IMG/VR virus record: IMGVR_UViG_3300020156_000034
Location: 1-55,703 of that record
Length of the DNA stretch: 55,703 nt
Reading direction: 5' to 3' (one strand)
From: a virus
In this document: positions 1 through 55,703 of the stretch, piece after piece
How the letters are laid out: each line of letters opens with the position of its first letter
How positions within the stretch are numbered: position 1 is the stretch's first letter
The notes under the pieces: generated by a model
The model's input: the letters and a program-made list of their open reading frames with translations, nothing else
What the model was told of the DNA's origin: nothing
Database searches by the model: none
Program-made: the position numbers and the translations under genes

Positions 1-2
1 CT

Positions 3-68
3 GAGTACAACCCCGCGCACCATGCCGAGGATTGCCCGCACGACTGGATCGAGAGAGGGGAGGCGTAG
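3..68 (+). CDS. C-terminal end of an unknown protein (cut by window)
   Basis: Only the last 21 codons are present, ending at TAG directly before the ATG of the next gene. The visible tail contains two His, one Cys and an acidic end (HHAEDCPHDW), which could be part of a metal site, but nothing more can be said. The other frame that is open through this stretch to base 369 crosses two better genes and is rejected. Confidence 0.4.
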   Translation, partial: EYNPAHHAEDCPHDWIERGEA

Positions 69-257
69 ATGCGAGGGTTCTACAACTACTACGCGCCGAC
101 GGTTATCCCCTGCGAATGTGGCTCGAAGGAGCCGTACTGGCACGGACCAGAGGACGGAGACCGTCACTACTGCTGTGACCCCTGCTGGGCTGTGTCGAGC
201 CATAACCCGGAAGCGGTGCAGCATCCGAGCAAGGCGCCGACGAAGGGGGGGTGCTGA
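69..257 (+). CDS. Small Cys-rich (zinc-ribbon-like) protein
   Basis: Sixty-two residues. It has two Cys pairs, CEC near residue 15 and CCDPC near residue 35, plus several His residues, a layout compatible with a small zinc-binding fold. The start ATG abuts the previous stop and the TGA overlaps the next ATG, so it sits in a translationally coupled run of small genes. I do not recognise a family. A regulatory or adaptor role would be a guess. Confidence 0.55.
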   Translation: MRGFYNYYAPTVIPCECGSKEPYWHGPEDGDRHYCCDPCWAVSSHNPEAVQHPSKAPTKGGC

Positions 258-481
258 TGCGCACCACCCTCGTGCTGCTCGTCCTGCTGGCGGTGGCGCT
301 CGGCTTCGTGCTCGGGCGCCGCTTCGCACCCATGCCGACGCTGGTCATCTGCGACAGCGTCTGGCCTGATCCGATCACCGACCCGCGCGATCCCTACCTG
401 CGCCACGTCATTCCTGCCGGGGACTGCGTGCTCGGCCCCTCGGTCCACGGTTCCCCGGTAGAAGTGAGGTTCATCGACTAA
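257..481 (+). CDS. Small membrane-anchored or exported protein
   Basis: Seventy-four residues from the ATG at 257, which overlaps the previous stop (TGATG). Residues 2-20 are a strongly hydrophobic Leu/Val/Ala stretch after MRTT, followed by RR, so it is either an N-terminal membrane anchor or an uncleaved signal. The remainder holds two Cys and is short and polar. The stop TAA overlaps the next ATG by one base. An upstream in-frame GTG at 251 is possible but less well coupled. Function unknown. Confidence 0.55.
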   Translation: MRTTLVLLVLLAVALGFVLGRRFAPMPTLVICDSVWPDPITDPRDPYLRHVIPAGDCVLGPSVHGSPVEVRFID

Positions 482-1209
482 TGCCGAACCATGTGACAAC
501 GACGTTCACGATTGAAGGCCCGGCGGAGGATCTTGCCCGCTTCCGTGCGACGCACGTCATCGTCGTGGAGAAGAAAGGAGAATCCGACATCTTCCTGGAC
601 TTTCGGACTGTGATTCCGATGCCCGCCATTCTGGATGGGATCGTCAGCGGCAGCCGGACGGATCTGGCGGTGCAGTACATCACCGGGAAGCGACTGCACG
701 AGATCACCAACAACGAAACCGTGGCGAAGATCGCCGCGATGTTTCCGCCGCTTCCTGCCGAGGAGATGGAGCGGCGGTACAGCGGCTTGACGACCGAGGA
801 CCTCGCGATGGGCGCGCGCGCCCTGCAGGCGATCGAGGAAACAGGCCATCCCACCTGGTACGAGTGGTGCCTGGCGTCGTGGGGCACGAAGTGGAACAGC
901 TACAACTTCAGCATCGTGGACGACGGCCCCACCCGGTTCGTCTGCCGGTTCGATACGGCATGGAGCACACCGACGCCAGTCCTGACGAAGCTCGCCGAGC
1001 TTTACCCCGCGCTGCAGTTCACCTCCCACAGCTACGACGAGGGGGGCTACTTCGAGGCCCACGGGCAGGGGCTGCGAGGGCAGTTCGTCGAGCGTACCCA
1101 GGACCCAACGGACGTCGGCTACGAGTTGGCCTACGGGCGTCCTCCTGATCGTGACGATGACGACGAGGCCGAACAAGTAGACGCGGCCTCCAGAAGCGGG
1201 GAGGCGTAG
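481..1209 (+). CDS. Api92-like protein (ferredoxin-like domain family)
   Basis: The 242-residue protein begins MPNHVTTTFTIEG and contains the block WCLASWGTKWNSYNF near residues 130-145. Both are characteristic of the Api92-like/DUF1281 family found in phages and plasmids, whose N-terminal half adopts a ferredoxin-like fold. The biochemical role of this family is not known to me. The C-terminus is acidic (DRDDDDEAEQ) and probably disordered. It is coupled to its neighbours: its ATG overlaps the preceding TAA and the next ATG follows its TAG immediately. I am confident of the family and not of the function. Confidence 0.8.
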   Translation: MPNHVTTTFTIEGPAEDLARFRATHVIVVEKKGESDIFLDFRTVIPMPAILDGIVSGSRTDLAVQYITGKRLHEITNNETVAKIAAMFPPLPAEEMERRYSGLTTEDLAMGARALQAIEETGHPTWYEWCLASWGTKWNSYNFSIVDDGPTRFVCRFDTAWSTPTPVLTKLAELYPALQFTSHSYDEGGYFEAHGQGLRGQFVERTQDPTDVGYELAYGRPPDRDDDDEAEQVDAASRSGEA

Positions 1210-1458
1210 ATGGCCGTTGATTTCGGACACGACGAGAGCGCCGAGCTGCTGAACGACCGTGCGAAACGCCTGAAGTGGGCGAAGTTTTACGCGCAGCGGG
1301 CGGAGGCAGTGGCTAGATCCGCTGCGGCGAGCCTCGAAAGGATCGCGATGGGCGAGGGAACAGTAGTGGACCGCTGGCAAGTGGCCCGCGCGGTCAGGGG
1401 GTTGCGTTTGGCCGCTGACCGGATTGAGGTTCGAACGCTCAAGGGAGAAAGCCGATGA
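1210..1458 (+). CDS. Small basic helical protein, unknown
   Basis: Eighty-two residues, rich in Ala, Arg and Glu, and predicted mostly helical by composition (KRLKWAKFYAQRAEAVA near residues 19-34). The start follows the previous stop with no gap and the TGA overlaps the next start (ATGA). No family recognised. It belongs to the string of small co-transcribed genes upstream of the packaging genes. Confidence 0.6.
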   Translation: MAVDFGHDESAELLNDRAKRLKWAKFYAQRAEAVARSAAASLERIAMGEGTVVDRWQVARAVRGLRLAADRIEVRTLKGESR

Positions 1459-1697
1459 TCGTCTACATCCTGTTCCACGAGACGAACTGCGGCCACTCGG
1501 ATGAGAGCGACGGCTACGTCGAGGCGGTCTACGCGACCCAGGAAGCCGCGGAGGAGGCCCGTCTCGCGGCCATCCGGGAAGCCCGGGACCGCGGCGACGC
1601 CATCTACTACGACCCCGACACCGACGAGGAGTTCGCAGAGAGTTGGGAGCACGACTGGCGCGTCGAGGCACACCAGGTGATTGGAAGGGCAGAATGA
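1455..1697 (+). CDS. Small acidic protein, unknown
   Basis: Eighty residues, acidic, beginning MIVYILFHETNCGH and ending in VEAHQVIGRAE. The pattern of a short beta strand, an acidic loop, an Ala/Glu helix and a second strand suggests a small alpha/beta fold. It overlaps both neighbours through ATGA junctions. No known family recognised. Confidence 0.6.
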   Translation: MIVYILFHETNCGHSDESDGYVEAVYATQEAAEEARLAAIREARDRGDAIYYDPDTDEEFAESWEHDWRVEAHQVIGRAE

Positions 1698-2068
1698 GCA
1701 TCAAGATGCGGCAGAAGGTAGAGCGGGAGATCATCAGCGCCTTCGTGAAACAGGCACTCGCGGCTGGTTACCGCCTGTCCGTCAGCCTCGAGCGGGGCTT
1801 CGATCTCAAAGTCGGTGATCCCATGCTCGGCTCTACCGATGCGGACGCGCTCATTGAGGAGGCCATGGCCGGGGATGATGCGCACATCTTCGTCCACGCG
1901 GCTGACGGTCCGTTGAGGGATGAGAAGACCGGCTCGCTGGTGACCGTAGGCTGGGTCTACATCGTCCTGGGAAACGACGGGTGGGACGTGATCAGCGACT
2001 ACTCCATGGGTCTCGACAAGCTCGGACTGATGGCCGAGTCGGAAAGGATCTCGAAGGAATACGAATGA
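1694..2068 (+). CDS. Hypothetical protein, 124 residues
   Basis: I place the start at the ATG at 1694, which overlaps the upstream stop (ATGA); a start at 1643 would run 55 bases into the previous gene. The protein alternates helices and strands (VSLERGFDLKVGD, VGWVYIVLGNDGWDVISDY). Similar small proteins occur in accessory regions of phages and plasmids, but I cannot name a function. The stop overlaps the next ATG. Confidence 0.6.
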   Translation: MSIKMRQKVEREIISAFVKQALAAGYRLSVSLERGFDLKVGDPMLGSTDADALIEEAMAGDDAHIFVHAADGPLRDEKTGSLVTVGWVYIVLGNDGWDVISDYSMGLDKLGLMAESERISKEYE

Positions 2069-2280
2069 GCCCGGCGAAGCGTAAACGTCCGTATTCGCGA
2101 GACTTCGGCACCACCGGCCGCAAGGTCGATCTCACCGTCAGCGCCATCCCGGCGCGACTGCGCACGTCCGCCAGGGCGAAGGCGAAGCGGGAGCGGGTGA
2201 GCCTTCGGGCCACCCTGCTCCGATGGCTCGCCAACTGGACCGCCGGACGCCGTCCTGACGAAGACGCACCATCGAATTGA
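2065..2280 (+). CDS. Small basic DNA-binding-like protein
   Basis: Seventy-one residues from the ATG at 2065, which overlaps the previous TGA. It is very basic (MSPAKRKRPYSR at the start; SARAKAKRERVSLRATLLRWL later). The segment from KVDLTVSAIPARLR to LRATLLRWLANW resembles a ribbon-helix-helix layout (one strand then two helices), so nucleic-acid binding is plausible. The -35 box of the promoter at 2277 overlaps its stop codon, so the transcription unit probably changes here. Confidence 0.55.
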   Translation: MSPAKRKRPYSRDFGTTGRKVDLTVSAIPARLRTSARAKAKRERVSLRATLLRWLANWTAGRRPDEDAPSN

Positions 2281-2305
2281 CGAGCCAGCACGATCCGTCT
2301 ACACT
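2277..2305 (+). promoter_or_regulatory. Sigma70-like promoter for the packaging/structural genes
   Basis: TTGACG at 2277-2282 and TACACT at 2300-2305 are separated by exactly 17 bases, matching the sigma70 consensus at five of six and four of six positions. The predicted start is near 2312, which leaves a leader of about 67 bases before the GTG at 2379. It is placed after the last small early gene and before the packaging genes. Confidence 0.55.
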
Positions 2306-2351
2306 GGCACCTTATCCGGGAATCTGAGGGGTAAGGAAATCAGGTCTCACA

Positions 2352-2360
2352 GCCGGGCGG
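2352..2360 (+). promoter_or_regulatory. GCCGGGCGG start-proximal element, copy 1
   Basis: This nine-base element lies 27 bases before the GTG start of the metallopeptidase gene, in a leader with no good Shine-Dalgarno sequence. Here it also begins a possible hairpin with the CCGGC at about 2373-2377. Four further copies lie 23-24 bases before other start codons. Confidence 0.5.
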
Positions 2361-2378
2361 CCGAAAGACCGACCGGCT

Positions 2379-2948
2379 GTGCAGCACTTTCAGGACAGCT
2401 TCAGTCTCGCTGAGGAGCCCCAGCGCATCGCGCGCCGGCTGATTGCGGAGGATCCGCAGTTCCCCCACCTCAAAGAGGCCGATCCGCTACTCGCGGTGCT
2501 CTTCTCGCAGATGGAAGTCAGGCTGCATGGGGCTCGCGCGGCGGCGATCGTGGCGCTCCCGAAGGTGCAGGGGACCTTCCGCAACCTCTTCGAGTTCCTG
2601 GTAGCTGCGTTCGTGGCCCCGCTCTGTGGGTGGCACGATCCCGACTTCATCATCGTGGTCGACGCGGCGATCTGGCAATCCCTCGACGCTGAACGCCGCG
2701 AGCGCCTCATCTTCCATGAGCTGTGTCACGTGGTCGCGAAAGAGGACGAGTTTGGGGTGATGCGCCGCGACAAGGAGTCCGGTAAACCCCTGCTGAAGCT
2801 GGTGCCACATGACGTCGAAGTCTTCCACGCCGAAATCATCAAATACGGGCCGGAAGTCTGCGAACTCGAAACGGCGTGCGAAGCGATCGTCGAAGGCGCC
2901 GCGCAAGCGAAGCGCCGCCGCTTCAAAGTCATCGGCAAAGCATCCTGA
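2379..2948 (+). CDS. Putative phage metallopeptidase
   Basis: The 189-residue protein holds the zinc-protease signature HELCH at residues 113-117, preceded by a strand-rich block (PDFIIVVDAAIW) as in the phage putative-metallopeptidase family. The two His would bind zinc and Glu114 would be the catalytic base; a further ligand may lie in the helix around residues 145-170. Start GTG at 2379 is the first start after the predicted promoter. Its position directly before the terminase genes is common for this family, but the substrate is unknown. Processing of virion proteins is possible but unproven. Confidence 0.7.
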   Translation: MQHFQDSFSLAEEPQRIARRLIAEDPQFPHLKEADPLLAVLFSQMEVRLHGARAAAIVALPKVQGTFRNLFEFLVAAFVAPLCGWHDPDFIIVVDAAIWQSLDAERRERLIFHELCHVVAKEDEFGVMRRDKESGKPLLKLVPHDVEVFHAEIIKYGPEVCELETACEAIVEGAAQAKRRRFKVIGKAS

Positions 2949-2964
2949 TCCGCCCTCCCAGGCG

Positions 2965-3465
2965 TTGACGACGGTTGACCAGGCCGCAGACCCCACCACG
3001 CCGACCGTCAGCCCCCGCTGGCGCGTGATCCAACGCGCCGTCTACACCTTGATCGACGAGGGAAAACAGCCCACGCAGGCCAATCTGGCGGTGCAGCTGG
3101 GCGTCTCGCGCCAGGCAATCTGGAAGTTCTTTCGCAGTCAACCCGAGTTCCTGAAGTGGCTGGACGACCAGATGCGGGCCGAGAACGAGGCCCTGATCGG
3201 CCCCCTGGCGCGCCGGATGTTCAACATTGGGATGCAGGGCAGCGTGCCGCACGCGGATATGTTCGCGAAGCTCGTCACGGGGCACTACACGCGCAACCTG
3301 GGCTCGCAGCTGCCGGGCGGCGACGCACCCTCTCAGACCAACTTCCAGATGAACTTCCTGATCCCTCGGCCGGAGTATCCGGAGGCGCCTGGCCAGGCCG
3401 CGCTGCCGGCGGTGCGCGAGGCGATTCCCGGCATGGTCATTCCGAACGTGGCGGTGAACCGGTGA
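2965..3465 (+). CDS. Small terminase-like helix-turn-helix protein
   Basis: The coding frame is open from 2809, but the first 50 codons lie out of frame within the metallopeptidase gene and are Lys/Ser-rich noise, so I prefer the TTG at 2965 (166 residues). A helix-turn-helix runs through ANLAVQLGVSRQAIWKFF, followed by a helical region and a Pro-rich tail. The order HTH protein, large terminase, portal fits a small terminase subunit, which recognises the packaging site. The start is uncertain, and the family assignment rests on context plus the HTH. Confidence 0.55.
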   Translation: MTTVDQAADPTTPTVSPRWRVIQRAVYTLIDEGKQPTQANLAVQLGVSRQAIWKFFRSQPEFLKWLDDQMRAENEALIGPLARRMFNIGMQGSVPHADMFAKLVTGHYTRNLGSQLPGGDAPSQTNFQMNFLIPRPEYPEAPGQAALPAVREAIPGMVIPNVAVNR

Positions 3466-3782
3466 CTGACAACTCCAAATCCTTAATCGAGAACCCGAAA
3501 TCACCGGCCGTCCGCCAGGACGTTACCCCGCCCGGCACGTCGCCGACGGCGGCCGGTGTCTTCCGGGAGGCGATCGACCGGCAGATGGACCCGCTCCTCG
3601 AGCGGCCGGTGCACGGGATCGAGGCGGCGGCGGGTGTCGTGAACGGCCAGGGTGTGGTGGAAGGGCAGGTGAGTGTGGCGACGAAGAAGGCGGGCACGTT
3701 CGCGCTGTGGGGCCAGGCCGCGACTGGTTTCGGCTACACCGTCATGGCGAAGTGGCGCAAGACGTTCGGCGGTGGCAAGTGA
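3462..3782 (+). CDS. Hypothetical protein, 106 residues
   Basis: The GTG at 3462 overlaps the previous stop (GTGA). The N-terminal 45 residues are Pro/Ser/Thr-rich and likely disordered; the C-terminal third (TFALWGQAATGFGYTVMAKW) is weakly hydrophobic and glycine-rich and could touch a membrane. I do not recognise it. It is part of the packaging operon. Confidence 0.5.
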   Translation: MTDNSKSLIENPKSPAVRQDVTPPGTSPTAAGVFREAIDRQMDPLLERPVHGIEAAAGVVNGQGVVEGQVSVATKKAGTFALWGQAATGFGYTVMAKWRKTFGGGK

Positions 3783-3998
3783 AGGCGGCGGAAGTCGAGA
3801 TTCACATGCCGGGGTGTCGTGTGCGCGGTGGTGGCCGCTGCACGTGCGATTGGGCCGAAATCGAGGAAAAACGGGCCAACGAGCGAAATTCGACCGCACA
3901 GGAGGCTCGTAGAGCGACGATCGCAACGTCGCCCATACCCCAGCACCCCCCGTTTGACGAGGAAATCGCCCGCATGGAAGGGGAGGGAGGGGAACCGC
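3779..3998 (+). other. Open frame leading into the tRNA-Trp gene
   Basis: A GTG at 3779 overlaps the preceding stop (GTGA) and opens a frame that has no stop until 4858, passing straight through the tRNA. Its first 70 codons look protein-like: a Cys cluster (CRVRGGGRCTCDW) then a charged helix and a PIPQHPPFDEEIARM segment. Either a small zinc-type protein was joined to the next gene by insertion of the tRNA, or the frame is open by chance. The gene with a clear own identity starts at 4082. Confidence 0.35.
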
Positions 3999-4073
3999 GG
4001 GACGGTGGTGCAGCGGCCAGCACTCCGGTCTCCAAAACCGGCGACGCGGGTTCGACTCCCGCCCGTCCCGCCA
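3999..4073 (+). tRNA. tRNA-Trp (anticodon CCA)
   Basis: A full cloverleaf can be drawn. The acceptor stem is 3999-4005 with 4063-4069, all seven pairs intact. The D stem is GTGC/GCAC with an eight-base loop containing GG, and the anticodon stem is CCGGT/ACCGG with loop CTCCAAA (anticodon at 4032-4034). The T stem is GCGGG/CCCGC with loop TTCGACT. Discriminator G at 4070 and an encoded CCA at 4071-4073 complete it; G73 is the tRNA-Trp discriminator. It lies within the packaging operon. Confidence 0.92.
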
Positions 4074-4081
4074 CATCCTTC

Positions 4082-4858
4082 ATGATCCGCAACACCCTCT
4101 ACGGCTTCAATCCCGAGCGGTGGCGCAGCGCGGCACGCCCGTTCGTGCTGCGCGGCGACGTCGTTAATCACCACGCGGACGAGCCGTTGTTCGCGCCGCA
4201 CCCGAAGCAGGTCGCGTTCTTCGAGGGCGACGCGCCGAGGATCTTCCCGAACTATCCGCCGTCGGGCCGCCCCGTCGAGGAGCTGCCAAAGCATCAGCGC
4301 CGGCAGTATGGCGGCCGATCCGTCCGCCAGTGGTTTCGCGAGATGCGGGCCGAGGAGTTCGCCCAGGCAGTGGACTACCTGGAGTTCAGCATCCTCGGCG
4401 GCAGGTGGCGAAACGGCGTGCCGTGGACGCTGTTCGACACGCAGGCCGTGATCGAGCGCGAGACCGCTGCGCACTACTCACCGGAGCCGGACGAGTTCGC
4501 ATACTTCGTAGACGCGTCAGGGCTTCCAACCGCTCGCGAGCTGTGGAACCACTCGGGCCGGTCTGGCCGCTACGACATCCACCGGGAGGTGATCCAGCTC
4601 TTCGCCGCGCATCCGGGGGACTACAAGGTGGTACGTTCGCGCCGGTGCTACGCAGGCCGTCCCGCGGGAACCATGTGGAGAGTGCGCCGCGATCGCGTGA
4701 TGGACCCGAAGGCGTTCACGGTGATCGGAACCGACGATCCGGGCGGCCGCTGCAAACCAGAGTACTGGTCGCTTCCCCGGCTCGAGGACCACGAGCGGCT
4801 GTGTGATGAGCCTGACCGCGAAGGCGGCGGCATCCTCGGAGGGACAGGGAGATGGTAA
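4082..4858 (+). CDS. Hypothetical protein, 258 residues
   Basis: The ATG at 4082 starts eight bases after the tRNA-Trp CCA end and has no Shine-Dalgarno. The frame is open upstream to 3779 through the tRNA, so a longer 359-residue product cannot be excluded. The protein is rich in aromatic residues and Arg (GFNPERWRSAARPF; SRRCYAGRPAGTMWRVRRDR) with no motif I recognise. It ends overlapping the next gene by seven bases. tRNA processing would leave it on a nearly leaderless message. Confidence 0.55.
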   Translation: MIRNTLYGFNPERWRSAARPFVLRGDVVNHHADEPLFAPHPKQVAFFEGDAPRIFPNYPPSGRPVEELPKHQRRQYGGRSVRQWFREMRAEEFAQAVDYLEFSILGGRWRNGVPWTLFDTQAVIERETAAHYSPEPDEFAYFVDASGLPTARELWNHSGRSGRYDIHREVIQLFAAHPGDYKVVRSRRCYAGRPAGTMWRVRRDRVMDPKAFTVIGTDDPGGRCKPEYWSLPRLEDHERLCDEPDREGGGILGGTGRW

Positions 4859-5166
4859 AGACCATCCGCCACGCGATCGCCCACCTGCTCGGCCTGGCGC
4901 CCGCGAGCTGGCACGTCATGTTCGACGGCACCGGCACGCCGTTCTGCCGCGTCCAGTTCTGCGAGACGTGCTTCGCGCCCCTGGCGGTGGCACCGCTCAA
5001 TCTGTCGAAGCGCGAGCCCGCGCGGTTCGAGCCGGTGGCGCTGGCGCCTGGTATCGGTCAGCTCCGCCCGATCGAGCCGCCACGCCGGCCGACGGTGGCC
5101 GACGTCGGCGCATTCCTCCGGGGAGATCCCGCATCCGTAGGTGCGGGCCGTGGTCGCGAGGGGTAG
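4852..5166 (+). CDS. Hypothetical protein, 104 residues
   Basis: A good ribosome site (GGAGGGACAGGGAG region) precedes the ATG at 4852. The middle contains a possible metal or disulfide pair (FCRVQFCETCF: three Cys within eight residues), then a Pro-rich tail. It overlaps the large terminase start by about 26 bases. No known family recognised. Confidence 0.55.
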   Translation: MVKTIRHAIAHLLGLAPASWHVMFDGTGTPFCRVQFCETCFAPLAVAPLNLSKREPARFEPVALAPGIGQLRPIEPPRRPTVADVGAFLRGDPASVGAGRGREG

Positions 5167-6811
5167 CAAGGCGCAGCTGATCCCGAGGGAGATCACCTTC
5201 GGGTACAAGAGCAAGGCCACTGGCCAATGGTGCGGGCCCCAGCCGAAACAGGCGCTCGCGCACGTCTGCCTCGCGGATCACCTCTTCTACGGCGGCGCCG
5301 CGTTCGGCGGCAAGTCCGAGTTCGCGATCGTCGAAGCGATCACCACCTGTCTCAGCCGCCCTGGCTGCGAAGTCGCCATCTTCCGCCGCAAGCACACCGA
5401 GCTGAAGAAATCGCTGATCCCCCGCTTCATGCGGCTCGTGCCGCGCTGGATGGCGAAGTTCAACAAGCAGGATATGTGCGCCGTGTTCTTCAACGGCTCG
5501 ATCCTGTGGTTCTGCCATTGCCAGCACGAGGACAGCGTCTACACCTACCAGTCGGCCGAATGGCTGCTCCTCATCATCGACGAGGCGTCGCACTTCACCG
5601 AGTTTCAGGTCGATTACCTCATCACCCGCGTGCGCACGTCCGTTCCGGGGTGGCGAACGCGTGTCATCTTCACCTCGAACCCGGGGAACGTCGGCCACGG
5701 CTGGCTGAAACGGCGCTTCGTGCGGCCGACCGCCGCGGAGCTGGGGAACCGGCCGCCCCCCGCGCCGATGGAGGTCTGGCGACCGCTCAAGACGGACCCG
5801 GCCGACCCGACACCGCCCGAGCACGTGAAGACGCGGTGCTTCATCCCGGCCCGCTCCGAGGACAATCCCGCCGGCATGGAGGCGGACCCGACGTACATGG
5901 CGGGCGTCTGGGCGCTCGGCGGGGACAAGGCGAAGCAGCTCGCCCTGGGCGATTGGGACGCGAACGATTCGATGATCGTCGGCCCCGACTGGCGCGCGAA
6001 CCACCTCGTGACCGAGGGTGACACGCTGCTGCTGCACCAGGGCGTGCCGCTGCACACGCTGCTCGACTGGCACGTCGTGAACAAGCCCGATTGGAAGCCG
6101 CCGGCCGGCGCGACGATCTTCGGCTCCGTCGATTACGGCTACGGCGCGCCCTGGTCGTTCCACCTCCACGCGGTGTTTCGCTCGGCCACCGGGAGCACGC
6201 ACACCAGGACGTTCTTCGAGTACTACAAGGCCAAGGTCCGCGACGTCGACCAGGCGCGCCTGATCCGCGAGGCGATCGTGCGGCTCATGGCGTCGAAGGC
6301 GGAGGGTGGCTGCTCGATGGAGAAGCCTACGTGGATCGTCGGGGACCCCGCCATGTGGAACAGCCGTGCGGAAATGGGGATCTCGAAGTCGATCGCGGAG
6401 GTCTACACCGATGAACTCGTGAAGATCGGCGTCGGCTTCATGCCGGGCGCGAAGGGGCGCGGCGCGCGCGTCTCGAGGCCGCAGCGGTGGAAGGATGCGC
6501 TGTCCACCGGCGAGGATGGACTCCCGCGCTGGTCCGTCACCACCGCCTGTCCGCACCTGATTCGCACCGTGCCCGAGATCCCCTGGGACGAGGATGATCC
6601 GGAAGTGGAGGACGGCGAGTCCGAGAACCACGCCTATGAGGGCGTCGGCCGGTTCTTCGAGGCGCGGCCGTTCGCCGCGCGCGCGGCGGCGCCGGATCCC
6701 TACAAGGATCTCAGCGACGATCCGATCTCGAAGGCGCACGCTGAGGCGCTGGCGAAGCGGGCGAGCCCGACGCCGAAGGTGCTCGACATAACCGGCATGA
6801 TCGTCACCTAA
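5141..6811 (+). CDS. terL: Terminase large subunit (packaging ATPase/nuclease)
   Basis: The 556-residue protein has a Walker A loop GGAAFGGKS at residues 51-59, Walker B LLLIIDEAS with D147 and E148, and a coupling motif FTSNPGN near residue 178. It packages DNA into the prohead through the portal using ATP. The C-terminal half holds candidate RNase H-fold nuclease acids, D331 in SVDYGYG and D402 in VGDPAMW, which would cut the concatemer. Length and domain order fit the family. The GTG at 5141 overlaps the upstream gene; GTG 5150 is an alternative. Its stop overlaps the reverse-strand gene. Confidence 0.93.
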   Translation: MRAVVARGSKAQLIPREITFGYKSKATGQWCGPQPKQALAHVCLADHLFYGGAAFGGKSEFAIVEAITTCLSRPGCEVAIFRRKHTELKKSLIPRFMRLVPRWMAKFNKQDMCAVFFNGSILWFCHCQHEDSVYTYQSAEWLLLIIDEASHFTEFQVDYLITRVRTSVPGWRTRVIFTSNPGNVGHGWLKRRFVRPTAAELGNRPPPAPMEVWRPLKTDPADPTPPEHVKTRCFIPARSEDNPAGMEADPTYMAGVWALGGDKAKQLALGDWDANDSMIVGPDWRANHLVTEGDTLLLHQGVPLHTLLDWHVVNKPDWKPPAGATIFGSVDYGYGAPWSFHLHAVFRSATGSTHTRTFFEYYKAKVRDVDQARLIREAIVRLMASKAEGGCSMEKPTWIVGDPAMWNSRAEMGISKSIAEVYTDELVKIGVGFMPGAKGRGARVSRPQRWKDALSTGEDGLPRWSVTTACPHLIRTVPEIPWDEDDPEVEDGESENHAYEGVGRFFEARPFAARAAAPDPYKDLSDDPISKAHAEALAKRASPTPKVLDITGMIVT

Positions 6812-7014
6812 GCGTGGATCGACCGTTCGCCCGAGGGCAGGTGCTGGCGCAGCATCTCCGCGGCGAGGTCGTTCACCTGGTTCGGCGGGCAGTTCTCCAG
6901 CTGGCGCTTGATGTCCATCTTGAGCTTCCACCAGCGGTATTCGGTCTGGCGGGTGCGCGCGCGGAGCAGGTTGCGTGCGATGTAGCGATCGAGGGCTTTG
7001 ACAGCGGCGTCCAT
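6808..7014 (-). CDS. Small reverse-strand helical protein
   Basis: Sixty-eight residues from the ATG at 7014, with strong third-position G/C in this frame. It reads as two or three basic amphipathic helices (DRYIARNLLRARTR; WWKLKMDIKRQLEN) ending near LRQHLPSGER. It converges on the terminase gene with a four-base stop-to-stop overlap. It is the only leftward gene in the packaging region, so it needs its own promoter, perhaps within 7015-7223. The frame is open further upstream, but that part looks non-coding. Function unknown. Confidence 0.5.
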   Translation of the reverse strand: MDAAVKALDRYIARNLLRARTRQTEYRWWKLKMDIKRQLENCPPNQVNDLAAEMLRQHLPSGERSIHA

Positions 7015-7223
7015 GGGCGTCCCGTCCTGCCAGGCGAGTGGGTAACGGGCTGCGCCGTGATACGAAACGCAGCCGTTCCCGATTACATGCCCATCTGTCC
7101 GGAAAGCGGACGGAAGTTGCCCGGCGGTCACGGTTTGAGCAGGAACCGTGCCGCCGCGACACCTATATGTTGCGTTCGCGTCAGAAATATGCACAATGGT
7201 GTCTCGACTCAGCCTTTCCCAAT
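7015..7223. other. Intergenic region with a perfect inverted repeat
   Basis: This 209-base gap separates the leftward 68-residue gene from the next rightward gene. It contains CACGGTT (7129-7135) and AACCGTG (7144-7150), a perfect seven-base inverted repeat around an eight-base loop. Because it lies between divergent genes it could be an operator or an RNA hairpin. It also holds a local AT-richer patch (about 7160-7200) where promoters could sit, but I see no convincing -35/-10 pair. Confidence 0.4.
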
Positions 7224-7472
7224 ATGGACCCACGAGAACGCGCCACGGCCGTTGCTCTCGCTGATCGAGAGGGCTTCCGGACCTTCCGGAAGACTGCCCT
7301 GACATCTGCGCGCCGGATGGACGTCGCCTTCGCCGTCGAGACACCACACGGCGTCGTCGAGGGCAAGCCCGGCGATTATCTGTGCCTGGACGTTATGGGC
7401 AAGCCCTATCCCTGCGATGCCGAGACGTTCGAACGCTCCCACACCGAATCTGTCGAAGGAGACACCTACTGA
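7224..7472 (+). CDS. Small PGDY-motif phage protein
   Basis: Eighty-two residues from the ATG at 7224. The C-terminal half reads like a short beta domain: HGVVEGKPGDYLCLD followed by GKPYPCDAETFERSH. A PGDY...G...YP...F pattern recurs in small phage and bacterial proteins of unknown role. The stop overlaps the next ATG (TGATG), starting a run of four coupled small genes that ends at the tRNA at 8466. Confidence 0.55.
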   Translation: MDPRERATAVALADREGFRTFRKTALTSARRMDVAFAVETPHGVVEGKPGDYLCLDVMGKPYPCDAETFERSHTESVEGDTY

Positions 7473-7972
7473 TGGGCGCCGGCGCCAACGTGACCCGCAA
7501 ACGCGTCGTGGACCTCGCGGAAGAGTGCCTGAAGCGCACGAACCTGTGCATTTCGGACCTCTCGAAGCTGAACGCGTCGCACAACGCGCTCGCGAACAAG
7601 ACCGGCGCTGACATCGAGAAGATCGAGCAGCGCGTGACGGGCGCCTCGGCGTGGTGCCAGCGGACCGAGAACAGCCTGACGAACCACATGGGCGCTCAGG
7701 CGCTCGTGGACCAGGAGCTCGCCGCGGAGATCGCGACGCTCCGGTCCGATCTGGTGTGGTTCGGGCGGCACCTGACCCGCTGGCAGCGGTTCCGCTGGCT
7801 GTGGACAGGGAAGGTTCCGGTCAACGCCATCGCAGCGCAGGAGCGGAGGGATCGCGAGGCGTACGCTGCGCGCTTCGCCAAGACGACGTCGCCGGCGCCG
7901 GAGAAGACGGTCCACCGGACGGATAGCGTCCCGTCCTACTCGCCGAACGCGGCGCACAGGCCCATTCCGTGA
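7472..7972 (+). CDS. Coiled-coil hypothetical protein, 166 residues
   Basis: The ATG at 7472 overlaps the previous stop. The N-terminal 90 residues are heptad-like (DLAEECLKRTNLCISDLSKL; ALVDQELAAEIATLRSDL) and probably form a coiled coil, followed by a Trp/Arg-rich segment (HLTRWQRFRWLWTG) and a Pro/Ser tail. Its place between terminase and portal suggests a head-related or accessory role, without direct evidence. Confidence 0.55.
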   Translation: MGAGANVTRKRVVDLAEECLKRTNLCISDLSKLNASHNALANKTGADIEKIEQRVTGASAWCQRTENSLTNHMGAQALVDQELAAEIATLRSDLVWFGRHLTRWQRFRWLWTGKVPVNAIAAQERRDREAYAARFAKTTSPAPEKTVHRTDSVPSYSPNAAHRPIP

Positions 7973-8259
7973 GCTGGCTACGCCTCCTCCTGCCGTTCAT
8001 CACCCGCGGCATGCACGCCGCGAAGATCGAGCGTCTCGAGGACCGGATCGCGCACCTCGAAGGCCAGGTGGCGACCCTCACGGAGGAGCGGAACTACTGG
8101 CGGACGCGCGGCGAACGCCTGATGGATGCTGCCCTGGCGCGCGCGGGCGCGATCCACGAGCCGACGATGGTGAACAAGCCGCCGGCGCCGCCGGTGAGTG
8201 CCGCGGCGCTCCTGACGTCGGCGCTGGGGATCAGCGAGATTGAGTCGGGGAGGTCCTGA
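7969..8259 (+). CDS. Small coiled-coil protein with hydrophobic N-terminus
   Basis: Ninety-six residues starting at a GTG that overlaps the previous stop (GTGA). Residues 2-12 (SWLRLLLPFIT) are hydrophobic and short for a membrane span. Residues 17-50 have clear coiled-coil spacing (KIERLEDRIAHLEGQVATL). The stop overlaps the next ATG by one base. No family recognised. Confidence 0.55.
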   Translation: MSWLRLLLPFITRGMHAAKIERLEDRIAHLEGQVATLTEERNYWRTRGERLMDAALARAGAIHEPTMVNKPPAPPVSAAALLTSALGISEIESGRS

Positions 8260-8459
8260 TGGCGGCGGTCGTGTGGAACACGGTGCCGGAGATTCAGCGG
8301 TCCTACGGGACGCTGGCGGCCGCGATCGAGCGGTATCTCGACGGGGACATGCCGGTGGAGCAGCAGGTCGCCATCGAGCGGGTGGTGGATCCGGCGCTGA
8401 TTGCGGCGATCGCGCAGACGCGGTTGCTCAAGCGGTTGGTCCAGGGGCTGGGCTGTTGA
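8259..8459 (+). CDS. Small helical protein, 66 residues
   Basis: ATG at 8259 overlaps the preceding TGA. The sequence is compact and helical (TLAAAIERYLDGDMPVEQQ; AAIAQTRLLKRLVQGL). It ends six bases before the initiator-like tRNA, so one transcript may cover both. Function not recognised. Confidence 0.5.
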   Translation: MAAVVWNTVPEIQRSYGTLAAAIERYLDGDMPVEQQVAIERVVDPALIAAIAQTRLLKRLVQGLGC

Positions 8460-8465
8460 AAGTGA

Positions 8466-8541
8466 CGCGACGTGGAGCAGTGGTCAGCTCGTCCGGCTCA
8501 TAACCGGGAGGTCGCAGGTTCGAGTCCTGCCGTCGCAACCA
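8466..8541 (+). tRNA. Initiator-type tRNA-Met (anticodon CAT)
   Basis: A complete 76-base cloverleaf with encoded CCA (8539-8541). The acceptor is CGCGACG (8466-8472) against CGTCGCA (8531-8537), so position 1 and 72 are C and A, unpaired. The D stem GAGC/GCTC carries A11-U24. The anticodon stem is TCCGG/CCGGG around CTCATAA, with anticodon at 8499-8501. The C1-A72 mismatch and A11-U24 pair are the classic marks of bacterial initiator tRNA, and GTGGAGCAG and GGCTCATAACC match the usual initiator sequence. The three G-C pairs above the loop are retained in two of three positions, with pair 29-41 reversed. Confidence 0.92.
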
Positions 8542-8739
8542 GTTCGAGAACTTCGCAGGAGGATCCGCGCTTCGATCCTGCGTCTGTCGGGCGAGGGGGC
8601 GTCGCGCGGCGCTGATCCGAAGATCAACCCTCGGTCGAGCCAACATCTTGGCGGGTTCCGATGCCCCGCTCGTGAGCATCGGTGGTTGCGGGGCGTAGCG
8701 TAGACACCACGAACAAGCCGGGCGGGTTTGGTCGGGTGC
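8542..8739 (+). other. Non-coding gap between tRNA-Met and portal gene
   Basis: No convincing gene is present here. Just after the tRNA, CGCAGG and CCTGCG (about 8555-8581) frame a bulged hairpin that could stop or process the tRNA transcript. Farther on, GCCCCGC (8663-8669) and GCGGGGC (8688-8694) form a seven-base inverted repeat with an 18-base loop. The start-proximal element copy 2 closes the region. Confidence 0.4.
8717..8725 (+). promoter_or_regulatory. GCCGGGCGG start-proximal element, copy 2
   Basis: This copy lies exactly 23 bases before the GTG at 8740, the same distance as copies 3 and 4 have to their ATGs. That spacing is why I start the portal gene at GTG 8740 rather than at the TTG at 8728, which would overlap the downstream part of the element region. 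Confidence 0.5.
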
Positions 8740-11184
8740 GTGAACGAAGAGCAGGACATCGAGCAGTTGGACGACACCGCGGCGGATGCTCCCGCTCCCG
8801 CGACGTCCGCTGACGTGTCCCGGCAGAAGGGGCGGCAGGTCGACTATCAGGGCGCCGGCAAGCGCCTGATGGAACGCTGCATCACGGACGCCAAGAACAA
8901 CACCCCCCGCCTCGACCGTGACCGCGCCGACTGGCAGAACCTCCTCTTCCATCGCGGCGGACGCGACAATCACTGGTCCGTCTGGGACCGCACGACGCAA
9001 TCCTACGTCCCCCGCGGCACCGATCCCGAGAAGGGCGGCCTTCCGGAATGGGTCCCGCGGGCCTGCACGAACGTCTTCGCCACCAAGATCGACGGCATCG
9101 TCGCGATTCTCGACCAGTCGGACCCGTCGAAGCTGTTCTACCCCGCGACCGACGACGACGCGGACCGCGCGGCCGCCGAAGTGGCCGAGGACGCCGATCC
9201 CGTCCTCCTCGAGGAGATCGGGTACGACACCCACCGGCCGCAGTTGAACAAGCTCGCGACGCTGACCAACGGCGCCGCGCTCATCGTCTGGTTCGACAAC
9301 GACCCGAAGTACGGTCAGCAGGACATCCCGCTCCTCGCGTGCCCGACATGCGGCGTGCAGGTGACGCCGATGGTCCTTGAGGATGAGGGCAACGTCTGCC
9401 CGGGGCCGGAAGGCGCAGAGGAGCCCTGCGGCACCGACGGCGACACGTTCGAGCCGGTGATCGATCCGCTCGGCGTACCCCAGGGCGTCCCCTACAACAA
9501 GGGGAAGCTGTGCTCCGCGGTCATTCCGAGCTTCGAGTACTCCATACCGTCCTCCGCGCGCATCGCCAACTCGAACATGGTGCCCTGGGTGCTCACGCAC
9601 TCCAGCATGGCGAAGGAAGACGTCCTGGCGCGCTGGAAGAAGGCGAAAGCCGTGCTCGACCGCGCCTCGAACAACAAGGTCGGCGGCTCGCAGCGCGCCT
9701 TCGCGCGCGCGATGAAGCAGCTCTCGTCCCCGATCCGGGCGCAGCAGGGCGCCACGCTCACCAGTTCGGGGATGAACGAGCCGACGGTGTACATCCTCCA
9801 GCACGATCCCATCGACGAGGACGACTTCTACTTCCCGGACGGCTTCCACGGCGTGATGGTCGAGGACGAACTGGTCGAGTTCGGCCCGTTGCCGGTGAAG
9901 GACGACGACGACCGCGCGCGCAAGAGCATCTTGCTCCGGTCGTTTGCGAACTCGCCGGGCAGTCCGTACGCCAAGCCGCCGGCCGATGATCTCGTGCCGC
10001 TCCAGATCAGCCGCAACCTGGTCGAAAGCCTCATTCAGCTGATCCTCATGCACGACGCGGCGCCGCGGAACTGGATTCCGCTGAGCGTCACGCTCGAAAA
10101 CCAGCCGACCGGCCGCCCGGGCGAGTCCATCTTCTACCGCTCGACCATCCCGGGCGAGAAGCCGCAGACGGACCGCGGCGTCAATCCTCCCGAAGGTCTC
10201 TACAAATACCTCGAGATGATCGACGCGAAGTTCGAGGAGCTGTCGAAGCTCAATTCGGTCCTCGCGGGCGCGCGTCCCGAGGGCGATCCGACGCTCGGCG
10301 AGGTCCAGCGGCTCGAGGAGAACGGGATGCGGGCCTTCAAGGAACCGCTCGAACAGCTCATGACGTTCGAGCGCGACCTTTCCCGGCTCCTCCTCTGGCT
10401 GGCGAAAGACACCGCCTGGGCGGACCGCGCGCGCCGCATCCGCGGGGAGAACGGCCAGTGGGAGATCCGCGAGTTCAACGCCGCGGACATCGGCGGCAAG
10501 GTGGATCTCCTCATCGAGAAGGCGTCCGCCTGGCCGAAGAGCGTGCTGGCGCGCCGGATGGCGCTGAAGGAAGCCTTCGAGATGGGCGCGCTCCCACCGC
10601 CTGCCCAGGATCCGGAGCTGCAGCTCAAGGTCCTGACCGAGCTCGGCCTGACGGAGATGAAGCCGTCGATGGACGCCGACCGGAAGCAGATCGCGCGCGA
10701 ACTCGATCGCTGGAAGGCGGCGACCATGCCGCAGGAGATCGCGCCGCCGAACCCCGACACGCAGGAATTGCCGTTCCACTTGTTCTTCAAGAAGCAGTTC
10801 CTGAAGACGGAGGAGTTCGAGCAGCTGACGGCCGCCAATCCCGCTACGGCGCAGGCGATGGTCCAGCACGTTCAGATGATCCAGCAGATCCTCGCGCAGC
10901 AAGCCGCCGCGGCCGCCGCCGCACAGAACCCGCCTCCGCCGGACAACCGCACGCCCGCCGAGAAGGGCGACGGTTCCGCCGTGGAAGAGGCCGTGGCCAG
11001 CGGGGCGCTCATGCCCGCCGATGCCGCACCGCAGGCCGATCCGATGCAGGACGCGTTGAACGCGGGGGTGCTGATGCCCGCCGCGGCCGTGCCTGGTCCG
11101 ACCGGCCCCTCGATCGACCAGTTGATGGAGGCGGGCGCGATCGCGCCGGCGCCGCAGGATTCCGCGACCGCGCCCCCCGGATAG
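8740..11184 (+). CDS. Portal protein
   Basis: The 814-residue protein lies directly after the terminase block and before scaffold and capsid genes, and it has portal-like features. These are an N-terminal helical region with conserved Trp/Asp (DRADWQNLLFHRG), a large mixed alpha/beta body, the stretch FEELSKLNSVLAGARPEGD typical of portal stem regions, and an Ala/Gln/Pro-rich C-terminus. It would form the dodecameric DNA channel. Residues 201-230 carry a four-Cys cluster (C201, C204, C220, C230) resembling an inserted zinc ribbon, which is unusual for a portal. Large portals of 700-830 residues are typical of short-tailed phages. Confidence 0.8.
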   Translation: MNEEQDIEQLDDTAADAPAPATSADVSRQKGRQVDYQGAGKRLMERCITDAKNNTPRLDRDRADWQNLLFHRGGRDNHWSVWDRTTQSYVPRGTDPEKGGLPEWVPRACTNVFATKIDGIVAILDQSDPSKLFYPATDDDADRAAAEVAEDADPVLLEEIGYDTHRPQLNKLATLTNGAALIVWFDNDPKYGQQDIPLLACPTCGVQVTPMVLEDEGNVCPGPEGAEEPCGTDGDTFEPVIDPLGVPQGVPYNKGKLCSAVIPSFEYSIPSSARIANSNMVPWVLTHSSMAKEDVLARWKKAKAVLDRASNNKVGGSQRAFARAMKQLSSPIRAQQGATLTSSGMNEPTVYILQHDPIDEDDFYFPDGFHGVMVEDELVEFGPLPVKDDDDRARKSILLRSFANSPGSPYAKPPADDLVPLQISRNLVESLIQLILMHDAAPRNWIPLSVTLENQPTGRPGESIFYRSTIPGEKPQTDRGVNPPEGLYKYLEMIDAKFEELSKLNSVLAGARPEGDPTLGEVQRLEENGMRAFKEPLEQLMTFERDLSRLLLWLAKDTAWADRARRIRGENGQWEIREFNAADIGGKVDLLIEKASAWPKSVLARRMALKEAFEMGALPPPAQDPELQLKVLTELGLTEMKPSMDADRKQIARELDRWKAATMPQEIAPPNPDTQELPFHLFFKKQFLKTEEFEQLTAANPATAQAMVQHVQMIQQILAQQAAAAAAAQNPPPPDNRTPAEKGDGSAVEEAVASGALMPADAAPQADPMQDALNAGVLMPAAAVPGPTGPSIDQLMEAGAIAPAPQDSATAPPG

Positions 11185-11367
11185 GGGCCGTCGCACACAG
11201 ATGTTGATGGGGACCGACCGCATGCACGTCGTCGTAACCCCGCCCGGCCGGCGACAGGCGCTCGGACCGGTCCCCATCGGCAACACGCTCCTCGCGCGAA
11301 AGGCCGCGAATCACCGTGGTGAGTCGCGAGGACACAGCGACGCGACGCGTCGCGTTACGGAGGCTCG
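11185..11367 (+). other. Gap between portal and scaffold genes with long inverted repeat
   Basis: GATGGGGACCG at 11206-11216 is matched by CGGTCCCCATC at 11268-11278, an eleven-base perfect inverted repeat around 51 bases. It could fold as a long hairpin in the mRNA and separate portal from scaffold expression, or be a protein site. No credible gene lies here. A GGAGG ribosome site at about 11358 belongs to the next gene. Confidence 0.4.
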
Positions 11368-12417
11368 ATGAATCGCATTGGCAAGGTCGCCTGGTTCGCT
11401 CACGGTTTTGTGCCTCTCATGGATGCACCGGACGCCGTGGGTGGCGGTGGCGGCGCGGACCCGGACGACGCAGGGGACGGCTCGCAACCGTCGGAAGACA
11501 GCGTCGACGTCGACAACAATCCCGAAGGTTCAGGCGCCACTGCTCCCAACAGCAACGGCGATGACGACGCCATCGAGGATCTGCTGATCGACGACGAGGA
11601 AGACGACGATCAGGCACAGAGATCACCAGAAGAGCGGATCAAGAAGCTCGCAACCAAGAACCGGAAACTGCGGCGGCGGCTGGCGAAAGCGGCCCCGGCG
11701 CTCGACCGGATCAAGGGGCTGGATCTCGACGCACTGATCTCACGCGCGAAGACGGCGGAACAGCTCGAAGCACAGCTTCAGCGGAACCCACGTCTGCGCG
11801 CGCTCATCAACGGCGAGGACGAGCCTGAGCCCGCCTCGCGCCGCACCGCCCGCACCCCGGACCCCGAGGATGCGGACTTTGACCCCAGCGAACTTCCGTT
11901 CGACGAGAACGAGAACGACGTGAACAGGTACTTCGGAAAGCTCGCGCGCAAGAACCACGAGTTGTCTCGTGAGCTGCGCAAGGTGAAGGCAGACCTGACA
12001 GACATCCGGTCCACCGACACCAAGCGCGTGGAGCAGACCGAACAGCAGGAGTGGATCTCGGCGATCAGCGCCGCAGCGAAGCAGATCGAAGACGAGACGA
12101 CCCGAATCCTGTTCAAGGATGCCATGGTCGCCGCGTTCAAGAGCCGGCGCGACCACGGTCGCACGCCGCAGCAGATCATCCAGCACTACCTGAAGGGTAA
12201 GGTCTCGCCTCAGACCGAGAAGCGGGCCGCCGCGGCCGCTGCCGGCGGAGCCAAGCCGGGTGCCACCGCCCGCGCGGCGACGCAGCAGCGCATCGCCCAG
12301 CAGACCACCAGTCAGACAACGCGCACGTTTGCGGCCAACGGCTCGCCCGCGCCCGCCAAGAAGACCCGCGAAACCATCGCGGACGTCAATCGGCGGATCC
12401 GGAATCTCGGGCAGTAG
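11368..12417 (+). CDS. Scaffolding-like protein
   Basis: The 349-residue protein sits between portal and major capsid, the usual place for a scaffold. Residues 25-90 are glycine-rich, then strongly acidic (DPDDAGDGS; LLIDDEEDDD). Residues 90-120 and 185-225 are charged coiled-coil-like helices (RIKKLATKNRKLRRRLAK), and the C-terminus is basic and Ala/Thr-rich (TRETIADVNRRIRNLGQ). An acidic disordered N-terminus, coiled coil and basic tail is typical of scaffolds that organise capsid subunits and then leave. The GGAGG site supports the ATG at 11368. Confidence 0.65.
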   Translation: MNRIGKVAWFAHGFVPLMDAPDAVGGGGGADPDDAGDGSQPSEDSVDVDNNPEGSGATAPNSNGDDDAIEDLLIDDEEDDDQAQRSPEERIKKLATKNRKLRRRLAKAAPALDRIKGLDLDALISRAKTAEQLEAQLQRNPRLRALINGEDEPEPASRRTARTPDPEDADFDPSELPFDENENDVNRYFGKLARKNHELSRELRKVKADLTDIRSTDTKRVEQTEQQEWISAISAAAKQIEDETTRILFKDAMVAAFKSRRDHGRTPQQIIQHYLKGKVSPQTEKRAAAAAAGGAKPGATARAATQQRIAQQTTSQTTRTFAANGSPAPAKKTRETIADVNRRIRNLGQ

Positions 12418-12444
12418 GGCACGTAACGGCGCCGGAGAACGCTT

Positions 12445-13791
12445 ATGAAGAATCGCATGTCACTCGCCGGCACGCTGGTCCTGCTCATGTCAGGCCAGGC
12501 GTCCGCGCACATGCCGGGGTCGGACCTCTCGCAGTGGGACCCACTGTTCAAGGACGACTACGCCCCGGCCATCGTCAATCAGCTCGGTGACGAGAACGTC
12601 ATCCTGAAGTTCATGGAGTCCGAGACGCCGGACGACACCTGGCAGGGCCGCAAGAAGGTCATCCCGATCAAGATCGGCCGCAATTGGGCGACCGGCTCGA
12701 TCGGCGCCGGCGGCCGCCTGCCGCAGGCGGGTCGCTCGGCCTACGAGAACTTCGAAGTGCCAATGCGGGACACGTACACCCGCGTGGGCTTCGAACGCTG
12801 GGTCATCGAGCAGAGCCGCAACAAGAAGGGCTCCTGGCAGCAGGTGATCCCGGCCGAAATGGAAGCGGCCACCGAGGACCTCGCGTTCCAGCGCAACCGC
12901 GTGTGCTGGGGCTACGGTTCGGGCATCCTCGCCCTGGTCAACGGCGCGCAGAACGCCGACACCACGATCGAAGTGGACTCGCCCGGCAACGTGGCGGGCT
13001 CGGTCATGGGGAACCGCTACCTGTTCGGGGATGACACCTCGGGCATGTTCGTGGCCTTCCTCGACTCGAACAACGTGGTGCAGGGCACCGGGACGATCAC
13101 CGGCTACTCGGCCGCGGGCACGTCGATCACGGTCGACACCCCGATCACCTGCGACGACAACGCCAAGATCGTCATGGCGCAGAACGCGTCGCAGAACTCG
13201 TACAACAAGGAGCCGGAAGGCATCCTGGCGGGGATTGACGACGGCACCTACGTGGGCACGTACCACGGGCTATCGCGCACGCAGTACCCGATCCTGAAGT
13301 CGCACATCGTCACCGGCGTGGGGGCGCTGTCGCTCGACGCGATCCAGCAGCCGATCGACGCCGTGTCGATCCGCGTGGGCAAGACGATCGACTTCTTCGC
13401 CGCCGAGCACGCTGTGCGCCGCGCCTACCTCGCGCTGCTCGAGGCCGACCGCCGCTACACCGGCGCAAACCTCATGGCGCCGGACGGCGGCACGAAGGCC
13501 GCGAAGAAGCCCACCGGCAAGGCGATCACCTACGGCGACATCCCCATCGTCGTGGACCGCGACGCGCCCTACCGGATGCTCTTCGGCATCAACAAGGGCT
13601 CCTGGACCCGCTACGTCGAGAACGAGGGCCAGTGGGCCGACGACGACGGGCACGTCATGAAGTGGGTGTCCGAGTACGACCAGTGGACCGCCTTCTTCTA
13701 CATGCTGGACAACTTCCACTGCCAGCAGAGCAACCGCAACTTCCGCATGGAAGGCATCGACGTCACGCAGCTGCTCGCGCACTCCTTCTAA
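12445..13791 (+). CDS. Major capsid protein (with signal-peptide-like N-terminus)
   Basis: The 448-residue protein follows the scaffold and has the length and Gly/Asp/Trp-rich beta composition of HK97-fold or P22-type capsids (AVRRAYLALLEADRRYTGANL; DGHVMKWVSEYDQW). It would form the icosahedral shell. The first 22 residues are unexpected: a basic start (MKNRM), a hydrophobic core (LAGTLVLLM) and GQASA just before His23, exactly like a Sec signal peptide with an AxA cleavage site. Position 12490 offers an internal ATG that would skip most of it. A 10-base-loop hairpin follows the gene. Confidence 0.78.
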   Translation: MKNRMSLAGTLVLLMSGQASAHMPGSDLSQWDPLFKDDYAPAIVNQLGDENVILKFMESETPDDTWQGRKKVIPIKIGRNWATGSIGAGGRLPQAGRSAYENFEVPMRDTYTRVGFERWVIEQSRNKKGSWQQVIPAEMEAATEDLAFQRNRVCWGYGSGILALVNGAQNADTTIEVDSPGNVAGSVMGNRYLFGDDTSGMFVAFLDSNNVVQGTGTITGYSAAGTSITVDTPITCDDNAKIVMAQNASQNSYNKEPEGILAGIDDGTYVGTYHGLSRTQYPILKSHIVTGVGALSLDAIQQPIDAVSIRVGKTIDFFAAEHAVRRAYLALLEADRRYTGANLMAPDGGTKAAKKPTGKAITYGDIPIVVDRDAPYRMLFGINKGSWTRYVENEGQWADDDGHVMKWVSEYDQWTAFFYMLDNFHCQQSNRNFRMEGIDVTQLLAHSF

Positions 13792-13813
13792 GGAGCGCCG
13801 GCGGCTGAAACAT

Positions 13814-13845
13814 CCCGCCGGAGGGTCACAGGATCCTCCGGCGGG
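13814..13845 (+). terminator. Perfect hairpin after the capsid gene
   Basis: CCCGCCGGAGG (13814-13824) and CCTCCGGCGGG (13835-13845) are perfectly complementary around a ten-base loop. There is no T run, so it may act as a partial terminator, an mRNA stabiliser at the 3' end of the highly expressed capsid message, or a rho-dependent pause rather than a classical intrinsic terminator. Confidence 0.6.
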
Positions 13846-13874
13846 CGCTTCACTCATCAATACACAGAGGCTTT

Positions 13875-14498
13875 ATGAACTCGATCATTCCGGACGGCGC
13901 AGAGATCAAGGATCTGACGGCGGCGCAGAACAACCCGACGATGAAGATCCGGACGGATCAGCCCGTGGTCTGCATCAACCGCGGGCGCAAGCCACTGTCG
14001 GACGCGTTCGACGGGCGCCACATCACCATTCCGCCCGGGCACTTCCGCATGGAGTACGGCGCGGCGAAGCATTTCCAGATGCGCCTCATCGTCCCGGGCA
14101 CCCGCAATCTCGAGGTCGGCGGGTTCCAGAGCTGGATCGGGATTCTCGGCACCGAGGACGGCCGGATCAAGGTCGACAAGCCGGAGCTGTGCCGGCCGTT
14201 CACCGACGAAGAACTCCAGAAGTTCGGCGAGGCCGTCGAGGCGATCGACCGTTCGGCCATGAGCAACGCGGCCGATCGCGACGTCAAGCCGACGTCGGTG
14301 GCGCAGGTGCAGGCGCACACCTTCGGCCAGGGCGGCGGCCGGCCGCAGATCGACGCGTCGGCCCAGGCGACCCCGGGCGCGGCCGAAGCCGCGGACGACG
14401 TGTTCGCCCCCCCGGCCGAGAGCGCCACGCGCGAGGCCCAGGCGGAAGCCCAGGCTGAGGGCGCGGCGCCCGCAGCGACAGGACGGCGCCGCCGGTGA
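13875..14498 (+). CDS. Structural-region hypothetical protein, 207 residues
   Basis: Preceded by an AGAGG site. The first 120 residues look folded (beta-rich: QPVVCINRGRKPL, HITIPPGHFRMEYG, GGFQSWIGILG), while residues 130-207 are Ala/Gln/Pro/Glu-rich and likely disordered, ending GRRRR. Its place after the capsid gene fits a head accessory or completion protein. No family recognised. It overlaps the next gene by four bases. Confidence 0.6.
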   Translation: MNSIIPDGAEIKDLTAAQNNPTMKIRTDQPVVCINRGRKPLSDAFDGRHITIPPGHFRMEYGAAKHFQMRLIVPGTRNLEVGGFQSWIGILGTEDGRIKVDKPELCRPFTDEELQKFGEAVEAIDRSAMSNAADRDVKPTSVAQVQAHTFGQGGGRPQIDASAQATPGAAEAADDVFAPPAESATREAQAEAQAEGAAPAATGRRRR

Positions 14499-15025
14499 GC
14501 ACCCCGCACGTTCCGGTCCCCGTGCACTTGCGGCTTCCGCCGCAGTTCGAAGACGTGCAGGGCTATCTCCGCCTGATCGATCCGGAACTCCGGATTCGAC
14601 GTAGCGCGGAGAACGGCATGCTCTACGTCCTCGAGCGCCGGTGTCGGCGGTCGCCCGCGGTGAACACGGGGATGCGGGACCAGTCGGATATGCACATCCA
14701 GGCGCGGGACGGCTACATCCACGTCGCCACCACGCTCGAAATCTGGCTCACGAAGCCCTGGAACATCGTGCGCGCGCTCGTCGAGGAGGGCGCGGACCTG
14801 TGGGCCGAGGGTGGCGCGCAGAAGTACTGCACCGAGCAGGAATACGAAGAGAACTGGCAGAAGGAAACCCGGAAGCGCCGGCGCCTCGGGCTCTACCGAG
14901 ACATCGCGATCGACGGGATCCGCGCGCTGGACCGCATGAACATCGGCGGGGAGCGCACCAGATTTAACAATCCGGGAGTGCCCGGCAGGACACACGCGGA
15001 TTTTATCGGCGCCCCGGCGTCGTAA
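14495..15025 (+). CDS. Structural-region hypothetical protein, 176 residues
   Basis: The GTG at 14495 overlaps the previous stop (GTGA). It has beta-rich segments (MHIQARDGYIHVATTLEIWL) and a helical, charged C-terminal half (YEENWQKETRKRRRLGLYRD). No motif recognised. Its last 23 bases overlap the end of the reverse-strand HNH-type gene, so insertion of that gene may have replaced the original C-terminus. Confidence 0.6.
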   Translation: MSTPHVPVPVHLRLPPQFEDVQGYLRLIDPELRIRRSAENGMLYVLERRCRRSPAVNTGMRDQSDMHIQARDGYIHVATTLEIWLTKPWNIVRALVEEGADLWAEGGAQKYCTEQEYEENWQKETRKRRRLGLYRDIAIDGIRALDRMNIGGERTRFNNPGVPGRTHADFIGAPAS

Positions 15026-15416
15026 GAGCCCGATGAACAGACCAGCCGCGCTTCAGACGGGTGCGAATAGTGACTGGATTCAGTCCCTTTTCGTTCGCCC
15101 ACTCGTGCAGCGACCTGGTCGCACCCATAAACGTCAGGCGCGTCGTGAGCCTGGTGTTGTTCATCTGCTCGACGTGCCTGGCCCACCGGACGTTGCCCGG
15201 TTCGTAGTCGCGGTCATTGTCGATGCGTTCCAGTTCGTGCTCAGGCGTCGGACGAGGACCCACGTCAGCGATGAACACCTTGAATCGGCGCCAAGAAGGG
15301 TGAACCGAAATGCCGCGGCCCCCATAGCTGGCGTACGAGGTCGCGCGTGGGTTCGTGCATCGCTGAATCATCATCGCCCAGCAGTTGTACTCGGCCGGGC
15401 GTTGGCGGAACGGCAT
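15003..15416 (-). CDS. HNH-type endonuclease-like protein (mobile)
   Basis: The 137-residue protein carries the pattern seen in many phage-borne free-standing HNH-like genes: YNCWAMMIQRCTNP, YASYGGRGISV, ELERIDNDRDYEPGNVRWA, then an MNNTR segment and a C-terminal DNA-binding helix-turn (SLHEWANEKGLNPVTIRTRL). These act as site-specific DNA nucleases that spread themselves. It is on the opposite strand to all surrounding structural genes, has its own promoter, and overlaps the end of its neighbour, all signs of a recent insertion. The usual Asp or His metal ligands can be placed only loosely, so activity is uncertain. Confidence 0.75.
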   Translation of the reverse strand: MPFRQRPAEYNCWAMMIQRCTNPRATSYASYGGRGISVHPSWRRFKVFIADVGPRPTPEHELERIDNDRDYEPGNVRWARHVEQMNNTRLTTRLTFMGATRSLHEWANEKGLNPVTIRTRLKRGWSVHRALTTPGRR

Positions 15417-15422
15417 AACCCG

Positions 15423-15451
15423 AGTGTATTCGGGATCTGTCGTCTTAACAA
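15423..15451 (-). promoter_or_regulatory. Leaderless promoter of the HNH-type gene
   Basis: Read on the minus strand, TTGTTA (15451-15446) and TACACT (15428-15423) are 17 bases apart. Six bases follow before the ATG at 15416, so transcription would start on the A of the start codon. The -10 hexamer TACACT is identical to the one at 2300-2305. The -35 box matches consensus at four of six positions. Confidence 0.45.
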
Positions 15452-15519
15452 CCCCGATCTGACGCTCACGACAGAAGGTCGTCAGGTCGGACAGGCCGCT
15501 CCGGCCTAACGGAGCAAGA

Positions 15520-15533
15520 AGGAAGGGGAGATC
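15520..15533 (+). promoter_or_regulatory. Shared GGGAGATC ribosome-site element
   Basis: GGGAGATCC precedes the ATG at 15537. The same GGGAGATC block precedes the starts at 15985 and 18081, and GGAGATC the start at 16665. The common extension GATC past the Shine-Dalgarno suggests that these genes share a duplicated 5' region. The exact boundary given is approximate. Confidence 0.45.
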
Positions 15534-15536
15534 CCT

Positions 15537-15911
15537 ATGCGCTCAGACTCCAAGCGTGTGATTGGCAAAGCCGCCAGCTACACCATCAACCCGAACGGCG
15601 ACCGCGGCGGGTCGGTGTTCACGAACGACGGGGCCACCGGCGCCGTCGACTTCACCCTGCCGACGCCGAACGCGAACGCGCTCGGTCTCGAGTATCGAGC
15701 CGTCGGCGTCGCGGACTTCGCGGTTGGCTTCGTCGGCGCCACAGCCGGCGACATCGTCACAAAGAACGACGTCGCCGCGGATTCCGTCAAGGCGCAGACC
15801 GCCGGCGAGATCATCGGCGCCGAGCTGCTCGCCCGCTGCGTGAAGGTCAGCGGCGGCTACAAGTGGCAGGTCATCGGCGTCGCCGTCGGCCACACCTACA
15901 CCGTCGCGTAA
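15537..15911 (+). CDS. Beta-rich virion accessory protein, paralog A
   Basis: The 124-residue protein is beta-rich and clearly related to the C-terminal 120 residues of the gene at 15985: GSVFTNDGATG versus GTLFTNRGAAG, FTLPTPNA versus FTLPAPAA, and IGVAVGHTYTVA versus SGVAVGHTYTIA, in the same order. This copy lacks any signal peptide or membrane segment. A capsid or tail decoration role is plausible given the composition and place, but unproven. It follows the inserted HNH-type gene. Confidence 0.65.
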   Translation: MRSDSKRVIGKAASYTINPNGDRGGSVFTNDGATGAVDFTLPTPNANALGLEYRAVGVADFAVGFVGATAGDIVTKNDVAADSVKAQTAGEIIGAELLARCVKVSGGYKWQVIGVAVGHTYTVA

Positions 15912-15984
15912 TTCCGGGCCGGTGGCGCGTCCTCGGCTCCTCGTTCATCGCTTTGTTTCCGTGTTTCGTTGAAGGGAGATCCTT

Positions 15985-16551
15985 ATGAAGAAGAACCTGC
16001 TCTACGCCCTCATGGCGTCCGTCGTGGCGCTCCTCGTCCTGGCGATCGCGCCGCTGTTCGGCGCGCCGGCGCCCACGCTCGACACCTACGGGTCCCTGGG
16101 CGTCATCGGACTGGCCGGTACCACGTTCCTCCTGGCCGAGCCGACGGTGAAGAACCTGATCGCGCTCGGCTATCTCAGCGCCACCGGACAGCTGAACATG
16201 GTGCGGCGCGTGGTCGCGAAGACCGCCGACTATGCCGTGCTCGCCTCCGACGGGTCCGGCACCCTGTTCACCAACCGCGGCGCGGCCGGGACGGTGATCT
16301 TCACCCTGCCGGCGCCGGCGGCGGCGCTGGCAGGCTACGTGTTCCGGTTCAAGGCGCACGCCGACCAGACCATTACCGTCAAGACGGCGACCGCTGACAC
16401 CCTCGTGGTCCTGAACGACGCGGCGGCTGACTCGCTGTCGCTGTCGACGGCCGGCGAGAAGATCGGCGGCGAGATCGAGGCGTTCTGTGACGGCACGAGC
16501 TGGTTCGCCAGCGGCGTGGCGGTGGGGCACACCTACACGATCGCCACCTAG
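15985..16551 (+). CDS. Paralog B of 15537 with hydrophobic N-terminal export/anchor region
   Basis: Of 188 residues, 1-28 look like a signal peptide (MKKNLLYALMASVVALLVL then FGAPAP). Residues 38-55 are again mildly hydrophobic (LGVIGLAGTTFLLAEP). From residue about 72 onward the protein matches paralog A along its length. The fusion of an export or anchor segment to a virion-type domain is unusual. The gene has the same GGGAGATCC ribosome site as paralog A. Whether the product reaches the periplasm or the particle cannot be told from sequence. Confidence 0.65.
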   Translation: MKKNLLYALMASVVALLVLAIAPLFGAPAPTLDTYGSLGVIGLAGTTFLLAEPTVKNLIALGYLSATGQLNMVRRVVAKTADYAVLASDGSGTLFTNRGAAGTVIFTLPAPAAALAGYVFRFKAHADQTITVKTATADTLVVLNDAAADSLSLSTAGEKIGGEIEAFCDGTSWFASGVAVGHTYTIAT

Positions 16552-16560
16552 TTCTGAGGC

Positions 16561-16627
16561 GGGGCTGGGCGCGGGTTTCCTCCTTGGCGGTGGGTCCCCC
16601 CCTTCCGTCGGCCCGCGTGCCAGCCCC
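16561..16627 (+). terminator. Long GC-rich hairpin between structural genes
   Basis: GGGGCTGG (16561-16568) pairs with CCAGCCCC (16620-16627), and CGCGGG (16570-16575) pairs with CCCGCG (16612-16617), with a small bulge between. The loop is 36 bases. There is no T run. It probably shapes the mRNA between two exported-protein genes rather than ending transcription cleanly. Confidence 0.45.
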
Positions 16628-16664
16628 TCTCAGGATGTGACGCAACTCTTCTCAGGAGATCGCC

Positions 16665-17168
16665 ATGCAGCTGTTTCTGAAGCGTCTCTCGCTCGCCGTG
16701 GCCGCCATCCTCCTCGCCGGCGTCATCGCGCCGAACGTGGAGCCGCCGGCCGAATTGCCCCTCATGCCGCACGAGATCCGCACCGACGGGTCCCTGCGCG
16801 AACAGTTCAACGCACCGAGCGAGCTGGATCGGTGGCTGCTGGCCAACGGGCTGCTGGAGCCCGTGACGCTCGAGGCGCAGGGCACGCGCGCGCCGGTGCG
16901 GCTCATCGCCCCGTATCGGGTCACCGTCGGGACGTCCGCCGAGCAGGTCACGGATTCCGGCAACGTCAACGGCGGCGTCGTCATCAAGGCTATTTGTCCA
17001 GGGCAGACCATCTATGTCGGCGTCTCGTCCTCGGTGACGACGTCCACCGGCTACCCGCTCTCGGATGGTGAAACCCTCACGTTGGAGGTTCGGAATGCGA
17101 ACGCCCTCTATGTCATTGCGTCGGCTGCTGCTCAGTCTGTCGCTGTGCTGCCTTTCTCTCGGTACTAG
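16665..17168 (+). CDS. Exported beta-domain virion-type protein, 167 residues
   Basis: Residues 1-20 form a signal-peptide-like N-terminus (MQLFLKRLSLAVAAILLAG). The C-terminal 75 residues (VTVGTSAEQVT, then IYVGVSSSVTTSTGYPL, then ETLTLEVRNANALYVIAS) match a small beta domain that I recall from phage head or tail decoration genes. A linker region of about 60 residues joins them. It has a GGAGATC ribosome site and overlaps the next gene by 74 bases. Confidence 0.6.
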   Translation: MQLFLKRLSLAVAAILLAGVIAPNVEPPAELPLMPHEIRTDGSLREQFNAPSELDRWLLANGLLEPVTLEAQGTRAPVRLIAPYRVTVGTSAEQVTDSGNVNGGVVIKAICPGQTIYVGVSSSVTTSTGYPLSDGETLTLEVRNANALYVIASAAAQSVAVLPFSRY

Positions 17169-18063
17169 CGTCGGTCCGGCGTTCGCGCAGCAGTCCGGTC
17201 CCGGCGTGCTGCCAGGCGGCAGCGGGGGGGGTAGTGGTGTCACCGTTCCTGGATCCGATACCCAGATCATCTTCAACGATGGCGGGTCGTTCGGTGCGGA
17301 CAGCGGGCTGACGTTCAACAAGGCGACGGACGCGCTCACGATTGGGGGCAACGTCACACTGCTGGGCGAAGCCGCCAACGTGCTGGCGCTGAGAAACGGC
17401 ACGAACGCGCAGCAGCTCTTTCTCTATAACAGCTACACCGATGCCAGCAACTACGAACGCTTCCAGATGGCATGGTCGGGCAACACGCTCTATCTCAACA
17501 CAGCCAAGGGGGGCACGGGCACGGCACGGGGACTCACTATTCGCACGGATGGTAGCGGTGACCTGTCGTTCGGCACCGCTGCAACGGATCGGTGGAAAGT
17601 CGGCGGAACGAATGGTCACTGGCTGGCAGGGGCAGATAACACCTACGACATCGGGGCAAGCGGGGCGACACGCCCACGAGCAGGCTACTTCGGCACCTCA
17701 GTGAATATCGGAGGCTTCGCGAGACTGACTTCCTCAAACATCGCCGTCCCTGCAATGCAGGTGAAGTCCCTCGACGGTTCTACGTGGACCCGTATTGAGG
17801 CACTAACCATTGGCGTGCAGGCTGCTGGCTACATTGATTGGGCGGGCCGCAGCTATATCACGTCCCCAGCCAACGCGCAGATTCAGTTCAACAACACAGC
17901 AGGCACATCGAGCTGCAAAGTCATCTGGGGCGATGGCACTCCTGAGTCTGCCGTCGTGGGCAACGTCTGTGACTTCTACCTCCGCACCGATGGTGGCGCA
18001 GGCAGCACGTTCTACGTGAAGGAATCGGGCGCAGCCACCAACACCGGCTGGGTCGCAAAATAA
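17095..18063 (+). CDS. Exported fibre-like beta-helical protein
   Basis: The 322-residue protein starts at ATG 17095 after a GGAGG site; an internal Met six residues later is also possible. Residues 1-33 are a clear signal peptide (RRLLLSLSLCCLSLG, cleavage near AFA-QQ). The rest repeats short beta units with Gly, Asn, Thr and Ala (IIFNDGGSFGADSGLTFNK; LTIGGNVTLLGE), as in phage tail fibres and spikes. The C-terminus (FYLRTDGGAGSTFYVKESG) resembles fibre shaft ends. A receptor-binding or appendage role is likely, but a cleavable signal on such a protein is odd. Confidence 0.62.
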   Translation: MRTPSMSLRRLLLSLSLCCLSLGTSVGPAFAQQSGPGVLPGGSGGGSGVTVPGSDTQIIFNDGGSFGADSGLTFNKATDALTIGGNVTLLGEAANVLALRNGTNAQQLFLYNSYTDASNYERFQMAWSGNTLYLNTAKGGTGTARGLTIRTDGSGDLSFGTAATDRWKVGGTNGHWLAGADNTYDIGASGATRPRAGYFGTSVNIGGFARLTSSNIAVPAMQVKSLDGSTWTRIEALTIGVQAAGYIDWAGRSYITSPANAQIQFNNTAGTSSCKVIWGDGTPESAVVGNVCDFYLRTDGGAGSTFYVKESGAATNTGWVAK

Positions 18064-18080
18064 ACCAAGGGAGATCAATC

Positions 18081-18494
18081 ATGCGAAAGCTCGCTCTACT
18101 ACTGCTCATCGTGCTTGTTGCGGTTTCGCCCCTTCGCGGAGAGTCCCCGGAATCCACGACCCAGATGAAGCTGGCGGTGGAACCGACGTTCCTGGCGCGG
18201 CTGCAGTACGTCATGGTCCAGCAGGCCCGCACGGTCAAGGCTGAAGCCCTCGACACCGCCTGCCACGCTGAGCGCACGGCCTTCGCAGATCGCGTGATCG
18301 ACTTCCCACCCGAGATGGCGGCGAAGTCAGCGGTGATGCTGGTGGGCGGCGTCAATCTCATCGGGACCGTGACGGTAACTCCAGCTTCAGGGGACACACC
18401 CGAGAGCGTGACCACCTCCGTCACCGACGCGGCGCTCCTGTCGCAGGTCGCCACGTTCTGGAACGCCCTATCCAAATGCGACACCGGGAGTTGA
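18081..18494 (+). CDS. Exported hypothetical protein, 137 residues
   Basis: A signal peptide is visible (MRKLALLLLIVLVAVSPLRG, cleavage near residue 21). The mature part has two or three Cys (DTACHAERTAF; SKCDTGS) that could form a disulfide outside the cytoplasm. It uses the GGGAGATC ribosome site. No family recognised. It lies in the cluster of exported products between capsid and tail genes. Confidence 0.6.
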   Translation: MRKLALLLLIVLVAVSPLRGESPESTTQMKLAVEPTFLARLQYVMVQQARTVKAEALDTACHAERTAFADRVIDFPPEMAAKSAVMLVGGVNLIGTVTVTPASGDTPESVTTSVTDAALLSQVATFWNALSKCDTGS

Positions 18495-18498
18495 CATC

Positions 18499-18957
18499 AT
18501 GCTGACAGCGACATTGCTCGCGGCGCTCCTGGCCGGCCAGGCGCCGTCTTCCACGCCCATCGCTGACGCGATCCCGTCGATCGACGTCCGCACCATCGAG
18601 CGGCAGGACGCCGCGTCGCCTCGGCCTCCGCACCGGGATCACGGCTACGGCTTCAAGCTGCTGATGGTTGGGAACGTCGTGGTGATGGGAGCCGACATGG
18701 CCGGCACGATGACCTGTATCGCGGAGCGGACCTGCGTGGAGGTCAATCTGCTCCAGAAGCACCTTGTGGAGAACCGACCGATCCTGGCGGGCGCCGTCAA
18801 CGGGCTGCAGACTGCTGCCATCCTCCTGTGGATGGACCGGGTCAGCCAGAAGCGGCCGAAGCTCGCCAACGCGATCATGGCCTTCTGGTTGGTCACCCGC
18901 GGCTACGTGGCCTTCGTCAACAACAAGCGCGTGCTCGAGCAGGGGCGGGGGCGGTAG
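18499..18957 (+). CDS. Membrane protein, 152 residues
   Basis: The first 14 residues are hydrophobic (MLTATLLAALLAGQ). Further hydrophobic segments lie near residues 52-72 (FKLLMVGNVVVMGADMAG), 95-112 (ILAGAVNGLQTAAILLWM) and 120-138 (NAIMAFWLVTRGYVAFV), so three or four membrane spans are likely. Two Cys (TCIAERTC) sit between spans. No known family, though the DUF5658-type small membrane proteins have similar spacing. Placement among tail genes is odd for a membrane protein. Confidence 0.6.
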   Translation: MLTATLLAALLAGQAPSSTPIADAIPSIDVRTIERQDAASPRPPHRDHGYGFKLLMVGNVVVMGADMAGTMTCIAERTCVEVNLLQKHLVENRPILAGAVNGLQTAAILLWMDRVSQKRPKLANAIMAFWLVTRGYVAFVNNKRVLEQGRGR

Positions 18958-19926
18958 ATGCACCAGACCCGTCGGGAGTTCCTCGACGACATCCTCGACT
19001 TCGTCGGTCACGCGAACGACCCGGGCGCGCGGAACACGATGGAGCGGATCCTGAACCGCGCCATCGAATCGATGTGGAACAAGCGGCCCTGGCCAGTGTT
19101 CCTGCATCCGACGGCGTACGAGTTCTCGACGCTGGCAAACACGCGCGCCTACGGCCTGCCGGTCTGGTTCGGACGCGTGAGCGGGATCGATGGCGCCATC
19201 CGCAACCTCACGACGGGGCAGCGACTCTACCCGTCCACCCGGGAGAAGCTCGAGGCGGAGGACCCCACGGTGGGGACTTCGAACGAGGCCGCGGGACCGC
19301 CGAGGGTCTACTACCTTGCAGGCGTGCAGCCCGTGCACACCCAGCCGGCGGCATCCGGCGATGCACTCGAGGTCCTCTCCGACAGCGCCGCGGACACCGC
19401 GGTCAGCGTCCTCATCGGCGGGATCAACGGGGATGGGCAGTGGACCAGCGTGCAGGTCACGCTCACCGGCACCGTCGCCGTCCCCGCCGGCACCTGGCGC
19501 GAGGTGTTCGAGTTCGCGAAGGCGTATCCGGACGGCACCACGCCAGCCACGGAGTTCACCAGCAGTGCCGGTAGCGTCACGCTGCGGAAGGTGACCGGCG
19601 CCACGGAGCTCCAGATGCTCCTGCCTCAGGAAAGCGCGCGCGAGGTCCGGGTGTTGAACCTGTACCCCAAGCCCGATCAGGCCTACGACATCGCCGTGCC
19701 GTTCCTTCGATCGCCGCGGAAGGCGTGGAAGGATGCCGACGTGCTGCCCTTCGGCTGGGGCCCGGCCCTGTTCGAAGAGTGCCAGATCGAGTGGCAGGTG
19801 CAGGCCGGCGACCTGTCGCGCCAGGCGGCCGCCCAGACGGCTCGGCCCGCGTTCATCGATCTGACCTGTAACGAGAACGCAGCGGCCGCGCAGATGAACC
19901 GCCGCCGGGAGCCCTTCCGGGGATGA
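18958..19926 (+). CDS. Head-tail adaptor-like protein
   Basis: The 322-residue protein starts directly after the previous TAG. Its N-terminus (TRREFLDDILDFVGHANDPGARNTMERILNRAIESMW) has the helical layout of short-tailed-phage adaptor proteins (gp4-like of P22, tail tubular A of T7), followed by beta segments and a helical C-terminus. It would sit under the portal and connect to the nozzle. It precedes a large tail protein with a four-base overlap (ATGA). The family is inferred from length, N-terminus and order. Confidence 0.5.
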   Translation: MHQTRREFLDDILDFVGHANDPGARNTMERILNRAIESMWNKRPWPVFLHPTAYEFSTLANTRAYGLPVWFGRVSGIDGAIRNLTTGQRLYPSTREKLEAEDPTVGTSNEAAGPPRVYYLAGVQPVHTQPAASGDALEVLSDSAADTAVSVLIGGINGDGQWTSVQVTLTGTVAVPAGTWREVFEFAKAYPDGTTPATEFTSSAGSVTLRKVTGATELQMLLPQESAREVRVLNLYPKPDQAYDIAVPFLRSPRKAWKDADVLPFGWGPALFEECQIEWQVQAGDLSRQAAAQTARPAFIDLTCNENAAAAQMNRRREPFRG

Positions 19927-22034
19927 GCGAGACCCGCCCGTCGATCGTGCTCGACTGCGAGGACTTCTCCCCGGGATTCTTGGACACGCCCGAGCCAGAT
20001 ACCCTGCCGCGCGGCGCCACGCCGGACGCGAAGAACGCGTTCTTCTACCGGCTCGAGACGCAGGATCGGACCCGCGCCACGATGCGCCGGCGAAAAGGGT
20101 GCCGCCTGATCAACCCGACTGCGATCGCGTCAGGCGCGGCGATCGACGGCATCTGGCAGTTCGACCGCGAAGGGGCGGACTCCGAATTGGTCGTCATGTG
20201 CGACGGGGCGCTCTACGTGTGGGACGGCGTCGACGCGTTCACCGCGATCACGGACGGGGGCGGCTTCACCGCTGGGAATGACACGTATGCCATCCCATTC
20301 AAGAACAACCTGATCGTCTCGGACGGCACGGTCACGAAGCGGTACGACGGGACCGCCTGCTTCACGCTGGGTTTCGTCGCACCGACCGGGGCCCCGACGC
20401 TCACGGTCGGCAGCACCACGGGTGTCACCGGCACGTATGAAGGCTTCGCGGTCTGGGTCGAGGAGGACACCGGCCACGAGAGCAGCCCGAGCGCCATCAC
20501 GTCGGCCGTCGCGTTCACGGACGACAAGCGGGTCTGGGCGAAGCCTGCGGGATCCCCGCCGGCGAACGTCACACACTGGCGCGTCTACTGCCGTCGCACG
20601 GACACGAACGAAAACAACTTCTTCAAGACGGGCACCGATCAGGCAGTGGCCACCGCCAGCTACGAGGAGGCGACGTCTGACGCCGCGCGGCGCGACATCG
20701 GCCCACTGACGCAGTCGAACGACGTCCCGCCGGCCTTCGCCCTCACCGAGGAGTACAAGGGCTACCGCATCGGCGTGAAGGCGAACAGCTCAGACCTCTA
20801 TATCTCGAAGCAGTTCGACGCCGAGAGCCAGGCCCCACGGGACGTGTTCCCGGTCGGCGGCCGCGGCGAAGCGAAACCTGTGCGCAGCGTCCGCAAGTAC
20901 GGGGAGGACTGTTTCGTCCGGAAGCCGACGAAGACCTACCGCCTGGTCGGCGATCGCGTGCCGTTCGCCATCACGCCGGTGGACTCCAGCTACGGCTCGG
21001 TGAGCCAGGCCGCCGGCATCGAGATCGACGGGCTCTGGTACGACTGGGATGAACAGCGCGGGCCCTACGTATCCGATATGAACAGCCTGTGGTCGTCGCT
21101 GGCAGACGATCGCATCGCCGGGCTGGTGGGAACTGTCAATCGCGTGTATCTGAGCAAGATCCGCGTCGCGCACTACGTGTCGCTGAACATCGTGCAGTGG
21201 GCGATCCCTACGACCTCCAGCCGGAAGCGCACCATCATCGCCTACAACTACCGGCTCAAGCGGTGGCTTCCGCCGATCACCGGCATGGAGTACGCCTCCA
21301 TGTGCACGTTCACCACAAATGCCGGGGCCTCCGGCCTCTACTTCGGGGACGAGTGGGGTCGCGTCTACGAGATGTACAGCGGGGAGGTCGACGGCGTTCC
21401 CAGCGGCTCGACGTCGGTGGCGATCACCGTCGCGACATCGGGCTCCATCACTGCGGATGCCGCGTCCTTCTACACGACCGGTGACGGACTCGCGGGGATG
21501 CCGGCCGCCGTCCGGAGTCCGTCCGGCGCCTGGCAGTGGGTCCGCATCCAGTCCAACACTGCAACGGTCCTCACGCTCGACACGAGCAACGGTCCCGCCC
21601 TCGCGCCTGTCCCGGATGGGGATGGCGAATGGCTCGTGGTCGTCGGGGGCATCGAGTGGTATTGGGACACGCCGCGGCTGACCGGCGGCAATCGCATGAT
21701 CGAAAAGCGGCCGTACTCGCTGGCGATCGAGGGCGGAGCGACGTCCTCGTCGCATCAGCTCGAGGTCAAACTCCGCTACAACCGCGGGATCGGGTTCGAT
21801 ACGACCTACGCAATCACGTTTCCGTCGACGGGCATGGCCTGGGGCACCGGCACGTGGGGTACGGATGCGTGGGGCGCTGGCGGCACACGAGCCATGCGCA
21901 AACACCGGCTGAACCGCTCCTTCTTCGACGTGCAGATTCGGGTGCAGAACTTCTACCCCAATCAGCCGTTCGAAATCACGGCCTACGTGCTGACGGCTGA
22001 TTGGCAGACGAGACGACGGGTGGCATCCGTATGA
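19923..22034 (+). CDS. Tail nozzle / stabilisation-like protein
   Basis: The 703-residue protein begins SETRPSIVLDCEDFSPGFLDT, followed by a long beta-rich body with recurrent Asp/Gly/Trp blocks (IWQFDREGADSELVVMCDGALYVWDG; YAIPFKNNLIVSDGTVTKRYDG) that read like beta-propeller blades. This composition and place fit the nozzle or stabilisation protein of short-tailed phages (P22 gp10 or T7 gp12 type). It overlaps both neighbours by four bases. Confidence 0.62.
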   Translation: MSETRPSIVLDCEDFSPGFLDTPEPDTLPRGATPDAKNAFFYRLETQDRTRATMRRRKGCRLINPTAIASGAAIDGIWQFDREGADSELVVMCDGALYVWDGVDAFTAITDGGGFTAGNDTYAIPFKNNLIVSDGTVTKRYDGTACFTLGFVAPTGAPTLTVGSTTGVTGTYEGFAVWVEEDTGHESSPSAITSAVAFTDDKRVWAKPAGSPPANVTHWRVYCRRTDTNENNFFKTGTDQAVATASYEEATSDAARRDIGPLTQSNDVPPAFALTEEYKGYRIGVKANSSDLYISKQFDAESQAPRDVFPVGGRGEAKPVRSVRKYGEDCFVRKPTKTYRLVGDRVPFAITPVDSSYGSVSQAAGIEIDGLWYDWDEQRGPYVSDMNSLWSSLADDRIAGLVGTVNRVYLSKIRVAHYVSLNIVQWAIPTTSSRKRTIIAYNYRLKRWLPPITGMEYASMCTFTTNAGASGLYFGDEWGRVYEMYSGEVDGVPSGSTSVAITVATSGSITADAASFYTTGDGLAGMPAAVRSPSGAWQWVRIQSNTATVLTLDTSNGPALAPVPDGDGEWLVVVGGIEWYWDTPRLTGGNRMIEKRPYSLAIEGGATSSSHQLEVKLRYNRGIGFDTTYAITFPSTGMAWGTGTWGTDAWGAGGTRAMRKHRLNRSFFDVQIRVQNFYPNQPFEITAYVLTADWQTRRRVASV

Positions 22035-22342
22035 CGATCCGCGGCGTAGACCCAGCGACCGCCCTGGCGATCGACGCCCTCCGCGGCGAAACGCTCCCGT
22101 TCTGGGGCGCGTATGGCCCGGTCGTTGAGGTCACATTCCCCGTGGCATCCACCCGCCGCGACATCGCGCACGGTTTGTCACAGGTGCCAGACGGGTACTT
22201 CATCGTCTGGGCGGACGGCACGCTGTTCGCGGAGCCGGGTGTGCTCTGGACGAAGGACCTGGCCTACATGCGCAGCGGCGCCGACAACGTCCACGCGCGC
22301 ATCATCTTCTACACCGTTCGGGAGGCATACCGTGAAGCATAA
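22031..22342 (+). CDS. Small tail-associated protein, 103 residues
   Basis: The ATG at 22031 overlaps the tail protein stop. The core (RDIAHGLSQVPDGYFIVWADGTLFAEPG, then ARIIFYTVREAYREA) matches a short beta-rich domain that I have seen next to tail-fibre genes of podoviruses, where an N-terminal HGLG..P.G..V..... pattern is common. It may cap or connect fibres. The name of the family is not known to me. It overlaps the next gene by eleven bases. Confidence 0.55.
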   Translation: MTIRGVDPATALAIDALRGETLPFWGAYGPVVEVTFPVASTRRDIAHGLSQVPDGYFIVWADGTLFAEPGVLWTKDLAYMRSGADNVHARIIFYTVREAYREA

Positions 22343-23291
22343 ACTTCTGCTCCTTCTCGCCATGCTAGTTCTGCTGGCGACGCCCGCGCAGGCTCAGATC
22401 ACCATTACGTACACCTTCACAAACGGCACGTCGGCCGACGCCGATCAGGTGAACAGCAACTTCTCGACGTTGGCCACCAACGCCCTGAACCGCACCGGAG
22501 GTACCATCACCGGCAACATCGGAGTGAACGCCGGCGTCACCATCGATGGCGTCGACATCGGTGCGGCGCTGGGCGGTACCGGCACGCCGACCTTTGCGAG
22601 CGTCACGATCACTGGGACGGGCGCGAGCGCCCTTGACATCGGCGGGGGGCTGAACGCCGGCACCGGCGACGTCGCCATCATCGATGCGACCGGGAAGATT
22701 GCGGGCATCAGCGATGTCTACTTCGCATCGCTCGATGGCTCGAAGTTGACCGGTCTGAACGCCACAGAGCTGACGACCGGGACGCTGCCCAGCGGCCGCC
22801 TCTCCGGAACGTACAGCAGCGCGCTCACGCTCTCGAGCGCCTCCAATGTGCTGTATGGCAGCGGGGCCAATCTGACGGCGCTGAACGGCACGCAGATCAC
22901 ATCCGGCACAGTCGCGGACGCGCGCCTCTCGGCGAACGTCCCGCTGATCAATGCCACGACCAACACCTTCACTGGTGCGATGCGGTACGGCACGTCGCAG
23001 GTGCTGAGTTGGAACGCGAAGACCACGGACACCAACTATCAAGCCTCGAGTGACGGCTTCGTGGTGGTATTTGCCGACGCCATGAGCCCTGGCGGATTGG
23101 GGTTGCTGGAGGTGCTGTCGGACGCGGTCTCGACTCCCACGACCAGACGGGCGCTCGAGGTCGTCGCGAATGATGCGCGCAGCGTCATGGTGCCGATACG
23201 CAAGGGCGACTATTACAAAGTGGCCACCACGACGGACAGCGGAACCATTAGCTTCACGGCCTATTGGGTTCCCATGGGCACGGCAGGGTAA
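22332..23291 (+). CDS. Exported fibre-like protein
   Basis: A GGAGG at 22321 supports the GTG at 22332, giving 319 residues. Residues 1-22 are a signal peptide (MKHKLLLLLAMLVLLATPAQA). The mature protein is Gly/Thr/Ser/Asn-rich with short repeated units: GTPTFASVTITGTG, LDGSKLTGLNATELTTGTLPSGRLSGTYS, LNGTQITSGTVADARLS. The G-T-L-P-x-x-R-L-S-G motif recurs in phage side-tail fibres. The C-terminal 90 residues look globular (YYKVATTTDSGTISFTAYWVP) and may bind the receptor. A cleavable signal on a fibre is unusual. Confidence 0.68.
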   Translation: MKHKLLLLLAMLVLLATPAQAQITITYTFTNGTSADADQVNSNFSTLATNALNRTGGTITGNIGVNAGVTIDGVDIGAALGGTGTPTFASVTITGTGASALDIGGGLNAGTGDVAIIDATGKIAGISDVYFASLDGSKLTGLNATELTTGTLPSGRLSGTYSSALTLSSASNVLYGSGANLTALNGTQITSGTVADARLSANVPLINATTNTFTGAMRYGTSQVLSWNAKTTDTNYQASSDGFVVVFADAMSPGGLGLLEVLSDAVSTPTTRRALEVVANDARSVMVPIRKGDYYKVATTTDSGTISFTAYWVPMGTAG

Positions 23292-23320
23292 TCAATCACA
23301 GTAGGGTGAGGAGGCGTCTT

Positions 23321-23710
23321 GTGAGAACACAGAGCATCGGGTGGATCGTCGTCGTGACGTGCGGGATCTTTGGAGCAGCCGTTTCTGCCCAGGAGAAGCC
23401 GATCGCGCCTCCAGCGGCCGTAGCGGAAGGCCCAGCGCCGCAGCTCACCGAGGTGGAGCGGCTGAAACTGGAGCTGCTGCAGGTGCGCACGTCCTATGCG
23501 CAGCTCCTGGCGAACTACGACGCGTGCAAGGCGGAAGTGGGGACCGCGTTCAATACGCTCGGACGGCTGCGTGCCGAGGCCGCCACCGCCGAACTGACGG
23601 CGGAGGAGGCGAAGCTGAAGGCGGCCATCGAGGCGGGGCACCCAGGATACCGCTGGGATCCGAAAACGGGGACCTTCACGAAGAAGCCGCCCGATCCGGA
23701 GAAGAAGTAA
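23321..23710 (+). CDS. Exported coiled-coil protein
   Basis: GTG at 23321 after a GAGG AGG-type site gives 129 residues. The signal peptide spans residues 1-22 (IGWIVVVTCGIFGAAVSA before QE). Residues 42-100 are heptad-like (VERLKLELLQVRTSYAQLL; ATAELTAEEAKLKAAIEAG). The layout of an exported short coiled coil resembles small periplasmic adaptor or spanin-like proteins, but there is no lipobox. Role unknown. Stop and next start overlap (TAATG). Confidence 0.55.
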   Translation: MRTQSIGWIVVVTCGIFGAAVSAQEKPIAPPAAVAEGPAPQLTEVERLKLELLQVRTSYAQLLANYDACKAEVGTAFNTLGRLRAEAATAELTAEEAKLKAAIEAGHPGYRWDPKTGTFTKKPPDPEKK

Positions 23711-23955
23711 TGCCGCCGGCGGTGCAGTTCGAGGCCATCGGGCGCTCGGTGAGGCGGTCGGGGGACCAGTTCATTGTCCGCGTGGACTACATGCGGAAGA
23801 GCGATGGAAAGCTCGTCGGGCGGGTCGAACACAAGGTAAAATCCAAGTCTGCCATCAAAGCTGCGGTCGATGCGCAACTCACCTCGTTGAAGAACGCGCA
23901 GGACGAGGCGGACGCGAACTTCGACATCGTCGGCAAGGTGCTGGGGACGATCTAA
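23710..23955 (+). CDS. Small basic beta-rich protein, 81 residues
   Basis: ATG at 23710 overlaps the previous stop. The first half is strand-rich (VRRSGDQFIVRVDYMRKSDGKLVGRVEHKVKS in two short blocks) and the second half is a charged helix. It has the look of a small structural cofactor. No family recognised. Confidence 0.5.
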   Translation: MPPAVQFEAIGRSVRRSGDQFIVRVDYMRKSDGKLVGRVEHKVKSKSAIKAAVDAQLTSLKNAQDEADANFDIVGKVLGTI

Positions 23956-23956
23956 G

Positions 23957-23965
23957 GCCGGGCGG
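23957..23965 (+). promoter_or_regulatory. GCCGGGCGG start-proximal element, copy 3
   Basis: It lies exactly 23 bases before the ATG at 23980, immediately after the stop of the previous gene. A separate CGGAG Shine-Dalgarno lies between element and start, so the element is not a replacement for ribosome binding in this case. Confidence 0.5.
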
Positions 23966-23979
23966 CCACGGAGTCTCAA

Positions 23980-24603
23980 ATGCCTATCCCACTCGCAGCT
24001 CTCGTCGCCCTTTCAGCCCTCGGTGCCGGGGCCGGTGCTATCTCGAGCAACATGTCGAATCGGCGCAACGCGGAGGCGCAGGAGCAGATGTCGCGCGAGC
24101 AGATCGAGGCCGAGGAGCGCCTGGCACGTCAGAAGCTCGCGGCCGACGAGTCGATGGCCGACCCCTTCCGCCAGCAGCTCAATCAGGCGAGCGCGATCAA
24201 GAAGCTGGATCAGCTCGAACGGGCCAGCTACATGCCCGTCGGCATGACGCCCGCCGGCCCGTACGCCGGGTCGGTACCGACAATGACCGGCGGCTACAGC
24301 TATGAGAAGAGCCCTGAACTGATCGGGTCCGCGGGTGCGATCAAGCGTAACGTCATGGCAGGCCACACGGCGCCGACAATGACGAACCCGGCGAACCACG
24401 GCCGCACGGCGGCGCTCGACCTACTCCGCATCCTGGCCGGTGATGTGGACGCGGCCGATCCCACCGCGTTCAAGTCTGGACCGCACGCCGGTGGCGTGAG
24501 TGGCACACGGGCCGTGCCGCGTGGCGCGCGGCGCGGTGCGGCGTCCGTGAACGTTGGTGGCGTACGGTCGATGGACTCTCGGCTCCAGCCCTCGTTCGCG
24601 TAA
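23980..24603 (+). CDS. Internal virion protein-like, 207 residues
   Basis: The N-terminus is hydrophobic and Ala/Gly-rich (IPLAALVALSALGAGAGAIS), then comes a long charged helix (AEAQEQMSREQIEAEERLARQK), and a Gly/Arg-rich C-terminus. This is the standard look of small ejection proteins of podoviruses (gp7/gp14-like), which leave the particle with the DNA and enter the envelope. It precedes two larger internal proteins and the giant polyvalent gene, supporting that role. Confidence 0.55.
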   Translation: MPIPLAALVALSALGAGAGAISSNMSNRRNAEAQEQMSREQIEAEERLARQKLAADESMADPFRQQLNQASAIKKLDQLERASYMPVGMTPAGPYAGSVPTMTGGYSYEKSPELIGSAGAIKRNVMAGHTAPTMTNPANHGRTAALDLLRILAGDVDAADPTAFKSGPHAGGVSGTRAVPRGARRGAASVNVGGVRSMDSRLQPSFA

Positions 24604-24627
24604 GTTTCAGCAAGACCCTCAGACCTT

Positions 24628-24636
24628 GCCGGGCGG
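24628..24636 (+). promoter_or_regulatory. GCCGGGCGG start-proximal element, copy 4
   Basis: Again exactly 23 bases before the ATG, here at 24651. The 47-base gap between the two genes holds little else, apart from AGGAC near the start that could serve as a weak ribosome site. Confidence 0.5.
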
Positions 24637-24650
24637 GCTAGGACCGTGGG

Positions 24651-26510
24651 ATGGACACCTCGTTCAGTTGGGATCAGCAGGATCAGTCGGACCCACTCCG
24701 CCAGCGGAGCCGTGCGAACGCACCCGACCTTGGGATGTCGATCGACGGGTTTCGCACCGAGCTCCCGAACGAAGCCGCTGACTTCGGCTTGGATCGCCCC
24801 TCCTTCGCTGGGATCAACAACCCCGCCGGAGAAACCCCTGCGCCCACGGGCGGAATGCCCACCGCGACGGCCGTGCCGAGCGGCTCGCGCGTGCCGTCCA
24901 CCGGCCCGCTGACCCCGTCTACGGCCTCCGCGCCGACGGCGCCAGCGGCCGGCGCCGGGCAGCGCGCCAGCGGCTATCGCCAGACCGTCGAGCAGATCCG
25001 GACGACCCAGGACCCGAAGCAGCAGGCCATCCTGAAGGACCAGCTGTCACGGTCTCTCTATTCCGACCTCAAGACCCAAGGCCACGACGTGAAGTGGCAG
25101 GGAAATCAACTCATCATCGACGGCCGTCCGTACATCGTGGGCGGCGATGACACCGCCGCAGCGTCCGGGATTCAGTCGGAAGAGGACTCGGTCGTGGTCG
25201 ATCCGCCGCCGGTGGATCACAGCGAATGGGACACCGACGGCTACGACCCGCCGCAGTACACGGCTGGCGCCGCTGGCGCCGCCCCATCCGGCTGGGACCA
25301 GGCGAAGTGGGACAACCCGAGTCATCAGACCCCGAAGTACGTCGGCGGACGCATTTTCAGCAACTTCGACGCGAACGACCCCGCGCAGGTCTCCGCAGCG
25401 GCCGCCGAGGTCGCCAAGGCGTACCCAGGCGCACAGTTCAACGGCAAGGACAAGATCCGCCTGCCGTGGGGCGAGGTAATCGACTTCGTGGAGAACGCGT
25501 CCGGTCCGGGCCCGAAACGCTTCGCATGGCAGTCGGACCGCGACCCGCAGAACGCGCCGGCCCCGCAGAGCGCACCCGGGCTCACGTCCTCGATCGCGGC
25601 GCCAGGCGCCGCCGGGGTGCCAGTCAGTGGCGAGCAGCCAAGCGCCTACGCCCCACCAAACCAGGGGGCACCGGCATCGAACCAGTTCAACCTGAGCGCA
25701 CCGACCTACACGCCCGGTGAGATCAGCGACGACGACATCCCGAACTTCTCGTTCGAGCAGATGCTGTCTCAGTTGAAGGGCGACCAAACCGACGCGCAGC
25801 TCGAGGAGATGATCCTGAGCTACCTGAAGAACCCCGAAAGCCTCGACGCATTGACCGTCGACACCATGAAAGCGAAGTCGAAAGACGAACTCGCGGAAAT
25901 GGCGGAACTCGACGAGCAGGAACTGCGCGCGCTCGGCGCCTCCATGGGGATCGACGACTCGCCCTGGCTCGCCTCCGAGCTGATGTCTACCCGCCGGGGC
26001 CGTGATCGAGCCCTCGTCGAGAGCAACCGGAACATCGACCTCGAGGCGGCGACCACCCGCGGCGCGGAGCGGCGCGCGGCGGCCGAAATGGGCGCCAGCT
26101 ACGCGAACTCGCGCACGTCCCAGAAGCAGGCGATGGTCGCCCTCGCGGCGGATACGTCGCTGAAAACCGCGGCGCTTCGCGGCGATCGCATGGCCTTCCG
26201 CGAGTCGATCAAACAGAAGGCGACCGAGCTGGGGCTCGCGGCGGACCAGCTGCAGCTCAATTACACGATGGGGCTCATCGATGACGCGACCCGCCGGTAT
26301 GGCATCAACGTCGGCGCCTCGATCGACCGCGAGAAGCTGGCGCAGGCGGGACGGGAGTTCCAGGAGGAACTGGCGTTCAAGATCATGGCGCTCGAGCAGG
26401 CCGAGCGGCAGTTCGGCGCGCAGTACGGGCTCGACTTCGCCAAGACCCAGCACCAGATCGACGAAGACCACTACCAGCGGTACGAACGCGCCACCGACAT
26501 CGAGGAGTAG
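24651..26510 (+). CDS. Large internal virion protein, 619 residues
   Basis: Residues 1-360 are Pro/Ala/Asp/Ser-rich and low in order, containing repeated W-D segments (DHSEWDTDGYDPPQY; GWDQAKWDNPSHQTPKY). Residues 365-619 are strongly helical and charged (LEEMILSYLKNPESLDAL; EREKLAQAGREFQEELAF), ending acidic. This fits an ejection or internal core protein packed with the DNA. It is translated together with the next gene three bases after its stop. No enzymatic motif is seen. Confidence 0.55.
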   Translation: MDTSFSWDQQDQSDPLRQRSRANAPDLGMSIDGFRTELPNEAADFGLDRPSFAGINNPAGETPAPTGGMPTATAVPSGSRVPSTGPLTPSTASAPTAPAAGAGQRASGYRQTVEQIRTTQDPKQQAILKDQLSRSLYSDLKTQGHDVKWQGNQLIIDGRPYIVGGDDTAAASGIQSEEDSVVVDPPPVDHSEWDTDGYDPPQYTAGAAGAAPSGWDQAKWDNPSHQTPKYVGGRIFSNFDANDPAQVSAAAAEVAKAYPGAQFNGKDKIRLPWGEVIDFVENASGPGPKRFAWQSDRDPQNAPAPQSAPGLTSSIAAPGAAGVPVSGEQPSAYAPPNQGAPASNQFNLSAPTYTPGEISDDDIPNFSFEQMLSQLKGDQTDAQLEEMILSYLKNPESLDALTVDTMKAKSKDELAEMAELDEQELRALGASMGIDDSPWLASELMSTRRGRDRALVESNRNIDLEAATTRGAERRAAAEMGASYANSRTSQKQAMVALAADTSLKTAALRGDRMAFRESIKQKATELGLAADQLQLNYTMGLIDDATRRYGINVGASIDREKLAQAGREFQEELAFKIMALEQAERQFGAQYGLDFAKTQHQIDEDHYQRYERATDIEE

Positions 26511-26513
26511 GCC

Positions 26514-27398
26514 ATGCCCATTGTTGAAGACATCCTCGCCGGTATCGGCGGAGCAACCCGCGGCGGCATGGAGGCGTACTCCTGGGAGAAGGAGCACCAG
26601 CAGAAGGAGCGCGCCATCACCAGCCGTGAGGAGATGACGAAGCTCAAAGAAGAGATCCGCCTCATGATCGCGGATCTGAACGAGGGCGGCCGCAACACGC
26701 GCCACGAAACGCCCAGCGGGAATACCCTCGTCACCGTGGAGGGCGCCAACGCGCGGCATGAGACGCCGAGCGGCAACACGATCCTGACGGAAGGCGGGCG
26801 GAACGCGCGGCACGCCACCGATGACGCGACGCGTCGGTTCGTTCACACGACGCCGAGCGGCAACACCATCAATCTGGAAGCTGGACGGGACCGCCGATGG
26901 CTTGAACCGAGCGGCAACGCGGCACTCGGCGCCGAGACCACGCGACGCGGCCAGGATCTCAATTTCACGCTGGGAAACACCCGCGATGCCACGGCGCGCC
27001 GCGGCCAGGACGTGTCGGCCGACACCACACGTCGCGGGCAGGACGCCGCCACAGAGCGCGCACGGATTCGGGGGGCTGGCTCCACCAGCCCTTACAGCGG
27101 GCTCTTCGATGTGCCGGCTACAGGTGGCACAACCAAGGGCACGATCCCCGTGACGCCGCGCCAGGCAACGCCGGCCGGCGGCGGCACCGGTTCGGCGCCG
27201 GTGTCCCCGCCGGCATCCACCGAGGCGGCACCGGCCGCGCCTGACGCCGCAGCACAGCGGCGCACCGAACTCGAGACCCGCGCGGCCTCGACCCTTCAGC
27301 AGTACCGCGCCGAGACCAATCCGCAGAAGAAGGCGGCGCTGCGTGCGGAATTGCTGCGCCTCAGAGCACAGGCGGCCGAACTCGGCGGGGGACGCTGA
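26514..27398 (+). CDS. Internal virion protein with PSGNT and TRRGQD repeats
   Basis: The 294-residue protein begins with a helical region, then carries four copies of a PSGN(T/A) unit (ETPSGNTLV, ETPSGNTIL, TTPSGNTIN, EPSGNAAL) between residues about 65 and 140, and three RRGQD units after that. A KGTIPVTPRQ motif near residue 212 is shared with the giant gene downstream. The C-terminal 70 residues are Ala-rich helix (AAQRRTELETRAASTLQQYR). Repeats of this type suggest an elongated structural or ejected protein. The giant gene starts three bases after its stop. Confidence 0.55.
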   Translation: MPIVEDILAGIGGATRGGMEAYSWEKEHQQKERAITSREEMTKLKEEIRLMIADLNEGGRNTRHETPSGNTLVTVEGANARHETPSGNTILTEGGRNARHATDDATRRFVHTTPSGNTINLEAGRDRRWLEPSGNAALGAETTRRGQDLNFTLGNTRDATARRGQDVSADTTRRGQDAATERARIRGAGSTSPYSGLFDVPATGGTTKGTIPVTPRQATPAGGGTGSAPVSPPASTEAAPAAPDAAAQRRTELETRAASTLQQYRAETNPQKKAALRAELLRLRAQAAELGGGR

Positions 27399-27401
27399 CC
27401 C

Positions 27402-30400
27402 GTGCCGCAAAAGCCGGTCACGCCTTCGGTCTGGGAAGAGATCGACCTCGAGCTGTCAGCGCAGACGCCGTCGGTGGCGACGCCTGCGGGGAAGTCCGTC
27501 TGGGATGAGATCGACGCTGCGTTGAGCGAGTCGGAGCGCAGGCGGGCATCCTACGGCGAGATGGCGGACCAGATGGGGCCGGCCGTCCCGTCGGTTCTGC
27601 CGATGCGTGCGGACCGGATGACGTCACGGCCGCAGTCCGCGATACTGCCGCAGGTCCGCCAGCCCGCCGCAACGCCACCGGCACCGATCGCCACCGGGCC
27701 CAGCCTGGACGAGATCATCGAGGCGAAGAAGACCGGCCGAGAGATTCCGCGCATCGCTCCGATGGCCGCGCACGAGCCCTCCGCCGACCAGGCAACGTCG
27801 CGCGCGATCGCCACGGCACGCACGGCGCAGCCCGCCACGCCCCACACGGAGGACGCGCCGCCGGTCCCGTTCGGACTGCCGACGGCCATGCCGGCGCACC
27901 GCCAGCAGGTGCGTATCAAGCCGGAGGCGACCGTCACCGACCGGGCGATCGACGTCGGTCTGACGGCGGTGAAGGGAGCCATCAGTCTCCCTGAAACGGC
28001 CGTCGGCCTGGCCGATGTCGGCCTGCAGGGCTTCCTGAACGCCGGCAACCCGAACGGGCCATTCCCCGGCGGGATCCTCGGGAAGGGCCTCGAAGCCGTC
28101 GGCTTCCATCCGGCGCTCGCGAAGCAGGTGCTGGACCAGTACTACTCCGACCGTCAGAAGTTCGCGAATCAGAGCGTGGAGCAGGCCGACGGCCTGATTG
28201 CCACCGCTGTCGAGGCACTGCGCAACCCCGAGACGATCGTGCACGCCGGTATCGAATCGCTGGCGCTGATGGGGGCTGGCGGCTTGGCCGGGCGGGGCAT
28301 GGCGAAGCTCGGCATGGCTCGACACCTTGCGCCGGGCGTTGGCGAAGGTGTCGTGGCGCTCGGATCCGGAGCTGAAGGGTTGCGGCAGCAGACGCCGACC
28401 GGCACTCTGACGGCCCCCCAGACGGCGATTGCTGGCGCGTCTGGCGCGCTGACAACTGGCTTCGGGTTGCTCGGCAGCAAGATCGCGAAGGGGCTGCGCA
28501 TCGCGGACGTTGACACGATGCTCGCCGGCGCCGCCGCCGATGGCGAAGCGGCGCGCGGATTGGTGCAGAGCATCATCTACGGCGCCGTCAGCGAAGGTTT
28601 GCTCGAAGAGTTGCCGCAGTCGGTACAGGAGCAGGTCGCGCAGAACATCGCGCTCGACAAGCCCTGGCATGAAGGCGTGGACCATGCGGCCGTGGTCGGT
28701 GCGTTCACCGGCGGGCTGATGGGCGGTGGATCGCAGGTCATCGACCGCGCAGGGTCTGCCCTGCGTCCCACACCGCCGTCCACGCCAGAGGAGTCGTCGC
28801 GGGGTCAGGCCCCGTCACCTGCACCGGGGGCTGCTGGCGAGGCCGCGCCCCCGGTGGTGCCGCCTGTGGCTGCTCGGCCGGGCGACACACTGATGGAAGC
28901 ACCGGTTGCCCCGAGCCCGGACGCTACCCCTGTTGCGCCCGCGACGACACCTGCTGCCTCTGATCCGATCATTCAGGCGATCGACGAAGCCTTGGCCGAA
29001 ACGCCAGCGCCGGCGCCGGAGTTCGCCCCGGTTGGCGCAGAGGACCGCTCCCAGCTGTCAGCTCTCAGCTCTCAGCTGTCAGCTCCCGGCGGCGATGTGC
29101 TCGACCGCGTCACCGGGAAACTGGCGAGCGGTGAGCGACTCGGCACGCCGGAGGCGCGCGCGGCGTTCGAAGAGCAGCAGCGGGTGGACCTGAGTCGGAA
29201 GTCGGAAGTCGGAAGTGCGAAGCGGGAAAGCGGCGACGTCCACAAGTTCAGCTCAACACAGGTGGACCTTCCTCCTGCCGCTGCTACCAAGATCCGTGAG
29301 CTCGCAGCAAGCATCCCAGATACTGACCTGGCGGCCGACGGAAGGGAATCGACGCCACACGTCACGGTCAAGTACGGACTCCACACAAGGGACGTCGAGG
29401 AGGTGCGAAGCCTTCTGGCGAACGAGCGGCCCGTCACGGTCACGCTGGGACGCACTTCTCACTTCGCCGGCGTGGAGGATGGGACTGCGGACGCCGTCAT
29501 GGTGGATGTCGACTCACCTGACCTCCATCGGCTCAACGCGAAGATCGCAACGGCGCTGAAGACCACCGACACGTACCCGAATTACAAGCCGCACGCGACG
29601 ATTGCCTACGTCAAGCCCGGGCTCGGCGAGAAGTACTCCGGCCGAACTGATCTCGAGGGAGAGACCATCACGCTCGACGCGGTGACCTTCTCCAGCCGCA
29701 CTGGTGACACGTTCACCATACCGCTCGGGCCGGCCAGCGGTGGCCGTTCGGCCGCGGAGATGACCGACGAGGAGCTGGCCGCCTCCATCATCGCGGAGGT
29801 GGACGCCGAACTCGCCGGGGCACAGCCAGCAGCTGACCCTGTTCTGCTGGTCGGCTCGCGCTTCAAGGCCGAAGGTCGCGAGTGGTCGGTGAAGGCCATG
29901 AAGCCCGGCCAGGGGACGCAGTTGGAGCAGGTCGGCACGACAGGACCGGACAAGTCGCGCGTTACCAGTCGCTGGGTCTCGGACAGCGAGCTGCGCGTGA
30001 TGCTGGCGGAAGATGCAGCACCAGCGGCCAGCGAAGGCGACGCGGAGGCTAATGCGCCAACGAAGGGCGCGAAGCCGAACGTCACCCACAACGCCGAGCG
30101 GGATTCGATCGAGGTCCGCTTCAAGGCGAAGCCCACCCCGGAGGTACTGGCGGCCCTGAAGGGCGCCGGTTTCCGTTGGGCGAAGGGGAACCGCGCCTGG
30201 TATCGCGGACTCAAGGGCCGGTCCTACTATCCCGTGGCCGAGGAGGTCCGGAAGCTCGTACGGACCGCAGGCGGTGTCGCGGGCACGCCGGCAATCCCCG
30301 TCACGCCAAAGATCGTCGGGGAACCTGCCGGGAATGGAACTGTTCCTGTGACGCCGAAGGGACGCCGCGAGGTCGTCTCCGCGGACGGTGTCGTGTTCGA

Positions 30401-33400
30401 CCTTCAGACCGTGGATCCCGACAAGCTGATCGACTCGCTGTCAGGTCCGGCGAAGGGGAGCGTTCCGGTCACCCAGAAGCGCGAGGCGATCGCGGAGCAG
30501 CGGGCGAAGAACAAGGCAACCCGCGACGCGGCTATCCAGCGGATCAAGGACAAGCTGAAGAACCAGGCGACCGCAGGGATCGACCCGGAGATCGTCACCG
30601 AGATGGTGACCGTCATGCGGACCTACATCAGCGACGGGATCCTCGATTTCAAAGAAGCCGTGCTCCTGTTCCAGGAGGATTTCGGCGCGAACGCGCGGAA
30701 GCTCGATCGCTACTTCGAGATCGCGTGGCGGCGGCTGCGCAATGAGGACCGGAAGGTGGCGGACGTCCTCGCGGAAGCCGCGCCGAACGTGTTCGACGAG
30801 ATTGACGCCGAGGTCTCGAAGATCACGGTGAAGCCGTTCAACCTGTCTGGCAAGGCGGCCGAGGTCCAGGCGCGCGCGATCGCGGCGCTGGAGGCGGACC
30901 CGCGGGGTTTCAAGAATCGATACCTCGAGCAGTTCGGCCGGGTACTGAATGCCGACAACGCGTCGGAACTCTTCGAGGACTACGCCGCATCGGACGAAGC
31001 CCGGGCGACGCTGGGCGCGGCGGTGCGCGCGCCGGCCTCCGCTCTCATCGAAAGCCTGTTCGAGGACCTGCTGGCGCAGCCCCCGCTCCACGGCAAGGAA
31101 CCGATCGTGGTGTTCACGGCCGGTGGCAATGCCTCCGGCAAGACGTCGGGGATCACCGACGAGCGCAGCGCGGACATCGTGTTCGACTCCACGTTCAGCA
31201 GCCCGACGCCCTCACAGGCGAACGTCGAGCGGGTCCTCGCGTCCGGCCGTGATGCACGTGTGCGTTACGTCTACCGGGATCCGCTCAAGGCGCTCCTCGA
31301 TGGGGCGCTGCCGCGCGCGATGGGCGAAGCAAACGGGCGGACCGTGACCGTCCGTGGGCTGGCGGCGACCCACATCGGCTCGCGCGAGACGGTCCTGAAG
31401 CTGGCCGAGCACTACGCCGGCGACAGCCGCGTGACCTTTGCCATCCGGGAGAACACGGAGGACGACATCGTCGACCGCGACACCAAGTGGCTGAAAGGGA
31501 AGGCGTATAATGACAGAGATGTCCTCGAAGGCCACCTCTTCGACGCTCTCGACGCCGAGCACGCAGCCGGCCGGATCGACGACGCCGTCTTCGAAGGCAC
31601 CAAAGGTGTCGGCCGCCGCGCTGGCGAAGATCGACGCGGAGATGGACGCGGCGTTTCGCAAGAACGTCGTGAAAAACCGCGAGATTCAGCAGCGCCGGCG
31701 GACGGAACGTCTAAAGACGAGGTAGGCGCAGATGGAGAATCGACTCGGCGGCCTGGGGCTGCAGATTCTCAGCCACTGGACGGATCACCGGCCGAAGATG
31801 ACGGCCCGCCTGCGAGCGGCCGGAAAGCTGGAGGCCGCGGTACACGCGGCGGAGCAGCTGACACTGGAGGCCGAGGCGCAGGCGGTGTACGAGGGGATGG
31901 CGCCGGATCAGGCCAGGGAACTGCACCGGGAGACCTGGGCGTTCCTGCCGACGGAGGACGACGTCCCACACCTGCCAAGCGGCGATCCGGCGGAATGGCG
32001 CGCCCCGGCAAGTCCGGACTCGACTACCGTATTTCCGACGCCGACGCGATAGGTTCCGGCGGGGACACCGCCAAGATTCGCGCGAACCTCGCCGCGATCG
32101 AACTTCTCAAGCGCATCGAATCCGAAGGCCGCAAGGCCACAAAGGACGAGCAGGCCGTGCTCGTCAAGTACGTGGGCTGGGGCGGGCTGGCCTCCATCTT
32201 CAAGCCGGAGAACTGGTATTCCGGTGACGGCAAGAAGCTGAAGGACCTCCTCACCGACGAGGAGTACGCCGCCGCTCGGGCGTCCACACCGAACGCGCAC
32301 TACACCAGCAAGGACGTCGTCGACGCAGTCTGGAGCGCGGTCAAGCGCCTCGGCATCGACCACGGGCGCGTGCTCGAGCCCGCCATGGGCGTCGGGCACT
32401 TCTTCGGGCTGATGCCGCGCGAGCTGGCGGGCGACACCACGTGGGCGGGGGTGGAGCTCGACTCCACCTCTGGCCGCATCGCCCAGCAGCTCTATCAGTC
32501 CGCGCAGATCCAGATCAAGGGCTTCGAGGCGGCGTTGCTGCCGGACAACTTCTTCGACCTGGCGATCGGCAACCCGCCCTTCGGCAACTACCCGATCCAC
32601 GATCCGGAGTTCCGCGGCCGTCCTCGTGCGCTCTCCAGCGCGATCCACAACTACTTCTTCGCCAAGGCGCTCGACAAGGTCAAGCCGGGTGGCGTGATGG
32701 CATTCATCACGTCGCACTACACCATGGACGCTAAGGACTCGACCGTCCGCACCTATCTCGCGGAACGGGCGACCCTCTTGGGCGCCATCCGGCTCCCGAA
32801 TACCGCCTTCAAGGCGAACGCGGGGACGGAGGTGGTGACAGACATCATCTTCCTGCAGAAGCGGGAGCAGCCGGTCCGCGCCTCGGAGCTGTCGAAGGCG
32901 GACCTGCTCTGGACGCGCACCGGGAGCGTCCTCGACGGGAAAGCCACGATCAACGAGTACTTCATCCGAAACCCCCACATGGTGATGGGGGAGCACGCGC
33001 TCGAAGGCTCGATGTACTCGGACAAGGAATACACGGTTACGGCGACCGGTGACTTGGCCGAGCAGTTGAAGGCGGCCATCAAGAAACTCCCGCGCAACGT
33101 GGTCGACACGGCCCCGGTGCAGAAGCCGGTCGAGGAGCAGTTGGAGGAGTTCGTCCCAGCGCCCGACGTCGTGAAGCCCTACGCGTTCACGCTGCAGGAC
33201 GGCAAGCTGATGGTGCGTGACGGCGGCCGTCTGACGAAAGTGACGGTCCCCGATGGGACCAAGACGCGCATCGTCGGGATGATGGGGGTGCGCGACGTGC
33301 TCCGCGACACGATGCGCACCATGCTCACCGCTGAGGCGACGGACGCCGAGGTGAAGGTCCAGCAGGGGAAGCTCGCCAAGGTTTACGACGCCTTCGTCAA

Positions 33401-36400
33401 GAAGCACGGCTACATCCATGACCCCGCGAACCAGCGGGCATTCGGTGATGACCCCGACAAGCCGCTGTTGCTGTCGCTTGAGGATTGGGACAGCCGGGAG
33501 AAGAAGGCGACGAAGGCGCCGATCTTCACGAAGCGCACGCTGTCGCCGGCGCGCCCGATCACTCACGTCGAGACCGCCGGTGAAGGGCTCATCCTCAGCC
33601 TGAACGTGCGCGGCCGTATCGACTGGAACTACATGTCCACGGTGGTAGGCCAGTCCGTGGAGGACCTGCAGGCGGCGCTCGCAGGCCAGGTCTACGAGAA
33701 TCCGGCGGGCGGTTGGGACGTCGCCGACGCGTACCTGTCCGGCGACGTCCGTCAGAAGCTCGATGAGGCGAAGGCGGCCGCCGCGCTCGACCCGAAGTTC
33801 CAAGCGAACGTGGAGGCGCTCGAGAAGGTTCAGCCCGAACCCCTGGGACCGGCGGACGTCAGCGGCCGCCTCGGCGCCAGCTGGATCCCTGCGTCCGACG
33901 TTTCGGCATTCGTCGACGAGATCCTCGAAGAGCGCGGGGCGGTCAAGGTCGCCTATGTGCCAGCGATCGCCGCATGGGCGGTGCAGGAGCGCGGATTCAA
34001 CATCCGGACGAACACCAACAACAACACGAAGTGGGGCACCCCGCGCGCCACGGCGGTCAAGATCCTCGATGACGCGCTCAACGGCCGCTTCATCTCGGTG
34101 TATGACACGACCACGGATGGGAAGCGGGTGCTGAACCCAAAGGAAACAGCGGCCGCGCGCGAAAAGCAGGCCGCCCTGGAAGCGGAGTTCGCCTCGTGGG
34201 TATGGCGGGACAGCGCCCGGGCCGATCGGCTCCTCGAGTTCTATAACCGCCACTTCAATAACATCCGGCTCCGGACGTTCGACGGTACGCACCTCACCCT
34301 GGGTGGTATGGCCCTGGAAGTGGTCCTGCGGTCGCACCAGAAAGACGCCATCTGGCGCACCCTGCAGACGCCGAATACCCTGCTGGCTCACGTCGTCGGG
34401 GCGGGCAAGACCTTCGTGATGATCGGCTCCGCGATGGAGAAGCGGCGGCTGGGGCTGGCAAAGAAGCCCATGATCGTGGTGCCGAACCACCTGGTGGAGC
34501 AGACCGCGAAAGAGTTCCTCCGGATGTACCCCGCGGCCAACGTGCTCATGACCACGAAGAAGGACTTCGAGGCCGGCGCACGCAAGAAGCTCATGGCGCG
34601 CATTGCGACGGGGGATTGGGATGCCGTCATCGTGGCGCATTCATCTTTCGGGAAGGTCCCGGTCAGCAATGAGCGGTTCAATGCGTTCCTCGAGGATCAA
34701 CTCGCGGAGCTGGAAGAGGCGCTGCGCGCGGCGAAGCACGAGTCTAGCGGCCGCGACGCCACGGTGAAAGAGCTGGAAAAGGCGAAGCGCCGGCTGGAAG
34801 CGAAGCTCAAGGACCGGCGGAAAGAGGACACGCAGGACAAGACCGTGACGTGGGAGGAGATCGGCGTCGATGCGCTCTACGTCGACGAGGCCCACCTGTT
34901 CAAGAACCTGTATTTCCCCACACGCATGACGCGCCTGGCGGGGCTCCCGAACAGCGAGTCGGACCGTGCGTTCGACATGCTGCTGAAGGTGCGGCACGTG
35001 CAGGAGGTGAACAACGGCGGGGGCGTCACGTTTGCGACCGGCACGCCGATCAGCAACACGATGGCGGAGATGTACACCATGCAGCGGTATCTGGGCATGG
35101 ATGATCTCGCCTCGCGCGGACTGGCGATGTTCGACTCCTGGGCGAAGCAATTCGGCGTGGCGGTGAACAGTCTCGAGCTGGCGCCGGAAGGCCGCGGCTA
35201 CCGGATGCGCACGCGGTTTGCCGAGTTCACGAATTGGGCCGAGCTGGCGAAGATGTACCGCACGTTCGCGGACGTCCTCACCGCTGACAAGCTGAAACTC
35301 CCCACCCCGAAGGTGAAGGGCGGATCGGGACAGCCGGTCACGTCCCCAGCCTCACCGGAACTCAAGGCATACGTGACGGACCTGGTGGAGCGGGCGGAGC
35401 AGGTCCGGAAGGGGCGTGTTGATCCGAAGAAAGACAACATGCTCAAGATCGTGGGCGAGGGTCGGAAGGTGGCGCTCGACCTGCGCCTCGTGGGCTTCGC
35501 GCATCCTGACCCGGAAGGCAAACTCTTCGCATCTGCCGAACGGATCTCGGATATCTACTTCCGCTGGAAGGACAAGAAGGGCACGCAGCTCGTGTTCTCG
35601 GACCTCGGCACCCCCTCGTCCGATGGCTTCAACGTCTATGACGAGCTGAAGCGGATCCTCGTGGAGCGGCACAAGATGCCGGCCGACCAGATCGCGTTCA
35701 TCCACGATGCCGACACGGACGCCAAGAAGCAACGTCTGTTCAACGATGTGAACGCCGGGCGGATTCGTGTGCTCATCGGCTCGACCGAGAAGATGGGCGC
35801 CGGCACGAACGTCCAGAAGCGGCTCGTCGCGCTCCACCACCTCGACGCGCCCTGGCGGCCGTCAGACATCGAACAGCGCGAGGGCCGGATCATCCGGCAG
35901 GGCAACGAGTTCAGGGACGCCGATCCCGACGGCTTCGAGGTCGAAATCTACCGGTATCTGACGGAAGGCAGCTTCGACGCGTACATGTGGCAGACGCTGG
36001 AGAGCAAGGCGAAGTTTATCGCCGCCTCCACCAGCGACAACCTGACGGCGCGCAAGATCGAAGACATGGACGCGGTCGTCATGAACGCGGCCGAGATGAA
36101 AGCCGCGGCGTCCGGCGACCCGCGCGTGTTTGAGAAAGTGAAGCTCGACTCCGACGTGCAGCGGCTGGAGATCCTCGCCTCCAGCCATGAAGACACGCAG
36201 TGGGCGCTCCGGCGGAACCTCGCGAACCTCCCCGTCGAACTGACGCAGCAGCAAAACCGGCTGGCGGTGATCGAGGAGGCCCTGGCCGCGCTCGCGCCAG
36301 CCGAACCCTTCGAGGTAGAGATCGGCGGCAAGACCTTCACCGAGCCAGGTAAAGCGGGAACCGAGTTGCGCCGCGTCGCGTGGGACGTGTTCGAGAAGCA

Positions 36401-41976: not shown

Positions 41977-43709
41977 GTGGCTGGTATTCCAAGTTCACGC
42001 CGGACGGGCGCCGGTTGCTCTCGGGCGAGGTGATCATCCTTGACCATGGCGAGCCGGTGCTCCTGCGCGACGGGCGGATCCGCGGGAGCAATCCCTGCCC
42101 GCTGAACAATCGCGAGTTCGTGTGGAACCCGGGGGACCGCCGTGGCGCCCGCACGTTCGACTTCTGGACCGGCACCGACCTCGAGGTCTACCCGCGGGAG
42201 CTCAGCGAGCTGGCGGCCGGCGGCGGCGTGATCGCTGGGCGCGATGCCGAGCGCGGCGAGCTGGTCATCATTCGACCGGGGCAACCGGTGGAGATCATCG
42301 CCGGCGCCGGACAGCCCTCGGTGGCAGCTGATGGCGAAGTGGTCTACCGGGTGGGCGACGACAAGATCGAGCCGTTTATCTGCCGCACGGCAGTCGCGTG
42401 GGGCGACGGCCACGGCCGGATTCTCGCGCATCGCCGGGGATCGTCGGACGTCCAGGACGTAACGGTCGGAAACTGGGAAGCGCGCGCGTTCCTGTTTGAC
42501 GGACCGGATGACGAGCCCTGGACGCTCTGCATGGGGCCGGGGGGCTCACTCCGGTGCCGGCCGCTGTTCGGCGTCGACGGCTACCTGGCGCCGCCTGCGA
42601 AGACCGGCGACAACCGCAACATCCTCGCGCACGCCGTCTGCCTCGAGGGCCGCGTGCTGGCTGTCTGGCAATCCACCTCCGGCGAGCAGATCACCCACAA
42701 GTTCGATCTGGCGCTGCGGCCGGAGGACCTGACCCTTGTCGCCGTGCCGAGCCCTGCGCCGGCGCCTTCACCTGTTCCGCCTTCACCTGAGGTTCTGATA
42801 GTGAGCACACCAAATCATCACGCGGTCGTGGAGGAAGTCAATCGCAAGTTCCCTCACCTGTTAGTCGCGAACACCGAGGAGACGGTCGGCGAGTTCACCG
42901 AGCGATCAGTGCTCGCGCTCTCGGCGGTGGACCGCAACTGGGGGCACGTCGGCAAGCAGCCTGGCGAGAAGCAGTGGAATGGCCACGCCGTCGACGCGGC
43001 GAAATACAGGACCACCGGGCAGGTGATCGACTTTGTTATCGGCGCGGGCTCGGGCAATCCGACCACGACGACGTGGATCGAGCAGCCGTCGCGAGAGGGC
43101 AACGACTGGACGCCGCCAATCCCGGTCGGCGAGAGACCGGCCCAGGGGCCGACTCCCGCACCTGGTCCGGCTCCGCCCGCGCCGGCACCGCCGTCGTCAG
43201 GTCACGCATACGAGCGGGACGATGACGAGCGCGACGAATGCGACCGGATCATGCCGGACGGGTCGCAGTGCGATCAGCCGCGGGCCGCGGCGATTCACGC
43301 GGGGGTGTCGCCGCAGCCGCCCGCACCGCCACCGCCTCCAGCGCCTGGCCCCACGCCGCCGCCACGGTCGGATGTCGCCTCCATCCTCTCGCGCCTGAGC
43401 GGAATCGGCATGGACGTGCTGGCGGTGCAGGCGCTGATTCGTGGTCTGCCGCCCACGCAGCTCCCGGAGCCGCATGTCTGCCCGCCATCTCCCCCCTGCG
43501 ACCTGCCGCACGGGACCGCGCCGACCGGACCGCCGATGTCGGAGCCTGAACTCCAAGCGTTCGTGGCTGAGCTGGCGAAGGCGCACGCCGGCGGCACGCG
43601 TCGGATCATGCCTCCAGCGGAACTGACGTTCCTGCTGTTCGGGTTCCTCTGGGAAGGGGTGAGCCGCGAGCGAACGCTCGAACGGGCCCGAGAGCGCGCA
43701 CAGTCGTAG
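41973..43709 (+). CDS. 578-residue protein of the lysis-type cassette, unknown
   Basis: The ATG at 41973 overlaps the endolysin stop (ATGA). Residues 1-250 show repeated short beta blocks with Gly/Asp/Trp (SGEVIILDHGEPVLLRDG; GDGHGRILAHRRG) like beta-propeller blades. Residues 275-370 hold a separate domain (HHAVVEEVNRKFPHLL; WNGHAVDAAKYRTTGQVIDF). Residues 390-480 are Pro-rich with a Cys/His patch, and the end is a charged helix (WEGVSRERTLERARERAQ). It could bind the envelope, but no activity is recognisable. Its stop lies in a perfect hairpin. Confidence 0.55.
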   Translation: MSGWYSKFTPDGRRLLSGEVIILDHGEPVLLRDGRIRGSNPCPLNNREFVWNPGDRRGARTFDFWTGTDLEVYPRELSELAAGGGVIAGRDAERGELVIIRPGQPVEIIAGAGQPSVAADGEVVYRVGDDKIEPFICRTAVAWGDGHGRILAHRRGSSDVQDVTVGNWEARAFLFDGPDDEPWTLCMGPGGSLRCRPLFGVDGYLAPPAKTGDNRNILAHAVCLEGRVLAVWQSTSGEQITHKFDLALRPEDLTLVAVPSPAPAPSPVPPSPEVLIVSTPNHHAVVEEVNRKFPHLLVANTEETVGEFTERSVLALSAVDRNWGHVGKQPGEKQWNGHAVDAAKYRTTGQVIDFVIGAGSGNPTTTTWIEQPSREGNDWTPPIPVGERPAQGPTPAPGPAPPAPAPPSSGHAYERDDDERDECDRIMPDGSQCDQPRAAAIHAGVSPQPPAPPPPPAPGPTPPPRSDVASILSRLSGIGMDVLAVQALIRGLPPTQLPEPHVCPPSPPCDLPHGTAPTGPPMSEPELQAFVAELAKAHAGGTRRIMPPAELTFLLFGFLWEGVSRERTLERARERAQS

Positions 43710-43736
43710 AATGGGGCCGTGTTCGGCCCCATTCTA
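43707..43736 (+). terminator. Perfect 13-base-pair hairpin over the stop codon
   Basis: TAGAATGGGGCCG (43707-43719) is perfectly complementary to CGGCCCCATTCTA (43724-43736) around the loop TGTT. The stem begins with the stop codon of the preceding gene. No T run follows. It probably marks the 3' end of the lysis-type transcripts by stabilising or pausing. Confidence 0.6.
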
Positions 43737-43766
43737 AACCTCTGGATCGACAACGAGAACGGCCGG

Positions 43767-43967
43767 ATGCCCGAGGAACCCGTGAGCCATCAGGTGCCGC
43801 CGCACCTCGAGTCGGTGGAATGGCGGTTCTGGTGCGCCTGCGGCTACCACTGGAAGAGCACAGGCGATGCGATTCTTGTCGGAACGCGGTGGGCGGCGCC
43901 GTCGCAGGCCTGCGTCAGCTGCCATGCCTGGGTCCAGGGTAAGGGGAGAGCCGAGCCGCCAGCGTGA
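43767..43967 (+). CDS. Small zinc-ribbon-like protein, 66 residues
   Basis: The frame is open from a GTG at 43719, but that codon lies in the hairpin, so I use ATG 43767. Cys pairs CAC near residue 22 and CVSC near residue 49, separated by about 25 residues with Trp and Gly (WRFWCACGYHWKS; ACVSCHAWVQG), look like a zinc ribbon. It is the last gene before attP. Role unknown. Confidence 0.5.
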   Translation: MPEEPVSHQVPPHLESVEWRFWCACGYHWKSTGDAILVGTRWAAPSQACVSCHAWVQGKGRAEPPA

Positions 43968-43981
43968 TTGTGGCGTGATTC
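43962..43981. repeat. Paired GCGTGATT repeats, left of attP core
   Basis: GCGTGATT occurs at 43962-43969 and 43973-43980, starts 11 bases apart. The same unit pair, also 11 bases apart, occurs on the other side of the attP core at 44170-44187. Such paired direct repeats at one helical turn are what integrase arm-binding sites look like. Confidence 0.5.
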
Positions 43982-44046
43982 CAGGTGTGCCTTTTTACCT
44001 CGTAGGCGTTACCTCCTGACCCCGCCGAAAAGTGCCCGTACAGCCG

Positions 44047-44070
44047 AAAGCCCCGCAAAAACGGGGCTTT
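44047..44070 (-). terminator. Intrinsic terminator carried with the tRNA-Ala end
   Basis: AAAGCCCCG (44047-44055) and CGGGGCTTT (44062-44070) form a nine-base stem around a six-base A-rich loop. On the minus strand it lies two bases after the CCA of the partial tRNA-Ala, so it reads as the host tRNA terminator kept in the attachment site. Being symmetric, it can also stop transcription arriving from the lysis genes. Confidence 0.8.
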
Positions 44071-44072
44071 AT

Positions 44073-44122
44073 TGGTGGACGGCGCGAGGATCGAACTCGC
44101 GACCTCCGCATTGCGAATGCGG
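44073..44122 (-). other. attP core: 3' half of a tRNA-Ala gene
   Basis: On the minus strand this is a tRNA from the anticodon stem to CCA: stem CCGCA/TGCGG with loop TTCGCAA (anticodon CGC), variable AGGTC, T arm GCGAG-TTCGATC-CTCGC, acceptor GCCGTCC, discriminator A, CCA. T at position 70 implies the G3-U70 pair of tRNA-Ala. No matching 5' half is present upstream; the sequence turns AT-rich at once. A 3' tRNA half beside an integrase gene is the usual form of attP for tRNA-integrating phages: integration would restore the host gene. Confidence 0.85.
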
Positions 44123-44123
44123 C

Positions 44124-44165
44124 GCTTATTTTCAAAATATCTAAAGATATCTTCGTTTTGTCAGG
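44124..44165. other. AT-rich segment beside the attP core
   Basis: This stretch is strikingly AT-rich against its GC-rich surroundings and contains the palindrome AAGATATCTT at 44144-44153. It could bind a DNA-bending protein such as IHF or an equivalent, or mark the strand-exchange flank. No gene is present. Confidence 0.5.
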
Positions 44166-44168
44166 CTC

Positions 44169-44187
44169 CGTGATTCGTGCGTGATTC
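44169..44187. repeat. Paired CGTGATTC repeats, right of attP core
   Basis: CGTGATTC occurs at 44169-44176 and 44180-44187, 11 bases apart, mirroring the pair at 43962-43980 about 100 bases from the core. The second unit overlaps the integrase stop codon. Likely arm-type integrase sites. Confidence 0.5.
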
Positions 44188-45313
44188 AGGAAGCCCGTCG
44201 GCGCCGCGGCTTCACCGCTTCCACCGCTGCCGTCGCCTTCTCGTCGATCAGCTCGTGATAGATCCCAAGTACCACACCGGGGGTCTTCCAGCGCCCGACC
44301 TTCTGCACCGTCCCAATATCGTGACCACGCGTGAGCATCCGGGTCGTGCCGGTACGTCGCGTCGACCAGTGGAAGGTCAGTCCGCCGTTCTTCTTGCCGA
44401 AGGGGATCCCAGCCATTCCGCAGTAGCGTTCGAGCATCTGTCGGATCCCGTTGCGTCGATCGCGTTGCGTCTCGGCTCGGCGCCGACGCGAGAAGTAGTA
44501 CTCCGTCCCGTCGTCTGGCACCTGGTCGAGCGCCTTCTGCGCGCGTTTCGAGAGCGGTACCCAGAAGCCGCCTCCGGCCTTCGGGTCAGGAATCCACAGG
44601 ACGTTCTCATTGCGATCGGCGCGTTTGGCGTCGAGCACGTCCCCCATGCGCAGTAGGCTGTCGAGCGCCAGCAGGTAGAGCGCCTTGTCGTCTGGTGCCA
44701 TGACCTTGAGCAGCTTCGCTTCCTCGTCTTCTTCCATCAGCCGGCGCTTCGGCGTCGTCGCCTTCTCGTTCTTCATGCCGTAGAGCGGCGATGCCTCGAG
44801 ATACGTAGGTACGGCTGATTGCATGATCGTCTTTAGCAGTGCGACCTCTCGGTTCACCGTGCGAGGTCCGGCCTGGACCGTTCGCGCGGCGGTGCGGAAC
44901 TTGGCCGCGACCGTGGTCGGTTTTGTCAGCCGTGGGGTGATCCACTTCTCCTTCACAGTCGCCCTGGTGATAGCTGACAGCTGATAGCTTCCGAATACCG
45001 CCAGCAGCTTCGGCAGGATCTCCAACTCCCGCTCCTTGCCTTTCCGCTTCGGCAGTTCGTGTTCGCGGAACCAGTCCGCCTGCTCCGCGAAGGTGCGTTG
45101 CGGTTTCCGTCCTGGGATGTTGCCGCCGGCGAGCTGCGCCATGCGGGCGAAATAGTGGTGATCCGCCAGGGTGCGGTTGGCTTTCCGCAACTGCGGTGAT
45201 GGCGCATCGCTCCGGATCCTGGTCCGTTCGCGCAACGGGTTGCCCTTGGCGTCCGTGAAGCCGTCGAGCAGGATCCAGAAGAACGGTGAGTCTGACCGTT
45301 TGTAGACGCCCAC
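44186..45313 (-). CDS. int: Tyrosine recombinase integrase
   Basis: The 375-residue protein has an N-terminal DNA-binding part and a catalytic domain. Arg in LDSLLRMGDVLDAK fits the first catalytic Arg, HWSTRRTGTTRML the box II region, GRWKTPGVV the following motif, and Tyr in LGIYHEL the nucleophile. Box II is unusual: the expected HxxR reads WSTR, with a His one residue earlier. It catalyses insertion and excision at attP, which lies just past its stop. GTG start, one base after the upstream HTH gene stop. It is the last gene of the leftward lysogeny operon. Confidence 0.88.
   Translation of the reverse strand: MGVYKRSDSPFFWILLDGFTDAKGNPLRERTRIRSDAPSPQLRKANRTLADHHYFARMAQLAGGNIPGRKPQRTFAEQADWFREHELPKRKGKERELEILPKLLAVFGSYQLSAITRATVKEKWITPRLTKPTTVAAKFRTAARTVQAGPRTVNREVALLKTIMQSAVPTYLEASPLYGMKNEKATTPKRRLMEEDEEAKLLKVMAPDDKALYLLALDSLLRMGDVLDAKRADRNENVLWIPDPKAGGGFWVPLSKRAQKALDQVPDDGTEYYFSRRRRAETQRDRRNGIRQMLERYCGMAGIPFGKKNGGLTFHWSTRRTGTTRMLTRGHDIGTVQKVGRWKTPGVVLGIYHELIDEKATAAVEAVKPRRRRAS
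44969..44989 (-). repeat. Three tandem heptamers (GATAGCT/GACAGCT)
   Basis: GATAGCT, GACAGCT and GATAGCT lie head to tail on the plus strand within the integrase gene (coding strand units AGCTATC, AGCTGTC, AGCTATC), encoding SYQLSAI. The middle unit is the same heptamer as the tandem at 29052-29086 in another register. Confidence 0.8.
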
Positions 45314-45679
45314 CTACTTCCTCTGGAGGCCGTCAACGAGCCGGATCAACTGGCGTTTGATGTCAGCGGAATATCCGATGAGCGTCTGGTCCTGGGCGCT
45401 CAGCGGCGCGCGCGCCGGCCCAAACATGCGCTCGATCAATCGCGCGGTGTCGCCCTTGCCGGCGAGCTCGAGGAAGCGGGCGGGCGGCTGTCCCGTCACC
45501 TCCGCCAGGCGAAGGAGCGTTTCGACGCTGACGCGGCGATCTTTCAATCCTCGCACCAACGCCGACTGACTGAGGCCCACGGCCGCCGCGAGTGCGGCGT
45601 TGATGCCGCGCGTCTTGCCCGTGACCCCCGCGAAGCCCGCCCGCTTCGCGGCGGCCATCACCGCATCGTAGAGTGTCAC
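45314..45679 (-). CDS. XRE-type helix-turn-helix protein
   Basis: The 121-residue protein carries a helix-turn-helix (AAVGLSQSALVRGLKDRRVSVETLLRLAEVTGQ near residues 32-64, in two blocks), followed by a helical tail. It is translated with its neighbours (four-base overlap upstream, integrase starting one base after its stop). A role as second lysogeny regulator or integrase regulator is likely from context. A toxin-antitoxin type role is less likely, because no toxin partner is visible. Confidence 0.7.
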   Translation of the reverse strand: MTLYDAVMAAAKRAGFAGVTGKTRGINAALAAAVGLSQSALVRGLKDRRVSVETLLRLAEVTGQPPARFLELAGKGDTARLIERMFGPARAPLSAQDQTLIGYSADIKRQLIRLVDGLQRK

Positions 45680-45960
45680 TTTCCCGTTCCAAGCTCGCGA
45701 TCGATTTCATCGATCAGGCGTTTGAGGCTGTCGTCCCCACCAGCGTTGCGCCTGGCGCGCAGCTCGGTCACGGATACCCAGCCACCGGAGGCCGTTACCA
45801 GCAGCCCGTGCTCCGCCCGTCCTGTCCAGCGATCGACGCGGATCAGCGCATCGTGGTGAGTCGCGTGCGCCCGCCATTCGTAGCGGGGAAACGCGGCGTG
45901 CAGCAGCAGCGCCGCGGCAATGATCGTGACGCCGATGAACCAATCCCGTCGCCTCATCAT
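45676..45960 (-). CDS. Small membrane protein of the lysogeny operon
   Basis: Ninety-four residues with an N-terminal anchor (RRRDWFIGVTIIAAALLLHAAF) and a polar domain that would face the periplasm under the positive-inside rule. It could be a lysogenic-conversion or superinfection-exclusion factor, as prophage-expressed small membrane proteins often are; this is inference. Four-base overlaps join it to both neighbours. Confidence 0.6.
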   Translation of the reverse strand: MMRRRDWFIGVTIIAAALLLHAAFPRYEWRAHATHHDALIRVDRWTGRAEHGLLVTASGGWVSVTELRARRNAGGDDSLKRLIDEIDRELGTGK

Positions 45961-46373
45961 GGCTCCGTTCCATTGAGATCACTCGCCACCTCGGCGGCTG
46001 TGCCGAGATGCGTGATGTTCAGATACGCGCAGCTGTCTCGCACTACCACGTGTGCGCGGCGGCTGGTTCCCAGCAGTGTGTAGGTGAACTCTTGAGCGAC
46101 GCGGTGTTTCCGTGCCGTCCACGCCGCGACGTCCACCGTTGTTGCGAGTTCGCCGCCGACCACGTCCTCAACGCGGCGGTTGAGCAGCCTGCTCGGTGCG
46201 ACGAGCAAGGCTCCGGGGGTATGTTCGGTATATCCGATGTACTCCAATCGATCGCAGTCGATCCGGATGGTGATGTCGTGCATGGGCATCCTAACGAGGT
46301 CTTTCGGCACGAGGCGTAGAACCTTAGCCGGTCCGACCTTTCCGACGAAAGGACTCCCGTTCTTCACGGGCAC
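45957..46373 (-). CDS. PAS-like small protein
   Basis: The 138-residue frame overlaps the repressor gene end by 50 bases; an internal start at MPMHDI (about 46289) would avoid this. The body resembles a PAS fold: EYIGYTEHTPGALL, then LLNRRVEDVVGGEL, a helix, then QEFTYTLLGTSRRAHVVVRD and YLNIT. PAS domains sense ligands or redox state. A lone PAS-like protein directly behind a repressor is unusual and could tune lysogeny. The assignment is by pattern only. Confidence 0.5.
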   Translation of the reverse strand: MPVKNGSPFVGKVGPAKVLRLVPKDLVRMPMHDITIRIDCDRLEYIGYTEHTPGALLVAPSRLLNRRVEDVVGGELATTVDVAAWTARKHRVAQEFTYTLLGTSRRAHVVVRDSCAYLNITHLGTAAEVASDLNGTEP

Positions 46374-46875
46374 CTTCCTTTCCGACGGCCTCCACGAACG
46401 ACAAATGATCGAGGACTTGTTTTGTTTGCGCAGCGGTGAGCTTGCGAAAACGGTTCACGAACTCGGCTTCCAACCCGTGAATGACCACTATTCCCTCCAG
46501 CATTGGTAAATCGTCTGGAACTGCGGGCGCGCCCGGATGACTCCGGTTCCAGTGCAGCACTTCCAGCAAGCGCAGAGGGTCTAACCCCAGGGTCCTCGCG
46601 AGCATATAAATGACCGGCGCCGGTGGCGAGGGTCGGTGCCCCTCCTCGATTTGCCACAATTCGGATCGGCTTAGGTCCACTCCCTTTGCTTTCAACCGAT
46701 TAACGGCCCCCTGTAGTGACAGCCCAGCCTCAAGACGGGCCGTTCGCAAGAGCGCCCCGAACGCGGCTGTCGCCGGTCCGGCATCCCCAGCAGCACCCTT
46801 CTGCTTTTTCGCCTGTTGTTTCACGTGTGCCTGACAGGGTAGGTCGGCCGGTAGCTGTGGCGAAAGGGGAGTCAT
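46324..46875 (-). CDS. CI-like lysogeny repressor
   Basis: From the ATG at 46875 the protein has 183 residues; the frame is open upstream to 47181, but that part crosses the divergent gene. An XRE helix-turn-helix occupies residues about 38-105 (FGALLRTARLEAGLSL; LSRSELWQIEEGHRP; LARTLGLDP). The C-terminal 75 residues are helical and show no LexA-type Ser-Lys peptidase, so classic RecA-triggered self-cleavage is not expected. It is divergent to a Cro-like gene across 45 bases, as in lambdoid switches, and heads the operon that ends with integrase. Confidence 0.75.
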   Translation of the reverse strand: MTPLSPQLPADLPCQAHVKQQAKKQKGAAGDAGPATAAFGALLRTARLEAGLSLQGAVNRLKAKGVDLSRSELWQIEEGHRPSPPAPVIYMLARTLGLDPLRLLEVLHWNRSHPGAPAVPDDLPMLEGIVVIHGLEAEFVNRFRKLTAAQTKQVLDHLSFVEAVGKEGAREERESFRRKGRTG

Positions 46876-46885
46876 AAAAAATTGT

Positions 46886-46914
46886 TTGACAGGCAAAACG
46901 ACTTCACCGATACT
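46886..46914 (+). promoter_or_regulatory. Early rightward promoter, apparently leaderless
   Basis: A perfect TTGACA (46886-46891) and GATACT (46909-46914) are 17 bases apart. Six bases follow before the GTG at 46921, which places the predicted transcription start on the first base of the Cro-like gene. The region between the two divergent genes also holds GTTT...AAAAC half-sites (46884-46899) overlapping the -35 box, a plausible operator. Confidence 0.65.
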
Positions 46915-46920
46915 TGTCTC

Positions 46921-47130
46921 GTGACGAAAACAGCTAACCGGCTTCGCGTTCTGCGAGCCGAACGCCGATGGAACCAGCGCAAGACAGCGCAGAAGGCCAG
47001 GATTGGCTTCGACCGCTACTGGCGCATCGAAAACGGCCACACCGAGCCAACGGGCGATGAGATCGCGTCCCTCGCCAATCTGTTCAAAGTCACGCCCTCC
47101 GAGGTCTTCCCCTGGGCGGTGACGGCGTGA
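46921..47130 (+). CDS. Cro-like helix-turn-helix regulator
   Basis: Sixty-nine residues from GTG 46921. An XRE fold fills the protein: NRLRVLRAERRWNQRKTAQKA, then FDRYWRIENGHTEPTGDEI, then LANLFKVTPSEVF. It faces the CI-like gene and starts right at the promoter's predicted +1. It would repress the lysogeny side and commit to lytic growth. A start at TTG 46882 would lie inside the promoter and is rejected. Confidence 0.75.
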   Translation: MTKTANRLRVLRAERRWNQRKTAQKARIGFDRYWRIENGHTEPTGDEIASLANLFKVTPSEVFPWAVTA

Positions 47131-47237
47131 CCGGAGAGGCCCTGCGTCGATATGCGCAGCTGCACGGCGTCGTCGCTGCACTCAAGTTGCTGGCGGACGC
47201 CGTCAACGCGCCTCAATCTCCGGAGCCGTCGAAGTGA
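47127..47237 (+). CDS. Small coupled protein, 36 residues
   Basis: GTG 47127 overlaps the Cro-like stop (GTGA), and its own TGA overlaps the next GTG at 47234 in the same way. The product is one helix (ALRRYAQLHGVVAALKLLADAV) and a Pro/Ser tail. The double GTGA overlap is the reason to believe it; it may serve mainly to carry ribosomes to the next gene. Confidence 0.5.
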   Translation: MTGEALRRYAQLHGVVAALKLLADAVNAPQSPEPSK

Positions 47238-47584
47238 GCGGCGTCCACGGCGTCCGAAGCGGCGTGCAGCGCGGCCAGGTCGTCCGAGAGGGCCGCGGCC
47301 GCGCGGCGCAGGCGAAGCTGAAGCCGACCGACCTGACGGATGCGGCGCTCGACCTGTCCCGCGAGGTTTATCTGACGCTGGCGCAGGCGGCACGTTACCT
47401 CAAGAGGTCCGTCGGCGCCGTGAAGATGCTGAAAAAGCGGGGGGTGATTCCGCCCTATTGCTACACCTACCTGGGCGGCTCGCTCCTGTTCATTCGTGAG
47501 GCGCTGGACGAACTGCTTCAGAAGAAGGAGCGGCTGCAATTGGCGCGGAGTGGTTCTGACGCTGTTCATGGAGAGAGAGGTTAG
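47234..47584 (+). CDS. Excisionase-like HTH protein
   Basis: The 116-residue protein has a winged-helix/MerR-type HTH in its second half: YLTLAQAARYLKRSVGAVKML, KKRGVIPPY, then GGSLLFIREALDELLQ, the pattern of HTH_17 excisionase-type proteins. The N-terminal 35 residues are Gly/Arg-rich. In a temperate phage early operon it could direct integrase to excise, or be a regulator. GTGA overlap upstream. Confidence 0.62.
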   Translation: MSGVHGVRSGVQRGQVVREGRGRAAQAKLKPTDLTDAALDLSREVYLTLAQAARYLKRSVGAVKMLKKRGVIPPYCYTYLGGSLLFIREALDELLQKKERLQLARSGSDAVHGERG

Positions 47585-47589
47585 CGACT

Positions 47590-47970
47590 GTGAGCCTGGC
47601 AACGCTACGAAACGATTCCGCCGAGTCTTTCCACTCCTCCCCACGAGTGGAAACCGATGGAAAGTCCCTGTCGCTGCGTTGCCTCAACGAGGCGATCGAC
47701 CATAGCGCCATTCCAGCGAAGACGCTGGCCGACGAGGTCGGCGTGAGTGAGGGTGAGTTTTCGAAGCTCCGCGCAGGACGGTTCAGGCTCGAGCATCTGG
47801 ACCGCCTCCCGCCCGAGGTCATCGCCGACTGGCAGCAGCGGCTCGAGGCCGCGAGGGGAGAGCTGGGACAGTCCCGCGAAGAGGTGGTGATGGCGCGTGC
47901 CGCCCATGCACTCATCGACGCGCTGGCGGTCCTTCGCACCGGCCGCCGCATGGTGAAGGCGCGACTCTGA
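47590..47970 (+). CDS. CII-like regulator
   Basis: The 126-residue protein has a helix-turn-helix (LNEAIDHSAIPAKTLADEVGV; GEFSKLRAGRFRLEHLDRLP) followed by a helical tail, the layout of CII-like phage activators found after cro and excisionase-type genes. CII turns on the repressor and integrase promoters. Start GTG 47590 lies five bases after the previous stop. Assignment rests on order and HTH. Confidence 0.55.
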   Translation: MSLATLRNDSAESFHSSPRVETDGKSLSLRCLNEAIDHSAIPAKTLADEVGVSEGEFSKLRAGRFRLEHLDRLPPEVIADWQQRLEAARGELGQSREEVVMARAAHALIDALAVLRTGRRMVKARL

Positions 47971-47989
47971 CTCGCAGGGGAGTGAGCAC

Positions 47990-48358
47990 ATGGAAATGGT
48001 GATCGGTTGCGTGTTGATTGCGGCGGCGGTGGTCCTGGCGCTTGTGCCTGATTTCAAGGAGTTACGAGATGTTCGACGCCGTCTGCGCGTGGCTCGTGAA
48101 ACTGAGGAAGCGCGTCACAGCTGCACGCACCGCGAACCAGCGCGTCCTGGCTTGCTGGCTGAGAGGGCACCAGTTCGGCACCCCACAACTGGCGGACGGG
48201 CGGATGTTTCTCTGCTGCTCGCACTGTCAGCACCGGACGATCGGCTGGTGGTGGGAAATCAAGAGGCTCGAGTGTTCGAGACCCGCCTCCTGGCCTTCAA
48301 GCGCGAACTGGCTACTCGGAACGAATCGCTCGACGGGCTCCGGATTGAACGCTCATGA
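47990..48358 (+). CDS. Doubtful small membrane protein (overlaps next gene)
   Basis: A GGGGAG-type site precedes the ATG at 47990. The first 22 residues are a good membrane span (VIGCVLIAAAVVLALV), followed by a basic helix. After about residue 40 the frame overlaps a better-looking gene at 48069, though the last 28 codons again look coding here (FETRLLAFKRELATRNE). The true extents of the two genes are unclear; a frameshift in the sequence could explain this. Confidence 0.35.
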   Translation: MEMVIGCVLIAAAVVLALVPDFKELRDVRRRLRVARETEEARHSCTHREPARPGLLAERAPVRHPTTGGRADVSLLLALSAPDDRLVVGNQEARVFETRLLAFKRELATRNESLDGLRIERS

Positions 48359-48362
48359 GTGA
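48069..48362 (+). CDS. Small Cys/His (zinc-ribbon-like) protein
   Basis: The ATG at 48069 has TTACGAG upstream. Residues 25-65 look like a folded zinc-type domain (VLACWLRGHQFGTPQLADGRMFLCCSHCQHRTIGWWW), with third-position G/C strong until about 48260. The last 30 residues are Ser/Trp-rich and look unselected, where the overlapping frame is better. It overlaps the next ATG. Confidence 0.45.
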   Translation: MFDAVCAWLVKLRKRVTAARTANQRVLACWLRGHQFGTPQLADGRMFLCCSHCQHRTIGWWWEIKRLECSRPASWPSSANWLLGTNRSTGSGLNAHE

Positions 48363-48696
48363 TCGGAACTACGCGCAGGAGGCCGCGCAGATCGTAGCGG
48401 GGCAGAGCAGGCTGATTCCCGAGAAGGCGCACCTGCTGGCGATGGCGGGGCAGGTCCAGTCCGCGGCGATGAACGTCGAGACGCTGGCGAAGAGCCTCGC
48501 GGCGGTGATGGTCGACAACGATCTCGTCACGATGACGCTCCCGAAGGAACTGTTCGACGAGGTCGCGAAGCGCCAGGCGGGTATTCAGATCGAGCGACGG
48601 CCTGACGGCAGCATCGCCATCAGCCGCACCGGGCTCACGCCGGAGGAGGAGATTCGCCAGAAGGCGACGCACCCGCAGGTGCAGAAGGTCCAGTAA
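48355..48696 (+). CDS. Hypothetical early protein, 113 residues
   Basis: A mostly helical protein (AQEAAQIVAGQSRLI; MNVETLAKSLAAVMVDND) with a strand pair near residues 62-95 (VTMTLPKELFDEV; IERRPDGSIAISRTG). No motif recognised. It lies just before the recombination module, and a hairpin follows. Confidence 0.55.
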   Translation: MSDRNYAQEAAQIVAGQSRLIPEKAHLLAMAGQVQSAAMNVETLAKSLAAVMVDNDLVTMTLPKELFDEVAKRQAGIQIERRPDGSIAISRTGLTPEEEIRQKATHPQVQKVQ

Positions 48697-48704
48697 ACGA
48701 CGAA

Positions 48705-48730
48705 GGCCGAGCTGCTGGAACAGCCCGGCC
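48705..48730 (+). terminator. Hairpin before the recombination module
   Basis: GGCCGAGCTG (48705-48714) and CAGCCCGGCC (48721-48730) pair with one A-C mismatch around a six-base loop. No T run follows. It may attenuate read-through into the recombination genes, which start 20 bases later. Confidence 0.5.
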
Positions 48731-48750
48731 CATGAAAGGAAACCAACGAG

Positions 48751-49815
48751 ATGCCCCCAACTGTAGCGAATCCCCCTCAGACAGGTCAAGCCATGTCAAA
48801 GCCGACCGATAGTCAGGCCCTGGCGACGCGTGAGCAGGCGCTGGTCCCGGACGTCATCACCACCCCGGCGGAGTTCAAGCGGTCGCTCAGTGTCTGGCAG
48901 AGCGAGCACTACCACGTGCTCACGCCGCAGGCGGACTTCGGCTCCCTGCCGCCGCAGTGGACGATCGTGCCGTCGATCGTGAAGCTCGATCCGGACCCTA
49001 ATGCCGGCGACGTCTACCGCGACAGCCTGTTCTGCAAGGGCGACGAGGTTGCCCCCACGAAGGTGGCGTTGCGCAAGCTGGCGCGGGGCGGCGGTCTGAG
49101 CTGGACGACTCGCCGGACCGACTCGGGCAATGTCCAGAACTACTGGTCGATGAGCGCCACGATCAGTTACCGCGGCTTCGATGGGCAGATGAAGACATCG
49201 GAAGCATCCTACGAGTGGGACCTGAGGGACGGCTCCGCGCGCATCGGCAACATGAGCGCGAAGGAACTCAACCGCGCGCGCCTGAACGGGTATCGGCGGT
49301 GCGAGGCGGGCGCCATCAATGCGGCCATTCGCGAGTATGGACTGAAGCAGAAGTACTCGCAGGAGGACCTCCTGAAGCCCTTCGTGGTGCTGAACCTCGT
49401 GTTCAACCCCGACATGGCCGATCCGCAGCAGAAGGCGGCGGTGCTCCAGAGCGCCCTGACCAACACGGCGCTGCTCTACGGCTCCACCGAACCGGAGCCG
49501 TCCGGCTCCCCCAAGGGGAGAGGGGAGGTTGTCGGAGAGTTCAACGCCAACGAGCCCGAGCCCGAAGTGCGGGAGTTCGACGCGGACGAACCCGCCCAAG
49601 CGAAAACCGCCGGCGTGAAGATCCTCAGCGTCGGCCAGGTTGGTGAGCGGGACGAGTTCATCGTCACCATCGAAGGCGGACGGAAGCTGCGCACCGACGA
49701 TCGGATGATCGCCAACGCCTGCGTCAGGGCGAAGAAGGCCGGGACGGCGCTGCCGCTCGTCGTCGATGACCAGGGCGAGATTCTTGAAATCGAAGCGGAG
49801 GACAAGGGGCTGTGA
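48751..49815 (+). CDS. Putative single-strand annealing or recombination protein
   Basis: The 354-residue protein directly precedes and overlaps (GTGA) an SbcD-like nuclease gene. The central block (MSATISYRGFDGQMKTSEASYEW; RLNGYRRCEAGAINAAIREYGLKQKYSQ) resembles phage annealing proteins in layout, and residues 230-285 are acidic and disordered. The C-terminal 60 residues form a small beta domain. Phages commonly pair an annealing protein with an exonuclease, so the role is inferred from context; the sequence shows no signature that I can name. Confidence 0.45.
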   Translation: MPPTVANPPQTGQAMSKPTDSQALATREQALVPDVITTPAEFKRSLSVWQSEHYHVLTPQADFGSLPPQWTIVPSIVKLDPDPNAGDVYRDSLFCKGDEVAPTKVALRKLARGGGLSWTTRRTDSGNVQNYWSMSATISYRGFDGQMKTSEASYEWDLRDGSARIGNMSAKELNRARLNGYRRCEAGAINAAIREYGLKQKYSQEDLLKPFVVLNLVFNPDMADPQQKAAVLQSALTNTALLYGSTEPEPSGSPKGRGEVVGEFNANEPEPEVREFDADEPAQAKTAGVKILSVGQVGERDEFIVTIEGGRKLRTDDRMIANACVRAKKAGTALPLVVDDQGEILEIEAEDKGL

Positions 49816-51074
49816 CGCTCCATCGCTTCGTTCACATCGGTGACCTGCACCTGGGGCCGAACAGCCGGAACGCCGATCGGCGCGCGGCGCTCGACCAGAT
49901 CATCGCAGAGCAACGCACCCAGCCCGTCGCGGCCTGGCTGATCCCGGGTGACTTGAACCACGGTCGGCAGACGATCGAGGACAAGAACTACCTGACCGAT
50001 CGCGTTATCCAGATGGCGGACCACGCGCCGGTGGTCATCGCGTACGGCAATCACGACCTCCCCGGGGACCTCGACTACCTGACGAGGCTCCACTCGGCGT
50101 GGCCTATCTACGTGGTCACGCGTCCCGAAGTGCTCACCGTGCCACTCGGCACGGGCGGCGTGGCAGCGATCTATGTCCTGCCATATCCCACGCGCGCCGG
50201 CCTGATCGGGGCCGGCGTCCCGTCTGACGGGGTCGTGGATGCTGCGCGCGGGGCACTCGACATCATGTTCATGTCGGCGGCGGCGCAGCTCGAGGAGGCG
50301 CGGAAGGGCGGCGCCGTCACGCTGGTGATCGGACACGTCAACGTCGCGGGCTCCGTGTCCTCGTCCGGTCAGCCGAACATCGGCAAGGAAATCGAGGTCG
50401 ACCCGGCACTCCTGCAGCGGTTCGGCAACATCTACATCGGCCTGAACCACATCCACAAGGGTCAGGCCATCGCAGGCGCGGTGTATCCCGGCTCCGTCTG
50501 TCGGTTGGATTGGGGCGAAGTCGAAGAGAAGCACTACTTGATCGTGGAGTGTGCGGCCGATGGGTCCTTCCAGTGGTGGCCGCAGCCGATCGACGTCGCC
50601 CCCATGTATCACGTCGAGGGGGAGCTGACGCGCGAGTCGTTCACGTGGCACCTGGGCGACACGCCCGGCGATGCCCCGGAGTCGTGGGACGGCTGCGAGG
50701 TGCGCGTCCGCTACCGCTACAACGCGGAAGAGAAGGCCGCCCTCAACGTCGACCTCGTCGCGGCGCCGTTCGCCGGTGCGAAGCGGCTTGAGTTCGACCC
50801 CATCGCGGTGCGCACCCGCGCCGTCAGATCGCCCGAGGTGGCCGCCGCGGTCACGCTCGAAGCCAAGGTAGAAGCGTTCGTCCGGATGTCAGGGCTCCCA
50901 TGGGGAGAAGGCATGGAAACGAAGTTCGCCGCCCTCCAGAATCCGGACGGGGCCGCGTTCCTCACCCAGGTTCAACAGGAATTGTCAGGGGCCGTCGGAT
51001 CCACGCAATCCCGTGATGGCTCCGCTTCAAGTGTGGCGGTCCCTGACAGTGATCTCGCGGGGGTGGCACTGTGA
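49812..51074 (+). CDS. sbcD-like: SbcD/Mre11-like nuclease
   Basis: The 420-residue protein starts with calcineurin-type metallophosphatase motifs: HIGDLHL (D11, H13), PGDLNHG (D47, N49, H50), YGNHDLP (N80, H81, D82), later GHVNVAG and GLNHIHKG, all in order. It would bind two metal ions and cut DNA ends together with the SbcC-like ATPase encoded next. GTG start overlapping the previous stop, and its end overlaps the next GTG. The C-terminal 90 residues form an additional capping region. Confidence 0.88.
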   Translation: MTLHRFVHIGDLHLGPNSRNADRRAALDQIIAEQRTQPVAAWLIPGDLNHGRQTIEDKNYLTDRVIQMADHAPVVIAYGNHDLPGDLDYLTRLHSAWPIYVVTRPEVLTVPLGTGGVAAIYVLPYPTRAGLIGAGVPSDGVVDAARGALDIMFMSAAAQLEEARKGGAVTLVIGHVNVAGSVSSSGQPNIGKEIEVDPALLQRFGNIYIGLNHIHKGQAIAGAVYPGSVCRLDWGEVEEKHYLIVECAADGSFQWWPQPIDVAPMYHVEGELTRESFTWHLGDTPGDAPESWDGCEVRVRYRYNAEEKAALNVDLVAAPFAGAKRLEFDPIAVRTRAVRSPEVAAAVTLEAKVEAFVRMSGLPWGEGMETKFAALQNPDGAAFLTQVQQELSGAVGSTQSRDGSASSVAVPDSDLAGVAL

Positions 51075-53614
51075 AACTCGAAACCCTTTCCCTCCGTGGC
51101 GTGCTGCGATTCAGCGACACGCAGACGCTCGACCTGCGCGCGCTGCAGCCAGGGCTCATCGGCATCGTGGCGCCGAACGGCGCCGGCAAGACCAGCCTGC
51201 TCGAATCACCCTTCGCGTGCTTGTATCGGGAGTTCCCGAGCCGGGACCGGGAGATGTTCGACTACGTCACCCGCGCGGACGGCTTCATCGAGACGACGTT
51301 CGAGCTGGAAGGGCAGGGGCTCTTCCGCGCGCGCCTGGCGCTCGACGGTCCGCACCGGAAGGCGGAAGCGATCCTCGCGCGCATCGCCGCCGATGGCTCT
51401 CAGGTGATCCTGAACGGCGACAGCAAGGTCAGCACCTACGACGCCGCGATCCGGCAATTCCTGCCGGACCGGGCGCTGGTCCTTGCCTCCGTGTTCGCGG
51501 CGCAGAACCGATCGGGGTCCTTCGCCAAGCTGGATAAGAAGGGGAAGAAGGACCTGTTCGCGAAGCTGCTCGGGCTCGACCACTATGAGGAGCTGGCGAA
51601 GCGCGCGAAGCAGGCGGCCGACCTCACGCAGCAGTCGATCGACAGCCTCTCGGCCCGGCGGGACCTGCTGGCGAGCGACGCCAGCCAGAAGATCGCGGAT
51701 GCCCTCGACCAGCTCGCCCAGCAGCTGCAGATCGACGGCGGCACGATCGAACTCCGCCGGGCCGACCTCGGCCCGCAGATCGGGAACCTCGACGCCGCGC
51801 TGACAGCGTGCCAGGAAGCGGCCGCCCAGCATGCCGCCGCGACCTCGAGACAGGACGCGGTCCTGCGCGACATCGGCCGGCTGACGGCGGAGCACCGCGC
51901 GGTGGAAGAGACGCTCCGCAGCTTACCGGCCGCCGAGGCGCGGGAAGTGGAGGCCGTATCCGCAGCTCTCGAGGGTGCCAGACGGCAACACGTCAATGAC
52001 GTAAAGGACACGTCAGCTCTGGACGCGGAGCTACAGGAGATTGACCAGCAGGAGGCCGCCACACACGCTGATGCCGACAGGCGGATCCAGCGGAATCAGG
52101 AGCTGGCTGGGCGGGCCGACGCGATCCGCGCGGCCGTGGAGTCAACGCACGCGGCCCAGCTCGCCATCAAGGCGAAGCGCCAGGCGCAGGGCGAACTGAT
52201 GGAGCGCAAGGACGCGCTGACGCGGCGTGAGCAGGTGCAGCGTGACGCACTGTCGGATGTCCTGACCGCAGAGCGCGAACTGGCGTCGGCCCATGCGGCG
52301 GCTTCCCGCATCGGCAACATGCCCTTCGGTGAGGATTGCGCGCCGTGCGGCTTCCTCGTGGATGCGGTCGCCGCGAAGGCTCAGATCCCCGGGCTTGAGG
52401 AGCGCGTCGCGGCGCGGTCAACGATCGAAGCCGAGATTCAGCAGATCGCCGCCGAGGCTGCTGGGATCGCGGCCGACATTCACGCCATCAGCGGCGACGT
52501 CGCGAGACTCGAAGAACAGATCGCGTCGGCCCAGAAGGATGCCGCGGCCGAGGCAGACCTTGCGGCGGCCGAGGAACGCATCAAGGGCCACGAGCGGCGG
52601 AAGACGGAAGCCACCGAACTGGCTGTGAGTCTCCGCGCGGCCGCGCACACCAGGGCAGACCAGCGCGTAGCGCGGCTCGATGCCGACCTGAAGAAGGCGG
52701 AAGCGGTCCACGCGAGTGCGCTCGGCGCCTTGCGGGAGCGGTTCGACCGTCAGGCCACCGAACTCAACGCCACCAGGGTGCGCCTTGGCGATCAGCTCGA
52801 AGCCCTGTCCGTGGAGCGTAACGAACTGGAGGCGACGATCGCGGCTACCGCGGCCGCCAGCGTCGACGCGACCCGGCTGACGGCGGACCTCGCTGCCGCC
52901 CGGCAGGAATGGGACGAGACGACGAGCGCCCTCGCCAGCGTGCGCGCGCGCGTCGAGGACCTGAACCGCCGGCGGGAGGAGTGGGTGGCGAAGCACGACG
53001 AGTGGGTTGGCGTGACGCGCCAGGTCGAGCGCCTGACGGCCCAGCACGTCGAGTGGACAAACCTCGCCAAGGCGTTCGGGCGGGACGGACTGCCGGTCCT
53101 CGAGATCGACGCGGCCGGGCCGACCATCTCCGGCCTGGTGAACGACCTCCTGCGTGTGTGCGGGATGGGCCGGTTCTCGGTGGACCTCGTCACCCAGGAA
53201 GCCAAGGTGACGAAGGGGAAGGACGGCTCCCTCTACAAGGACTCCTTCGAGCTGAAGATCCTCGATGCCGAGCGCGGCGGGGAACCCCGGGACCTGTCGG
53301 ACCTGTCGGGTGGTGAGCAGGTCATCGTCGATGAGGCCCTGAAGCTGGCGATCGCCATCTACGTCAATCAGCGGAACGTCGCGCCGATTCGCACCATGTT
53401 CCGGGACGAGACGACGGGCGCCCTCGATCCGGAGAACGCGCTGCGCTACATGAGCATGCTGCGCCGCGCCCACGAAATCGGCGGCTTCCACCACACGCTG
53501 TTCGTCTCGCACAACCCGGACTGCTACGCCATGGCCGATGCCCAGGTGCACATCGCGGACGGTCAGATCAGCGTGCAGGAGCCGCCCTACGCGGCGGCAG
53601 CGGAGGCGGCGTGA
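51071..53614 (+). CDS. sbcC-like: SbcC/Rad50-like ATPase with zinc hook
   Basis: The 847-residue SMC-type protein has Walker A APNGAGKTS with Lys40, two long coiled coils, and in the middle DCAPCGF (C423 and C426), the Rad50 zinc hook that joins two molecules. The ABC signature LSGGEQ lies near residue 746, and the Walker B region is RTMFRDETTGALD. A canonical Asp-Glu pair is present (RDET). With the SbcD-like partner it would open and trim DNA ends, aiding recombination or replication. Length is typical of phage forms (T4 gp46 type). Confidence 0.9.
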   Translation: MKLETLSLRGVLRFSDTQTLDLRALQPGLIGIVAPNGAGKTSLLESPFACLYREFPSRDREMFDYVTRADGFIETTFELEGQGLFRARLALDGPHRKAEAILARIAADGSQVILNGDSKVSTYDAAIRQFLPDRALVLASVFAAQNRSGSFAKLDKKGKKDLFAKLLGLDHYEELAKRAKQAADLTQQSIDSLSARRDLLASDASQKIADALDQLAQQLQIDGGTIELRRADLGPQIGNLDAALTACQEAAAQHAAATSRQDAVLRDIGRLTAEHRAVEETLRSLPAAEAREVEAVSAALEGARRQHVNDVKDTSALDAELQEIDQQEAATHADADRRIQRNQELAGRADAIRAAVESTHAAQLAIKAKRQAQGELMERKDALTRREQVQRDALSDVLTAERELASAHAAASRIGNMPFGEDCAPCGFLVDAVAAKAQIPGLEERVAARSTIEAEIQQIAAEAAGIAADIHAISGDVARLEEQIASAQKDAAAEADLAAAEERIKGHERRKTEATELAVSLRAAAHTRADQRVARLDADLKKAEAVHASALGALRERFDRQATELNATRVRLGDQLEALSVERNELEATIAATAAASVDATRLTADLAAARQEWDETTSALASVRARVEDLNRRREEWVAKHDEWVGVTRQVERLTAQHVEWTNLAKAFGRDGLPVLEIDAAGPTISGLVNDLLRVCGMGRFSVDLVTQEAKVTKGKDGSLYKDSFELKILDAERGGEPRDLSDLSGGEQVIVDEALKLAIAIYVNQRNVAPIRTMFRDETTGALDPENALRYMSMLRRAHEIGGFHHTLFVSHNPDCYAMADAQVHIADGQISVQEPPYAAAAEAA

Positions 53615-54039
53615 TGCTCGACAGGAGAGCGCCGGCGAAGCCGGAACGCGGCGAATACCGCCTGAAGCAGAAGGCGAAGCGGCGTGAGTTGGTGAACAAA
53701 GAGGACGCCATCAAGGCGGACTCCAAGCGCCGCGACGGGCACCGCTGCCGCTGGTTCCATGAGACGCCGGAGGAGGAGCGGGAATGCCGCGACCTCCGGA
53801 AGGACTCCGCCCACATCGGCCACAAGGGCATGGGCGGTGACAAACAGCTACTCCGTACGAAGCGTGAGCTGCTGGTGACGATGGGCCTGCGCTGCCACGA
53901 CCGGTTCGACAAGCGCGGCGATCGGCGCGTCGTCTTCCTGACGAAGGACAAGGCGGACGGGATCATCGCCTGCGAGGTGAAGCGCGGCGGCCGGTGGGTT
54001 GAGATCGGGCGCGAAATCTCGATCGGCGTCTGGGCGTGA
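53614..54039 (+). CDS. HNH-like nuclease protein
   Basis: The ATG at 53614 overlaps the previous TGA. In 141 residues there is a Cys/His-bearing core: RRDGHRCRWFHETPEEEREC, then DSAHIGHKGMGGD, then LRCHDRFDKRGDRR. The AH-x-x-H-K-G-M-G-G pattern and C-x-x-H resemble HNH nucleases found next to phage recombination genes. The ligand set looks incomplete, so it may bind but not cut. Confidence 0.6.
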   Translation: MLDRRAPAKPERGEYRLKQKAKRRELVNKEDAIKADSKRRDGHRCRWFHETPEEERECRDLRKDSAHIGHKGMGGDKQLLRTKRELLVTMGLRCHDRFDKRGDRRVVFLTKDKADGIIACEVKRGGRWVEIGREISIGVWA

Positions 54040-54153
54040 CACGAACGAGGAGCACGGGTGAGGGTCCGGCGCCCACTCAATTCTGAGTCGCCCTTGGAAC
54101 AGGCGGCGCCCGTGCTTCGCGTTGGTGTTCTGACAGTTCAACAGGAGAGGTCA

Positions 54154-54483
54154 ATGGCAGACGAGACGAGCGGAACGGACCAGATCACGAAGAGCCACGA
54201 TGCGCTGCCCGCGAAGATGCGGCACCAGATCGAGGAGTGGTTCACGTACCACAAGCCGCAGGCGACCCAGCCCGAACGCTACGTACGGATCCGCGCCGCG
54301 GCGAAGCACCTGGCGCTGGAGATTGCGGCCTGCACGCCGGTGAGCGCGGACCAGAACGCGGCTTTCCGGAAGCTCCGCGAGACGGTGATGACCGCGAACG
54401 CGGCGATCGCGCTGGAGCCGGTCCCGACCGGGCTCGACCAGAACTTGCCAGCTACGACGCTCGGGGCGTTCCGCGGACTGTAA
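54154..54483 (+). CDS. Acb2/Tad1-type hairpin-domain protein (cyclic-nucleotide sponge)
   Basis: An AGGAGAGG site supports the ATG at 54154 (109 residues). Residues 20-85 show the pattern of the Acb2/Tad1 hairpin domain: IEEWFTYHKPQATQPERY, then IRAAAKHLALEIAACTP, then AFRKLRETVMTANAAIA. Proteins with this two-helix domain bind and sequester cyclic oligonucleotide or cyclic ADP-ribose signals of CBASS and Thoeris. Many members have unknown ligands. The gene lies in the early operon between recombination genes. Confidence in the family is fair, in the activity lower. Confidence 0.7.
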   Translation: MADETSGTDQITKSHDALPAKMRHQIEEWFTYHKPQATQPERYVRIRAAAKHLALEIAACTPVSADQNAAFRKLRETVMTANAAIALEPVPTGLDQNLPATTLGAFRGL

Positions 54484-54719
54484 AGGGCTCGACCGCGGCA
54501 ACGCTCCGCACCTTCGGCTGGATGGTTTGAACACCCGAGGGAAATGCGTGACAGCCGGAGAGACGGCACCGAATCCCGCGCGGTGGGTTACAGACCACGG
54601 CGCGGACTGCTGCGAACGCCAGCGCAGGCAAGCACAAAGGGCCAGAACACGCGGCCCGGCGTGAGTATCAGGCGTGCCTTTCCCGGTTTCAGAGCAAACC
54701 GGGTGCATTCACAACACAC
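54484..54719 (+). other. Gap with inverted repeat CCCGGTTT/AAACCGGG
   Basis: CCCGGTTT (54682-54689) and AAACCGGG (54696-54703) form a perfect eight-base hairpin with a six-base loop, ending 17 bases before the next gene. This could be an operator or attenuator. The region may also encode a 59-residue basic protein. Confidence 0.4.
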
Positions 54720-54723
54720 ATGA
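54544..54723 (+). CDS. Possible small basic protein, 59 residues
   Basis: An ATG at 54544 opens 59 codons whose TGA overlaps the next ATG (ATGA), the junction used by many real genes here. The product is very basic and low in hydrophobics (MRDSRRDGTESRAVGY; GVSIRRAFPGFRANR). Codon third positions are not strongly biased and a hairpin lies in it, so I rate it as uncertain. Confidence 0.3.
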   Translation: MRDSRRDGTESRAVGYRPRRGLLRTPAQASTKGQNTRPGVSIRRAFPGFRANRVHSQHT

Positions 54724-55091
54724 CCAGATCAATCGAGCGTCGTTTCGAGCAGTTCCATGCGGAGAACCCGCATGTCATGGCGAAGCTCCGCGAGATCGCC
54801 CTGGCGGTGAAGCGGTCCGGGAAGAAGCAATTCGGGATCGCGGCGCTGTTCGAGCGTCTGCGCTGGATTTCAGAGTTCGAGACGTCGAACGACGCCTACA
54901 AGTTGAACAACTCGCTGCGGGCGCCATACGCGCGGGCGCTGATGGCGCAGGAGCCGGACCTGCGCGGGTTCTTCGAGACGCGCGAGCGGGCGCGACGGCC
55001 GCAGCAGACGCAGGTGCGGCGGCACTTCCGCCGGAAGAAGGGAGCCCCGAAGCCGCCGGCGGCGCCGACGATGGACGCGAGGCTCTTCTGA
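54720..55091 (+). CDS. Conserved phage protein of unknown function next to RusA
   Basis: The 123-residue protein has a pattern that I know from many phage early regions: FEQFHAENPHVMAKLREIA, then GIAALFERLRWISEFET, then KLNNSLRAPYARALMAQEPDL, FFETRERAR. It is often encoded just upstream of a RusA-type resolvase, as here. Function unknown; the basic C-terminus suggests DNA binding. Confidence 0.7.
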   Translation: MTRSIERRFEQFHAENPHVMAKLREIALAVKRSGKKQFGIAALFERLRWISEFETSNDAYKLNNSLRAPYARALMAQEPDLRGFFETRERARRPQQTQVRRHFRRKKGAPKPPAAPTMDARLF

Positions 55092-55703
55092 TGCGCTGTC
55101 GGAAGACCGCCAGCACCCGCACCTACGTGAAGGTCGAGGCGATGCTCCCGAACCGTCTCGAGCTGCACATCGGCCGGGAGTTGCGCAGCCCGAACCGCTG
55201 GCTGGGCGGCCGCAAGGAGTACTACGAGTCGCAGGCCTGGGAGCGGATCCTCCTGGGCGGTATTCGGAGCCTCCCGCCGTCCGTGCTGTTCCGAGGTTGG
55301 CCGCCCGGGCGGCGCCGGGTGCAGGTGACGCGCCTGGTGCCGGGAAAGCGGAACCTGCTGAAGGACGACGACAACCGCGCGTACCTCGGGAAACCGCTGA
55401 TGGACGCGCTGGTGCGCCTCGGGTGGCTGCAGGACGACCGACGGAAGTACCTCGAATCGACCACGCCAATCGAGGACGTGTCAGACGACAAGCGGTACCT
55501 CACGATCCTCGTGATGGAACCAGCGGAGGAGAAGGTAGATGGCAACGAAGGGATTCACAGAAACGCTGAAGGAGGTCCGGGACGGGGACCTCGTGGTGGA
55601 GCTCACGGCTCGGATGAAGGAACTGGTGGAGGCCGTCACGGGCACCCAGAAGTCCGGAAAGCTCGTCATCACGCTGGGGCTGAAGCCGATGTCGAAGGGG
55701 GCC
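55091..55703 (+). CDS. RusA-like Holliday junction resolvase (runs off window)
   Basis: The ATG at 55091 overlaps the previous TGA. The segment KRNLLKDDDNRAYLGKPLMD, then LVRLGWLQDDRRKYLE, carries the RusA family Asp residues (D-D-D-N and D-D pairs) that bind metal at the junction. The frame stays open to the window end, but after about residue 150 it becomes Gly/Arg-rich and unconvincing where another good frame begins at 55539, so the true stop or a frameshift should be near 55540. Confidence 0.7.
   Translation, partial: MRCRKTASTRTYVKVEAMLPNRLELHIGRELRSPNRWLGGRKEYYESQAWERILLGGIRSLPPSVLFRGWPPGRRRVQVTRLVPGKRNLLKDDDNRAYLGKPLMDALVRLGWLQDDRRKYLESTTPIEDVSDDKRYLTILVMEPAEEKVDGNEGIHRNAEGGPGRGPRGGAHGSDEGTGGGRHGHPEVRKARHHAGAEADVEGG
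55539..55703 (+). CDS. N-terminal part of an unknown early protein
   Basis: A GGAGGAGAAGG site precedes the ATG at 55539. The 55 visible residues look folded (GFTETLKEVRDGDLVVELTA; KELVEAVTGTQKSGKLVITL), with strong third-position G/C. A similar short protein often follows RusA-type genes in phages. Cut by the window end; not joined in frame to the first gene of the window. Confidence 0.55.
   Translation, partial: MATKGFTETLKEVRDGDLVVELTARMKELVEAVTGTQKSGKLVITLGLKPMSKGA

What the first reader, a model, noticed from the sequence alone, without database searches (positions are those of the whole stretch)
8466..8541. Phage-encoded tRNA with bacterial initiator hallmarks
The tRNA has the CAT anticodon, an unpaired C1-A72, an A11-U24 pair and G-C pairs 30-40 and 31-39, with pair 29-41 reversed. 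These are marks of formyl-Met initiator tRNA; phage tRNA-Met genes are more often elongator or Ile-type. Many genes here start with GTG (portal, giant protein, integrase, Cro-like, SbcC- and SbcD-like, hydrolase), so a private initiator could favour phage initiation. The link to GTG starts is inference.
Basis: partly seen in the sequence, partly recalled or inferred. Interest (0 to 1): 0.75.

Follow-up and report, generated by a model that had tools for sequence, protein, structure and literature searches.

The report
Phage initiator tRNA, altered anticodon stem
A bacterial virus carries its own copy of the special tRNA that starts proteins, and this copy has one stem base pair turned around in a way seen in virus genomes but in no bacterial chromosome we could search, which hints that the virus keeps an initiator its host cannot easily attack.

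Summary
The tRNA at 8466-8541 is real and initiator-type. All marks listed are there: CAT, C1xA72, A11-U24, G30-C40, G31-C39, reversed C29-G41. It scores 88.8 bits in an initiator model and 68.6 in an elongator/Ile2 model. Phage tRNA-fMet genes are already annotated, so the gene type is not new. Two things are less ordinary. (1) The C29-G41 stem, in its sequence context, occurs in 16 viral contigs; among 84,980 prokaryote species genomes it occurs once, on a phage contig. (2) In this phage's own family the tRNA sits in a variable gap of the packaging module. All 8 sound copies keep a 1-72 mismatch, G2-C71 and C3-G70, yet none has the canonical three GC pairs: they break them in three ways (C29-G41, C30-G40, A31xC39). 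Two relatives without the tRNA carry an Acb2/Tad1-type (anti-CBASS) gene in the same gap. Best reading: a working phage initiator that replaces or supplements the host's, with a stem changed so that something reading the host stem, possibly an anticodon nuclease, misses it. Initiator identity is strong; evasion is inference. The proposed link to GTG starts is not supported (11 of 52 starts with the tRNA, 14 of 41 without).

The parts
8466..8541 (+). initiator-type tRNA (CAT) with encoded CCA
   Evidence: ARAGORN; Rfam; models R1/R2
8466..8468 (+). acceptor start C1 G2 C3 (C1xA72 mismatch with 8537, G2-C71 with 8536, C3-G70 with 8535): formylation determinants
   Evidence: read-out; roles of these pairs from PMC7949028 (passages)
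8492..8508 (+). anticodon arm (positions 27-43); C29 = 8494, G41 = 8506 form the reversed pair; G30-C40 and G31-C39 kept; loop CTCATAA 8497-8503
   Evidence: sequence; read-out
8259..8459 (+). 66-aa ORF that ends 6 bases before the tRNA (same transcript direction)
7969..8259 (+). small ORF with matches upstream of portal in most relatives
   Evidence: tblastn
5141..6811 (+). terminase large subunit
   Evidence: phrog_979 3.7e-37
8740..11184 (+). portal protein (start codon uncertain: GTG 8740 or TTG 8728)
   Evidence: phrog_156 5.1e-11
12445..13791 (+). major head protein, used to find the phage family
   Evidence: phrog_14242 2.2e-46
54058..54483 (+). protein with Acb2/Tad1 hairpin domain (anti-CBASS type); relatives L429/L430 carry a homologue in the terminase-portal gap instead of the tRNA
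   Evidence: PF24729 6.5e-11

Best explanation
A working phage initiator tRNA. It is transcribed as part of the head and packaging genes, cut out and charged with methionine by host enzymes, formylated by host Fmt because C1xA72, G2-C71 and C3-G70 are kept, and used by host ribosomes to start proteins during infection. Its most likely benefit is to replace or back up the host's initiator when that is depleted or attacked; the anticodon stem is changed (here C29-G41 for G29-C41) so that whatever reads the host stem, for example a VapC-like nuclease that cuts at A38/C39 beside these pairs, acts less well on it, while G30-C40 and G31-C39 still allow P-site use. Shown: gene, fold, initiator identity, virus-only occurrence of the stem in the collections searched, recurrent broken 3GC in the family slot. 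Inferred: transcription, charging, formylation, ribosome use, and the evasion step. My confidence by step: initiator-type gene 0.95; used as an initiator 0.75; stem change kept because it evades a host factor 0.4.
For: Identity. Constraint: in the phage family all 8 sound copies (6 lineages) keep a 1-72 mismatch (CxA 5, AxA 1, CxC 1, CxU 1), G2-C71 and C3-G70, and loop CTCATAA, while 0 of 8 keep the canonical 3GC; 3 of the 8 (L427, L433, L437) have an elongator-like body yet still carry the mismatch. Virus-only stem: C29-G41 pattern in 16 viral contigs, 13 distinct tRNAs; 1 locus in 84,980 species genomes, on a contig with terminase, major head protein and integrase, while that genome's own best initiator is A29-U41. 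Slot: terminase-portal gap in window, L421, L422, L423, L425, L427; portal-next gap in L433, L437 and degenerate L428. Relatives L429/L430 lack the tRNA and hold an Acb2/Tad1-type gene in the same gap. Precedent: phage tRNAs defeat tRNA-cutting defences in experiments (PMC11555353, passages); VapC toxins cut tRNAfMet at A38/C39 (PMC4105405, passage). An RNA ligase gene lies 11 bases upstream of one C30-G40 viral initiator (L295).
Against: No expression data; no promoter- or terminator-like site within 8000-9000. The host is unknown, so its own initiator could not be compared. The anticodon loop, where VapC cuts and where the published evasion model places the mutations (PMC10264068), is unchanged. 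No nuclease is known from these calls to read pair 29-41. Departures at 29-41 as such are not phage-only: A-U and U-A are common in Patescibacteria genomes. 6 of the 15 family members whose gap could be read lack the tRNA, so it is dispensable. Family tRNAs are only 68-82% identical to each other, no closer than to E. coli metZ (75-91%) (degenerate L428 left out here), so the slot has been refilled rather than one gene kept.
Confidence: 0.45

Rival explanations
1. Dosage supplement with a drifting stem: the phage initiator simply raises the initiator pool for late structural proteins; 3GC variants are tolerated noise because the host supplies most initiation.
For: It lies in the head/packaging module in the window and in several unrelated phages (terminase next door in PaMx74, Elanor, QDWS359, Donnerlittchen and R6L; portal, head or terminase beside 6 of the 8 viral initiators whose neighbours were scanned). 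Canonical 3GC also occurs in phage initiators (for example Y6, QDWS359, VBv52).
Against: Drift should also wear the acceptor determinants, which are kept in 8 of 8, and should leave some canonical stems in the family, where there are 0 of 8. Stem changes keep pairing in most cases.
Confidence: 0.3
2. Altered start-site selection: the changed stem loosens or shifts the ribosome's grip (16S G1338 on pair 29-41, A1339 on 30-40), so that phage mRNAs with unusual starts gain.
For: The C30-G40 swap ('M1') reduces discrimination against CUG in vitro and weakens both contacts (PMC11497404, abstract and passages); L421 of this family and 28 viral contigs carry exactly that swap.
Against: No excess of GTG in carriers: 11 of 52 against 14 of 41. 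CUG starts were not examined. The cited work concerns 30-40, not 29-41.
Confidence: 0.1
3. Host-like variation: the unknown host lineages themselves have such initiators, and the phage copies just mirror them.
For: Cellular initiators do vary at 29-41. The hosts are unknown; genomes not in the collection cannot be excluded.
Against: C29-G41 in this context is absent from all 84,980 species genomes except on a phage contig. One phage family holds three different breaks.
Confidence: 0.08
4. Relic or passenger, not expressed.
For: No promoter-like site nearby; L428 holds a degenerate copy (34.1 bits in R1, below the Rfam gathering score); 6 relatives lack it.
Against: Intact fold, CCA and initiator marks in the window; 8 sound copies in the family.
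Confidence: 0.05
5. tRNA-dependent lysogeny: the phage tRNA stands in for a host initiator gene broken by integration.
For: Known in actinophages for other isotypes (PMC10865867, abstract and passages).
Against: The integrase (44186-45313, -) is followed by the 3' half of a tRNA-Ala(CGC) including CCA, so integration should rebuild an Ala tRNA (anticodon and isotype read by eye); the phage carries no Ala tRNA.
Confidence: 0.02

Closest known systems
Bacterial initiator tRNA (tRNAfMet), E. coli metZ/metW/metV
   Same: CAU anticodon and CTCATAA loop, C1xA72, G2-C71, C3-G70, A11-U24, G30-C40, G31-C39, variable loop AGGUC, A73; 63 of 78 aligned columns identical
   Different: C29-G41 instead of G29-C41; shorter D loop; acceptor stem CGCGACG
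Phage-borne tRNA-fMet genes (for example Stenotrophomonas phage vB_Sm_QDWS359, Caulobacter phage CcrSC, Sinorhizobium phiLM21-like prophages)
   Same: initiator-type tRNA in a phage genome, annotated as tRNA-fMet (PMC12429752, passage); QDWS359 also has it next to terminase
   Different: QDWS359 keeps G29-C41 and has U32; CcrSC has U29-A41
Micromonospora phage pMLP1 tRNA-Met(cat)
   Same: 91% identical tRNA, shared acceptor stem GCGACG/CGTCGC
   Different: G29-C41, A1xA72 by eye, no encoded CCA; no shared proteins with the window at E 1e-3
E. coli tRNAfMet M1 variant (C30-G40), laboratory construct
   Same: a single reversed pair in the 3GC run; natural viral tRNAs with exactly this swap were found here (28 contigs)
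   Different: the window has the swap one pair further out, at the G1338 contact
Phage tRNAs that evade tRNA nucleases (T5 tRNA-Tyr against retron-Eco7; mycobacteriophage C1 tRNAs)
   Same: phage copy of a tRNA that host toxins attack
   Different: no nuclease identified here; the loop is unchanged, the change lies in the stem

Membership tests
bacterial initiator tRNA (tRNAfMet) | CAU anticodon | tested here: met
bacterial initiator tRNA (tRNAfMet) | mismatch at 1-72 with G2-C71 and C3-G70 | tested here: met
bacterial initiator tRNA (tRNAfMet) | A11-U24 | tested here: met
bacterial initiator tRNA (tRNAfMet) | three consecutive G-C pairs 29-41, 30-40, 31-39 | tested here: not met
   two of three; 29-41 is C-G
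bacterial initiator tRNA (tRNAfMet) | scores above elongator Met/Ile2 in covariance models | tested here: met
   88.8 against 68.6 bits
bacterial initiator tRNA (tRNAfMet) | is formylated and starts proteins | not testable with these tools
   needs wet work
elongator tRNA-Met or tRNA-Ile2 (CAU) | paired 1-72 and pyrimidine 11-purine 24 | tested here: not met
   C1xA72, A11-U24 (E. coli metT and ileX have G-C and C-G)
nuclease-evading phage tRNA (van den Berg et al. model) | mutation in the anticodon loop near the cleavage site | tested here: not met
   loop CTCATAA as in E. coli metZ; the change is in the stem
nuclease-evading phage tRNA (van den Berg et al. model) | resists a host anticodon nuclease | not testable with these tools
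   host and nuclease unknown
[quoted passage not shown]
   attP-like site is tRNA-Ala(CGC)-like; phage tRNAs are Met and Trp

The most novel reading that the evidence does not exclude
Phage initiator tRNAs as a class are private initiators with reversed or broken 3GC pairs (C29-G41, C30-G40, A31xC39) that bacteria do not use in their chromosomes. They are kept in an anti-defence cargo slot beside terminase and portal, because host immunity attacks or polices the canonical 3GC stem of tRNAfMet.
Probability: 0.3. Interest if true: 0.8.

Novelty: new variant of a known kind. Interest (0 to 1): 0.52.

Why it matters
The run of three G-C pairs in the initiator anticodon stem is described as highly conserved across all domains of life and is where the ribosome grips the initiator (PMC7949028, PMC11497404; passages). 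Natural phage tRNAs that keep the formylation marks but reverse one of these pairs are ready-made test cases for that rule, including the C30-G40 swap previously studied as a laboratory mutant. If the change protects the tRNA, it would point to unknown immunity directed at translation initiation; a survey of coliphage, Shigella and Salmonella tRNAs found that phages generally avoid encoding tRNA-fMet where VapC targets it (PMC10264068, passage).

Tried and rejected
GTG link: tested with a crude start finder (longest ORFs of at least 100 aa, non-overlapping, start chosen by Shine-Dalgarno match); no excess in carriers. 83 of 135 genes in carriers and 51 of 92 in non-carriers had no clear Shine-Dalgarno match and were set aside, so the test is weak. 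Left out of it: L423 and L430 (near-duplicates), L428 (degenerate tRNA), L424, L431, L432, L434 (gap not held).

Host: the attP-like 49-base tRNA-Ala(CGC) half had no exact match in genome contigs; integrase had no match in phages; terminase gave no relatives in viral contigs; portal and head protein gave distant actinophage and spring-water phage matches only. Host stays unknown.

The viral total of initiators was not counted, because scans stop at 120 rows, so no enrichment ratio is given. The genome count covers only initiators in the context AGCTCGNN...NNAGG; how many of the 84,980 genomes have an initiator in that context was not measured. C30-G40 could be checked in cells only for Patescibacteria (0 of 192 genomes).

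Table: 272 of 292 pattern hits parsed; 20 dropped because the 5' half did not fit the parser (several have a D-arm insertion). The pMLP1 row is mis-registered and is not used; that tRNA is read. Donnerlittchen, Lak-A1 and Alone3 second tRNA fit the parser poorly (scores 8, 7, 6 of 11) and are not used for acceptor claims. Model R2 was built from 18 of the 19 rows selected (L398 left out for its truncated 3' end).

Papers seen: passages only of PMC10264068, PMC12482277, PMC7824862, PMC6293099, PMC11497404 (abstract and passages), PMC7949028, PMC12429752, PMC4105405, PMC8522696, PMC10865867, PMC11555353; PMC13015707 searched for fMet and initiator, none found. No paper on phage initiators with altered 3GC pairs was seen in searches of this open-access library; that does not show that none exists.

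Full report
What was checked. The window is one complete IMG/VR virus record of 55,703 bases. ARAGORN and Rfam both place a tRNA with anticodon CAT at 8466-8541.

Initiator, not elongator. Two covariance models were built: R1 from 30 other viral initiators with canonical stems and R2 from 18 CAT tRNAs of elongator/Ile2 type. The window tRNA scores 88.8 bits in R1 and 68.6 in R2. E. coli initiators score 97.6 against at most 62.9, elongators metU/metT 57.4 against 90.2, ileX 61.7 against 90.4. Global identity is 63 of 78 columns to E. coli metZ, 54 of 79 to metU/metT and 51 of 76 to ileX.

Phage tRNA-fMet genes are known. blastn of the tRNA finds similar DNA in 852 of 50,697 phage records at E 0.01, many of them partial or more distant matches. 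Several are annotated tRNA-fMet, and a survey of Sinorhizobium phiLM21-like prophages lists four tRNA-fMet(CAU) genes and one prophage with both types (PMC12429752, passage). So a phage initiator gene as such is a known kind.

The reversed pair. The pattern of an initiator anticodon arm with C29-G41 occurs in 16 IMG/VR contigs in a complete scan, 13 distinct tRNAs; the window itself is left out by the tool. In 84,980 prokaryote species genomes it occurs once. That one lies on contig C10 of a Patescibacteria bin that also encodes a terminase, a major head protein and an integrase, and the bin's best initiator, on another contig, has A29-U41. Thus no clear chromosomal case was seen. The limits are that the pattern fixes the bases around the stem, and that the number of genomes with an initiator in that context is not known. 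A-U and U-A at 29-41 are also common in Patescibacteria chromosomes, so they are not viral marks. C30-G40 was found in 0 of 192 Patescibacteria genomes. Why the C-G reversal should matter: 16S G1338 docks on pair 29-41 and A1339 on pair 30-40, and the C30-G40 swap weakens both contacts and relaxes CUG discrimination in vitro (PMC11497404, abstract and passages).

The phage family. An alignment of the major head protein with its match in spring-water phage MW202554 found 61 loci. Of these, 18 (L421-L437, L454; 58-79% identity in the head protein) share the order terminase - small genes - portal - next gene - head protein with the window. With the window that is 19 contigs: 8 have a sound CAT tRNA (window, L421, L422, L423, L425, L427, L433, L437), 1 a degenerate one (L428), 6 have none by ARAGORN and model R1, 5 of these also by a permissive Rfam search (L426, L429, L435, L436, L454; L430 not in that search), and in 4 the interval is not held (L424, L431, L432, L434). 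In six carriers the tRNA lies in the gap before portal, in L433, L437 and L428 in the gap after it. In the head-protein tree all carriers fall in one clade with support 100/100; inside it the branching is mostly unresolved.

The pattern in the family. All 8 sound copies keep a 1-72 mismatch, G2-C71, C3-G70 and loop CTCATAA. None keeps G29-C41, G30-C40 and G31-C39 together: window, L425, L433 and L437 have C29-G41; L421 has C30-G40; L422, L423 and L427 have A31xC39. L422/L423 and L433/L437 are near-duplicates, so these are 6 lineages. L427, L433 and L437 have elongator-like D stems (C11-G24) and score as high or higher in the elongator model (78.3/83.6; 71.8/72.5), yet carry the initiator mismatch; L422/L423 also have C11-G24 but score as initiators (86.7/66.8). 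The tRNAs of different lineages are 68-82% identical to each other and 75-91% to E. coli metZ, so the slot seems to have been refilled from different sources. The window tRNA is closest to that of Micromonospora phage pMLP1 (91%), which shares no proteins with the window.

The slot. In L429 and L430, which lack the tRNA, the same terminase-portal gap holds a 74-aa protein with the Acb2/Tad1 hairpin domain (PF24729, 9.5e-10), 54% identical over 63 residues to the window's own Acb2/Tad1 protein at 54058-54483 (L430 by its tblastn hit only). Acb2 and Tad1 are known, from recall, as sponges for immune signals of CBASS and Thoeris. A gap that holds either an initiator tRNA or an anti-immunity gene looks like a cargo site, but two near-identical contigs are one observation. 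Initiators next to terminase or portal also occur in unrelated phages.

How it probably works. Shown: an intact initiator-type gene with its formylation determinants, in the middle of same-strand packaging genes, 6 bases after a 66-aa ORF, with no promoter of its own by consensus. Inferred: it is cut from the long transcript, charged, formylated and used in the P site. The broken 3GC with kept acceptor is what would be expected if the tRNA must still start proteins but must not look like the host initiator at the anticodon stem. VapC toxins of several bacteria cut tRNAfMet between A38 and C39, next to these pairs (PMC4105405, PMC8522696, passages), and phage tRNAs do rescue phages from tRNA-cutting defences (PMC11555353, passages). 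A survey that proposed evasion by loop mutations noted that phages generally avoid encoding tRNA-fMet where VapC targets it (PMC10264068). Here the loop is intact and the stem differs, so the published model is not met as stated.

Against. Nothing is known of expression, host or nuclease. The tRNA is dispensable in the family. The dosage explanation with relaxed stem constraint is nearly as good. The GTG idea finds no support.

Verdict. Observation confirmed; initiator type confirmed; function as a private initiator for GTG not supported. New variant of a known kind; the virus-only C29-G41 stem and the family-wide loss of canonical 3GC with kept formylation marks are worth a specialist's time.

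Noticed in passing
window 3999-4073 (+): Second phage tRNA, tRNA-Trp(CCA), with a normal loop; no relative in the family carries it by ARAGORN. It overlaps ORF 3707-4858, whose true start is therefore probably further downstream.
   Followed up: partly
window 44073-44122 (-): 3' half of a tRNA-Ala(CGC) with CCA, right after the integrase gene (44186-45313, -): a likely attP. No exact match in 84,980 species genomes.
   Followed up: partly
L429 4320-4544 and L430 about 4344-4532 (+): Acb2/Tad1-type small gene in the terminase-portal gap, where relatives carry the initiator tRNA (L430 by tblastn only).
   Followed up: yes
L429 639-3203 (+): Terminase ORF of 854 aa whose homology to the window's terminase ends at 2129; the following sequence looks by eye like an in-frame intein with a nested HNH-like ORF at 2402-2977. 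Not searched.
   Followed up: no
viral contigs L264-L295: 28 viral initiator tRNAs with C30-G40, the same swap as the laboratory 'M1' mutant of E. coli tRNAfMet.
   Followed up: partly
L295 2227-3531 (+): RNA ligase gene (phrog_968, 6.9e-88) 11 bases upstream of a C30-G40 initiator tRNA.
   Followed up: no
L428 8599-8670 (+): Degenerate CAT tRNA with a very short D arm and loop CTCATAC in the gap after portal; below the Rfam gathering score.
   Followed up: no
L489 295-371 and L502 3463-3538: Initiators with CCCATAA loops, position 33 being C instead of the usual U: Janthinobacterium phage Donnerlittchen and the Patescibacteria bin G001.
   Followed up: no
window 27402-40265 (+): Single ORF of 4,287 aa with a GTG start in the late region; not analysed.
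   Followed up: no
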